This document shows, one piece after another, positions 1 through 64,000 of a DNA stretch of 64,000 nucleotides (position 1 is its first letter; each line of letters starts with the position of its first letter). The stretch covers positions 21,158,027 to 21,222,026 of the forward strand of contig NC_089730.1 of NCBI RefSeq assembly GCF_035083965.1. Direction: 5' to 3'. Position numbers and translations under genes: made by a program. The notes beneath the pieces were generated by a model. That model was not told the origin of the DNA. It did no database searches and worked only from the letters and a program-made list of their open reading frames with translations. The stretch comes from Branchiostoma lanceolatum. Its lineage: Eukaryota > Chordata > Leptocardii > Amphioxiformes > Branchiostomatidae.

Positions 1-110
1 TACCTAAGGAGGAACCCCTCCCTTGACGAACTCCTGTCTTTTCTCACAGCTCTTGGCTTGAACAAGTTTATGAATAAACAATATAAAAAACAATCTGGAC
101 TTTTCCACAG

Positions 111-736
111 GTGCATTCCCCTTCCTGACCGTGAGAGAGGCCAACTCCACAGACAACGGCGCCGCCACGAGCAACAACCGCGAGGACGGACCTCCGGCGA
201 AGAACCGGCGAACAGAGGACGTCGTACCGCCGATCTCCCTCACCCTCTCCTTCCCCGGAAATATGCAATCCCGCGCTACTCAGGTCAACGAGAGGCTTGC
301 GTCGTCATGGAGACGGGTGAACTTTCCCGACCAGACGGAGACTGACCCAGCGTTTTATGTCGACGAACGCGGCAGGCTTCCCGCGGTCGGGGTCGCCACG
401 GGAGCGCCCGCGGCGGGCGTGAAGCTGTCCGTTTTCGTGCAGGACGAGGCAAAGTTTGCGGAGATGGCGGGATTCTACGCGAAAGTCCTTGGGACGGACG
501 CCATGGAGAGGGTCACGAAGGAAGGTCAGTCCAAGGTCAGCATGTACCCGCTGTCGCCGCGGGCGGAGTTTTACGTGATTCGGCAGCCGGCGCTGAATCT
601 GAGGACGGCTTCGAACTTGACCCTGTACTTCCAGGTGTCGGGTTTCACGCTGCCGGGGAGGCGGGTCGGAGACGACCACATGGAACTGACCGACCCCGAG
701 GGAAACAAGGTCGTGTTGTTCACAGTCGGGAAGTAG
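111..736 (+). CDS. FAM124-like protein with glyoxalase/VOC-type C-terminal domain; last coding exon only
   Basis: A 3' splice site (TTTTCCACAG, ends 110) opens an exon read from base 113 (two bases belong to a split codon) to a TAG at 734-736, about 208 residues. The first ~70 residues are polar and low-complexity. The rest (from ~390) reads as beta-alpha-beta with blocks such as VKLSVFVQDEAKFAEMAGFY, RAEFYVIRQP, LTLYFQV and LTDPEGNKVVLFT. The pattern of a VKLSVFV-type strand, a short helix, a YPLSPRAEFYV-type strand and a closing D-x-[DE]-GNK block resembles the C-terminal half of vertebrate FAM124A/B, which is a VOC-fold family of unknown biochemical role; this is from memory of the family. 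A generic VOC protein is the alternative. The 5' part of the gene lies outside the window. A GTG at 131 is internal to the exon and not a start. Confidence 0.6.
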
Positions 737-753
737 TAGAGAGGGAGCAAACC

Positions 754-759
754 AATAAA
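754..759 (+). promoter_or_regulatory. Proximal poly(A) signal
   Basis: A canonical AATAAA lies 18 bp after the stop codon of the FAM124-like exon. Use would give an almost UTR-free mRNA. A second signal 3 kb further on suggests alternative polyadenylation. Confidence 0.4.
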
Positions 760-3752
760 CTCTTTTGAGGGGGAGGGAGAAAGCAAGACCAAGGGAGGAA
801 CGCAGGAAAATGTTAAGAGGATTTTGAGAAACAAATTTAAGGAAGCAATGTGAGAGACTCTTAAGAGGGGAGATTAAAGAGGACCAAGAGAGTGCAACAC
901 CAAATTGCTGAGACAACCACACGCAGAACAGCCGGACCAAGAAAGGAACAGTCATGCTTTTTTACAGTAGTAGTAGTAAGTTGGGAGCAAGACAACTATA
1001 TGTTGTAAGGGGGAGGGAGGGAAAACACTGATGACCAAACAAACTACCTTGTAGCAAACTAGCCAAGTTCGGAGGGGGGGGGGGGGTCTCGGAGATTAGT
1101 AGTTGTCTATTACTGTGTCAAGTGTGTATACATAGTTTTAGTTACCATGATGATCATGGTTTTTAGTGCAATTAGGGATTTTTATGATATTTTTAAGAAC
1201 AATCACATTGTTAGTGTAATTAAGATGATATCTTCAACCATGCAACTTTGGATGTATTTTTTAATTCTATTTTGTAAAATCAAACATCGCATTGTAGAAA
1301 CTTTTTTCTGTTAAACTAGGATCTTATTTTTCCATTATGCAAAAGACACCTTTATGCAAACTCTACTGATGAGCCTTCAAGTAGGAAGACTCTATGTAAG
1401 CTGGCAGCAGAGTACATTGTCAAATTTGCCTGAACTGTAAGGCAGGTGTTTGGATATGGAGGATCATCATATGCAGGTAAACTTGGAGCTGTGCAGGTAT
1501 TTTTTATGTCTACCTGTACTGGTTTTATAATTGTTCAACTTTGTGGACTTTTTATTTCTTTTCTGCTGCCAACTGTGAAATATTAGATACAGATTTGGAA
1601 GCTTTCCTAAAATGTTACCAGTTTAAGGTATGGTTTCTAAGATATATTTTTTTCCTAAGAGAAGAGCAGGTAAACATGCCTTCTTGCAAGTAATTTGGCT
1701 TGCAGAAAAGAATACTATATTGATGCCCTGCAATTGAAGTATTGTATGTAGGAAAGTCTCCTTTTTTAAATGAAGTTTAGTTTTTCTTGTTTAAGATGAC
1801 GTCACGAATTGAAAGTAAAACTTCATAACTTCGTGTTTTTGTGTGATGTGGCAGCTATGGCGAGTTCAAGCCACGAGAATTCATTTTTTTTAGGTTTTAG
1901 ACATTCTGATGTAAGAATTCAGCAAGAAGCCAATATGAAAACAGTGGGCTGGGAAGAAAACTTAAATCTGACTCCCTAAAACTGTGTGTACTAAGGACTT
2001 TCTCTCATACTCTGTCAGTATCAAAATATTCAAACTCAGCATTTTTTTTTCAAATTTAAGACACAGATATTAATCTGATGCAGCCTAACCTAAAAAAAAT
2101 GGTCCAAATTAAGTTAGACTTTTTGCAAACTTGCCATGAACTTATTTTGCAGCATTAACTTTGTACAGTACCAAGTTTGTGCAATTTTACATGTCCCTAC
2201 TTTGATCCTGGCAGGGATTTCAACAACGCCATTTGGTACAAAATTGGCCAAGGATGTGCACTAGAGCACTAGCCATGCTTGTATGGGTCTAGCACACATT
2301 CTTGACCAACTTTCTACCAAATGGCTTTATCCAAATTCCACCCAGTGTTGGAAATACTTTGGAAGTTTGCAGTGATTGGATGATCTGACATTACTTCCAA
2401 ATGTCTGGCCAAGTTGATTGATATGGAGTCAGATTTCAAGTTCTGCAATACAAGCAAACCAGAAAACTAGCGTCGTGTAATTACGTAAAGGGGAAGAGCA
2501 CAGAAACGTAGTCGCTTGTAACTTGTGTTTTTGGCAACACCCAAAGGGGCAGAGCTTTTTCTATTCCCTCAGATGTACAGAGTATATGGTAGTAGTGTAA
2601 GATACCATGTATATAATGGGACATGAGAACAGATGTGCTTGTTAAAGATAGACTTGTGCTTTTTTTACAATACGATGACACACCGTAAGACGGAGTACTA
2701 GTAGCAAGGGAAGAGTCTCTTGTCGAAAATGCAAATTGTTAGCAGAAAATGTCTTCTTGTATTACAACTGGACCTGTTGGGAAGTAATGTGCAGACTTAT
2801 GAGATGGCCCTGTGATATAACATCAACTTCACTTATTCCGTTGGGTAGCCAAAGACTGCCACATTAAACAAAATGGGAGAATTTGCAAAGATCTCCTTGT
2901 GCAGCATCAGTAAGATATGAGGAATTCACACTTCAGGTGTTCAAGACGTTCTTGAGAAAACCTTGATAATATTATTTCTTTATGTGGCAGTTTTAAAGTA
3001 CCTTGCAGAATTGAGAGTTGATGTTAAACTTTGAAGCTGTAACTTTGTATCATTTTGTTCGAGACCTATGTAGCTTGTAAGAAAGCATTTCCTTGTGAGA
3101 TATAATTTTTCTCTGTCTATATCTAGTTCAAAACAGCAGCTCTGATGTTCATATTAAGTAGCAGGTAAAATTCATGTTTGTTTCTATTTTTTCATGCAAT
3201 AGAAATTGCAATAGGAGCTTTTGTTAGAATGTATGAAGTTTCTCTGATGTATTGTGTAAAGTTGAGTGAGGGAGTCACTGGAAAGAATAAGTTACATTCC
3301 TTGATTTATACTTAGCAGCAGATTTCAACTGATGAACGCAGAGAGGTACGTAGTGACAAATGATAATGTTTGAAAAAACAATGGGTTTAGCACCTGTTTC
3401 AGAATGCCCTAAAACAAACTTTTTTAAGGATTTTGGGCGAAATTTGTAGCACAAACATGAAAATTCACCAACAGTGGATCACGGCATTAAGTACTTTTAA
3501 GTGTGAAAATTGTAAATAAGCAAGCCCTAGCCTTTTCTGTCACTTTGTAGATTTTGTATTTCATTTTCATATGATAGTTTAGAACGTGTGTTTCATAGAC
3601 GAAATTTTGTTGACACTTCCATTTTTGCACAGTCGTACATGTATGTATGTCATGAATTAGAAATGTAAAAAATTGCTGTTTTTTCTACACCAGAATAGGA
3701 ACTGGAAGGACCATGAAGTGTGTTTAGTGTTAGTTGGAGTCTCAGACTGTAC

Positions 3753-3758
3753 AATAAA
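3753..3758 (+). promoter_or_regulatory. Distal poly(A) signal, duplicated at 11004
   Basis: AATAAA sits in the context ATAAACACTGTACAATAT. The same context with the same signal occurs at 11004-11009 in the second copy of this UTR. Retention of signal and context in both copies supports a functional mRNA 3' end. Confidence 0.5.
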
Positions 3759-3831
3759 CACTGTACAATATTCCTACATCGGTGAGCATCGTGTCTAATG
3801 CTTTTAGTTGGAAGCTCTGTCTTTCAGTTAA

Positions 3832-3851
3832 GGGGGGGGGGGGGGGGGGGG
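3832..3851 (+). repeat. Poly-G tract of 20 bases
   Basis: An uninterrupted run of 20 G lies just after the distal poly(A) site. The partner copy ends in a shorter G-run near 11083-11092. It is prone to slippage and G-quadruplex formation. Confidence 0.85.
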
Positions 3852-4129
3852 TTCTCCCGTACTGATATAAAAGTGTTAACAGAATGCAATATCAACATAA
3901 CATAATCACCATGAACATGATATCAAACAGTAGAGAATGCATGCCATTTTTGTGAAGACTTGAAGAAGGAACCACCCTGTTTTACTGTACAATGTAAAAC
4001 TGAAATGTGCCTACTAGGAATAATCTCTAACCAGGTGTTGGCAGACTAAAACGTTACGTAACTGGGAGGCAGAAACGATTTTTTTCTCCTAACATCTGCT
4101 TGTACGAGACTATTCCCACCAAACATCAC

Positions 4130-4395
4130 GGGTTAGTATAGGTTGAACATATGACTAAACATCCAGAGAATGGTATAGCGAATGGTAGATTCTTCATTTT
4201 CATTTCTTTTTCACTTAGCAATTGATTATGGCATTATCATCATTTTCCTTCTTTTGTAATTTACGACATATATTTGATCAGTTTGCAGCTGCTGTACGAT
4301 ATACGTCCAAAGCCTTTTTTACCGACAATTGATGCGAGCGCGGATGTCATCTGATCTATATTGTCATATCAACATGGCCTCACAGAGCTAGGATG
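4130..4395. repeat. Downstream flank of the NTase/TPR gene, with a diverged copy at 30410-30690
   Basis: Shared blocks in the same order include ATGGTATAGCGAATG, CATATATTTGATCA, TTTGCAGC and CGCGGATGTCATC. Both copies end at a GGCCT-CACA tract. The segment is probably the 3' UTR or flank of the minus-strand gene ending at 4420. It is either a repeat or a relic of another gene copy. Confidence 0.7.
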
Positions 4396-4419
4396 AAATG
4401 ATGACTCCATATGATATTT

Positions 4420-7400
4420 TTATGCCAGTTCTTCAGGTTGCTTAGCACTATCATCGTGCGGAGTTTCTTTTTCCTTGGCAGCTTCCCTCAGTGCATTTGC
4501 TTGCTCCTGGTAGTTGCTAGCTTTTTCATGATCTCCGACTTTGTTGCAAACTGTCTCCAGCTTGTCGAGCAGCTTCAGAATCGCGGGATGTGTTTGGTTC
4601 ATACCGTGGATGGTTTTTACCATGTTTAAAGCATCCTCGTAGAGCTGAATAGCTTTTGTGTGGTTTCCGAGACCTTCGTAAACTTCGGCCAGGTTACGGA
4701 GAGCTCCAGCAATGGAAGGGTGTGATGTGCCCTCCCCGTGTATGCCCCTGTTGATTTCAAGCGACCGCTCGCGGTATTGGAGGGCTTTCTGATATTCTCC
4801 TACCATGTGACATAATGACCCAAGTTTGCCTAGCAAACGAGGAATGTTTGGCTTTTCCTTGCTATTACTGAAAGCCTCTTCCTTGATCTTCAGCGCTTCT
4901 TCGTAGAAACTAATTGCCTTGAAGTTGTCCCCAGTTTTTTCCAAAATTTCTCCCGTACAGAAAAGAGACAAGGCGGTATGACGATGTGGGGTGGTTGGAC
5001 CGTAGAGCTCTCGATACATCTTTAATGTCTGCTTAAGGAACGAAAGAGCTTTCTCGTTATCGCCGACATAATGCCAAATGTGTCCCAGGTTATGAAGAAC
5101 AACTGCAATGTCGGGGTGGCGCGCTCCATCTCCATATATTGCTGTCAACATTTGCAGGGCTTGTTTGCAGCAGCTGGTCGCTTTCTTGTAATCTCCAAGG
5201 TGCGCTAATTCGCTTCCAAGGTTGTGGAGTAATTTGGCTGTTTGTGGATGTGGCGTGTCGCCCCCATAGAGGACGTTGTACATTTCTAAGGCCTCTTCGT
5301 GGCAGCGTAGCGCTTTGACATGATCCTTCAGGCCTCCACACAAACTATGACCGAGGTTAGAGAGTGATGTAGCGATATCAGGATGTGCTGTGTCTTGGCC
5401 ATAGATAGCTTTCATCATTCGTAAGCTATCTTGTTGATATTTGAGGGCTTTGTTGTAGTCACCTAGGCTACTCCAACACATTCCGAGGCCGGCAAGTGAG
5501 GAAGCTACACCTGGATGAGCTGCGTTTTCTCCATGGATAGTTTTTGATATACTCATTCCACTATCGAAGTAGCGTATGGCCTTCTCATAATCACCACGTC
5601 GAGCCCATTCTGCCCCAATGTTACGTAGAATATCGGCTAAAGACGTAGCTATCTCTGAATCTACTACATCATTAGCAAGTAACGCCTTGTACATCACCAT
5701 TGCCTTTTCATGGTACATAAGGGACTTCTCTGGGTTCACCACGCCCCAGGCTGATCCAAGGTTGCCATACGTGCGAGCAATTTCAACATTCTTTGTATCG
5801 TGCCCATATAACTGATGCAGTACCCTTAGCTCTTCTTCCAAGCTACTGATAGCCTGTCCCTGGTCACCGAGGTTGTAGTAATTCACGGCTTTCTGATTCA
5901 AAAGGGCAGCCTTTAAGGTCGATGCATTGAACCCCATCCAATCGCAAAGCCTTGCTACAGCGTCTTTCCCCTCCTCCATCTCTCTCAGTGCATCCTCTGC
6001 GTGGGATATCGCCGCCTTGAACTGCAAAAGCAATGAACGTATGCCTGACTTAACCATAGGAGAGGCTATGTAAAAAGCCCTTAGTCCTAGCAGGGCTAGA
6101 ATAAACTCACCAGTGAGGCCCATTGTGATTCCGGCGATGCATGCCTCAAGAGGAAGAGCTGTGTAGTAGTACCTGAACAGCATCTTCTGGTCCGGCACGT
6201 GGAACACTGATTTTATTAGTGTTTCGCCACCTTGGTCGTGCTGTGTCCGCATTGCTGTCAGGCCCGACAAGTTTTCCTTCTGGCCCTTGAGTTCCAGGTA
6301 CGTCCGAAGTCTCAGCTCACCTGAGATGCTGACCAGCACTTGAAGATGATGGGCGTTTTCTTTAGTGGCAACACCTGCCTCTTCCATTTCTGTAATGACG
6401 TCCCAGACGCTTGTTGCATACACGCCCTTAAGGAGGCCCAGATTCACAATTGCAACAGCTGGCCATCGATATATCTCTTTCTTGACGTCTAGCAGCTTCC
6501 CGATGACTTCCCGATCGAAGCCCTCTTCCACGGCGCGATTAAGAGAAGCTCGTGCAAACCGAACGCCAACTGTGGTCTTGCCCTCCTCGTTAAAGGTGTC
6601 TAATCCCTCAATCACTCTTGCCATGTAGTCGTCCACGAGTGTCTGATCTCCAGTCAGATAGGAGACGTACCTCAGTATGTCGGACAGGTGGTAACCATGA
6701 GCGAGGGCGATGTCATGTCGCTGAAACTCAGCCATGCCCGCAGGCGTTTGTATAAGGCTGACAGCGGGTTTCTTTTCCGTCTTTTCCCTTCCAAACGCAG
6801 TTTTGCTCGCCCATGGCATGGCCCCGTCAAACGCAAAGCCGCGAGGAGTGACAGAGTCGTAGAACCAGTTATCTGACGGATCCTCTGAATGGAAGTCGTT
6901 GAGGGACTTAATCCCTACTGGTGGCAGGATGGTCTCTCCAAGGTTGATGATTTTCAAGTACAGGTAGCAGGTGAGATTGAGGAAGTACTCTTTGTTCTCT
7001 GGAGTGTCTTTGTTCTCTTCTGTCAAGATGGCGAACTCCAGATCGGAATACGGAGTGACCAGTTCTGAAGCCTGTGATCCCAAACCTACCATAGCGTACT
7101 GACATGGCGGCGGTCCAATTGTCTCGATACACTCTTCAACAAGACCTTTGATGAAGTCCTTTCTTTGTTTTGATATGTCCTTAAACAAGTCCTTGACAGA
7201 TTCTGCTCGCTTCATCTCGACATCCTTAACTACAGGGTCGTCTTCGTCATATTGGTACGGGTTGTTGTCGTTGTGGATTGTTTCTAGACGCGCCTTGACT
7301 TCAGTTCTGTACTCTTCCAACCGATCCTTGTGTTCGATGTCGGTCTCGTAGGGTGATGGTTTGCAGTCGACTCCCACGGTGTGGTACAGAAACAGCCGCT

Positions 7401-9155
7401 CCGCTTCCTTGATGGAGTCGATCAGAAGATGCTTGTCGCCTTTCCTGACCAGTGCGGCGTTGTATAGCGCTGTGGCTTTAGCGAAGTCCTGTCCGTCTTT
7501 AGTCTGTGTGCCTCGTCTGACGTACACGGTCCCGAGCTTGCGCAGACACTCTTCTTCCTCTTGAAGCCGAGGTAATTCCTTGTCTACAACAAAATTAAGA
7601 TTGACATCTCACCTAGATTGACCCCTATGCAATGCAGGAATAGCAAGCGCTGCAAGTGTGTCGAGAAAAAAGGACCCAGTCCTATTCTTAAAAGGTAGTA
7701 TTCTCGTTATGATCTGCTGTTCCCCCAAAAAACTTTTATCTGATCTGCCTTGATGTACGTCTATCTAAGCAGCATTATTTCATCATTATTGTTCTCCAGT
7801 TAATTTGCAGCTTTGTTTGATATTTCGTTACTTCATCATGCCACTCTGCTTTGCTTATGTATGCCTGAAAACCGCTATGGTGGCGATGTGTGGTCCCTGG
7901 GTAAATAGAATAAAAATGAAATGAAATGTATTCTAAAAAACAATGATACGTTGGTATCTTCAGTGACTCACTGTGAACTTGTTTTAGCGCAGACGCGAAG
8001 AGTTCTTCTGCGGCGTCCAAATCACTATCCTGCAATGCCAAGTCTCCCGCAAGGTGGAGTTCCGCAAATGGTCTGCTGGCAGGGAATGTAGAACGAAAGT
8101 ATCAAATTTCTATCCTAGACCTTCGAAACTTATATTCTGTCCGCTATAAAACAATAAATGAAAATTATTTAGCCTCCTCAAACTAGGTTTCTGTTGCCTT
8201 GAATTCGTCATTTTGTAGCGCTTTGCACAAAGAAAAGTAATATGCATACCTGATTGCTTGGTTTTGCTTGTTCTTATTCCTTTTTGACTCTACTCTCTTG
8301 CGTAATTTCCTTGCGAACTTGATCCGGTGTTGAACAGTCATATTGCTGCTGGAGTCGCTCACATAACGCTCATTAGAGAACTTGTAGACTATAGACGCTT
8401 TGGACAGGTCGTTGCTATCCTCCTTTGCCCTTCCACGCTCAAGATACACGTCCCCTATGGATTTTAATGCTTCTCGTTCAACCATGATATCCTTGTGCAT
8501 AATGGCGTCAACCATTACTCCGGTGTATCCGTCGATGAGTACATCATCGTCGCAGCCCTGTCGCTTCTGCCGGTCCAGATCCTGAAATACCCTCGCTACT
8601 CTCGACATACAGGTGTCGCTATCTTCGCCCTTATCCAATAACCACAGACAATTGAGGCCACATTTGCATATTGGGGAGTGTTTAATGTACCTTAGTGTGT
8701 GACTTCCACGATGTTCAATTGTATCCCTCACAAAAGGTTCCTGGCAATGGAATAGTGCGTTGCGGTACAGGTGTAGTGCAGAGTAAAAGTTGCCTTCGTC
8801 ACCAGTTTTCTTCCCGATCTCGAGGTATAAGTCACCGAGACTCTTCAGTGCCTCCACCTGCAGCAGCCAGTCCTTGTTTTCTATCGCTTGCAAAAGTGCC
8901 CGCGAGTAACCCCTTTGTACAAAGTCCATGTCGTCGCCTTCGTAACGCTTTGTGTCCAAGTCAACAAGGGCCTCGGCAACCCTCAACATGTCTGCCACAG
9001 AAGACCTGTTCTTTTTACGTGGTTTCCCCAATACCTGTTTTGCCATATCCATTGCACCCACACACAGCTCCTTTACGGACTTGTTTGAAGTGGCTGCCAA
9101 TTCTGTCATGAAGTCCATTTCAAAATCTTCTCTTCCCCAGAGCAAGGTACAATAT
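4420..9155 (-). CDS. Nucleotidyltransferase-like domain plus TPR protein (5' end not found)
   Basis: Three minus-strand exons join in phase: 9155-8250 (acceptor CTCTTTCAG, donor CAG|GTATGC), 8072-7972 (donor ACA|GTGAGT) and 7583-4420 (acceptor TTGTTGTAG, stop TAA). Together they give about 1,390 codons. Domains in order: two TPR-like segments in the first exon (EALKSLGDLYLE, EALKSIGDVYLE); a nucleotidyltransferase-like block near residue 500 with GLGSQASELVTPYSDLEFAI, which has the G-S-x(n)-D-x-E signature of GlnD/DUF294-type NTases; a helical region with a possible hydrophobic segment (ITMGLTGEFILALLGLRAFY); and ten or so 42-44-residue TPRs of kinesin-light-chain/nephrocystin-3 type (HP-x-IA-x-SL-x-NLG, Y-x-KAL-x-YY). 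TPRs suggest a cytoplasmic scaffold. Catalysis is inferred from the motif only. An ATG at 9118 could be the start, but the exon opens with a splice acceptor, so an upstream exon is likely. Confidence 0.75.
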
Positions 9156-10149
9156 CTGAAAGAGAAAGTCAAAACCTAAACCTCAAGACAAACACAACTA
9201 AAGGAAAACACATGTACAGTAGAAGATTCGAGTATACAATTGCACCAAGAAAACGATTAAACCACAACACCGCTGCATTGTGTTAAAGCTGAAGTACCTG
9301 GATATATGTGGATGTCGTCAGTACGCCAACTCTTGCCTTACTTTTTCAAGCACCTACTGCCAGTATTTTTTGCCATACACTAGAGTGGGGCTTTCCGTGT
9401 GTGGGCTGCTATGCCCAGAATAGAAGGTACTAGGTGCTTTCCACTGACGTCATGGCCGTGGCTGTTGCGTGGAAACCGACAAAAGAAAAACGGACGCATT
9501 TCATGTTCATTCAGCGTTGTATAGTTACATAATAGGATTGAATTTCAGTAAACTCCGGCGTTTGGGATGGTGGAGGACATATTCATGGTGCCCCAGCGAC
9601 CCAAAAAGAGGTCAAGGGATAGGTGAGGTGAGGTGAGGTGAAACTCCGGCGTTGCAGTCAAAAACAAAGAACAGAATGATTAAGCGATTACTAAAAACCT
9701 GCCAACAGGGCAAAGATATCTGATTCAGACTGAATTGAAAATACGCTTGCAGTTGAAGTTTTGGCTAAAATTGAAAACACGACAAGCTCCAACATCGATG
9801 CTTACTGCTAAGGTTAAACATTACTTTACTTAGAGAGCACATGTATGTCTTAAGGCCTGCAACAAAATACACATATTGTTATCGGGATCTAAAAGTACCC
9901 ATTAAAGAACTTCAATTCAAAGTTTTGGACGGAATAATTCTTCCTAGTATTATGCAATTCTTTGCACTATTCTCATAGGGTTAGATGTCAACATTTTGCA
10001 TTTGCCTGCAGTTCTTAAGGGTTCAGGTGCGCTTAGATATGCCTCCGTTGGGTGCGTGATCAATCCAAATAAATGAATCCCTTCAGGTGAAACAATAGCG
10101 ATGTTTTAAAAGCACCTCGACGATCTGTGCCGTAAGTTGCGTAGAGAAC
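9156..10149. other. Gene-poor spacer
   Basis: No exon with supportive splice sites is evident. A short GGTGA direct repeat lies at about 9622-9642. The missing 5' exon or promoter of the minus-strand NTase/TPR gene could lie here, but I cannot point to it. Confidence 0.5.
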
Positions 10150-11090
10150 CTGATGAGATCTGAGTTGACATCAAACTTTCCGGAGTATCATGTTGTCAGT
10201 TAGAAAGCATCGATTTCCGTGTGAAATATACAGTTTGCATTTCTGTAGATTAAAATAGCAACCCTGATGTTTCCAAGTAGCAGATAAAATTCATCTATGT
10301 GTTCATTTCTACTATTTTTGCATGCAATAGAAATTGCAATAAGAATCATTAGTTCAGTTGTTGTTAAAATGTATGGAGCATTTTCTGATTATCGAAATAT
10401 GAGGAAGTCAATGTATCAAAAGACTAAATGTTACATTCCTTGTTATATATTTAACAGTAGATTTCAACTGATGGAAGCAGAGAAGTACACGGGAACAAAT
10501 TGTTATAATTTTGAAGAAAATAAATCTGTTGCTGTATGGCCCTAAAACAGATTCTGGGCAACATCTATTCTATAAACTTCACCTAGATTCACCATTTGCG
10601 ATCAAGATATGGCAGCCTGATTAAATCGCGCTCCTATATAGAGGCCGGCCCGACTGTAACCGCCTGTCGGGGAGGAGGTCATTAACCTCCGCCGGAGAGC
10701 TTGTGTAAACACAGGTTAATAGATGGTCCAGTGGATCATGGCATTTGGTACGTTTATGTGTTAAAAGTGTAAATCATGAAGCAGGTCTTAGCATTTGTTT
10801 ATATATTGTGTAGATCTTATATGTCATTTTCATATGTCAGTTTAGAACGTGTGTTTACATATACGAGATTTTGTCGTACATGTATGCAAGGAGGTTGATG
10901 TATGTATGTCATGAATTAAAAATATGCTGTTTTTTCTACTCCAGAATAGGAAATGGAGGGATTATGAAGTGTTTTAAGTGTCAGTAAGACCCTCACACTG
11001 TATAATAAACACTGTACAATATTTCTACATCTGTGAACGTCTTGTCAAGGAAATGCTTGTAGTTGTTTTCTTTCATTTAGTGGGAGGGGG
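10150..11090 (+). repeat. 3' UTR segment, copy 2 of the 3000-3851 duplication
   Basis: This is collinear with 3000-3851 and includes the poly(A) signal AATAAA at 11004-11009. It carries an extra ~135 bp at about 10596-10730 that copy 1 lacks. No coding exon precedes it, so it looks like an orphan gene tail. Confidence 0.8.
10596..10730. mobile_element. Insertion within copy 2 of the duplicated UTR
   Basis: Aligning the two UTR copies shows about 135 bp present only here. The insert is GC-rich, unlike its surroundings, and contains the inverted pair GGAGGT / ACCTCC. It is probably a small non-autonomous element. The boundaries are approximate. Confidence 0.4.
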
Positions 11091-11341
11091 GGTCTGGACA
11101 TTCGGAGTTCGTATCACGTTATGATACACAATTTTCTGATTATATCAAACATAATGCTATAATTTGATCGACATACACAGTTTGCACCAAATACACATCG
11201 AAATTCCTCCTATTATTGCTCTTTTTGAATAATGATATCCTTTATTTGCAAATTCATGCCCGTAGGCCAATTCAATTGTCGCGCTCGGTGAACTTGAAAT
11301 GAAACGTCACATCGTCATCAATGTTATAGTTCAGAGTTCAA

Positions 11342-14300
11342 ATGGCGTCACTCACCACAGGAAGTACGGGACGAACGTTTAGGGGCTTTCCAGATAAGAC
11401 GATGTCATCGATTGGCAGAGAACTTTCTGTGCTAGTTCCTTTTTCTGACAACAATCCAGAGGAAGAGGATAGGTTGCGCCAATATCCTTTGGTTCAGGTT
11501 GGTTAAAATCTCGATATTTTTTATTTACTTCGGTTTTTGACAGAGAAGGACGACGTGGCACTGGGCTTTTTTTTATCACTGAAGTTTTTTTATCACTGTA
11601 GTTGTTTTAACAGTGCCACGTACAGATAACAACACTCATTTTTATAGACCTCGGCGAACTGAGGATATTTGCTACAGAAACTTCTAACACCTCCCCTAAT
11701 CAAAAGTACTGTAAATAATACTGAATACTTACTTCCCATCCCCTATACTGCATTCTCACGGATCTAGCCTCTACCAGGCCCCGCAGATGGCTGAAAAATA
11801 GTAGAAATTGGACAAATAGAGTGAATAGTATGCTAAGGGAGTCGGCTACGGAGAGAGGGTCCAATATGCCAAACTGTAACTTCCATAGCGGACTAACTTC
11901 TCTGGCACGTTATTCGTCTATTTGGCCAATTTCTACGATTTTTCCAGCTACCTATGGAGCCTGGTAGAGGCTATTCTAGATCTATCTATTGTAGATGTCG
12001 ATTTTATGATGTCTGTTTAATGAATGAAGACGTTCATTGTACATTCGTGCCCCGAGGGGCTAGATACGGGTCGTTTAACATAAACCTGACTAACATGAAA
12101 GTGACATATACAGTGAAATATATACAGTACATAGTTTCAACATACATGGTTGACGAAAGTGATAAGCTTAGCTAATCCAGTAGAGTCAACTTTTTTTATT
12201 AAACACCACTTCTGGGGCTGAAGGGCCTAACCGACTTTGACTTGACTTGACTTTACTGCTATAATATTGGACAAACTGTTTGCGGTGGCTTAACGTTCGC
12301 GGTGAAACGGTCGCCGCGAAAACCACGAACATAAAACCACCACGAATATTTCCGCACTTACAGTATTTGGGTGAAGCATGTGTAAGCTTAGTCCAACTGG
12401 CAAAGGAAGTTTTCGTCGCCACCCAACAAAACCTTCCTTTGCCAGTTGGATACGGTCTTATAGCGACCGAAAGATCTGCTCGGAGACTAGTGCAAACTGC
12501 GAGCAGAACTGACCAATCTCTGTTTGATAGGTAAAACAAGTTGTGTACAGCAACATCGATGACAACACTCTGCTTCTGGACTACGTAAAACAGGTTAAGA
12601 AGGTGAGTTATTAGCTTTTCGATACACATTCAGTAAAATGTCAGTACCAGTTCTAATTCCTAAAGTCCATTTCTAAAAGTCGATACTGCGGTGAGTTTTC
12701 TTTGCTCTGTGGGGAGTTTATTCCAAAGTTCAGGACCCGTGTACTTTAGAGTGCTCTTGAATGATTGTACATTTGTACATTTGCCTGTGGTGTATTACCC
12801 AACGTAAATCTCTTAAAAACAAGATTTCGATTATTAGTTCTTTCTCTAACTGAAATGTCCTGTACCATGTGACCTGGAAGGAAGTGTGGCGCTAAGACGG
12901 AGGTGAATACCGGATACCAACTTTCACCTGTAATTACGTCATATTTATGTTCAGGTCAGGTAACATAGGTTTCGGGTCATTTCAACTTAAAAAGGATCGA
13001 GACTGATTGAAAGCAAGGAGGTTAAGGTTAACCCCCTTGTTGAAAGGTAGATGGCAATATCTTTTCTGTACCGAAATAACGTATATGACCTTTAGTTTAC
13101 ATTTACTGATTAATAGATATTGCTAATCACCGTCACATTTTCGCTCGAACGGTTATCATTATTTTTCTTCTCCTGTCAAATCTTCAAATCGATTAATCTC
13201 GGTCGTCTCTACTGGGCCAAATGAGTTGAAATTTTGTATGCAGCCAGGTAGAAAGAGTGCATACCCACAGACGTTGCAAAAGTGCATAGGGGGACACAGG
13301 CTACATTTCGGACTGGAATGATTTTGCAATAGATTCCTAATTTTTAGCACTGGGGTGCTTTGGGGACAGTCATTTTTCTTTGTTTTGCATGGGGAGGGAA
13401 ATGGGCGAAATATGCTGTATTTGCTCTCGCAAATGTTGCTAGTTATAATTATCATCTTAACCCTCCATTCAATCAACACTTAGACCGTAAAGGACACCGG
13501 CATCAGCTCCATACTGACGTTGTCTGACATCTCCACGTTCGTCCACTCTGCCGTGGTCAGAGACTTTCCCTCCGTGTCCGGCCCGAGCGTAGAGGCGTGC
13601 TTCCTGGCCTTCCACAAAGCGTACACGAGAGAGCACCTGGAGCCAACTGCAGAGCCTATTCCTTACTGCGTGGTGGACCTGGATTCACCTACCGTGTCAA
13701 CAGATGCGAGGAAGGCCCTGGATACAGTAGGTGAGTCTAGAGAAGCATCGGGGTAAGTGGGGAACTTTATGGTTATAATACCGTTTGGTTTACATTAATC
13801 TTGCAATTACAACCTCTTTTAGTTGTAAGTCTTTAAGTATGGGAGGCTTCTTCTCTTTAGTTTTTTTGTATTAATCTATGTATTGCCATCTTGGTTTTTC
13901 AGCTTATAATTGTATTATTTATTGTTTATTGACTGATAGTGGTATGGTCTTGATTTTTGTGTGGCAGATAGCTTGTGATGTAAGGAAGAAGTGGTGTAGG
14001 TTTGGGCCTCCTAGCAGCTTATTCTGAAACTGCAGGGGCGATGTTGTCAAAATCTTCCAAGGTGAATAACTGAAGAAAGGAACGACGGATATTTAGTACG
14101 TAGGTAGATTAGACAGAGATGTACATAACGAAGTGCAAATTATGCAAATTGAAATCAAATTTTCTTGGCAGGATTTCCTGCCTGTGTGAAGCCCGCAACC
14201 GGATATGCGTCATTCGGAGTGAAGCGGGTGAACAGCTGTGCAGAAATGAGTGATGCGCTCGACAGTCTCCGGACAGTAAGAGACGAACACCCGAATTTCC

Positions 14301-17300
14301 TGACATCTCCTAGTGCTTCCTTCTTCAGGTAAGTAAAGAAAACAAATACGAAATCCACGCTCTCCTTTTTCAGCACTCGGTTACAGTGCTGAAAGTTGCT
14401 TCAACACTGGAAAACCAGTGCTAAACTTTCTTCAGCACTGGAAAACCAGTGCTGAGCTGAGCTGAGTTGCTAACTAAAAGATGCTGAAAAAAAATTGTTC
14501 TAAATCATTCAAAGGTTTGGGCTCCTGAAAGAAATAAAAACTTTGATTTACACAAGCACTTCCCCCCATATCTTTTTATCCCAACAGGAGTTTCTATGAG
14601 GAGTCTTTTGATAACGTTTAAGTACTTTCCCCCTATTGTTTTATCCCAACAGGAGTTTCTATGAGGAGTCTTTTGATAACGTTTAAGTACTTTCCTCCTA
14701 TTGTTTTATCCCAACAGGAGTTTCTATGAGGAGTCTTTTGATAACGTTTAAGTACTTTCCCCCTATTGTTTTATCCCAACAGGAGTTTCTATGAGGAGTC
14801 TTTTGATAACGTTTAAGTACTTTCCCCCTATTGTTTTATCCCAACAAGAGTTTCTATGAGGAGTCTTTTGATATGTTTAGCACTTCCCCCATATCTTTTA
14901 TCCCAACAGGAGTTTCTATGAGGAGTCTTTTGATAACGTTTAAGTACTTTCCCCCTATTGTTTTATCCCAACAGGAGTTTCTATGAGGAGTCTTTTGATA
15001 ACGTTTAAGTACTTTCCTCCTATTGGTTTATCCCAACAGTAGTTTCTATGAGGAGTCTTTTGATAACGTTTAAGTACTTTTCTCCTATTTCTATCCCAAC
15101 AGGAGTTTCTATGAGGAGTCTTTTGATAACGTTTAAGTACTTTTCTCCTATTGTTTTATCCCAACAGGAGTTACTATGAGGAGTCTTTTGATAACGTTTA
15201 AGTACTTTTCTCCTATTGTTTTATCCCAACAGGAGTTTCTATGAGGAGTCTTTTGATAACGTTTAAGTACTTTCCCCCTATTGTTTTATCCCAACAGGAG
15301 TTACTATGAGGAGTCTTTTAATAACGTTTAAGTACTTTCCTCCTATTGTTTTATCCCAACAGGAGTTTCTATGAGGAGTCTTTTGATAACGTTTAAGTAC
15401 TTTCCCCCTATTGTTTTATCCCAACAGGAGTTTCTATGAGGAGTCTTTTGATAACGTTTAAGTACTTTCCCCCTATTGTTTTATCCCAACAGGAGTTTCT
15501 ATGAGGAGTCTTTTGATAACGTTTAAGTACTTTCCCCCTATTGTTTTATCCCAACAGGAGTTTCTATGAGCAGTCTTTTGATAACGTTTAAGCACTTTCC
15601 CCCTATTGTTTTATCCCAACAAGAGTTTCTATGAGGAGTCTTTTGATATGTTTAAGCACTTCCCCCATATCTTTTATCCCAACAGGAGTTTCTATGAGGA
15701 GTCTTTTGATAACGTTTAAGTACTTTCCCCCTATTGTTTTATCCCAACAGGAGTTTCTATGAGGAGTCTTTTGATAACGTTTAAGTACTTTCCTCCTATT
15801 GGTTTATCCCAACAGGAGTTTCTATGAGGAGTCTTTTGATAACGTTTAAGTACTTTTCTCCTATTGTTTTATCCCAACAGGAGTTACTATGAGGAGTCTT
15901 TTGATAACGTTTAAGCACTTTCCCCCTATTGTTTTATCCCAACAGGAGTTTCTATGAGGAGTCTTTTGATATGTTTAAGCACTTCCCCCATATCTTTTAT
16001 CCCAACAGGAGTTTCTATGAGGAGTCTTTTGATAACGTTTAAGTACTTTCCCCCTATTGTTTTATCCCAACAGGAGTTTCTATGAGGAGTCTTTTGATAA
16101 CGTTCAAGTACTTTCCTCCTATTGGTTTATCCCAACAGTAGTTTCTATGAGGAGTCTTTTGATAACGTTTAAGTACTTTTCTCCTATTTCTATCCCAACT
16201 GGAGTTTCTATGAGGAGTCTTTTGATAACGTTTAAGTACTTTTCTCCTATTGTTTTATCCCAACAGGAGTTACTATGAGGAGTCTTTTGATAACGTTTAA
16301 GTACTTTTCTCCTATTGTTTTATCCCAACAGGAGTTTCTATGAGGAGTCTTTTGATAACGTTTAAGTACTTTCCCCCTATTGTTTTATCCCAACAGGAGT
16401 TACTATGAGGAGTCTTTTAATAACGTTTAAGTACTTTCCTCCTATTGTTTTATCCCAACAGGAGTTTCTATGAGGAGTCTTTTGATAACGTTTAAGTACT
16501 TTCCCCCTATTGTTTTATCCCAACAGGAGTTTCTATGAGGAGTCTTTTGATAACGTTTAAGTACTTTCCCCCTATTGTTTTATCCCAACAGGAGTTACTA
16601 TGAGGAGTATCTCGATGTAACGAAGTACTCTCTGGCTCTTCGTGACGTGGTGGTGGTCGAGCCTTATATGGAGGCCGAGGCCATGTACGCTGTGGACGGC
16701 TGCGTCATCAACGGAACCATCGTGCACTGGGCGGTAAGTTCAAAGTTCATTAAGCCCCCCCCCCTCTCACTGGGCCGTCGTCGCTGCGTCCTAAGCTGGA
16801 TTTGTGTTATCCTTGACTTTAAAATGGCAATATCATTCGAAACGTGTAATTATGACCGAAAAGACAACAAAACCCACAAAGCTTAACAAGTTCTTTATCA
16901 TTTCTTTATTTAGTTCAGGGGAGAAACCACAGTTACAATATATGCCAGGCATGAATGTAGTTTTATGGGGAAGTGAAGGAAAAGAAAGTGTCATTATCTC
17001 AGTAATAGAAAGATCGGACCACAAAAACCTGCCCTCAACTGCTAACCTATTATGTCAACTGTCATCAGACGCGACAGATTGACAGATGACAGATTAGCCA
17101 AAGTGGCTCTGTGGTCGTCACTCCACCACCAGGGAAGGTTGTGTAAAGTGCCTTTCCCAAGGGCACAGCGTCGGGGCATGGTGAGTATCGAACCCGGGAC
17201 CAATTGTTCTGATCCCAACCCTCTACCCGTTGCGCTACGCCGACGCCACTTAAGTAATATTTGTATTGTTATCTCCATGAAAAATGGAGAAATAGTTTTG

Positions 17301-20065
17301 TAAAGCCGAAATTCAAGGTCGATTTTGGGCCCCCTGGTATGTGACCTTGGTGCTGCAGCAGAACTTCTGTTTTTGTATCTTTTGACCTGGACATACTATG
17401 GTCTTGATTTTTGGGTGGCAGATAGCTTGTAGTATAAAAAAGTGTTGTAGGTTTGGGCCCCCTACCAGCTTGCTCTGGAACTGCAGTAGCATCATTGTGA
17501 AAATATTCTAAGGAGAATAACTAAACAAATGAAAGACGGTTTCCATAATATCTAGTATGCAGATAGCTTAGACAGAGATGTACACAGTGACGTGCAAATT
17601 ATGCTAATTGGGACTTAGTTTTATTTTGTGTATTGTGGAAAAAACGTAGATCGCCGACACACTCCGTTTCGATGAGGAAGACGCCAGGTTCGCTTCCATG
17701 ATCCTGCCGACCGCCGCTGATGACGGTCTACAGGGCGAGATATGGAGGTTGTATGACGCCGTGCTGACGAGGATGATCCAGTTTGGCTTCGACAACTCTT
17801 TTGCCATGATAGAGGTATTCAAGATGAAAGACGGAGAGGTAAATATAAGTTACTAAACGACTTTCTGCCATAACAACACTCTTACGAGTAGAGTAGAGTA
17901 GAGTAGAGTAGAGTAGAGTAGAGTAGAGTAGCGAAGCGTAGAGTAGAGTAGAGTAGAGTAGAGTAGAGTAGAGTAGAGTAGAGTAGAGTAGAGTAGAGTA
18001 GAGTAGTGCAGTGTATTCACTTATTTATTCAAAATGATTACCATTTCTTTTCGTCTGACTTAATTCACTTTACTTAGATTTATGTTATGATGTTATCTAT
18101 CGTAGTTAAGGGGAAACCCAGAATAAACATTGAGTGTTTTTTGCTTTTCCCGCATGATTTTTAAAAAAATTGATGTTCGTGTACTGTTCATCTATCCTTT
18201 AAGAGACTCTTGAAGTAACGTAAATTAACAAAACCAGCGGACACGGACCATGAACCAGCTTTCGCCCTACTATATGTTGTATGTTGTAACAATTGTATAT
18301 TGTTGTACTATAAATATGTAATGATATATGTTGATAGAGTTATTAGGACTCAAATGGCTGCGTATCTCTGTTATATTGTATCTGACCCTTACCTCTCCCA
18401 TCATGACCTCAATGAAAAGCAACCTGTGTGCCGATTTGAGCTTATCATGAATAAACAAAGGTTCAAACAAATAAATAGTCTACATGCGAATTAACGATAA
18501 ACATGTTTACTCCAGATCAGGTTAGTTGAGGTGAATGCGCGTGCCAACAGGCTTCATCATGCTGTCTACTCAGCCTGCTTAGAGCCCGGATTGCAGGACC
18601 ACGCCAGTATGTCTGCAGCATGCGGCATCGGGTTCAGCCAACCTGCCCCGACGGGAAAACACGGCATCGTGTACCCAGTCTTCTTCAAGAAACCTGAGAA
18701 GCCGGGAAACCTGATGGACTTTGACGTGGTGGGTAAAGACCCCGTCTCACTGGACCCGCGGCACGCTGGCGGCGGCGCTGCGTCCTAAAGCCCCCGTCTC
18801 ACTGGACCCGCGGCACGCTGGCGGCGTCGCTGCGTCCTAAAGCCCCCTCTCACTGGACCCGCGGCACGCTGGCGGCGTCGCTGCGTCCTAAAGCCCCCCT
18901 CTCACTGGACCCGCGGCACGCTGGCGGCGTCGCTGCGTCTTAAAGCCCCCGTCTCACTGGACCCGCAGCACGCTGGCGGCGTCGCTGCGTCCTAAAGCCC
19001 CCTCTCACTGGACCCGCGGCACGCTGGCGGCGTCGCTGCGTCCTAAAGCCCCCTCTTAATGGACCCGCGGCACGCTGGCGGCGTCGCTGCGTCCTAAGCT
19101 GGATTTTTGTGTTACCCTTGACTTTGTACCATTCAAAACGCACAAGTATGACCAAAAAGACGTAAAAAGGTTTAAAAACATTCGTTTTTTGTCGATGAAA
19201 TTCGTTGAGTGCTTGTCAATTTGATCGGCCGCAGCGACACCGCCAGCGTGCCGTGGGTCCAGTGAGAAGGGGCTTTAAACGTAGCCTCTACCAGGCTCCG
19301 CCGGATGGCTGGAAAAATAGTAGAAATTGGCCGTAATAGAGTGAATAGTGTGCCAAGGGAGTTAGCTACGGAGGGAGTACATTCTGCCATCGACGGTCCG
19401 TCGATGGCAGAATGTACTCCCTCCGTAGCTAACTCCCTTGGCACACTATTCACTCTATTACGGCCAATTTCTACTATTTTTCCAGCCATCCGGCGGAGCC
19501 TGGTAGAGGCTACTTTGAACGTACTCTCCAAGCAGATGAGCAGATGAGTGGGTCCGGCAGATGAGTGGGTCCGGCTGCTTTCTGATGTGTTTTAGGCACT
19601 TCTGTCGGGCTTTCTACTTTGTCATGAGGGTTGGAGAGACAAAAAAAACATAGCAAAGTAGAAATCCCAACAAAACGCTTAGAAACACGTCAAAAAACAG
19701 CGGGTGTACGTTTGTGTGTGTATCAATTGTTACATGACAAAAACTTTTCTTTTGCTAAAACTGCTTTTGATTTTTAGAAATCGCATTCAGGCTTATAACA
19801 GAATCTGATACAAAGGTTTATTTAATATCTGCATTCAACTGTTTCGTTATTCCATTTTTAGATCAAAAAGCTCCAAAACGATTCCGACGTGGAATTTCTG
19901 CTGCTAGCTGGTCCCGATGACGACATGTCCGACCTCCTCAGTAGTACCCACTTCTGCGCAGTGACGGTGTGCGCAGACTCCAGGCAAGCGATGATGAACA
20001 GACTGGTGGAGGTTCTGCGGCTGACTGTGAAGAAACCCGAGAAGCTAACATACCCCATGTCTTAG
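11342..20065 (+). CDS. ATP-grasp ligase family protein, seven exons, complete (435 aa)
   Basis: Exons 11342-11497, 13484-13730, 14172-14328, 16592-16733, 17650-17838, 18516-18728 and 19862-20065 join with matching phases (0,1,2,0,0,0) into 435 codons plus TAG. The start is CAAATGG. ATP-grasp features in order: an N-terminal substrate-side segment (GISSILTLSDI); the ATP-binding lysine loop in exon 3 (ACVKPATGYASFGVKRV); the hinge-like VVVVEPYMEAEAM and INGTIVHWAIADTLRF across exons 4-5; and the metal-binding FAMIEVFKMKDGEIRLVEVN with E and N ligands across exons 5-6 (ending VEVNARANR). These enzymes form an acyl-phosphate and ligate it to an amine or thiol. Carnosine-synthase-like ligases are the nearest animal relatives I can think of, but the substrate cannot be read from sequence. 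The protein is probably cytosolic, as no signal peptide is seen. Exon-boundary tandem repeats sit in intron 3 and at the stop codon. Donor choice after exon 6 (GTG|GTGGGT) was set by phase. Confidence 0.8.
11761..11985. mobile_element. Foldback element, degenerate copy of the 19281-19513 family
   Basis: The ends read AGCCTCTACCAGGC ... GCCTGGTAGAGGCT. The interior has the same blocks (ATAGTAGAAATTGG, AGAGTGAATAGT) as the perfect palindrome at 19281, but the arms have diverged. It lies in intron 1 of the ATP-grasp gene. Confidence 0.8.
12360..12530. mobile_element. Multi-hairpin MITE-like element
   Basis: It contains CCAACTGGCAAAGGAAG with its inverse CTTCCTTTGCCAGTTGG, and a second hairpin TCTGCTCG/CGAGCAGA. 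CCAGTTGGATACGGTCTT is shared with the element at 24715-24870, so they are one family. It lies in ATP-grasp intron 1. Boundaries are approximate. Confidence 0.65.
13915..14150. repeat. Intron-2 repeat abutting exon 3, partner 17395-17620
   Basis: About 220 bp match intron 4 (17395-17620) in the same order: TATGGTCTTGATTTTTG, GGTGGCAGATAGCTTG-like, GTAGGTTTGGGCC, TTAGACAGAGATGTACA and GTGCAAATTATG. Both copies end 20-45 bp before a 3' splice site of this gene. Confidence 0.8.
14586..16591 (+). repeat. 65-bp minisatellite made of a 3' splice site plus exon start (~31 copies)
   Basis: The unit starts at AGGAG (14586, 14651, 14716, 14781 ...) with a 65-bp period and occasional 62-63-bp variants. 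There are 31 intronic copies before the real exon acceptor at 16590-16591. Each unit has a pyrimidine tract, TTTTATCCCAACAG, and then GAGTTTCTATGAGGAGT, which mirrors the true exon 4 start GAGTTACTATGAGGAGT. Most units meet an in-frame TAA about 11 codons after the acceptor. Units 14908-15426 and 16007-16525 share variants in register at a 1,099-bp offset, showing a higher-order duplication. Confidence 0.95.
16755..16875. mobile_element. MITE fragment related to 18745-19276
   Basis: CTCTCACTGG, GTCGCTGCGTCCTAAGCTGG and the following TTGTGTTA-CCTTGACTTT block match 18990-19175. It begins about 20 bp after the exon 4 donor (16734). Confidence 0.7.
17095..17248 (-). mobile_element. tRNA-derived SINE
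   Basis: On the minus strand a tRNA-like head starts GTCGGCGTAGCGCAACGGGT (A-box region), contains a B box GGTTCGATACT, and closes with CCCCGAC, which can pair with the 5' GTCGG. It is followed by the tail GTGCCCTTGGGAAAGGCACT. The same tail motif occurs in the element at 29905-30030. It is an insertion in ATP-grasp intron 4, not a functional tRNA gene. Confidence 0.75.
17395..17620. repeat. Intron-4 repeat abutting exon 5, partner 13915-14150
   Basis: This is the diverged second copy of the intron-2 repeat. It ends shortly before the exon 5 acceptor (17649). Confidence 0.8.
17886..18006. repeat. GAGTA pentanucleotide microsatellite
   Basis: About 24 units of GAGTA with one interruption (GCGAAGCGTA) near 17931. 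It starts 47 bp after the exon 5 donor. Confidence 0.97.
18745..19276. mobile_element. MITE with a 51-52-bp tandem array and an inverted terminal copy
   Basis: Seven tandem copies begin at TCTCACTGGACCCGC (18745, 18797, 18848, 18900, 18952, 19003, 19054). An inverted copy lies at about 19224-19276 (CAGCGTGCCGTGGGTCCAGT), so the whole is bounded by inverted repeats. The left end is about 16 bp from the exon 6 donor at 18729. Confidence 0.85.
19281..19513. mobile_element. Perfect 233-bp palindrome (foldback element)
   Basis: Two 116-bp arms are exact reverse complements around a single central base at 19397. The terminus is GTAGCCTCTACCAGGCT. As a result, identical translations appear on both strands. 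It sits in ATP-grasp intron 6. The related degenerate copy at 11761 implies a mobile family and a very recent origin or homogenisation of this copy. Confidence 0.95.
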
Positions 20066-20194
20066 ACACACAATTGCAGCTGACTGTGAAGAAACCCGAG
20101 AAGCTAACGTACCCCATGTATTAGACACACAATTGCATCTGACTGTGAAGAAACCCGAGAAGCTAACGTACCCCATGTATTAGACACACAATTC
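20021..20194 (+). repeat. 59-bp tandem triplication of C-terminal codons, stop and 3' UTR
   Basis: CTGACTGTGAAGAAACCCGA begins at 20021, 20080 and 20139. The first unit encodes the last residues (LTVKKPEKLTYPMS) and the TAG of the ATP-grasp gene. Units 2 and 3 lie in the 3' UTR and still end in the equivalent TAG. Confidence 0.95.
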
Positions 20195-20264
20195 AGTCGG
20201 TTTACTTGAAAGAAGGTAACATCGGCTGCAATGCTGTTTTAATTTCTGTATGTGTCAATTCCAG

Positions 20265-20270
20265 AATAAA
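20265..20270 (+). promoter_or_regulatory. Poly(A) signal of the ATP-grasp gene
   Basis: Canonical AATAAA lies 200 bp after the TAG, just downstream of the triplicated segment. Confidence 0.6.
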
Positions 20271-20559
20271 CCATTTATATATAGTTGAAATGATTCCCAA
20301 CAAAAATGATTTTACAGAAACATGCATAAACACAGAGAGTGATAGCGATCCTCCATCTACTCAATGGAGGTTTAGAACCGGTAAATATGTTATCACTATT
20401 AAAGCAAGACCATAGCACGTCTAGGACAACCGATACAAAGTCCAGAATTTCTGCTGCAGTACCAAGTTAACATACCAGGGTGCTTTAAATCGACACTATA
20501 TTGATTTTCGATTCCCAAAGACCTACCTACATACCAAATGTCATTGTAATCTATCCAGA

Positions 20560-20645
20560 AGTTTTTTAGGTTTACTGATTTCAAAGTCCGGAGACAAACA
20601 AACAGACACACAGACAGACAGAAACACAAACACAGACACACACAA
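20560..20645. repeat. Imperfect ACAG/ACAC simple repeat
   Basis: A run of AGACAAACAAACAGACACAC-type sequence. The sequence upstream of it looks like the tail of a dispersed repeat. Confidence 0.7.
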
Positions 20646-21414
20646 TAATGATATATCCAGCATCAGACTTAACATTGAGATAGCAAATATCATACAGTAA
20701 CACATATCTTATTCTTCAAGTGTAGAAAAAAAAATCTAGCAATGACAAGTTATATACAAACATTTATTCAGTCAAAAATTATCCGTACATCCAAACTGAT
20801 TTTTTTCAACCACGTTATGTCTTTGTGACGTCAAAGAGCGCTTGATAAAAGTCAAATAGCAAATATACAAGCATTGTATGAGCTGTAGAACTATATATTT
20901 TGAATATTGTGATGTTGGGTTCTGCAAACATGCTGATATTTCATTTTCATCTAAACATTAAAGTTACAGTAAGGCACTTAGAAGCTATATTATTTACGTG
21001 TCGATAACGATCAAAATCAAGGGCTTTTTCGATAAATATTGTGTCATTTATGTGTCTATTGTTCCAAGAATGACTTTTCGTGTTCTCACAAACTCTGATG
21101 ACAGTTTATCTTCCAACCAAAAGTAGTCATCACGTCAATGCCACAGTTTTTCCCAAAATTCCTGTTCGCCATTGACCTTCATTGAAAAGATTTCTCGAGG
21201 TTTAAAAAAGGCACAACAACATCTATTCCCTACAGGGACAATCAAATTGAAAATAATTTGTATACATTAAACACGAAATGTTCTGTACATTGACAAAGTT
21301 TGATCAGCTGTACATACAGTTCTGACTAACGGACGGGAAATCCCATAATTGTTACAATTAGACCTTTGTCTTCGATCTTTGGCGGCCTCCTCACTCACAG
21401 TGTATAAGTAGCAT

Positions 21415-21607
21415 TACGCCAAAAAGCAATTACTCAAACAACTGGATATGATTTTTGGAAACGGTCAGACGTTTCAAGTAGCATCCACTACTTTTCGTCA
21501 ACTGATCCTGCTCACAGTCACTGACGAAAAGTAGTGGATGCTACTTGAAACGTCTGACCGTTTCCAAAAATCATATCCAGTTGTTTGAGTAATTGCTTTT
21601 TGGCGTA
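21415..21607. mobile_element. Foldback element with perfect 86-bp arms
   Basis: Arms 21415-21500 and 21522-21607 are exact inverse copies around a 21-bp loop. The arm start TACGCCAAAAAGCAATTACT and the outer flank CATCCAGGTAATAAGATACG (read on the minus strand) recur at 45297-45330, so this is a dispersed family. Confidence 0.95.
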
Positions 21608-21769
21608 TCTTATTACCTGGATGTCTAATCTTCATCGACGTATAAGTAGCATTCATTAAAAACGCCCGTTTTTACTCTTGATAATGCCCCCCCCCCCTGC
21701 TTTTAGCACCAGAGATATTGGCACGTATTCATTTACATTTACAAGAAAACCGGAGGCAAGTATACGTTC

Positions 21770-22085
21770 AGCACTGTGTAGTGGTCTGCACTTCTGTTAC
21801 TAGCCACATCTGGTTCAAATTACTTGGACCAGAAGGCCCGGGTTCAATCCCGGGGTAGGACACCTCTGGACCAGAGGCGCATTTAGTCATACCAAAGACT
21901 TTTGACAAAGACATAAAAATGGTACATACTTCTGAAACAGTATGGAAGTTAAACACACTCCACTGTTGGTGGACTAGCCCCCTGCTACAGTGATTGCACC
22001 ACAGTGTGGCCCAGGGGTATCAAATGGAGATGGGCACCGCCCTATACACCTTATGGTGTGGGAGGATTTTAACTTTAAACTTTAA
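21770..22085 (+). mobile_element. tRNA-derived SINE-like element
   Basis: An A-box-like TGTAGTGGTCTGCAC and, 65 bp on, a B-box-bearing GGCCCGGGTTCAATCCCGGG resemble a tRNA arm. A unique tail follows, ending in a GGTGTGGGAGG tract. Boundaries are approximate. Confidence 0.55.
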
Positions 22086-22792
22086 CTAAACACCACGAAC
22101 GTACTTGATGTTGTGATATCGTGCCCATTGCTAAGCCTGTAGAGGAACGCTTGTCGTCCATTCTGTTTATTCGTCTTTTGCAATGCCTTTACTATTTTTG
22201 TTGTTATTAAACTTCTTTGATACAAAATTCCACCCCAGAGAGTGATTTCTAAAAAGTTAGAATTAATCTGAACCACTAAGGTTTCACAGAAACGCATTTC
22301 ACAAATTGTCAACAATATGGAAAAAAGTCAGCGAACAGTGCAATATTCATGTAGTATTCTTGCTCTACAAGAAATAGAATTTTTCATCATTATCAAATCC
22401 ATTCAACACATGGTGACCACTAAGGCTAGGGTCATATTTTCGAGCCGGGGCCCGGTCGGGCTGCTTGCGGGAACGGAAAATAAAAGTGTTTATCAAGAAA
22501 TATAAACAGGTAATGCTCATGACTAATCTTTTGTGTGTTGTCAAATCACCCAAGTCTCGACTTAGGCTCGTGTTCTCGCGAGACTAGGTCACTCCGTAAT
22601 CAAGACGTACAGTGGACGTCGAATATTTGGTGTTTGTTGCCTTAAAAATGTCACTGATTGAAGAATGTTCTAGTAACTGTGATTATACGTGACTGATGAA
22701 ATTCTTCAACGCACTATGATCACCCGGTTTGGAACTGTGACCCTGCCATTTCTAAACTTGAAACACTTATTTTTGCCGCCATAGTCTTCTTC

Positions 22793-22798
22793 TTTATT
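22793..22798 (-). promoter_or_regulatory. Poly(A) signal of the NETO-like gene
   Basis: AATAAA on the minus strand lies 42 bp after the stop codon at 22840. Confidence 0.6.
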
Positions 22799-22839
22799 TT
22801 GTACAATCCCTGTAAGATCATTTCAAGAAGATGCAGACG

Positions 22840-25800
22840 CTACGTGTGCACGTTGCCGTCCCTCAAACCTCTCGCCTCCTCCTCGTCCTCCTCCCCTGAC
22901 ACCTTCATGTTCTCCTTCAGTCTCCTGTTGGACCGGGTCGACGCCCGCGCGTCCGTTGACCTCAGCGGTCTCCCGCGCTTGTCGACCTGGCGCTGCCTGT
23001 AGGCGTGCCCGACACACGCCGCTGCAATTAGCAGCAGAACCGCTAGGACCAGCGCCACCACGATTCCCACCACCACGTTGTCTGATCCACCTTTCAGTCA
23101 GAAGATATATTTTGGAATCATGAGTGAAGTTTCTAAACGATGTAAGAGAATGGGATTTGCGCAACACCACCTCTAGTTGTAATCTCCAAACAGATGTTTG
23201 GGTGTGTAAATCGTTTTCAAAGCTGTCCATTTCTGTGTGAAACTGTCCCCTTAAATAGTTTTACATAGAAAAGAGACATATTGAAAAACGTAACGATTTA
23301 CACTCCCCAAACATCTGCTTGGAGATTACAACGGTTGTGGATTACCACGGTTGTACGAGAGCGAAAATTCGAAACACAAAGAGTGAATCTACATATAAAT
23401 ACCTTACAGGGAAGAACGAAATAGATATAAAATGGTCACGAATGCGGGAGGCAAAGATTTGCTATGATATTTACCATCTTATAAGGCTCCATAATGGTTT
23501 TGCTTTTCTCCTTTAATTTGCATAGTTCTTTTGGCATTGACTGACCTGGCAGAGGTTGGCAGTCTCTCTCGTCGGAGTTGTCCGTGCTGCCGCAGTTGGG
23601 AAACCCGTTACACACCAGGGCATTGTGGATACAGCGACCAGCATGCTCCGCGCACCGGAAACCGCCACAGGTCCCGTTAGCTGGGGGAGTGAATACATCA
23701 ACATATGACGTCACCTATCATAACTCCGCCGGGTGCTCCAGTGCTAACATAAAAAAAGTCAACCTTAAGAAGATACCAGGAATCTCAAAGCATGCACATT
23801 TCAGATTTTCAAGTGTTTAAGCCCTCGATAGACAGTATAGAGGTGCGAGAATACCAGGCGGAAATATGGTGATACATTTTGTACGACAATGTTCTCAAGG
23901 CACAGATACTTTTCATGAATAAAATCGACTCGCGTACACCAGCGCTTATTTGTTCTTTGAGAAAGGCATGGAAAATCTTCATTATTTCTTGAAATCTCTT
24001 AAAATTCTGAGAAATAAAAATATAGCTGGGGAAGGAATTTAAACGTCAGCGCTCATAATTCCACGGGTACTAGGCGCTAGTGGTGTGGATCTAAACCCGA
24101 GTTTAGGTTTAGGTTCGGACTCGAGTCCAGAGGTTTAGGTTCAGGTCCGGACTTGAAAGTCCGGACCTGAACAATAATTTTGGAATATTTTGTTGTGTTA
24201 CATGTAAAATTGCATATTGGCAGATATTTAACATGTAATTTGAAAACTATATATACGGAATTATATCCAGTCAGTAATCAACACAAAAGTTCAGTTATAA
24301 TAAACACAAAAACAGCAATGTTTTAATATTTTCTAGTGCAAATTTCACGATTTAAGGAAGGTTTAAGATGGTTTAAAACAAAAAGGAGTGTATGAGTGAG
24401 AGAATTTTTCAAGTCCGGACTTGTTTCCAGACGTTTAGGTTTTTTTGGACTTGAACCTAAACGTTTTACAAGTCCGGAACCGGTCCGGCCGAACCGATCC
24501 GCACCACAAGTACTAGCATACTCAAAGGCTGTCTTAAAAAAATTGGAATGGGAACTTGAAAAGCATCAGTAATCCCCGAGGTGTGCTCATTTCAGATATC
24601 CAGGGGCACATTTCAAACTTGAGGTATCCACTTGTAATCCGAGGCATTTTGAAACGTCGTTATTAATTTGTTGTTGTTGATGCGCGGTCTTAGGATATCC
24701 GTACCGTAGGACCTATTGAATAGTCTCCAAGCAGACCTACGGGTTGGCAAAGACCGTATCCAACAGGCAGAAGGAGTTTTCATAGCCAACCCAACCTTAG
24801 ATTGCACTATAAGCTCCTTCTTCCAGTTGGATACGGTCTTTGCAATCTATTGGGTCTGGTTGGAGACTACTATTGAAGGCGGTGACACATTTTGTACAGA
24901 CTATGATTCTTTCGTGAATAAAATCAACGTGTGTACATCAGAGTTCACCTGTTCTTTGAGAAACAAAATCGAACATTTCCTTATTTCTTGAAACATCAGA
25001 GAAACTTCCGCAATTGTAAATCACAGATGAGAATTTTTTTCTACATTTTACAACCATACTTTTTACAAGTACACTTCACTTTTTGATACGGACATCTGTT
25101 TTAAACGCAGTATCTGCTCTGATACGCAGGTACAATAAACCTACCTGGAATGTGAGTAAACTGAGTCCACGACGCCTGGAACCTTCCTCGGCCCGTCTTG
25201 GACGTGAAGCTGAGAAATTCAATAAGAATGTTCATTTCTTAGATAGCTAATTTCTCAGCAGACTTATCTTTTCCCTTTGTTTTGTAATTCTTAATGACTA
25301 AAGCATGAGCAATACCTACGCTTAAGGTTGTGATTTATTTGGAAAACGCTACAGACCCAAACGAAAGAAAAAAACCCATAAACTTGGGAAAGAAAAATAT
25401 TGTTATCTGATTTCGATGTATCTGACTGTTTGCCTTTTCAAGATAACTTAATATTTTTCGTTATCTCAGATCATCTCATAATTGAAAAAAAAAGATATGA
25501 CAAATCAAGAATATAGTGCAAAATGACCATATTTCAAGTAGAATTATTCTTGAAAGGAAAAAAGAAAAGAAATATACGATTAACTAAAAATGATACTCAA
25601 AATTCCCCATATTTGGAGCGGACCTACCTGACGATAAGAGCGGTAGCGTCGGGGCCGGTCTCCATGACGTCAGGCGAGTCGGACGTTTTTACTGGCTCAG
25701 CAAACACGAGCGCGCCAGTGTCGTCATGCTTCACCTGGTACGTCTCCAGTTCAGCATCTGGAGCGACCAACAGAAAATTAGAGTCATTGCTGGACAGAGA

Positions 25801-28713
25801 CGGGGGGCGTTATAGACTTCCCTGCACAGATCATCTTCCTCTCCACATTCCAGCTAGCTCAGTTACATATCAACTCCATGGATTACCTGGTACATTTGCA
25901 GCTCCGCATCTGGGACGGACTAGAGGGAAACAACAACTTTTATAATCAACAACCAACAGGACATTAGAGCCATCGCTGGAAAGTACAGAGACGAGGGGCG
26001 TTATAGGCTTCCCGGAACAGATCATATGCCTCTCCACATTCCAGCTAGCTCAATTATATTGATCAATCAACTCTTTGGACTGATTCTACTCATGGTATGA
26101 TTTTTTACTTGTCGTTATAATCTCAGTGATACATTTCTCTTTTTCTATCAACCTCCACCATTCTTCCCTTTCCAGTATTGCTTTTTGTTATTTTCCATTA
26201 TCTCTCTTCTATCGGTCTATTTCTAACCCCCCCCCCCCCATATTTTTTTCTCATCTTATTCTATACTTGATACCTTCGTATGCGATGTCCGTTTCTAAGA
26301 ACTGCAGGGAGACGTCATTGTTCGGGGAGGAGAGTTCCAGGACCCACTCGCACTGGAAAACGTCGGCGGGGACAGGGCCGGGGTAGCCCGGGGACTCCAG
26401 TACGCCGCCCGCTACCCTGTAGGTCCCGCCGCAATCTGGGGGAATATTACAGTGTGTTAGCGTAAGGGCCGATCACTGTAACGGGCAACACTTGAACACG
26501 TCGGCGGGGGCAGGGCCGGGGTAGCCCGGGGACTCCAGCACGCCGCCCGCTACCCGGTAGGTTCCTCCGCAATCCGGGGGAATATCACAGTGTGTTAGCG
26601 AAAGACCTGCTCCATGGCCGATCCCAGGACCGGGCCACACTGGAACGCTTCGGCGGGGACAGGACCAGGTTAGCCCGGCACTCCAGAACGCCGCCCGCCA
26701 CCCTGAAGGTACCTCCGCAATCTGGGGAAAAGCATGATACATATATTGTTACTGTGATGTGGACTGCTACAGGGACCAGCAAGGGCCGGGACACACTGGA
26801 AGACTGCAGCGGGGACAGGACCGGGGTAGCCCGGGGACTCCAACACGACGCCCGCTACCCTGTAGGTTCCTCCACAGTCTGGGGGAAAAGAATGAATTGG
26901 TACATGTTACAGCGCCGTGGTTACAGGGCCAGGACCCACTCACACTGGAACATGTCAGCGGGTAATGGGCCGGGGTAGCCCGGGGACTCTACCAGACCTC
27001 CCGGTACCCTGTAGATCCCACCATAATCTACGACCAATTAATTAATGTTCAGGCTGTTCTAAGGCCAACCGTACCGTTATGGACAGGAACGCGCTAGAAC
27101 ACGTCAGAGGGCAAAGGGCTAGGGTATCCGGGGGACTCTTGGACACCTCACGCTATACGTTCCTCAGAACCTACAGACAATTATAGTGAGTTAGAGAGTA
27201 AGAACAGTTCTAGGGCCAGCTCCTAGACCGGGTTGCAGCAGAACACTATACTGGTTATGAATCTTGGTTCTAATTGTGTCAACAAAACTCCTGGAAAGTA
27301 CCATCTAGATTTCATAAGCTGAAAGAAACCTTAAACAGATGCTCACCGTTGGTGATGAAGTTGAAGTCTACCTGGAACCCTCCGTAGTTTTTGGTTTCGT
27401 CCGTGACGAAGGTGAGCTGGGCTCTTGGTCGTGACGTCACCAGAGCGGGCGGGACGCAGTCGCCACAGTAACGGCCCAGCGTGCGCACTGGTTGGTCAGC
27501 GTCATTCAGCTCCTCTACCTCCAGGTAGTCATGGTGACAGGTGTAGAAACTACAAGTTGAAAACAAAATGTTACTTGTACATGAGAAGCCATTCGCGTGA
27601 CGCCAATGGTTCAAAAAGCTAAAGTTCTAACACTTGCCAAGATCATTTCAGATCGGTACAAATATATATCGTCCCAGCAAACTTCCAATTTCCTATCAAG
27701 GTACGTAGACTTTTGAACTTGATCTTGAAAATTCAACTTGATCGTTGCACCCTATCAAAGCTCCGCCCCTGTAGCGTTGCGAAAATGACACAAAAATTCC
27801 TCCGTCGGTCAATAGCGACTATGGTAAAACCTTTTAACAGCCATACAACAATGGCTATGGCTAAGCAAAGCCTTGCCACACCAAACACCTATCATTTGTA
27901 GAATGTCTAGGTATTTTCCACGTGCATATCTATACTATATTAACTGCTATATACCCCAATAGAGTCTCCAAAAAATTCTGTTCAACCACCTACCACGGTC
28001 TGTTACTCTCGTGCGGTGCGCCCTCTATCTGCAAGGCGTTGAACTTCAGCCGTAACCTCTCCCCAGGCTTCCCCTGAAGGACGTAAGTGCAGAACTGGCT
28101 TTCTGGGTAGTCCGCCGGGAAGCCCGGCGAGGCTATCACGCCGTCCGGACTGTCCTCGCTGCTGTAAACATACCTGCACGGCTCTTGGCTCTCTGTGGAA
28201 GAAGGGGAGGGCGGAGGTTTATATGGATACTTGTGTTTCTTAATATTTTGTGTGTGTTCAAAACGGTTGATATGCTCGTTTTGTGTCCACTGAACCATTT
28301 GTATAACACAGCCCCTTTTCGAGATGAATAAAATCTAGAGGCGATATTTATCTTGCATTCATCCCTCCGCCAGAAATTCGGTTCAATTCGTTGATAAAGT
28401 TTTAACGCATGCATGTACATGACTGTATAGTTTGAGAGATAACTTAAGTCCGGAACCGATACTAATGAACAAATTTCAGTGAGACACAGTGCATGAATGT
28501 TTGAGACGTGCCCCTGTGGTGTAAATAATCACCGATATCGTCGGACCGTGCATGAATGATGGTGTAAAGCCGCATGCGTGCCGGATCAATGGTGCCGGGG
28601 CGCGCCGTAATACGAGCGGAGGAGCAGACAGGCAATCAGCAGATTCAATAGCAGCCCTTCACAGCAAACTGCTCAGGCGGTCGAATCTTAGTACTAACAG
28701 TTTTTGACTGGTT

Positions 28714-28788
<75 letters not shown>

Positions 28789-31700
28789 GTCATCATTATC
28801 ATCATCATCATCATCAACATCATCATCATCATCATCATCATCAGTCAACGTGCTTACGCACCGTCGGGGTTATACCGCCCCTTATGGGGTGACTTATCAT
28901 TTCGTTGCCTTTACTGGCTTTACGCATGTCAAAATTGTATTGTTTGCTCGGGCGACCATGGGTGCTGCCATGTTGGAATTTTTGCGTCACGCAGGCGCCA
29001 TTTTGTTGTGGTCATGTCATGTACATGTATTGGTATTAGGTTTTTCTGGTATGCAAAGATAATTCTTCCTTTATGTTATTATCGCATTTCTGCTAGCCTT
29101 TATCAGACCCATGATCACTGCGGTGACTTCAAAAACGTACAAATTTAGCCAAATAAGAAAAGTAATTTACCAGGGGAAATAAGTAACAATAGAGCAACAT
29201 TTAACCTTACAGCGGGCTCACTCTCCTTACAGATTATTCACCATTTTGCAAGCCACTAAACCAAATGAAAAGAACCCTTGAAACTACTCCGCGGTGCTTT
29301 TTACACCTGCTCAGACCAGGTACAATGCTGCGGTTGTTCGGTAATAGCCCAGACAAAATGGAAAGAACCCTTGAACATACTCCGCGTAGCTTTAGACACC
29401 TTGCCAGGCCAGGGACAATGCAGAATATAATAACTGCGGTTGTTCGTTGACAGCCCAGACACTGAGGAGTGATCGCCTGACGGACTCTCGCCGCCGGCTG
29501 AAGTACTAACGGACGTTCACTGGCACAGAACAACTTCAAGTGGAGAGGTCCCCGCGACCATGTTACGCGCTACTAATCTCCGAGGAGATCTTTCGGCGGC
29601 AAAATCGTAACGGTCGGCAATGGCGGTCAGTGGTTGTATGGTTCTATTGCATACCCGGTAGACCGCCTCATGACGTAACACACCAGGTTTGTTGAGTACA
29701 AGCTTAAGCTGCATATCCGGACAGATTTATTTGATTCACTCACACCAGGAAGGATCCCTACTCTTTTCGATAAGTGTGGTGGGTACTTAAACGCGCTCGG
29801 GGTGTACATGTGGCTCTCCTCAAACACGTTCTATCCTAGGGACGTCCCTATAAACTGAAGCTAGCTTTTCATTCTCACTTGATTATAAGTAGAGTGAGCA
29901 AATTCGTGTTAACTATCTTTCCCAAGAGCACAACGTAAAAAAAAACAAGTCAGGGGAGCCAGGTTTGAAACCCAGGACCACTGGGTTATGGGCCAAGCGC
30001 CCTACCATTACGCCACCGCAGGTTCTCACGGCTACGGAAGAGGCCTGTCTTCAGTCGGAACGAACAAATGCTATACTTAGTGTGTACCAAATACAAGAAA
30101 CACACGGTGATAACAGAAGTGAAACAATGCACAAGAGGTAAATTATTTTGTCTATTTGGTAAATTTCGACTTTTTTTCAAGCAACCTATGGAATAGACTA
30201 GTGTTTTATGCCAAAGAGCGGCTTTGTCGGCGCTACAGATCTAACCATTGATACAACGGTAAGTACATATCAGACCGACCCGTGTGATTTTAGCCTGTTC
30301 GATTAGGCCATGTTGATTTGATTATATGGATGACATCCTCTGAGAACCCAAAAACTGATGCGAGAGTGCGAATAAAAAAAAGTTAATCAAAACATGAAAT
30401 CTACGTGGTCAGTCAGGAAGGCTGAACAAATGACTAAACTCATGGTATAGCGAATGATGGATTCTTTATTTTCATTTTTGTACATCCTCTTCTTTGACTT
30501 TGGAATTGAGTTTGGTTTTCTATGACATTAGTATCGTTTCTCAATATTTTTCTTGCAATTTACAGCATATATTTGATCATTTTGCAGCAGAATGGTAGAA
30601 AACTTTTTTTCATTTTTGAAATCGGACGGAAATTGATGCGCGCGCGGATGTCATCCATATAATCGAATCAACACGGCCTTACACATCTACTGAGAGGGGA
30701 TCCTAAAAGGCTTAGCGACGTGTTTAACAGGTCCCAATGACGTCATCACGTCATGGGACCGGGGCGATAAGATGTGGGATAACTCCGGGGCTAAGTCAGA
30801 GGAACTGTCTGGTTGTCGGTAGTTCTAAACGCCCATATAAAGACATTTTCCTACCCTGGATCAGGATGATAAGTAGGTGAAAGGTCATGACCGGAAACCT
30901 GCCTGTGTGAGCTGACCTAGATTCTATAGTACGGTACTCTGTACGGCTATCTCACCAAGCAATTCAAGCAGTTTGCAATTGTTAAGAATCATGGGCGTAC
31001 TTGGTGGAGTAGAGGAGAGAGCATAACAAGTGATCTCCTCTGAGCGCTAAAGCACGGCCATGCAAGAATGGGGAGAACATTTGCAACCTACTTACACCGC
31101 CTTTGCCTCTGTTAGGATGTGTACTGTTAGACTGGAGTCCAGCCTTGTAAGCTTTGGTTCGCTCCCAACGTTGGTACTCGGAGTAGTGACGGTGTCCGAC
31201 CAAAGCTATCAAGACTGGACTCAAGGCTAGTGTACTGTGAACTAGAAGGCCTTCCTAGATCTTCGAAGAATCAGGATAGATGGAGGGGATGAGTCAAGAC
31301 AACCCGAGAAACTGGCGACAAGATGTTGAAGAAACATAATTATGATAATTCGTAGACCCGAAGCTGTGTCCATACACATGCAAAATCGTAACAAATTTTT
31401 CCGTGATCCAAAACTTTCCAATTACCGAAAAAACAGTAAAAATCTTCAATGATTATCTAGCCAGTTATCTTGTTCATACACTGGCAAACAGAGTGAAAAG
31501 AACGTTGCAAACAATCCTCGTGGCCATAGGTGAGTGCCTCTATTTTCCAAGCAGAGGTTTCGGTAGGCGGGGAGGGGGCTGGTAGTGGCCACGATTTTTT
31601 TCGTCGGCCTCCAGACGCAGGCGAAAAAAATCGCTACCACTACCAGCCCCCTCCCCGCCTACCGAAACCTCTGCTTGGAAAATAGCGTGCCTCGCCATGG

Positions 31701-34700
31701 CGGCCATTCAGCGCCGAGGTTGTAGTTGATATCTTGACACAAACCTTTTAACGTTACCTGAAGTGGGCGGCTGACGCCATGTTTGAGTGGGTGCGATGAA
31801 TAGTCGGGTCTGAGCCATGTGAGACGGGGCTTAGTGTGTCTAATCCCGCCTGGTGAAGACTAGCGGTAGAACCAGAAATGAAAAGAAAACACCTGAGCCT
31901 GTTAAAGACTCCGAGAACACCGGGAAAGCAACTGTTAATCCACAGTCTGAGACATTCGTCGAGCGGTTTTCCGTGCTCTTATTTCTGTTGTTGTTCGCCA
32001 GGATTTTTAGCGAGACTGTGAAAAACATGGACCTAAGATACCCTTTTTGAATTGATGATGATGACTTTATTTGGTAAGGATCTCGCGGGAACACCCTAAT
32101 TTCGTCTTTATTACAGAGGCTTTACAACATATCCACTTTTCTGTCACGAGACAGCTGTATATTGCAGGGCACTTGTGCAACTGCACCAACAGTGCCTTCA
32201 GATTGCGATCGTGCGCGCGGCGTATGTGATCGGGCCCATTATAATTGTATAACAGGGTCTTATCAGATTCAGTGGTCTATACGACAAAGAAAGGGAACAA
32301 TGGGCCGAGGCTTACAACATTCAATGGCTGTCTAGCAGCGAACGAGTGGGGTATGGCGATAGCTGCCAACACTCTAGGCAGTTAACCACTAAATAACACT
32401 CACCACGAATCTGCCAATGATTAAACCTAGTTTCTTTTCAAGGCGCAGTGGTAAACGTTCAGGTAGTACAAGGTTATCAACATTTGGCGCCACATGCATA
32501 TAGCATGGTAACTTGAGAGTATACTCAAGCTAGTATGTAACTGTCCACTAAATAATACACATCGCCTGTATGAGAATAATTAAACCTAGTATCCTTTGAC
32601 ACATTCGCATACGTCCAGGTTGCATGTACAAAATGTACCCTTGTTATGTTATTGAAGTTTGCCACTATCTGCAAATAAGATGGTTAGTTGAGAGTATACA
32701 CAGTCTAGTATACAGCACAAGTTCCCGTGTCAGTGAAACGTGTAACAGGTGCACGCTGTAAGGTGTGGAGAGAATGTAGCAAAAGCTACAAACCTCGCGG
32801 GCCGTCAACCGTTACCGGACAAAATGACGGGAGAAAAACCCAGTATCCTCACATTTTAGTGATACGATACTATAACTGCAATCAGTTGGCATATCTTGAA
32901 TATATGTTAAACTGTAACCCATGAGTTTTTAAAGGAAAACTGTATAGATTCTGTTTGTCTTAATTAAAGGTTACAAAGGTAGGTCCCGTCTCGTGTGACA
33001 GGTATAGCCATCGGTCTGGAACCTGTGCAAATACCGCAGGTGCCATTGGTGTAGCCTCCATAGCAGGCTCTGAACCGGCCTTTTGGGGGGCTAAATACTA
33101 CACCTTTTGCAGCCAGCCCGTAACCAGCATCAGCCACCCCGTAACCATTTTTACTGGCAACATGGTTATGGGGTGGCCGATGGTTACGGGCTGGCTGCAA
33201 AAGGTGTATTATAGTTAGCCTCCAAAAAGGCCGGTTCAGAGCCTGCCATGGAGGCTACCATGGGAGTGACCATGTTCTGGGTAGGAGGGGGTGGGGCTCC
33301 CCGACCCGTGGTTTTGGCTTATTACGTGCTGATTTATGACTGCTACCGCGGCAGACGTGGATATAGCAAGGCATCAAGCATGCATCCTCGTCCACCAGGA
33401 CCTTTCCGCTCTACGTTACATCGCTCGCGGAAAAGGCCCTGGTAACACGGGGTGGCATCCATGGTTATTGCAGGTCGACGAGACTTGGTCATGAATAATT
33501 AATGAGCTAAGCCTTATTTGGCACAAACGGCAGTTGTACCTCATGAATAGTTAATGAGCTAGCCCTTATTTGGCACAAACGGCAGTTGTAGCTCATGAAT
33601 AATTAATGAGCTAGCCGTAACAGGTAACCTGATTGGTTGATAGCTTCCCAGCGTTCTTTGCGCGTTTGCTTCCGATGAGTGGAAGCAAATGGGTTTTAAC
33701 CCCTCTGATTGGCTGAAGCTGTTTTGGAGGCTCGACCTGCAATAACCATGGATGCCACCCCGTGTTACCAGGGCCTTTTCCGCGAGCGATGTAACGTAGA
33801 GCGGAAAGGTCCTGGTGGACGAGGATGCAAGCATGTAATCAAAAGACAACAGGGAATAAGAAAACCTATATAAAAGGAACACTGAAACCACCCTTCTTCG
33901 TCTATATCACTTAAGTCTGTGATGAAACGTCAGGTCATTTCAGAAATCAGGAAATAGAAAAAAAGCCCCTCAAAATGACTACAACATCGCAAATCCTTTC
34001 AATTTTTCTCGAAATGTTCAGCTCCGAAAAGGCAAACGCCAAAATTTTAAACTAGTCGCTAAGTATGTTTGTTTGAATAAAGAAATACCTCCGATACTGC
34101 TCGTGACCTCCTGACCTTCACCTATAGTCAACCCAAATCGATCCATCCCACAGAGGTCAACCTCGCACATTTAACAAACCGCGGGATCAATTCTGCGGTA
34201 GAGTTCAGAGGAGGGCTGAGACGGTCTCTTCCTTATTGGGTTAATAGAAAGGGTAACTCAGACTGCTAAACCTAACAAAGGCTTTTAATGCCGACCCATT
34301 TCCTATCAAGTCTGTCTCTCGTCAGTTTCACGTCTACTGTCATTCTATAAAGACTAGGACACATATTGCGCAGACATATGGCAAAATTACAAAACAAAAA
34401 GTGCATAAAACTATTCAAACGGTCAAACATACAGCTTAAATGGTCGAGAAGCAGGTACGAGTTCTAATAATTTGCACCATTGCAGAAAGTAGGAAATGGA
34501 AAAAACTAAAGGAAAAGGAAATCTGACACAAAAGGACTACAATAGCGCACGTCTTTCAACTTTCCTATCACACTGTTTAACTTCTTCCTTTTATATTGCT
34601 CCAAGAGTGAGAACGTCAATAATAGTCACTAAATGTGATTGTCTGAAACCTTTGCAAAAATGTGTTTGTCGCTAAATATGTTTGTTTGAATCAGGAAGTC

Positions 34701-37356
34701 CCCCGACACAGCTCTTGACCTTTTGACCTTCACCTACAGTCAACTCAAATCGATCCATCCCACAGAGGTCAACCTCGCACATTTAACAAACCTCTGGATC
34801 AATTCCGTGGGCAGAGGTCACAGAAAGGGCTGGGGCGGTTTCTTCCGTTTCGGGTAATATAAATGAGTGAATATCGGGTGACCTTTCACCCATCGAGCTG
34901 TTGATCTAGTTAGTCAGTGGTGCACGATATTTCAACACGTCCTTTGGGCACCGCCAAATAAATGTAATGATGAATAAATGATATCAATTAAGAAACATGA
35001 GCAGCCAAGTCAGCATTTTCCTAGAAAAATAATCTTTGTTTCTAAGAACCATAATCTTTTGAGATCATGTTTCTTGGAAAAATATGACTTAAAAGCCTCT
35101 TGCATAGTATGATAATGTGAAAGAAAAGCAGGTGCATGACCATAACGGAGAGGTAAGAATCTTCTTAAGTCTTTATACTTACAAATTTAAAGAAATTAAT
35201 TTTACACGGATAAAATGACTAATGGCTTTGCAGATTTAAGTTTACCCTCCCACAATTATTTGGAAAATGACACAGAAAAAATCCCCTTCTAAATTGGCTT
35301 TCTTGTCAAAGGGTAAAAAAAGGAACCATGTCTGTATTTAAACTGGGGTCCGGCGTTTAAAGAAACATTCTACTTGGCAACACGAAGAAAAGAATTTCGT
35401 CTGTCGTATTTAATCTGTCAACAATTTAAAAGTTAATGATAATATTTGATTGTCTGGGGCTCGTCCAGAAGTCCGGGCTCGTCTGATAAAACAACGCAGT
35501 ATAAAATACAGTATGTGCCTCTCTAGAGAATGGAATTTTGATTTCTTTTTCCGTTATTGTGTTTTATCTCGTGCCCCTATATTGTCTTATGTTCATTTTA
35601 CAATCGATAAGGTGTAGGCAATATTGACTTGTCCAGAGCTCATCTAATCTCTCCCCCGGACTACTTTGTGGGGATAGAAAATAACCAAACTTACCATTTT
35701 GGGGCACATGTTAAGTTAACTTTTTATGGCAATAGATATATCAGTGTCTATGAAACATATTCTAAATGAGTATTTCCATCCTTCCCTTCTTCACTCCTCT
35801 AGATTCGTGAAATGTCGTGCCGCGGATCGATGTTGTCTATTTACCCAGCCGCGTGCCATGTTGACCTGTGTGACCCAAGGGTCGAAGGTACAAGGATCCA
35901 TCTGTTTGTCTTCTCATCTGATGGGGTTGTTTATTAATCGCACAAAAAAAAGGCTGGCTAACGCGGTATGGTACATAAAATCTTAACTTCAGAGCCATTT
36001 GCCGTGAAAAATGCTGTAGTGAAATCTGTTTTTTCTATGCAATTCTGTTCAGGTTAAGTGCAGCCTAGGGTCCTAGAATATATGTTGTGCTTGAATGAGC
36101 GACATCCACGTCGCACTTACTTTCGACCCCAAAACCCCCTTCCCGCCCCTTCCTCCCTATTCACAACTCCTTAAAAGTTCTTAGGTCACTTTCATGCGCA
36201 GTCATCTTGTCCTTTTTCATTTTTTCTTCTGCGTCAAATCTGAAGTCTTTGGCGTATGTCATCCACAGGACTAGTATAAGTTGGCCCTGGTGTTTGACGC
36301 ACGGGCTCAGACGTATTAACCAGCCACGCGCACATTAATAACACCATAACGTGATGTTTGCAACAGCCTTGGCTTGTCGAAATACAAAGCGAGAAATTGA
36401 ATTGTTCTCCGACTCAAAAATTTAACTCACCGAGGAATTTTCGACTGTTTTCTTCAGTTTTCTTTTTTCTGAAGACTGTGTGAGTCCGTTTAAAAATTCC
36501 CGGTAACAGATATTTTCGAGTTGGGAAACAATTTAATAAATTAATTCCTCATTATGTATTTCACCAACTCAGATGAACTTTTTTATTGCCAAAATATACC
36601 TATGATTTCATAACTAGCATCTCAGAGAACATATCTATGATAGGGGTTATCATGATTTTGAGTGTGCGGACATTGCGAAATTTTGACTTGATTCATTGTT
36701 ATCGCGACTCATTCATAGCTTGTGTTTTTCATTCAACGCTTTCAAAACACTCCCCTATCAAAGATCTGTTTAACAGTTATCGTCTTATATGTTTTATCAT
36801 TTGCCGTAATCAATCTATGCAACTGGCTGTGTTCATAGTTTATACCCAATGGTAAAAACGACAATAAGTTACTTATTTCAAACATATTTATAAGATATAT
36901 GATAAATACATGGTCTAGAAACCTTTTACTCAGTACTACAGGGTGCCTTTGACATAGTTTCTTCCTATACGTGTCTGCCGTTTATACGGACCACAGTGCT
37001 CAGTTACAAACTACATTTACTCTGTAAGGTGGAGAACACGAGCAATGACGCGAAACAACATTGACGGCAAACATGTCCAACTGGCCACCAGCCAACGTTT
37101 GTACACGACAGCTGGGTACGTAAATACACGACTGCAAATTCCCCATACACAACCTCTACACGATGACACTTTACCCCCTTAATACTCAATACCTGCAATT
37201 TTGGTGACAGAAAGTCCCCATATTACGGCTATATTAACCTATAGTTAGAGTTAATTGTGCGTACTTACGTGCTAGTTTGACAGCAGGTAGTAAGGTTACA
37301 GTCAGAAGTGCCAGAACACCCCACACATATCCTCGCCCTACAGCGTTACAGGCCAT
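22840..37356 (-). CDS. NETO-like transmembrane protein: signal peptide, two CUB, LDLa, TM (410 aa)
   Basis: Eight minus-strand exons join in phase: 37356-37269, 28192-27994, 27549-27347, 26435-26274, 25757-25628, 25209-25145, 23680-23546 and 23090-22840, 411 codons with the stop. Exon 1 is a signal peptide (GVLALLTVTLLPAVKLA). CUB1 spans exons 2-3 (GVIASPGFPADYPESQFC, HHDYLEVEE, LTFVTDETKNYGGFQVDFNF). CUB2 spans exons 4-6 (DCGGTYRVAGGVLESPGYPG, FQCEWVLEL). The LDLa repeat is exon 7 (CNGFPNCGSTDNSDERDC, with the calcium-binding acidic C-terminus). Exon 8 has the TM helix (VVVGIVVALVLAVLLLIAAA) and a short tail of about 50 residues. CUB-CUB-LDLa-TM is the order of vertebrate NETO1/2, auxiliary subunits of kainate receptors, but the tail here is much shorter. 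Intron 1 is 9 kb. The start of exon 4 is repeated in its upstream intron. Confidence 0.8.
23175..23335. mobile_element. MITE-like inverted repeat in NETO-like intron 7
   Basis: GTTGTAATCTCCAAACAGAT ... GTAAATCGTTTT on the left matches the inverse AACGATTTACAC ... CATCTGCTTGGAGATTACAA on the right with a few mismatches, around an A+T-rich loop. Confidence 0.75.
24090..24515. mobile_element. Non-autonomous DNA element with CCGGAC-rich inverted ends
   Basis: Subterminal motifs TTTAGGTTCAGGTCCGGACT and ACTTGAACCTAAACGTTT occur in inverted order at the two ends. The outer edges GGTGTGGATC and GATCCGCACC are near inverse. The core is A+T-rich. It is intronic in the NETO-like gene. Confidence 0.6.
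24715..24870. mobile_element. Nested foldback element related to 12360-12530
   Basis: Outer pair AATAGTCTCCAAGCAGAC / GTCTGGTTGGAGACTACTAT. Inner pair CAAAGACCGTATCCAAC / GTTGGATACGGTCTTTG. The inner motif is shared with 12360-12530. Confidence 0.8.
26443..27175 (-). repeat. 138-156-bp tandem copies of the exon 4 acceptor and exon start (NETO-like gene)
   Basis: Copies of the sequence read on the minus strand as CCCCAG|ATTGCGG... recur with starts near 26573, 26722, 26877 and 27026, plus a more decayed one near 27165. Each keeps a 3' splice-site-like end and encodes a close variant of DCGGTYRVAGGVLESPGYPG. The unit includes some of the intron. Only the copy next to 26435 continues into full exon 4. 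Confidence 0.9.
28716..28843. repeat. CAT trinucleotide microsatellite
   Basis: About 42 units with few interruptions. Poly-His, poly-Asp and poly-Met translations over it are artefacts of the repeat. Confidence 0.98.
29263..29460. repeat. Two-copy direct repeat
   Basis: AAAAGAACCCTTGAAACTAC...TGCGGTTGTTCGGTAATAGC recurs ~95 bp on as GAAAGAACCCTTGAACATAC...TGCGGTTGTTCGTTGACAGC. The copies are diverged. Confidence 0.75.
29640..29715. repeat. Dispersed repeat shared with 40640-40705
   Basis: CCGGTAGACCGCCTCATGAC...TTGAGTACAAGC..AAGCTGCATA matches CCGGTAAACCGTGTCATGAC...CTTGAGTTACGCCAAGCTGC in ENDOD1-like intron 3. It is a short transposon end. Confidence 0.55.
29905..30030 (-). mobile_element. 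tRNA-derived SINE, same tail as 17095-17248
   Basis: The minus-strand head GCGGTGGCGTAATGGTAGGG is followed by a B-box-like GGGTTTCAAACC and a tail GTGCTCTTGGGAAAG then TTAACACGAATTTGCTCACT, parallel to the tail of the other SINE. Confidence 0.7.
30410..30690. repeat. Diverged copy of 4130-4395
   Basis: Same block order as 4130-4395 over ~270 bp. On the minus strand it carries AATAAA (30459 region) where the partner has AATGAA, consistent with an mRNA 3' end. Confidence 0.7.
31540..31685. mobile_element. Foldback element, ~62-bp arms
   Basis: CTATTTTCCAAGCAGAGGTT opens the left arm and its inverse closes the right. Arms differ at about three bases around a ~22-bp loop. Confidence 0.9.
33051..33258. 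mobile_element. Foldback element, ~95-bp imperfect arms
   Basis: The ends are GTAGCCTCCATAGCAGGCTC and GAGCCTGCCATGGAGGCTAC. The GTAGCCTC terminus and internal AGGCT are shared with the 19281 palindrome, pointing to a common superfamily. Confidence 0.9.
33381..33829. mobile_element. Element with perfect 97-bp inverted repeats
   Basis: Arms 33381-33477 and 33733-33829 are exact inverse copies. The 255-bp interior has three ~52-bp tandem units containing TAATTAATGAGCTAGCCCTT-like sequence. No transposase is encoded, so it is non-autonomous. Confidence 0.95.
33930..34860. repeat. ~600-bp tandem duplication, diverged
   Basis: TCAACCCAAATCGATCCATC / TCAACTCAAATCGATCCATC with CCCACAGAGGTCAACCTCGC occurs at about 34128 and 34738, and the flanking parts (GACTACAAC.TCGCA) match in order. 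Confidence 0.8.
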
Positions 37357-37391
37357 CGCTTCCTTCTGCGTGTTTCTTGTCGCTTCCTTCT

Positions 37392-37398
37392 TTTTATA
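37392..37398 (-). promoter_or_regulatory. TATA box candidate of the NETO-like gene
   Basis: The minus-strand TATAAAA in GCTATAAAAAG starts 42 bp before the ATG at 37356, implying a very short 5' UTR. A tRNA B-box-like GAGTTCGAGTCCC lies about 100 bp further upstream. Confidence 0.45.
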
Positions 37399-39406
37399 GC
37401 GTCTCGAAGACCTTTTCCAGCCAGGAGCTGCCCTATTCGGCTGCTTGTGGGTTTGATAAGGTGCCTGACACGAGAAGGCGGAAGCTTGGGACTCGAACTC
37501 CTGACCACCGGGTCGTACAACACGTACGGAACTGCGGTTCACCTGGTTCGGTTCCCGCCCGGCCGGATGAATGGCGTGCGGTGACACAAACCGTGACGTC
37601 GCGTTTGTGTCGAGGCCTGTGATTGGTCGCCGGTCCCCTGGGGGCTCGTTTCGAAATGTCGGACTGCTCGAAGGACTAATGATTACAGTTTGCGACCTGA
37701 CAGACGGGTCGGTTTGCTCTCTTATCGTCTGAAAAATCGCTCAGCCCTGTCAGGCGATATCAGGAATATCATCAATACCTCATTCTTCAGTCAGGTCAGA
37801 CGACACTTATAGGGTACAAAGTTCGTTCCATGCAGACGACAGTTCTCTCAGCGGGGGGCGTTGCTAGGAGACTGGTGATTAGGCCGCCATTAAAGGATAA
37901 TGGCGCGGAGAGGGGGTCAGGGTTGACTTCTCGTAAGAGGGTCAAGGCTGTAAGTAAGTGAGACTTGGAATTCTCACGATTGTTCTGACGGTAAAGATGC
38001 CATACAATCTAAGTGAGGTCCACAAATTAACTTACGTGGCAAAATTCTGGGTTTGTATTTCACCCCCTGTTATGCTATGTACAGCGGCAATATTGACCTT
38101 AGTCAAACATTCAGACTCCAACATGTTGCGTACACGTGCAGCTCTATTTCCTGATACATATAAGTTTACATAAACCCTTAGGCTATTTCCCGATAGATGT
38201 ACACAGAATTTATACATATGCATAGAAAACTGACATTGTTTTCTTTCCCGTTGAAAACTTTCTGACAACATGAATACGTGCAAATCAAACATAATGAGAG
38301 TTTGACAACATTTCCTACTTGAGTAGTAGCTAACATATACTGTGTTCTAACGGACTAGTGAAAGGTCAAGTTTGACCATTCATTCTTTAAGCTATTTCTA
38401 ATGTACGGTTATAGTTTAGAGGTAGATTTATATGTCAGGGAGACGGTGTTTTTTTAATAGAAACAAGGCTATGTTTATGTTCATTGAGTAAAAAAGCAAG
38501 ATCACAATCAATTGGTATTCTAGTTTGTGTATTGATATCTATTGAATGAGAGGGAAAGGAAAAATGCAGAGATTTTGTATTCACACAAGCGCACATGGCA
38601 GGTTTATTGTTTTTTTTGCTTTTAATATCGCAGTATTGATAAATGACATTAATTAACAAGAAAGTTTTGACAGTTTGTATTGATACTTATTGTATTGATA
38701 CCACTTGTAAACTTTGACTTAGCTAACAAGCGAGCATTAACTGTATGTATATCGTGACGTTTAGCTTAAAAAAACATTGATTGTCACATGAAAGACGAAA
38801 ATGGAGAACACGCACACACAACTACATATACATATACATTACACATACATATGTATATGTAATTTTCCCTACTTCACGATTCTTGTGGTTCAGTCCATGT
38901 CATTTGATACTTCTGTGTAATATATACTACAATTATCTGATTAACAATGACAAGGGACACTCTTATCATAACAACCAAGGTCATGTCCTTGATACAGGCT
39001 CGCGGGGCAGGAATGATTTCGAACCGCAGTTTCCGATAGCATCAGTGATGTATCGCCGCCATCTGTCGATAGGAAATATCCTGTACATGCCGTGCAATCA
39101 GACCATACCATGCATCTGGGGCGGGGGTGGGTGGGTGTCTTTTATGGTAGTTGAAGGCGTATACATTGTAGCCCTCTCTATCTATGCCCCCCATGTGTAT
39201 GGGCCTAGGTTTGAAACTAAGATTTAACGATGGTGTAGAATACTTCGTGCAAAATGTAACGGCATATCACTCTATTATCGGAATTAAACAAACATTCATG
39301 GACAGTACAGTTAAAAATCTTTAAAAAAGCGGAAGCCTCCGTTCATAAAGCGTTGGCATCCTAGCGAACAAATTACTAAGTCGGTTATCAGCATGTATCC
39401 TAACGC
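37399..39406. other. Intergenic region upstream of the NETO-like gene
   Basis: GC-rich to about 37950, then A+T-rich with an ACATATACAT-type simple tract near 38823-38862. No exon is supported. Confidence 0.55.
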
Positions 39407-41558
39407 TTACAGTCCGCCGCGCTCTGTCTTTTTTGGTTTCGGATTTGGAGTTGCCATCTCTATATTATCGCCTTCTTTATCTTCGCAATCCGAACCCTGG
39501 AAGATGTGCTTGCCTGTGTTCACACCATACAGCCACTTGTCAAACTCGGACAGACGCAGCATCGTCATGTCCTCCTTCTTTGTTGTGTCATTGTTCTGTC
39601 CGTAGACCCCCACTCCGAATGGATCGGCGCCCTCGTCCCCAGTGTAACACACGGCCTTCCAGAAGAACCTGGGAAAGAGCACGCGACCGTTTACCCATTT
39701 ATCCTTTTTACCAATCTTTGTCCCCGTGATGACGTAAAGGACATTGTTGTTGTTGCTGAATATCTCCTCAGCCTTTTTCATGATGCTGTGTTCAAACGAC
39801 TTCCAAATGGCCCTGTTGAATTTTGGAGCCTGTAAAACAGAAATGGCACATGTGAGCCTCGTCAATCTACGAAGAAAGAAAACGTCACCCCTTGGCACCA
39901 ACAAACTAGTACCCTGTCTCAGTGTTTGCAATACAAAGAAAGTACTACTACTACTGCCAGTCAGTCTATACAGACTAGGACACATGACGTTAATGGGCAG
40001 ACAAAGAAAGTATTAAGATTTGTACAAAAAGCCACAAGCATGGGGGGTTTCATCCAGACCTATAGTGGTTAATAATGATTATAATAATGAACAATGAGTG
40101 ATACCTCTGACCTCTCTGCTACATTTCATCTTATAAATTAGTTTTCATTGTTAGATTTTTATTGTTACACACATATTAGTTAGTAGTTAGAAATGCCCAT
40201 CGTCCGTCCATAACTACCGTTTGAATCAACATGGCTAAGTGCTGCTACACACTCAACGACTCAAAATGTCTGCATGGAGGAGAAGGGAACCTCCAGTCAA
40301 CATTAAGGCCCTATGTTACCTGTGGAGCCATGTTGATCATGCTGAAAGTGGCTTCTTGAGCGGCCTTATTCTTGTTGTTGATTTTATTGGGGTTGATGTG
40401 CCCTCTTTCAGCGATCCCCCCACAACCGACGAGGTCTTCGTGCAGAGCTTGGCAGTCTCCACAGTCCTTCATGAGCCTTGTCTTGACTCTGCACTTACTT
40501 TCTGGCACTTTGGTGACTCCCCATTTCTTGGTCTTCTCGTATTTACATGTTTTCCGGAGATAAGAGTGAAAGGCAGGGGAACACAGGCCTGTTGACAGAA
40601 AAAGGTCTCATCGATCTAATAGTATGCCAATTTATTTAGCACAAAACCGGTAAACCGTGTCATGACGTAATGCACATGCTATGTACTTGAGTTACGCCAA
40701 GCTGCATAGGGGATTGCCCTTCACCATTTGGCTTACCTGGCTGAATGCGATTCCAAAGACTGTCGCTTGGCCGATTGTTCTTGCCAGATTTTGGATCCCT
40801 TGTAATAGCCGCTGCCGTGTACTCAGGAATCCGGTACTTTGTGCTGTAAAGCGTGGCAAAAAAATCCTTATTTTCGTTCTCTTGTGTCTGGCAGATCCGA
40901 CAGGAGGTGGAAGCGTCTCCATAACTGCTGGGCGGCCATGGCGTTCCAGCAAAGAACTTACGGCAGCCTGTGCGATGATTGGAGCACCTGCTCAAGCAAT
41001 CTTGGACGGGAGCGTTTATTTTCGGTTCTGCAATAATAATAAAAATATTGGTACTGGATGATCAAACACGAAGTGCAGTGGCAGATGGTACTGATTGCTT
41101 TGATACAATACCTTTCCGAATTCTAATGATGCAACAGGAAGTTATTTCATCATCATCATCATCATAATCTACTACGGCTGAATAGATAAATGAGCAGATA
41201 ACTCACTATCATGCAGACTACACTCGTTGGTATCTTTAAGTGATCGTGACCGATACACGAAATCATCTTCAAGAAGACCATCTTCTTCAATGTCCGTGAC
41301 ATCCCCAGACTCGAGCTCTCCATCCACTTTGAAGGGTGCGACTGATGGCATACATATCTGCAATCAAAATGTAGCATAATGAAAGTTCATTTCGTTGTCT
41401 TTTTCATAAGTTAATCGACACTGTACTTAAGTCGGTATCATTGACATTAACCAATATCAACAATTCGAGGACAAGGAAAAATTGCATAAACAAACCAGTG
41501 CAGCAGCGACTCCTAGCAGTCCAAGTGCGACCAGCTTGCGTGAGTGTCCATCCATCAT
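39407..41558 (-). CDS. ENDOD1-like DNA/RNA non-specific endonuclease, secreted (398 aa)
   Basis: Five minus-strand exons join in phase: 41558-41496, 41357-41207, 41027-40737, 40588-40320 and 39829-39407, 399 codons with the stop. Exon 1 is a signal peptide (RKLVALGLLGVAAAL). Exon 2 is an acidic spacer. Exon 3 has FFAGTPWPPS, CRICQTQENENKDFFATLYS and TKYRIPEYTA, the hallmark of the ENDOD1/Endonuclease_NS family. Exon 4 has the catalytic-type motif GGIAERGHINPN (canonical DRGH-x-x-P, here ERGH) with the NMAPQ block beyond it (N for Mg binding). Exon 5 has KFNRAIWKSFE, VLYVITGTKI and FPRFFWKAVCY. The family cleaves nucleic acid with a metal and a histidine. Activity is inferred. The last ~40 residues are acidic then basic and may be a tail. 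Exon 1 uses a weak donor (CTG|GTTTGT). Confidence 0.85.
40640..40705. repeat. Dispersed repeat shared with 29640-29715
   Basis: See partner: CCGGTAAACC...GTCATGACGTAA...AAGCTGCATA. It lies in ENDOD1-like intron 3. Confidence 0.5.
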
Positions 41559-44500
41559 AATTATGTACCCTATAAGGAGGACATAGTCAGTTGCTTGTTT
41601 GGCGTGCTTGGTACTTTGTTTGAAGAACTTTGAACAGCGACCTGTTTTTAGTCATCTTCCTATGAACATAGTTTTAGATGGTTTGCTGCTTTACCATGTG
41701 GCATATATTGATAAAGTGTCCTTCAATATGTATTCAGTAATTTGTTACAAAATTCTGCAAAGCAATTTGCACAAGTTGTGGGCAAAATTGACTAACACAA
41801 GTGAACCAAAACATGGGATTGGCACACTGTCTGCTTTTTACATTCTGTCGCAAGAACGCCAGGTTTAATTGTGCCCAACAGAATGTTGTGACGGCTTGAG
41901 AAGGACAACCCAGGAATGTAAATAAGAAATACGACATAATGTTGAAGAGAGTAGAGAACTAGGAGTAAACATGTCACAAACACAGGCCCCCATTCTGTTG
42001 GCTCTACGCCCCACTTGTACCTTGCACCTTGTAATTCAGTCTCCACCCAACATCACAGGTATTCTAGAAACGGCATTGACTTTTCCAAACATGCATATGG
42101 GACCTAACCGTTAACCACAAAGGATTCACGAAGGAGAAAATCTATGTTTTTTTGCCTCGACGCCTTACGACGCCTTTATTGTTTTATATATCAATATATC
42201 AGTCATAAATTAATAGCACTTTAACCATTTGCACCGTTGGAAGTAGACCAGTCTTGAACTTGGACAGTGCAGATTTCAAGAAATATGGGCCTTCAACATT
42301 TATGCCTGATAGGCGACCCTCACAGAGCACGCGATGACCCGAGTACACTTGTCTTTTGTTAGTACGTTCTGCGTTCAGGATTTTCTAAACTTGAGTATTG
42401 GACAAGAGCTTCAAAATAGCCAGACTTGTCACTATAAAATATTAAGGAAAGCAGCAAGCTTCAGATAGCGAGATTTCAGGGGTCCAAAAACATGCCTTGC
42501 GTTAGGAAAGTTTTTTTACTAATTGTGAAAATATTCAAGATAAGAAGAAAAAGAAGAACAGAGTGAAAAATGAAGAGTTTGACCCACCTTTGTCGCTTGC
42601 CTCTGTAGTTGTCCTCCGCACCTACTTTGAAGAAACAAGGCCTGACTCAGACAGAAACAGTACGGTACAATGGGCAGTGTACAGCAGGGTGCGTTGTTGT
42701 TGACACTTCGGTCGATTCCACTTTGAAGGTTAAGGGTGAACAGAACTTTTTATAGCGAGAGGTTTATCCTTATTCTTTAAATTTTCTTGCTCTTTAATTT
42801 TATAATTATACTAGAATCATCTTGGCTCAGAGTCTGTGATTTCTGCATCTCAGCAAAGCTCCTCAAAAACTGGGGAAACGTTTAGTCAGTCTGCTGTACA
42901 TCATGGACGAGTCGTCAATATTGGATGCCACACTCGTACTCTCACCTTTTACTCCACTGAACGTCGGGCTGATTTGTGGAACGTCTCCTAAATTCGAACG
43001 GCGCGTCAGACGTCTGCTTGAACCTGCGCATATCAGTCCTTCATACTAAAACTGTCAGGTTTTGCAATGTCTGCCTCTACCTAAGCAGTTGCATTCAGGG
43101 TGTTATGATAATAGTCTTTCAGTAAATTATAGATTTTGTCATGACAACTTTGAACTTGCGACTGGCTGCTCACAAATTCTCCTTGCAAGTGCGGTGGTAC
43201 CTACATGTACCAAGGAATTAGGTGCTCAAGATTCTAATCAAAACCTAGCATTGCATTGCCAACCCGACAATAGCGAACATTTCACTTCTATGTAATGTTT
43301 AATTTATGTATTTCTGTCGTAGCCTAACTCAGTTGTGTGACCACTGCTTTACGGTGGGGCCCTGAGTGCTCAGTATTTGTGTGGCACTTAAAGAAATGTG
43401 TGTAAGCTTACAAGATTTACATGCGCATGCAGTTTGATGTGCTCAGAGTTTGCCTCTTCTCAAACACTGGAAACAGTATACATATAAAACAAAACACTCA
43501 GTGTGGTAACATTAAATCTGTGTCTTTTTTTTTTTTAAATTCTAAAAGGCACCATGGTACAAGCCTTGCATTTAAACTAGAGGCTCGGTGCAAACTTAAG
43601 GAATGCATATCATTTATTCAATGTAGTATAATTCCCAATGTTTTAGAGCATTTTTTTATAAAGAAAAGAATCATGACATGTTGTTTCAAAATGTATGGAG
43701 AATTTTCACACGTTTACTGTCTAACAAAAATCAAAGTGCAAAGATCAAAGCCGGCGTTTCATTTCACCGAGGACTCCTATCTACCGTGCGTAGTTCCTGG
43801 TACTGGGGTGACGCCACGGTTTTAGCATATGCCAGTAATGCTTGCAATCCTATGGAAAAATAGACAAAAAGAAGGCATCAACTCAACAGGTATAAAGCCT
43901 GTACTGCCAGACCCACCTAAAACGGCCAAGATTTTATAACAAATTCCCCAAAGGAATGATTCTCAATGTTTTACCCCCTTGTTTGTTTTCAGCCCTCTCA
44001 CTTTGAACTTCGGGTGCAGACCAGTACCCGATCGAGTGATCTTTGTTTGCCGCGAGCGTAACCTTGACATTTGACCGCGCGCGACAGGCTACCGTACCCC
44101 GGAAGTAATTCGGAGGTGTTCTCTACTCAGGAGGGTCTGGCAGTCAGCCCCGTTCCAGGGTCGACTGGCTCGCCGTTTACGCCACAAAAAGGTAAAACGA
44201 CCGTTACTTTGTACGAATGGGGTCTTTGTTGTGGTCCTAGAGCAAGGCTACGTCTTACGTCAACTACCAGAATACTTACTACCATGCAACTACTACATGT
44301 AAGTAGTAGGGGGAGGGAGGGGGTTGTTCTTCAGGTATTACATACTTGGCTTTCTAAGATTCACTTCCATCAATGTTTAACTGAAGTATATTTTAAACAT
44401 TTATGATTATACATGGTCTAGACGGCACTCGGACAGCGGAATCTTGTACCGAGGCAGCTTTGTGTGAATTATCATACAATCCTGTCGTTCTACAGCAAGC

Positions 44501-44971
44501 CGGCAGGTGGTGCTTCCATATTGAGGGTCCGTCTAAACGATAGAGGGACCTGCTTGAAAATTATACAACATTGTGTTATAATAAAGCGCATTGCTAAAAA
44601 AAAGCGTCAATTAACTATGAACAAACAACATTTCAGCAGGGTCTCCTTTCATCAATATTCCCTTAAAATTTATACTTTATGACATCTCTTAACCGTTAAG
44701 CCGCCAGTTTTTTTAGGCAAGTAAAAATTAAAAATGTCTGACCCCTGACCTCTCTCACAAAACCCGCGAAACAGTCGGCGGCCCTAACTCCCCTAACTTC
44801 CGGGCTTCGAGCGCTACACGCACGAAAAACTGTTTTCTTCTGGGAAATACCCTATTCCGGTTATAACCGGGTGCAGCACATAAGGCATGTTTCTGTATCC
44901 CTGTTTAAACCGGGACTGGCAGCTTAAGGGTTTTAATGCAGCATACGCGTGTTTTAATTCGAAAGGTCATC
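41559..44971. other. Divergent intergenic region between ENDOD1-like and sulfotransferase genes
   Basis: 3.4 kb between two divergently transcribed genes, presumably holding both promoters. I see no exon with splice support. A CCGGTTATAACCGG palindrome lies about 100 bp before the sulfotransferase start. A short CAT tract at 41149-41165 lies inside the ENDOD1-like gene, not here. Confidence 0.5.
44858..44871. promoter_or_regulatory. Palindrome CCGGTTATAACCGG near the sulfotransferase start
   Basis: A 14-bp perfect palindrome lies ~100 bp upstream of the ATG. It could be a dimeric transcription factor site; the factor is unknown. Confidence 0.3.
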
Positions 44972-47900
44972 ATGGCGGTGAGGTCGAGGGAGTTCTGGGC
45001 GTACAAAGAAACACACTTTCCCCCCAACGTTACCAAGGAAGCGCTGGAGGCCTTACCGGACTTTCAAATTCGCGATGACGACATTGTCGTGGCGAGCTAC
45101 CCCAAGACAGGTGGGCAGATTGTACACATATATTCATTTGATAGCTTTTCATGTGCACATACACTTTGACCTTTGTTCCAAAGTTCATGCACCCGTCCCA
45201 TGAGAGGATGCGACCGCCGAGCGACTCAAAATTTGACGAATCACTCAGCGGATTTCGGAATACGTCTCTTCTTTTTTTTTTACGTTGGTGAAGGTTAGAC
45301 ATCCAGGTAATAAAATACGCCATAAGTAATTACTCAAGCAAGTGGTTAAAATTTTGAAACAGTCAGACGTTTCAGACAGTATCCGCTGTCTTTCGTCAGT
45401 GACTAAGGAAAGATCTGACAGTACCAGGTTTTATACCAAAACTCTGAATAGATATATCAATGAAGTGAAGACAATTTCAGATGGTCTTTTCAATTTTGGT
45501 CACTCAATTGACTTGCCCAATAGACACCAGTTACTGAATAAACAAATTACCCCTTTCTTCAAGGATCTAACTGGCTTCTGGGTATCGTCTGTAAGCTCCT
45601 GAGATCGGCGGGTAAGACGGAAGAGTCTGCGGAAAGTCTGCTAACAGGGCCGATGGAGATGACCCTGCCGACGGCCGAACACGCCGGTTACGTCACGCTC
45701 GCTGCCAAACCCTCCCCGCGCATCGTGAAGACCCACGTTCCGATCCGCTTTGCGCCACGAGGAGTGTCCAAGCCGCAGAATCAGGTATGGATATCCTGAG
45801 TTTTTTCAAACAATTTGCCCTCTCTTGTTTCATTAGTAGGAGCATGCTCCGGTGTACGATAGTTCAAATCCTTCTGTCTGGAGCTGGTGATTCACTACAA
45901 ATCACCTTGATAGAGGCCATACGGTGATTTACATCATTCACCCGGACGGGAGAACTGGCGCATCCCCGTCTTGTATTAGCCAACGAAAGGGTATGTCATC
46001 CCGCAAGTTTTATCACGTCGACAGATGATGATTGTCTCATTAGTTTATTGAGAAATCATGATAACGTAGACTAATTCAAACTCTAGCCAGAATCCTAGCT
46101 ACTCATAAAAGCTGTCATAAAATCTATTAATTCTTTTCGGTTGGATGCGGTTTTCTAACAGTTGACTGCACCTTACTTTAAACTAACGCCGTGATCTTGT
46201 CCCCACGACAGGTAAAGGTGCTGGTGATGATGAGAAACCCAAAGGACTCCGCGGTGTCATATTACAACTTCAACAAGAGGCTTGCTCCGCTAATGAGCAT
46301 GGGAGATCCCCCAGCCTGGGAGGACTACGCTCAGGCCTTTGTGGGTGGAAGAGGTAAGTGATAAACCAATCTGAACGACACAAACTGATGTCGTTATGGG
46401 TGTGTGTGTGGGGGGGGGGGTGTCTTTACACACAAACTGCCGCGTCATCGCGCACTTTCGAACGCCATTCTCCGGACCCGGCCGGGGAAGGCAGGTGTTT
46501 GATTGCAATCTTACTGATTTCCGACAGATAAGTACGAAATAAGCCAGTTTTCTCCGAATTCTATGCAAATGAGGAATGGGAATAGCTATCGACATTGTAT
46601 AGCGATATGTGGAAACGTTTGACGACATGAACACTGACAATGAAACATGTGCTTTAGCTTTTAGCTTGTTCGCTATGAATTGAAAAAAGCAACTTAGAAT
46701 AAGTCCTCTTGCTCATGAACAATTGCAATAAGAACGATGTTTTTTTGATCGCCTCCTTACCTATTTTATAGTCATGCCTTATTGCTACAGTGAAATACGG
46801 AAACTACTGTGACCACTTGTTGGGCTGGTGGCAGATGCGGGACGACCCCCACTTTCTCATCCTGAAGTATGAAGACATGAAAAAGGTACATGTATAGTCT
46901 ACAACGACAGTATACGTGTATGCCTTCTATCCCTTACGCCATAAGACAAGTTGGCGCGAGCGTTGTTAAAGATTTATGTACTTTGCTTTTTCCTTAATCC
47001 TTTGTTGATTTATTGCCTTTCCTTTGTTGATATTTTTCTTATCACGGTGGTCCCACGGAAAACTGCAACTGTCTTGCTAAAGAAAAAAACTGTAACTACC
47101 TTTCTAGAACAGAAACCAAAAGGTTGCCAGCAACGTATTTTTGTTAATGTTATCAATCCAATCTAACCGCCAAAGACCATTCCATCAACGTTAGACAATA
47201 GTGCAATGAAAACCCACTGGACAGCAAAAACAAGGTATAGTGTCAGGATTTCAACCATTGATACAACACGAAGAGAAGACACCCACGTTGCGAATTCTAG
47301 ATACAGTCTTTTGGTATTCCTGTTCTATATTCCGTCTCGTTCATTTCAGATATAAGACTTTGCAGAAATGTGACGTTGGGATTTAGTCGACCGTGCCCAG
47401 AATAAACAAACAAGTAAACAATTGTGTCTGGAAGTCTATAATGCCCTCCGTCTGACATAGAAAATTCGTTTCCTGGAAGTCTTGGATACTTGGATACTTG
47501 GATACTTTATTTCCTCCATTAGCTACATACATAGTATGAAGCTACTCTTCCTGGAGCCTTTTATTTGTGTTGTATGAAACATTCAAACCGCTTTACTGTA
47601 CCAAGTTGGTGAGCTTCCATTCTGATGTCTAATGTTTTTGTGTACCCTCAGGACCTCCTGAGCTCTGTGAAGACTATCGCGACCTTCCTTGAGATCGCCT
47701 TAGATGAAGCCACCATCGCTGCCATAGCAGAGGAATCAACATTTAACAGGATGAAGGAATACTTTGGCAGATCAAAGTGGCCAACAAAAAGGATCATTCA
47801 TAGAAAAGGTTTGTGTTAAATGATAAACTATTGCCAGTTGTAGAAACTTCAATTCAAGGGACGATCTATCCACATAAAAATTCAGGCCCTCGTACATATT

Positions 47901-49068
47901 TTTTTCTGCTATTGTGGTTTGAGTTGTTTTCAATGGGTTTCGAAATTGCAGAACCACAGCACATGGGCTTTCTTCAGGTGATCTTCTTAGGTGGGATAGA
48001 TTGTTTGCAGTTAAATATATTACGCATACAATTTATTTATGGCTATTCTATCCTTGTGTAGAATTATAGTAAATAGAAGATTAGATAGATAATGAACCAT
48101 CGCACATGGGCTGTCTTCAGGTGATCTTCTTAGGTGGGATAGATTGTTTGCAGTTAAATATATTACGCATACAATTTATTTATGGCTATTCTATCCTTGT
48201 GTAGAATTATAGTAAATAGAAGATTAGATAGATAATGAGGACACACACCGTGAGTTGCCATGGGCGTCAGAAGTGAACTTACGAAAATAATTTCATCAGG
48301 TTGGTAGAATATAGGATATAGGAGGTTCTTTGTACACAACCAGGTACAATTCTAACCTGCTAACGTTTCGATGTCTATCAGTGATCTTAATTACAAGTTA
48401 ATAACGTCCCGTCCTCTCTATTCCTGTTTCCAGTTTTATCTTGCATAAATACGTTCCTGTTTTTTTTTTAATACGAGGTTCCCAAAAAGACGACGAGGAC
48501 GGTACGGTTGAGGAAGGTTTCTCACTGGCAGATAGATGAAAGATATTACAAATTCTTCAAGATGAATCCTCAACTTATTTCTATATTTGCTGTTCTTTGT
48601 GTGGTCTCAAAGGTACTGGTCAGCCGGGACGTGTTGCACAGCCATGCATACGTGTGCATTTCTCCGAAATCTAGTGGATATCCTCAAATTACCTATCTTG
48701 GGTTAAACTGTGCTACGTATCTGTAGATACAGATATAGCACATTTTAACCCAAGATAGGTAATTTGTAAATACAGATACAGCACATTTTAACCCAAGATA
48801 GGTAATTTGAGGATATCCACTAGATTTCGGAGAAATGCACACGTATGCATGGCTGTGCAACACGTCCCGGCTGACCAGTACCTTTGAGACCATACAAAGA
48901 ACAGCAAACATAGAAATAAGTTGAGGATTCATCTTGCACTCACATATTGCAATCACAGGCATTGTCGGAGACTGGAAGAACTGGCTGTCTCCAGACGAGA
49001 GTAAAGCGTTCGACTCGTGGTGTGAAGGGAAACTGGGCGGGACAGGCCTTAGTTTTGACTTTGAATAA
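44972..49068 (+). CDS. Cytosolic sulfotransferase (SULT family), six exons, complete (287 aa)
   Basis: Exons 44972-45110, 45564-45784, 46212-46353, 46791-46885, 47652-47808 and 48959-49068 join in phase (1,0,1,0,1) to 288 codons with the stop. The enzyme transfers sulfate from PAPS to hydroxyl or amine acceptors. Seen: the 5'-phosphosulfate loop YPKTGSNWLLGIV formed across the exon 1-2 junction; the catalytic histidine in RIVKTHVPIRF; the 3'-phosphate motif RNPKDSAVSYYNF; KYEDMKKDLLSSVKTIATFL; and the terminal RKGIVGDWKNWLSPDE. Length equals the usual ~290 residues. No signal peptide or TM is present, so it is cytosolic. ATGG in TCATCATGG was preferred to the in-frame ATG at 44936. The stop overlaps an AATAAA (49064-49069). 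Intron 5 and the last exon are the left end of the segmental duplication that carries the RTK genes. Confidence 0.88.
45290..45430 (+). repeat. Relative of the 21415 foldback in sulfotransferase intron 1
   Basis: CATCCAGGTAATAAAATACG then TAATTACTCAAGCAAGTGG, AAACAGTCAGACGTTTCA and CTTTCGTCAGTGACTAAGG align with the left arm of 21415-21607. Only a single arm is present. Confidence 0.75.
47961..48246. repeat. 143-bp tandem duplication in sulfotransferase intron 5
   Basis: ACATGGGCTTTCTTCAGGTG at 47961 recurs as ACATGGGCTGTCTTCAGGTG at 48104, with the following ~125 bp almost identical. The event is recent. Confidence 0.95.
48545..48935. repeat. Inverted duplication next to the last sulfotransferase exon
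   Basis: The left arm (about 48560-48719) is inverted at about 48765-48935 almost perfectly, e.g. GGTACTGGTCAGCCGGGACG / CGTCCCGGCTGACCAGTACC. A short part (AACCCAAGATAGGTAATTTG) occurs a third time between them. The left arm matches other duplicated units in orientation, so the right arm is the added inverse copy. It ends ~20 bp before the exon 6 acceptor. Confidence 0.92.
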
Positions 49069-49359
49069 AACAAAAGAAAGCAAGGCATTCAGGTGGTATT
49101 GTGGTTAATTTTTCGAACTGTTTGTAAAACCGAATAACATTTATTCTTATTTTCTTCACACATTTGTAATGAGTATCAGGCGAAAAGCACGACTGCTTAT
49201 ATAAAGGCTTCTACTCAATAATTTAAATAAAAACAATAGTAAAGACACAATATCAACATACATATATAAATGTGGATTGAAGAGAAATGAATGTAAATAA
49301 TATAAATCGGTGATCTATCAATTTATTACGAGAATCTACCTGGAAGGTCAATGAACGTG

Positions 49360-49612
49360 CGGACTATACGCTCGTTCTCATTCAAATGCCCACATTTTGT
49401 AACTTCCGTAAGACGTTCCTGTCCTGACATTAAAATATGCCACATATAAGCTGCCAATCTGTTGTTTTTATGACGACTTAAAACTCTTCTGGTTTTTAAA
49501 AACGACAGTTTGGCACCTTATATGTGGCATATCTTAATGTCAGGACAGGAACGTCTTACTTTTGTGACAGAATCTACAAAATGTGTGCATTTAAATGAGA
49601 ACGAGCGTATAT
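49360..49612. mobile_element. Foldback element, ~100-bp arms, between sulfotransferase and RTK1
   Basis: TAAGACGTTCCTGTCCTGAC ... ATGCCACATATAAG on the left is matched by CTTATATGTGGCAT ... GTCAGGACAGGAACGTCTTA on the right with a few mismatches; the ends are TATACGCTCGTTCTCATT / AATGAGAACGAGCGTATA. It is absent from the other duplicated units. Confidence 0.9.
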
Positions 49613-50057
49613 CGTATCGAAGATGTTACAGTTTTGTAAATGTAAAAGTGACATGGACCCTTGTTGAAGTAAAGAACAGAATTCAGTGTCATTCAGTTGC
49701 TGTAGGTCTACTGTATTGGAAATAGATTACAACAGAGTACTTCTTTGGCTGGTTTACAGAGTAGAATTAACTTTAATAATCAGTCTCTCAATCAGTTCCT
49801 CTTCAGGGCGTTTGAGTGGAAGAGATCAGTCAAATTAAGGCGAACCATTGAACCACAGTTCTGCTTCTGGTGCCCTCTGGCAGTCAGGGACGGAACATGC
49901 CCGACTCGTTACGTGAAGTCATCACCAAAAGGTTCAAATGTCAGCTGCCCAAAACCGGTTTGTTCGGAGAGGGCGTTGACTTACCAGGCTGGGTCTGTCT
50001 ATCCCTCCGAGCTTTATCTGATTTAGATCCGTAAAGACGAGCCTAAAAACATTCAAT

Positions 50058-52910
50058 ATGGACAAGAACACGGCCATTTTCGTCCTCTTGGCCTGCCTTG
50101 TCGCTTCAGAGTGTGTCCTTGGAACGCTACAGCTGTCAGCGACCGTTCCAGAGAATGCTCATGTGTGGGAAACTGTTACCAGCGTTCGGTCGGCCATAGG
50201 GGAAGTTGGAGAGGAAGTAAGATGTGAAATTGTCGCCGGAGACAATAACGGACGCTTCCGCGTGACCGACTGCGTGATCCAAGTGGCACGTCCGTTGGAT
50301 TACGGCGTCGACGCGAGCTATAACCTCACGGTAAACGTCACAAGGTTTTCCGGAAACCCCGAGCAGCTGTATGTTGATGTAAACGTCGAAGACGTGGAGG
50401 GATACCCACCTGTTTACAACGACACGTGCGAAATGCCGATTCGGAATGGCCTAGGAAAGTCAGGTGATATGTTGTTCGATGTAAAATGGATAGGCGACGC
50501 CATGACAATGGATATTGGAGAGGTCTTTGCCTCAAGTTACTTTTTTTACGATAGTAATACCATGCGGGTTTCGAGGGCCAAGCTGCTTAACACATACATT
50601 AATAACAGTGATTGCCTTGTGCACCTGGCATGGAGGCCCTGGCATGATGATGACGACACATTCGTTAGGTCGGTGCGAAAGACCACCCAACAAAGATGCT
50701 TGAACTGTTCTAGTTCAGAAGATAGGACATCCGTCCTAGAAATTGAATTATTGCACAGTTATAATGGCTTTACTCCCAGCTCGTCTGGTAGGTGTTATTC
50801 TGGGCCTATTCCTGAAACAGATAGACATGTTATATTGGCGGGTTCAATGACGGTTTCTTCCAGAAAAAAGAATCGTGTCACGTGCAAGATACCAGAAGAC
50901 TTGTCTGTCTCTGTAAATATTTTGGGGGTGGATCGTGAAGTAATCCCTATATTTGTAGCATTGGATTTCCGGCCGGTCGGATGTCCACCGAACAAGTACG
51001 GCGTGTTGTGTGATCAGAACTGCACCTGTGAGAACGGCGCCCGCTGCCATGGGCTGAACGGGGCCTGCAAGTGTCAGCCTGGATGGCAGGGTGTCGTGTG
51101 CGACATACCTCACAGTACCGTGGCCATCATCGCGACCCCTAGCGATTCGAGACGGATTTACATCACAGGCACATTAACACTGCTCTGCAAGGTTTTCAAT
51201 CTGGTTGCTGATCGAATGGTGTGGACATTCCCTAATAAAACGGAGAAGTGGTTGCAGGGCGCTCAAGAAGACCATGTAAGGCTCCACAACATACAGTCCG
51301 AACACAACGGTACCTACACCTGCACTGTGTTAACAAAAGGCGGGGCTGTCATTAACGCAAGTTATGAGCTCCAGGCAGTCGCCTGTCCTCCCGGAAAAAC
51401 GGGTGAATCGTGCGAAGAAGAGTGCGTCTGTAGGCACGGTGGCAGCTGTGACCGGTGGGCCGGCTGTGTCTGTTCACCGGGATGGGCAGGAACCACGTGT
51501 CAGACCTCCTGCCCAGCTGGCACCTACGGACAGGGTTGCAGCAGCCAGTGTCACTGTCAGTATGACGCCACCTGCTCCCCTACCGACGGCCGGTGTAACT
51601 GCACGGACGGCTGGTTTGGTCGTAAGTGCAGCAGGCCCTGTCCTACAGGTCTATACGGCTGGAAATGTCGGGACGCCTGTGCCTGTAAAAACAACGCCAC
51701 GTGTCAACACTTGGACGGAACCTGCGACTGCGTTCCACCATGGACTGGCAAGTGGTGTGACGTCATCAAAACGCCTACGGGTGACGTCGTTGAAACGGAC
51801 ACGTACACATTCCCGTTTTCGCTCCAGATTGCCATACCGCTGATACTAACGCTGCTAGTCGCTGCACTAGTATTGTTCACACTCTACAAGCGGATCAAGG
51901 CTGAACATGCGGCACATCAAGAACCTATGGAGGAGGCCACAGCTCTACTGGAGCTGAGAAGTATGGAGGAAGACCTGGCGCAGAGTTTGCAGCCCGGCTG
52001 GCTCAGCCGATGGGAGAGGAACGCCAACGATCTGACTTTGGACGAACTGGTCGGGGTGGGCGCTTTTGCAAAGGTCAGGAAAGGGAAGCTTTGCATGGCT
52101 GGAGCCAACGTCGCCGTAGCGGTCAAGTCCGTCCGCGGAGAGGACAGGCGGTGCTACCGAGCCTTCTGTCGGGAAGTCGCCGCGCTAGTATCCGTGCACG
52201 AAAACCACGGGGAACAAAATGGAGGACATCCCAACATCGTCAAGCTCTTAGGGGTCGTCACGACGTCCACACGGAAGTGTATACTCTTGGAATTTGCTGC
52301 CAAAGGCGAACTTGTGGTCCTTTTAAAGCAACAGTCTCGGCAGAACCGTCCTCTTGGCAGGTTTCTTCGCTATGCCGTCCACATATCCCGTGCCCTGAAG
52401 GAGCTCCGACGTCTGCGTATCGCTCACTGTGACGTAGCCGCCCGAAACGTCCTCATCAGCGGCAACGACGTTGCCAAACTTGCTGACTTCGGTCTGGCCC
52501 ACGACGTCTACACCGCGACTACCTACGTGTCTCCAGCCAATAACGACGCGGACGAACTCCTGCCGCTGAAGTGGATGGCTCTGGAGTCGCTGGAGTCTCG
52601 CGAGTTCACGTGCGAGAGCGACACGTGGTCGTTCGGCGTGCTGCTGTGGGAGATCGCGGCCTTCGGGAAGGAGCCCAGCTACCAGCGCCAGCGCCAACTG
52701 AGTTGTCCCAAGTTGGTGGGGATCCTGAGGCAGGGGGTCCGTCTGGACAGGCCGCCCGGATGTCCGGGAATTCTGTATGACGTCATGGAGACGTGTTGGC
52801 TGGAGGAGCCGTCGGCAAGGCCGGAACCGGCAGAACTGGAGCAGAAGCTGACAGAATATTGCCAGGAAATTGACCCATTTCAAGTTATCGAGAATGAAAC
52901 TCTGGTTTGA
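50058..52910 (+). CDS. Receptor tyrosine kinase 1, intronless (cadherin-like/EGF/Ig ectodomain, 950 aa)
   Basis: A single open frame from an ATG in ATTCAATATGGAC. Signal peptide residues 1-21 (FVLLACLVASECVLG). Residues ~22-125 read as one cadherin-like repeat (VPENAHV, RPLDYGVDASYNLTVNV, VEDVEGYPPV). ~126-308 is an unrecognised cysteine-containing domain. EGF-like ~309-351. Ig-like ~351-440 (LLCKVF, VWTF, NGTYTC). Three EGF/laminin-EGF-like repeats ~441-569. TM ~584-606 (IAIPLILTLLVAALVLFTLY). Tyrosine kinase ~659-930: GVGAFAKV loop (third Gly replaced by Ala), VAVK lysine ~690, HCDVAARN catalytic loop ~790 (Cys for the usual Arg), DFG ~810, DVYTATTY activation loop, WMALES. The C-terminus NETLV fits a class I PDZ ligand. 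Ig+EGF recalls Tie receptors and cadherin+kinase recalls Cad96Ca, so orthology is unclear. I recall lineage-specific RTK families in amphioxus. The gene is probably catalytically competent; the ligand is unknown. Confidence 0.88.
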   Translation: MDKNTAIFVLLACLVASECVLGTLQLSATVPENAHVWETVTSVRSAIGEVGEEVRCEIVAGDNNGRFRVTDCVIQVARPLDYGVDASYNLTVNVTRFSGNPEQLYVDVNVEDVEGYPPVYNDTCEMPIRNGLGKSGDMLFDVKWIGDAMTMDIGEVFASSYFFYDSNTMRVSRAKLLNTYINNSDCLVHLAWRPWHDDDDTFVRSVRKTTQQRCLNCSSSEDRTSVLEIELLHSYNGFTPSSSGRCYSGPIPETDRHVILAGSMTVSSRKKNRVTCKIPEDLSVSVNILGVDREVIPIFVALDFRPVGCPPNKYGVLCDQNCTCENGARCHGLNGACKCQPGWQGVVCDIPHSTVAIIATPSDSRRIYITGTLTLLCKVFNLVADRMVWTFPNKTEKWLQGAQEDHVRLHNIQSEHNGTYTCTVLTKGGAVINASYELQAVACPPGKTGESCEEECVCRHGGSCDRWAGCVCSPGWAGTTCQTSCPAGTYGQGCSSQCHCQYDATCSPTDGRCNCTDGWFGRKCSRPCPTGLYGWKCRDACACKNNATCQHLDGTCDCVPPWTGKWCDVIKTPTGDVVETDTYTFPFSLQIAIPLILTLLVAALVLFTLYKRIKAEHAAHQEPMEEATALLELRSMEEDLAQSLQPGWLSRWERNANDLTLDELVGVGAFAKVRKGKLCMAGANVAVAVKSVRGEDRRCYRAFCREVAALVSVHENHGEQNGGHPNIVKLLGVVTTSTRKCILLEFAAKGELVVLLKQQSRQNRPLGRFLRYAVHISRALKELRRLRIAHCDVAARNVLISGNDVAKLADFGLAHDVYTATTYVSPANNDADELLPLKWMALESLESREFTCESDTWSFGVLLWEIAAFGKEPSYQRQRQLSCPKLVGILRQGVRLDRPPGCPGILYDVMETCWLEEPSARPEPAELEQKLTEYCQEIDPFQVIENETLV

Positions 52911-53264
52911 ATAACGATGCAAAGCAGACTCGCTGGAATAGGAAGTCTTTATATAGATAGATTCTGAGCCACTTTGTCAACATACTGATCACGTTACTTG
53001 GTGGTTTCTTTCGGCACGTTGTATATCCGATAATATATTTATTGAGTATGGAGTTGTTTATTTCGTGTATATAATCGAATGGTATCGGGGTCAGGTGTTG
53101 CTCATAGACCCTTTAAATTTTTAAGTGTTTGTATCAGAGAATGTAAGTCCTTTGAGCGAAACTAATGCCGTCACTGTATCATTACATATTGGTAACCGTT
53201 GCGAACGATACATTCTTAAAATATTTGTTCTAGCAAGAAATATTATACTAAGTTTATCGCGTAT

Positions 53265-53314
53265 CAAAGGCTTTTATATAATATATGAATTCTATATATT
53301 CTAAGAGCCTTTGT
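53265..53314 (+). promoter_or_regulatory. 3' UTR hairpin of RTK1, conserved in RTK2 (58085-58134)
   Basis: CAAAGGCTTTTA pairs with TAAGAGCCTTTG around an A+T-rich, partly self-complementary loop. The same structure is kept downstream of RTK2. It is not obvious after RTK3. Confidence 0.4.
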
Positions 53315-54333
53315 CTAGAATAATAGTATACTTGGCGCCTTTTTTATTTCTAAAATTAAAAGAAAAACTATATTTTGCAGTCGAAGATAGTAGTATGTAT
53401 ATCTATAAAATTATATCTTATTCTTTTTTTTAGAAACGAATAGTGGTCTTTTTCCTGTCGGTTCCGGTCATGGCTGTAGATAAAGTCTGAATAATTTTTT
53501 TCTCATTTAATCCTATGCAATGTACCTCTTCTAAATAGTATTAAAGGTGGTATCATCATCTATGACAATTATTTTGAGAAATTTTATTTGATTGCAAAGC
53601 ACATGCGGTAAACCGGCCATAACTGTTCAGTACAGTTTGGTTAGTTTCCTTGGTAGTTTGCTGGGGTTATACTATTTTCTTCGGCGGCTAAGGCCCGACC
53701 ATATTATAATTCAAATTTGTCTGGCTATGAAATTGCAGAACCACATGACACGGGTCACCAATTCGTGTCATTGTCATCTTTATAGGTAGGCTTATATGTA
53801 AAGATCCTTCGTATGAAAATATTGTTGTTGAAATGCGGAGAAAACGGCCTCTGAAAATGTATCTTAGTCCGGACGCTCACATTTAGTTGATGTTTTATGC
53901 CTATTCCTTTTATAGAATAGGAGAGAAGACAATTTCTTTGTAGATAATGAAGACAGGCATCAAGAGTTGCCGTGCCCTTTCAAAAAAAGTTGATCTTTAT
54001 TCTAAGTTACTTAAGTCTTCTTCTGCATATTCCTGTTCCCAGTTTTATCTAGCATAAATGTGTTCCTGATTCTATACGAGGTTCCGCAACAGGACGGCCC
54101 AGGGCGGTACGATTGGGGAAGGTTTCTCGCTAAGAGATAGATTAATTGTGTCACCTTCTTCAAGAAGAATTTGATCAATGGATTTCTCTTTCTTCTTTTT
54201 GTGTGGTCTCAGAGGTACTGGTCGGTACTGGGACGGTGTTGCGTAGTCGTGCATACATCTGCGTGTCTCAGAAATCTATGAATCTAATTACCCATATATG
54301 GTTAATATACATGTTCTACATTGCACCTTACAG

Positions 54334-54443
54334 GCATTTTCGGGAACTGGAAGAACTGGCAGACTCAAGACGAGATCAAAGCTTTCGACTCGTGGTGCGA
54401 CAGGTAACTGGGCGGGACGCGCCTTAATTTTGACTTTGAAGAA
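54334..54443 (+). pseudogene. Sulfotransferase terminal exon, copy 2, broken
   Basis: It follows a TTACAG acceptor. It encodes a variant of the last exon (IFGNWKNWQTQDEIKAF) but hits TAA at 54405-54407, and the native stop is replaced by GAA. It was carried by the duplicated unit and has no upstream sulfotransferase exons. Confidence 0.85.
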
Positions 54444-54735
54444 AACAAACTTTAAAGACGTCAGGCAATGTAGTAAGGTGGTATCCTAGTTTCGTTCGTT
54501 AACTGAAAGGCTTGTAAATCAAACATTGTGTCAGAAATCCTTGTTTGAGTCCCGTCATAAAAGCGTGTTTTGGCAAAGTTTGCTGCCGTTATGTGAGAAT
54601 CAGCCTCGACAGGTCCCTCCATAGGACGTGTGAAAGGGAGAAATCGGTCACAATAAAGCGAACCATGGACGAGTCCACCATTCCGTTTCTGGTGCCCTCT
54701 GGCAGTCAGGGAAGGAACATGCCCGGCTCGTTACG

Positions 54736-54743
54736 TGACGTCA
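54736..54743. promoter_or_regulatory. CRE-type palindrome TGACGTCA in the RTK2 leader
   Basis: A perfect CRE/ATF consensus lies 137 bp before the RTK2 ATG, at the same place as in RTK3. In RTK1 the corresponding site is TGAAGTCA (49914-49921). Confidence 0.4.
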
Positions 54744-54879
54744 TCACAAAAAGGTTCAAATGTCAGCTGCCCAAAACCGGTTTGTTCGGGGAGGCCGTTG
54801 ACTTACCAGGCTTGGTCTGTCTATGCCTCCGGGCTTTATCTACTGTAGATCTGTTGAGACGAGCCTGAAAACATTCAAT

Positions 54880-57735
54880 ATGGACAAGAACACGGCCGTT
54901 TTCGTCCTCTTGGCCTGCCTTGTCGCTTCAGAGTGTGTCCTTGGAACGCTACAACTGTCAGCGACCGTCCCAGAGAACGCTCACGTGGGAGAAACCGTCA
55001 CAAGTGTTCGGTCTGCCATAGGGGAAGTTCAGGAGGAGTTCAGGTGTGAAATTGTCGCCGGAGACGGGAACGGGCGCTTCCGTCTGACCGACTGCGTGAT
55101 CCAAGTGGCGCGTCCGTTGGATTACGGCGTCGACTCGAGCTATAATCTCACGGTAAACGTCACAGCAGGGTCCTCCGGAAACCCCGAGCAGCTGTATGTT
55201 GATGTACAAGTCGAAGACGTGGAGGGATACCCGCCTGTTTACAACGACACGTGCGAAATGCCGATTCAGACAGAAAAGGGAAGGTCAGGCGATCTAAACC
55301 TCGATTTCAAATGGACAGGCGAGGGCTTTGTAATGGATATGGGAGTGATCTCTTTAAAAACGTACGTGGTGTTTCAAAGAAATAGGCAGCAGTTTTCTGT
55401 GAGCGAGGAGTTTTACGGATACACCGAGAACGATGGTTGTCTGGTGCAGTTTGCATGGGCACCCTTGACGGTTAGAGACGTGAAATTCCTTCAGAGCGTG
55501 TGGGATGCTACCCAACTACGGTGCGCGCACTGTTTTAGTTCAACAGATGAGTCATCGGTCCTACAATTTAAATTATTGCATAGTTATACCAGGTCGTCCC
55601 TCGAGTGTTATTCAGGACCCATGCCTCAAAAGGATCGGTATTTTATACTTGCTGGCTCATTTACGCTGTCTTCAATAAAACGCAATCATTTTACTTGCTG
55701 GCTGCCAGAAGACGTTGACTTTTCTGTCTCTGTTTTTATGTCTGAGTATCACAAGCGTCAAGAAGTAATTCCTACATTTGCAGAATTGGATTTCCAGCCA
55801 GTCGGATGCCCCCCAAAGAGGTATGGTCTGTTGTGCGGTCAGAACTGCACCTGTGAGAACGGCGCCCGCTGCCATGGGCTGAACGGGGCCTGCAAGTGTC
55901 AGCCTGGATGGCAGGGTGTCGTCTGTGACATTCCTCACAGCACCGTGGCCATCATCTCGACCCCTAGCGATTCGAGACGGATTAACATCACCGGAACATT
56001 AACACTGCTCTGCAAGGTTTTCAATCTGGTTGCTAAAAGAATTATGTGGACATTTCCAAATATAACGGAAAAGTGGCTGCAGGGCGCTCAAGAAGATCGT
56101 GTAAGGATCCACAACATACAGTCCGAGCACAACGGTACCTACACCTGCAATGTGTTAACAGAAGCTGGGGTGGTCGTTAACGCAAGTTATGAGCTTCAGG
56201 CCATCGCTTGTCCCCCCGGAAAAACTGGTGAATCGTGCGAAGAAGAGTGCGTCTGTAGCCACGGTGGCAGCTGTGACCGGTGGGCTGGCTGTGTCTGCCC
56301 GCCAGGATGGACAGGAACCACGTGTCAGACCTCCTGCCCAGCTGGCACCTACGGACAGGGTTGCAGCAGCCAGTGTCACTGTCAGCATGACGCCACCTGC
56401 TCCCCTACCGACGGCCGGTGTAACTGCACGGACGGCTGGTTTGGTCGTAAGTGCAGCAGGCCCTGTCCTACAGGTCTATACGGCTGGAAATGTCGGGACG
56501 CCTGTACCTGTAAAAACAACGCCACGTGTCAACACTTGGACGGAACCTGCGACTGCGTTCCACCATGGACTGGCAAGTGGTGTGACGTCATCAAAACGCC
56601 TACGGATGACGTCGTTGAAACGGACACGTACACATTCCCGTTTTCGCTCCAGATTGCCATACCGCTGATACTAACGCTGCTAGTCGCTGCACTAGTATTG
56701 TTCACACTCTTCAAGCGGATCAAGGCTGAACATGCGGCACATCAAGAACCTATGGAAGAGGCCATAGCTCTACTGGAGCTGAGAAGTATGGAGGAAGACC
56801 TGGCGCAGAGTTTGCAGCCCGGCTGGCTCGACAGATGGGAGAGGAATGCCAACGATCTGACTCTGGACGAACTGGTCGGGATGGGCGCTTTTGCAAAGGT
56901 CAGGAAAGGGAAGCTTCGCATGGCTGGTGCCGACGTCGTCGTGGCGGTCAAGCTCGTCCGCGGAGAGGACAGGCGGTGCTACCGAGCCTTCTGTCGGGAA
57001 GTCGCCGCGCTAGTATCCGTGCACGAAAACCACGGGGAACAAAATGGAGGACATCCCAACATCGTCAAGCTCTTAGGGGTCGTCACGACGTCCACACGGA
57101 AGTGTATACTCTTGGAATTTGCTGCCAAAGGCGAACTTGTGGTCCTTTTAAAGCAACAGCCTCGGCAGAACCGTCCTATTGGCAGGTTTCTTCGCTATGC
57201 CGTCCACATATCCCGTGCCCTGAAGGAGCTCCGACGTCTGCGTATCGCTCACTGTGACGTAGCCGCCCGAAACGTCCTCGTCAGCGGCAATGACGTCGCC
57301 AAACTTGCTGACTTCGGTCTGGCCCACGACGTCTACACCGCGACTACATACGTGTCTCCAGCCAATAACGACTTCGACGAACTGCTGCCCCTGAAGTGGA
57401 TGGCTCTGGAGTCGCTGGAGTCTCGCGAGTTCACGTGCGAGAGCGACACGTGGTCGTTCGGCGTGCTGCTGTGGGAGATCGCGGCCTTTGGGAAGGAGCC
57501 CAGCTACCAGCGCCAGCGCCAACTGAGTTTTCCCAAGTTGGTGGGGATCCTGAGGCAGGGGGTCCGTCTGGACAGGCCGCCCGGATGTCCGGGAATTCTG
57601 TATGACGTCATGGAGACGTGTTGGCTGGAGGAGCCGTCTGCAAGGCCGGAGCCGGCCGAACTGGAGCAGAAGCTGACAGAATATTGCCAGGAAATTGACC
57701 CATTTCAATCTATCGAGAATGAAACTCTGGTTTGA
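54880..57735 (+). CDS. Receptor tyrosine kinase 2, intronless (951 aa)
   Basis: Tandem paralogue of RTK1 with the same domain order. The ATG in ATTCAATATGGAC matches RTK1; the open frame runs 19 codons further upstream to 54823, but the aligned start and the signal peptide FVLLACLVASECVLG favour 54880. From the Ig-like domain to the stop it is almost the same as RTK1 (VAVK, HCDVAARN, DFG, NETLV end). In contrast, the segment between the cadherin-like repeat and the first EGF is strongly different from RTK1 (for example MGVISLKTYVVFQRNRQ in place of IGEVFASSYFFYDSNT), and the first EGF begins GCPPKRYGLLCGQNC rather than GCPPNKYGVLCDQNC. The gene appears intact, with no frameshift. A TGACGTCA and an upstream ATG in good context lie in its leader. 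Confidence 0.88.
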   Translation: MDKNTAVFVLLACLVASECVLGTLQLSATVPENAHVGETVTSVRSAIGEVQEEFRCEIVAGDGNGRFRLTDCVIQVARPLDYGVDSSYNLTVNVTAGSSGNPEQLYVDVQVEDVEGYPPVYNDTCEMPIQTEKGRSGDLNLDFKWTGEGFVMDMGVISLKTYVVFQRNRQQFSVSEEFYGYTENDGCLVQFAWAPLTVRDVKFLQSVWDATQLRCAHCFSSTDESSVLQFKLLHSYTRSSLECYSGPMPQKDRYFILAGSFTLSSIKRNHFTCWLPEDVDFSVSVFMSEYHKRQEVIPTFAELDFQPVGCPPKRYGLLCGQNCTCENGARCHGLNGACKCQPGWQGVVCDIPHSTVAIISTPSDSRRINITGTLTLLCKVFNLVAKRIMWTFPNITEKWLQGAQEDRVRIHNIQSEHNGTYTCNVLTEAGVVVNASYELQAIACPPGKTGESCEEECVCSHGGSCDRWAGCVCPPGWTGTTCQTSCPAGTYGQGCSSQCHCQHDATCSPTDGRCNCTDGWFGRKCSRPCPTGLYGWKCRDACTCKNNATCQHLDGTCDCVPPWTGKWCDVIKTPTDDVVETDTYTFPFSLQIAIPLILTLLVAALVLFTLFKRIKAEHAAHQEPMEEAIALLELRSMEEDLAQSLQPGWLDRWERNANDLTLDELVGMGAFAKVRKGKLRMAGADVVVAVKLVRGEDRRCYRAFCREVAALVSVHENHGEQNGGHPNIVKLLGVVTTSTRKCILLEFAAKGELVVLLKQQPRQNRPIGRFLRYAVHISRALKELRRLRIAHCDVAARNVLVSGNDVAKLADFGLAHDVYTATTYVSPANNDFDELLPLKWMALESLESREFTCESDTWSFGVLLWEIAAFGKEPSYQRQRQLSFPKLVGILRQGVRLDRPPGCPGILYDVMETCWLEEPSARPEPAELEQKLTEYCQEIDPFQSIENETLV

Positions 57736-59130
57736 ATAACGATGCAAACCAGACTAGCTGGAATAGGAAGTCTTTATATTGATAGATTCTGAGCCAATTT
57801 ATCAACATATTGATCATGTTACTTGGTGGTTTCTTTCGGCAAGTTGAATATCCGATGATATCTTTATTGAGTAGGGAGTTGTTTATTTCGTGTATATAAT
57901 CATGAGGTATCGGGGTCAGGTGTTGCTCATAGACACATTAAATCTTTAATTGTTTGTATCAGAGAATATAAGTCTACAAAACTAATGCCGTCACTGTATC
58001 GTTACATATTGGTAACCGTTGCGAACGATACATTCTTAAAATATTTGTTTTGGCAAGAAATATTATACTAAGTTTATCGCATATCAAAGGCTTTTATATA
58101 AATGTATGAATTCTATATATTCTAAGAGCCTTTGTCTAGAATAATAGTATACATGTACTTGGCGCCTTTTTATTTCTAAAATTAAAAGAAAAATTATCTT
58201 TTATTCTTTTTTTTTTAGAGACGAACAGTGGTCTTTTTCCCGTCGGTTCCGGTCATGGTTGTAGATAAAGTCTGACTAATTTTTTTTCTCATTTAATCCT
58301 ATACAATGTACCTCTTCTAAACAATATTAAAGGTGGTATCATCAGATATGACAATTATCTTGAGAACTTTTATTTGCAAGCAAAGCACATGCGGTTAACC
58401 GGTCATAACTGTTCAGTACAGTTTGGTTAGTTTCCTAGGTAGTTTGCTGGGGTTATACTATTTTCTTCGGCGGCTAATTATAAGGCCCGACCATATTACA
58501 ATTCAAATTTGTCTGGCTCCGAAATTGCAGAGCCACATGACACGGGTCACCAATTCGTGTCATTGTCATCTTTATAAGTAGGCTTGTATGTAAAGATCCT
58601 TCGTATGGAAATATTGTTGTTGAAATGCGGAGAAAACGGCCTCTGAAAAGATGATGTATTTTAGCCCGGACGCTCATATTTAGTTGATGTTTTATGCCTA
58701 TTCCTTTTATAAAATAGTAGAGAAGACAATTCCTTTGTAGATACTGAAGACAGGCATCAAGAGTTGCCGTGCCCTTTTAAAAGAAGTTGATCTTTATTCT
58801 AAGTTACTTAGGTCTTCTTCTGCATATTCCTGTTCCCAGTTTTATCTAGCATAAATATGTTCCTGATTCTATACGAGGTTCCGCAACAGGACGGCCCAGG
58901 GCGGTACGATTGGGGAAGGTTTCTCTCTAAGACATAGACTAATTGTGTCACCTTCTTCAAGAAGAATTTGATCAATGGATTTCTCTTTCTTCTTTTTGTG
59001 TGGTCTCAGAGGTACTGGTCGGTACTGGGACGGTGTTGCGTAGCCGTGCATACATCTGCGTTTCTCAGAAATCTATGAATCTAATTACCCATATATGGTT
59101 AATATACATGTTCTACATTGCACCTTACAG

Positions 59131-59240
59131 GCATTTTCGGGGACTAGAAGAACTGGCTGACTCAAGACGAGATCAAAGCTTTCGACTCGTGGTGTGACAG
59201 GGAACTGGGCGGGACGCGCCTTAATTTTGACTTTGAAGAA
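59131..59240 (+). pseudogene. Sulfotransferase terminal exon, copy 3, broken
   Basis: It follows CACCTTACAG. Reading in the native phase meets TAG at 59145-59147 (GGGGACTAG, where the functional exon has a Trp codon). The native stop is also replaced by GAA. Confidence 0.85.
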
Positions 59241-59515
59241 AACAAACTAAAAAAAGACGTGAGGCAATGTAGTAAGGTGGTGTCCTAATTTCGCTCGTTA
59301 ACTGAAAGGCTTGTAAATCAAACATTGTGTCAGAAGTCCTTGTTTGAGTCCCGTCATAAAAGCATGTTTTGGTAAAGTTTGCTGCCGTTATGTGATAATC
59401 AGCCTCCACAGGTCCCTCCATAGGACGTGTGAAAGGGAGAAATCGGTCACAATAAAGCGAACCATGGACGAGTGCCCGCTGGCAGTCAGGTACGGAACAT
59501 GTCCGACTCGTTACG

Positions 59516-59523
59516 TGACGTCA
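59516..59523. promoter_or_regulatory. CRE-type palindrome TGACGTCA in the RTK3 leader
   Basis: In ACGTGACGTCATCAC, 136 bp before the RTK3 ATG; position conserved with RTK2. Confidence 0.4.
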
Positions 59524-59614
59524 TCACCAAAAGGTTCAAATGTCATCTGCCCCAAACCGGTTTGTTCGGGGAGGCCGTTGACTTACCTGTCTGGGCATGA
59601 CTATCCTTCCCAGC

Positions 59615-59622
59615 TATATATA
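59615..59622 (+). promoter_or_regulatory. TATA-like element of RTK3
   Basis: TATATATA begins 44 bp before the ATG. The equivalent positions in RTK1 and RTK2 read GCTTTATCT, so the TATA-like run is specific to RTK3. Confidence 0.35.
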
Positions 59623-59658
59623 TGTAGATCCGTAAGGACGAGCATAAAAACATTCAAA

Positions 59659-62463
59659 ATGGACAACAACGCGACATTTTTCGTCCTCTTGGTCGGCTTG
59701 GTCGTGTCAAACAGTGTCCTGGGAACGCTGCAGTTGTCAGGGACCGTTCCAGAGAACGCTCACGCGGGGGAAACCGTCACCAGTGTTCGGTCTGCCATAG
59801 GGGAAGGACATAGATGTGAAATTGTCGCCGGAGACAAGCATGGACGCTTCCGTGTGACGAACTGCGTGATCCAAGTGGCGCGTCCGTTGGATTACGACGT
59901 CGACTCGAGCTTTAACCTCACGGTAAAGATCACTGGGTCCTCCGGAAACCCGGGTAAGCTGTTTGTTGATGTACAAGTCGAAGACGTGGAGGGATACCCG
60001 CCTGTTTACAACGACACGTGCGAAATGCCGATTCGGACAGGAAAAGGAAATTCAGGTGATTTGAACCTCAATATAAAATGGACTGCTGAGGGCATGGCAG
60101 GGGATGTTGGAGAGGTGTCTGCCTCAAATTACATTTATTACGATGGTATTGAGAAACTGTTTTTGGTCATAGTATACACCGATAACAGTGACTGTCTGCT
60201 GCAAGTTGTATTGAAGCCTTGGCATGATAGTGACATTAAATCCATGCAGTCGATTCGGCATGCCACTCAACAACGGTGCTTAAACTGTTCTAGGTCAACA
60301 GATGGATTATCCGCGCTCCAAATTGAATTATTAGAGAGTTATTCCGGCTTTACTCCCGGGTCCTCTCGCAATTGTTATTCAGGGCCTCTTCCTGAAACTG
60401 ATGTATTCTTTCTAGTGGCCGTTTCGTTCACACTTTCATCCATGAAAAAGAATCATGTCACGTGCAAGCTACCAGAGGACGTTTTTGTCACTATACGTGT
60501 TTTTGGCCTGTATCGTGAATTAATTCCTCTATTTGTTGGATTTGATATCGAGCCAGTCGGATGTCCCCCGAACAAGTACGGCGTGTTGTGTGATCAGAAC
60601 TGCACCTGTGAGAACGGCGCCCGCTGCCATGGGCTGAACGGGGCCTGCAAGTGTCAGCCCGGATGGCAGGGTGTCGTCTGCGACATACCTCACAGCACTG
60701 TGGTCATCATCGCAGCCCCTAGCGAGTCGAAAAGGATTTACATCACCGGCGCAGTAACGCTACAGTGCAAGGTTTTCCATCTTGCTGCTGAAAGGTTGAT
60801 GTGGAATTTTCCTAATAAAACGGAAAAATGGCTGCAGGGCGCTCAAGAAGATCGTGTAAGTATCCCCGACATACAGTCCGAACACAACGGTACCTACACC
60901 TGCACTGTGTTAATGAAAGACGGGACAGTCATTAACGCAAGTTATGAGCTTCAGGCAGTCGCCTGTGCTCCCGGAAAAACGGGTGAATCGTGCGAAGAGG
61001 AGTGCGTCTGTAGCAACGGTGGCAGCTGTGACCGGTGGGCCGGCTGTGTCTGTCCTCCGGGATGGACAGGAACCACGTGTCAGACCTCCTGCCCAGCTGG
61101 CACCTACGGGCAGGGTTGCAGCAGCCGGTGTCGCTGTCAGAATGGCGCCCCCTGCTCCCCTATCGACGGCCGGTGTAACTGCACGGAAGGCTGGTTCGGC
61201 AGTAACTGCGACAGGCCCTGCAGCCTTGCAGGTCTTTACGGCTGGAGATGTCGGCATGCCTGTGCCTGTAAGAACAACGCCGCGTGTCACCACGTAGACG
61301 GAACCTGTGCCTGCATTAGACCCTGGACTGGCAAGTGGTGTGACGTCGTCGAAACGGACACATTCCCGTTGTCGCTCAAGATTGTCATACCCCTGGTGCT
61401 CACTCTGTTAGTCACTGCACTAGTATTGTTCATACTCTTCAAACGGAACAAAGCTAAACACGCGGGACAAGAAAAAGGTATTGAGGAGGCCATAGCTCTT
61501 TTGGAGCTGAGAAGTATGGAAGAAGACCTGGCACAGAGTTTGCAGCCCGGCTGGCTCAGCCGGTGGGAGAGGAACGCCGACGATCTGACTCTGGACGAAC
61601 TGGTCGGGCTGGGCGCGTTCGCAAAGATCAGAAGAGCACAGCTTCGCATGGCTGGAGATGACGTCACGGTGGCGGTCAAGTCCGTCCGCGGAGAGGACAG
61701 GCGATTCTACCGAGCCTTCTGTCGGGAAGTCGCCGCGCTGGCAATCGTGCACGAAAACCGCGAAGAACAAAATGGCGGACATCCCAACATCGTCAAGCTG
61801 TTAGGGGTCGTCACGACGACCACACCGAAGTGTATCATCTTGGAATTCGCTGCCAAAGGAGAACTGTTGATCATTCTAAAGCAACAACCTCGGCAGAACC
61901 GCCCTCTTGGCAGGTTTCTCCGCTATGCCGTCCACATATCCCGTGCCCTGAAGGAGCTCCGGCGTCTGCGTATCGCTCACGGTGACGTGGCCGCCCGAAA
62001 CGTCCTCGTCAGCGGCGATGACGTCGCCAAACTTGCTGACTTCGGGCTGGCCCATGACGTCTACACCACGATTACCTATGTGTCCCCAGTCAATAACGAC
62101 TTCGACGAACTGCTGCCCCTGAAGTGGATGGCTCTGGAGTCGCTGGAGTCTCGCGAGTTCACGTGCGAGAGCGACACGTGGTCGTTCGGCGTGCTGCTGT
62201 GGGAGATCGCCGCCTTCGGGGAGGAGCCCTGCTACCAGCGCCAGCGCCAACTGAGTTGTCCCAAGTTGGTGGGGATCCTGAGGCAGGGGGTCCGTCTGGA
62301 CAGGCCGCCCGGATGTCTGGGAAAGCTGTATGACGTCATGAAGTCGTGTTGGCTAGAGGAGCCGTCGGCAAGGCCGGATCCGGCAGAACTGGAGCAGAAG
62401 CTGACAGAATGTTGTCATGAAATGGAGCCACTTCTGGTTATCGAGAAGGAAGCTCTGCTCTAA
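59659..62463 (+). CDS. Receptor tyrosine kinase 3, intronless (934 aa)
   Basis: Third tandem paralogue. Start chosen at the ATG aligned with RTK1/2 (TTCAAAATGGAC) followed by a signal peptide (FFVLLVGLVVSNSVLG), although the frame is open for 105 further codons upstream, including an ACCATGG at 59464. Domain order is as in RTK1. The ectodomain middle segment is closer to RTK1 than to RTK2 (NNSDCL/DNSDCL, TQQRCLNCS, GCPPNKYGVLCDQNC), while EGF repeats 3-4, TM (IVIPLVLTLLVTALVLFILF) and juxtamembrane differ from both. Kinase: GLGAFAKI loop, VAVK, HGDVAARN (Gly for the usual Arg), DFG, DVYTTITY activation loop. The C-terminus KEALL lacks the PDZ-type ending of RTK1/2. No frameshift. Confidence 0.88.
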   Translation: MDNNATFFVLLVGLVVSNSVLGTLQLSGTVPENAHAGETVTSVRSAIGEGHRCEIVAGDKHGRFRVTNCVIQVARPLDYDVDSSFNLTVKITGSSGNPGKLFVDVQVEDVEGYPPVYNDTCEMPIRTGKGNSGDLNLNIKWTAEGMAGDVGEVSASNYIYYDGIEKLFLVIVYTDNSDCLLQVVLKPWHDSDIKSMQSIRHATQQRCLNCSRSTDGLSALQIELLESYSGFTPGSSRNCYSGPLPETDVFFLVAVSFTLSSMKKNHVTCKLPEDVFVTIRVFGLYRELIPLFVGFDIEPVGCPPNKYGVLCDQNCTCENGARCHGLNGACKCQPGWQGVVCDIPHSTVVIIAAPSESKRIYITGAVTLQCKVFHLAAERLMWNFPNKTEKWLQGAQEDRVSIPDIQSEHNGTYTCTVLMKDGTVINASYELQAVACAPGKTGESCEEECVCSNGGSCDRWAGCVCPPGWTGTTCQTSCPAGTYGQGCSSRCRCQNGAPCSPIDGRCNCTEGWFGSNCDRPCSLAGLYGWRCRHACACKNNAACHHVDGTCACIRPWTGKWCDVVETDTFPLSLKIVIPLVLTLLVTALVLFILFKRNKAKHAGQEKGIEEAIALLELRSMEEDLAQSLQPGWLSRWERNADDLTLDELVGLGAFAKIRRAQLRMAGDDVTVAVKSVRGEDRRFYRAFCREVAALAIVHENREEQNGGHPNIVKLLGVVTTTTPKCIILEFAAKGELLIILKQQPRQNRPLGRFLRYAVHISRALKELRRLRIAHGDVAARNVLVSGDDVAKLADFGLAHDVYTTITYVSPVNNDFDELLPLKWMALESLESREFTCESDTWSFGVLLWEIAAFGEEPCYQRQRQLSCPKLVGILRQGVRLDRPPGCLGKLYDVMKSCWLEEPSARPDPAELEQKLTECCHEMEPLLVIEKEALL

Positions 62464-63651
62464 ATAACTATGTAAATTAGAACAGCTGGCAATTGACAGG
62501 TGATACCTGGTCAATTTCTAAGCCGACTATTTTTGATAATGGCAACGTATGTAACGTTATATTCATTTTTTAACATGTTGATCAACGTGAGATATCTTAT
62601 TAATCGAGGTGTTTATACGCGTGTACAAGCAAACTGTATCCGTGCGTATTGGTAGCTGTTACATTGCTAAAAGATTTGTTTGAAGAAAGAAATGTTTTAT
62701 CAATATTCTTTAATTTTCCGCATATTATTCATATAGATTTGGGAATTCTATACATTTTAGATATAATAGAGGTGTGTGTTTAGCACGCCTGTGTCCTACG
62801 TATTAGACATTAAATCGACGCCTTGTTATTTTTGCAATTAAAGAAAATAATATTTTGGCAGTGCCTATACTAGTATCTTAAAAAGAAAAAAAAATATTTG
62901 ATTTGAAACGAGCGGTTCTCCTATTTCTGTAATAAATTATTTCTGTTTATGGCTTGGAAAAACCAGAATAAGTGTTTTTATTACCTACTCTTTAAATTTT
63001 ACAATGTACCCCTTGAAAGCAGTGTTAATGTGTATATCATCAGATTTAACATTAACAATTACCGAGAAAACTGTTTTAATTTGCAAGAAAAGCACTTGTG
63101 GTTAACCTGTCATAACTTTTCAGTAAAGTCTAGCTATTGGGAGCTTTCAGAGGATGTCCCGGCGGGTTGGGAGAAGTGTAGTTTGTTTCTTTGGCGGGCA
63201 AGGCAATCACAAGATCATTCCGATTTATTTGGGTTACGAAATTGCAGAACCAAATCACACGGGTCACCAATCTGTGTCTTTGTCCTCTATATAGGTGGGT
63301 TTAATTGTTTGGAGTTAAAGATCTTTAGTATACAAAATGAAATATTGTTGTCGAAATGCCCAGAAAGTGGCCAGTGACAAAATTATGCATTTTAGCCCAG
63401 TTGCACACATTTAGTTGATGTTTGATGGCTATGCCTTGTGTAGAATAGTAGAGAGGAACAGTTCTCGGTGGATAGTGAATGCAGACACAAGGACTTGCCT
63501 TGTCCGTCAGAAGTGAACTTTATCATAAATTACTTATGTCTGCTCTATATCCTTGTTTCCAGTATTATCTACAATAAATGTGTTCTTGTTTCTAAATGAG
63601 GTTCCTAAAAAGACGGTCGAGGGCGGTACGGTTGATGAAGGTTCCTTTGTC

Positions 63652-63698
63652 CACTCACTCACTCACTCACTCACTCACTCACTCACTCACTCACTCAC
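63652..63698. repeat. CACT tetranucleotide microsatellite
   Basis: About 12 units of CACT/ACTC in the fourth duplicated unit, absent from the equivalent place in units 1-3. Confidence 0.95.
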
Positions 63699-63830
63699 CT
63701 TCTTCTTTATGTGAAGTCTCAGGGGTACTGGTAAGCAGGGTTGTGCTGCACGGTCATAAGATTCTCACAAAACTAAATGATTACCGAAATTACCCATATG
63801 TGGTAAATACATGCTACATTACAATTACAG

Positions 63831-63940
63831 GCATTGACGGAGACTGGAAGAACTGGTTGTCTCCAGACGAGAGCAAAGCGTTCGACTCGTGGTGTGAAGG
63901 GAAACTGGGCGGGACAGGCCTTAATTTTGACTTTAAATAA
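63831..63940 (+). CDS. Sulfotransferase terminal exon, copy 4, intact
   Basis: It follows ACAATTACAG and reads IDGDWKNWLSPDESKAF...LNFDFK to TAA at 63938-63940 with no defect, nearly identical to the functional exon at 48959. The phase is the same (two bases, then codons). It could be a spare last exon for the sulfotransferase gene, an orphan kept by chance, or part of another unit that continues beyond the window. Confidence 0.7.
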
Positions 63941-64000
63941 AACAAAAGAAGACTTGAAGTAAGGTAGTAGGGTTGCACTGTGCTCTGTTCATCGAAATGT

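Follow-up and report, generated by a model that had tools for sequence, protein, structure and literature searches.

The window, by which we mean the whole analysed stretch of 64,000 nucleotides of Branchiostoma lanceolatum DNA, carries an ATP-grasp gene whose six predicted exons (Table 1) together encode 383 residues in one open frame. The exon numbering follows that of the preliminary description, and none of the six predicted exons is exon 1. The conceptual protein matches the Pfam model ATP-grasp_4 over residues 83-254, exon 4 included, with an E value of 9.3e-8, and the Pfam D-Ala-D-Ala ligase C-terminus with an E value of 3e-6, both above the cut-off. The matches in the PDB are weak and are to ATP-grasp enzymes (best E value 0.0011), while none of the 17 NCBIfam models among the matches listed attains its cut-off. 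A search for homologues in which the conservation of the exon start could be followed returned one weak partial match, in plasmids, and no close homologue. A pattern search of genome contigs, with a reach confined to close relatives, gave no relative among 59 matches, and the unit pattern described below has no exact match in viral contigs.

Table 1. Features of the ATP-grasp locus and its neighbourhood, in positions of the window.
Feature	Position	Strand	Basis or remarks
Predicted exons of the ATP-grasp gene	13484-13730, 14172-14328, 16592-16733, 17650-17838, 18516-18728, 19862-20065	+	Joined open frame
Intron 3, 2263 nt, mostly array	14329-16591	+	Predicted exon ends
Tandem array, 32 acceptor modules	14541-16608	+	TRF, unit listing, first-copy alignment
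Working acceptor, inside the last repeat	16548-16591	+	Branch-point-like TGATAAC, pyrimidine tract, CAG
Exon 4 (predicted), 142 nt, phase 2 entry, donor GCG/GTAAGT	16592-16733	+	Open frame, Pfam
59 bp x 3 repeat: last 15 codons of the ATP-grasp gene, stop, start of the 3′ flank	20016-20192	+	
Candidate two-copy acceptor duplication	25794-26059	-	25794-25868 and 25985-26059, shifted by 191 bp; 89% over 75 nt
Older acceptor mirage, CUB-domain gene	26351-27132	-	Predicted exon start 26435, with 5 diverged copies upstream of it

Using a reporting threshold of score 50, TRF finds in intron 3 a repeat with a period of 65, 31.8 copies, and 94% matches at 14554-16608 (score 3597). Splitting the same region at the motif TCCCAAC gives 32 acceptor copies, that is, 31 decoys and the real site at 16591/16592. 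These results bear out the preliminary description of a 65-bp tandem unit with a pyrimidine tract, CAG, and 17 nt of exon, present in about 31 copies and ending at the true exon. The start given there (14586) lies slightly too far to the right, as the intron part of the first copy can be aligned leftward to about 14541, where we place the start of the array; without its terminal bases this left-edge match is modest, with 8 of 5585 windows scoring equally high.

Each unit is 65 nt long (62-63 nt in some) and consists of about 48 nt of intron end followed by 17 nt of exon start. The last module of the array is itself the working acceptor together with the start of exon 4 at 16592, such that the real acceptor lies wholly within the final repeat. 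Its pyrimidine tract (77% C/T between -25 and -4) is the richest among the six acceptors of the gene, and a branch-point-like TGATAAC, which agrees at 6 of 7 positions with the branch-point consensus, is located in the unit 39 nt before the exon. The exon part of 28 of the 31 decoys has T or A at position 6 and is otherwise as in the exon; T is found in 23 and A in 5, exon 4 itself having A, and the remaining 3 decoys differ elsewhere. We have also considered that the homology between unit and exon could extend past the 17 nt, through the stretch TAACG...AAGTACT. This was rejected, as the first copy shows the same stretch as intron; the resemblance, equalled by 24 of the anchored and 75 of the local windows (8797 each) and by 60 of 5000 shuffles, is taken as chance.

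Such an arrangement belongs to a class that has been described in amphioxus. The Adh precedent mentioned in the preliminary description is in print, where these structures are named "mirages" (PMC3087553, PMC3902484). The excerpts of PMC3087553 used here report that intron-exon boundaries of BflGb6 and BflGb9 are duplicated in the manner of a minisatellite, the term mirages having been applied to such structures in Adh3, while those of PMC3902484 report a mirage with imperfect repeats in PGBD5 and cite Adh and TnC. In the present array, too, the tandem unit straddles an exon-intron boundary (about 48 nt intronic, 17 nt exonic), whose position is a prediction based on the open frame and the Pfam match. 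The unit length falls within the range of 10-72 bp quoted for Adh3 in those excerpts. The copy number is different, because BflGb6 haplotypes are reported there with 6 and 3 units, whereas 31 extra copies are present here. The array is thus a large and clean example of the published amphioxus mirage class, of which only a few host genes are known. Neither ATP-grasp nor CUB genes are among the mirage hosts named in the excerpts of the two papers.

Outside amphioxus, minisatellites and splicing are the subject of a study in C. elegans (PMC4039745), and the closest parallel is the VNTR in intron 18 of human ABCA7, where according to the part of PMC5954066 drawn on here longer alleles go with lower expression and more skipping of exon 19. 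Both repeat units include the splice site of the adjacent exon. However, the ABCA7 unit has 25 bp, contains a donor, and has had its length effects measured, whereas the present one has 65 bp and contains an acceptor.

The decoys carry the splice signals of the boundary to a large extent. The AG is kept in 28 of the 31, being changed to AA in units 5 and 17 and to TG in unit 26. The 23-mer of the real site (20 intron and 3 exon bases) recurs exactly in 20 of the 31, and its 33-mer in 11 of the 28 decoys that bear AG. The earlier statement that every unit offers a nearly identical acceptor therefore holds for the majority and fails for the three units without AG. Since 20 decoys cannot be told from the real site by these 23 bases, the local acceptor sequence cannot explain which site is chosen. 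Neither does the predicted RNA accessibility separate the real site from the decoys: its predicted local value is 0.32, against 0.297 for the decoys (standard deviation 0.046), 9 of which score higher.

From exon 3, which ends in phase 2, every one of the 31 decoys leads to a premature stop, while entry at the real site gives 249 further residues up to the stop of the gene. In 27 decoys the frame runs for 11 residues to a TAA, close to the approximately 10 residues proposed before, and in the other four it continues for 32, 32, 46, and 68 residues; the poison outcome that had been proposed is common to all 31, only the uniform short distance is not. The AGs show no sign of selective retention among the decoys, although it should be noted that the units share descent and hence are not independent. 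Over 30 decoys, a set without the copy at the array edge and without the real site, the two AG positions have 3 changes, the mean being 1.03 changes per position; 46 of the 65 positions are invariant, and of the 64 neighbouring site pairs, 52 are no more variable than the AG pair.

On the basis of these observations, we consider the array quite probably to be a mirage-type minisatellite at the 3′ splice site of intron 3, which grew neutrally and has been tolerated because its units are complete acceptor modules; both the neutrality and the acceptor usage are inferred. It would have originated in a chance tandem duplication spanning the 3′ splice site, followed by growth through single units and through blocks. 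Its persistence is probably due to the unit being a whole acceptor module, with the TGATAAC, the pyrimidine tract, the CAG, and 17 nt of exon. With a complete acceptor in each unit, the real exon still abuts a full acceptor after units are gained or lost in register, and this modular structure explains the tolerance to changes of length. The array thus probably does no harm and does not act as a switch.

The selection of the last copy needs a separate discussion. In the excerpts of PMC3087553, RT-PCR of Adh3 and the globins suggests that splicing is undisturbed, and if published mirages do splice normally, as reported, the choice of the last copy has to follow from some rule. Under equal competition about 1 in 29 transcripts would be spliced correctly, and under a first-come rule none would. 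The last copy may instead be picked through exon definition from the downstream donor, which would then see an exon of 142 nt from the real site as against 207 to 2146 nt from the decoys, the donor-like sites within the units being weak (see below). This rule is our guess, and the cited support for it is mixed. In the human data of PMC9225289, as far as the excerpted text goes, exon definition favours the sites nearest across the exon. The same text describes, for 3′ sites at least 20 nt apart, an overall upstream preference, which is strong with short introns and significantly reduced, though not plainly reversed, with long ones (over 250 nt), intron definition taking over near 200-250 nt. 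Introns 2, 3, and 4 of the ATP-grasp gene (441, 2263, and 916 nt) all belong to that long class. Splicing to the first decoy, however, would shorten intron 3 to just 259 nt, a length near the range of intron definition. By analogy, the upstream preference would make it less easy for the last copy to win, and together with the 259-nt intron of decoy 1 it leaves the choice rule a guess. Decoy use in this gene is accordingly a live possibility. Because first-come, equal-competition, and exon-definition models predict different products, the array is a test case for splice-site choice.

It is in this context that a functional role must be weighed, in which a fraction of the transcripts is spliced to a decoy and degraded because of the stop thereby acquired, the length of the array setting the output of the ATP-grasp gene. 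The array would then be a natural titration of 3′ splice-site choice, with 28 AG-bearing competitors, 20 of them having the real 23-mer, that differ mainly in position, and its length would set the amount of functional ATP-grasp mRNA. We regard this as unlikely, and the present analysis lends no support to the tuning of splicing or the length rheostat put forward in the preliminary description. The stop that follows every decoy and the AG kept in most of them are what it would need, and the upstream preference of human 3′ sites (PMC9225289, in excerpt), with only 259 nt to decoy 1, points in the same direction, as does the length dependence of expression and exon skipping reported for ABCA7, whose unit includes a donor. 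In the cited part of PMC5954066, however, retention of one ABCA7 repeat unit is about 2% and independent of length, which acted on exon 19 skipping, and the published amphioxus mirages are reportedly spliced normally (PMC3087553, PMC3902484, both in excerpt). The lack of extra conservation at the decoy AGs and the comparable repeats at other boundaries nearby (see below) also argue against it.

The internal structure of the array bears on its history and on its reality. The segment 14753-15509 of the forward strand is found a second time at 15851-16608, the two copies agreeing at 749 of 757 aligned bases, and 14 unit types are arranged in blocks, 12 of the 31 units being identical. The nearly intact recurrence of the 757-bp block shows that growth included a multi-unit step, recent relative to the divergence of the units. 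The cluster has evolved in concert, as seen in both the block and the identical units. The first 17 nt of exon 4 have the TAC variant, in common with 5 of the 31 units, which would fit an exchange that extends into the coding exon. The near-identical units and the block repeat could also be taken as marks of a shorter array whose copy number was inflated by misassembly, and one globin mirage is described as aberrantly assembled in the draft genome (PMC3087553, in excerpt). We consider this quite improbable here, because the 14 distinct unit types occur in an ordered arrangement and the two copies of the block differ from each other.

The suggestion of a diversity cassette, with the units as its micro-exons or alternative exons, could appeal to the acceptor AG of 28 units and to the amino acid differences (R/S, F/Y) that the exon part of some units encodes, but it can practically be dismissed, since every unit has a stop in frame from exon 3 and the donor-like sites of the array are weak, one agreeing with the donor consensus at 6 of 9 positions, a tie with the weakest of the five real donors of the gene (6-9 of 9), and the rest at 5 of 9 or fewer. 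If used at all, the units would be alternative acceptors for a longer exon 4.

The mirage reading of exon 4 also agrees with the neighbourhood, as boundary duplications are not special to this exon. In the CUB-domain gene (the exon peptide matches CUB with an E value of 9.4e-5), the upstream copies of an exon start are spaced 138-157 bp apart, the farthest being a weak match (66% over 53 nt), and the AG is present at the matching place in four of the five and lost in one. A further candidate of two copies, with exon status judged by eye, lies at 25794-26059, where a frame of 61 residues has no Pfam match. At the other end of the ATP-grasp gene, copies 2 and 3 of the 59-bp repeat follow the TAG at 20063-20065 and still read LTVKKPEKLTYPMY*. 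The exon 4 mirage, a second in the neighbouring gene, the candidate third, and the stop-region repeat all fall within about 12.6 kb. Local duplication clusters are found at gene boundaries in 4 of 10 cases, compared with 0.54-0.81 expected (P 0.001-0.005 for 40-60 boundaries), an enrichment that is indicative at best, as the boundaries were estimated by eye, the clusters were chosen after looking, short-period TRF rows were dropped, and one of the four boundary clusters (25794-26059) is only a candidate. Judging from these cases, duplications at boundaries may occur commonly in this genome and continually give rise to changes in gene structure.

Two other repeats of the ATP-grasp gene were considered. 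A 52-bp x 7 array at 18734-19097, which begins 5 nt after the exon 6 donor, was rejected as a donor mirage; related sequence, as read by eye, is dispersed near 16752 and inverted near 19215-19270, so that this array looks like a mobile element. The relative near 16752 is located just past the exon 4 donor, and from the sequence it looks as if the element has landed beside donors twice. The segments 13943-14166 in intron 2 and 17397-17625 in intron 4, which are 78-87% alike, were set aside by eye as a dispersed repeat.

Elsewhere in the window, three long open frames lie in tandem at 50022-52910, 54802-57735, and 59317-62463 and encode tyrosine kinases (PF07714, E value about 1e-60 each). They apparently consist of one exon each; their Ig and cadherin matches stay below threshold, as do most of the EGF-like ones. 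On the reverse strand, positions 4420-7608 hold a single open frame of 1062 residues with tetratricopeptide repeats (TPR_12, E value 4.1e-63), for which the nephrocystin-3 TPR model is barely over its cut-off.
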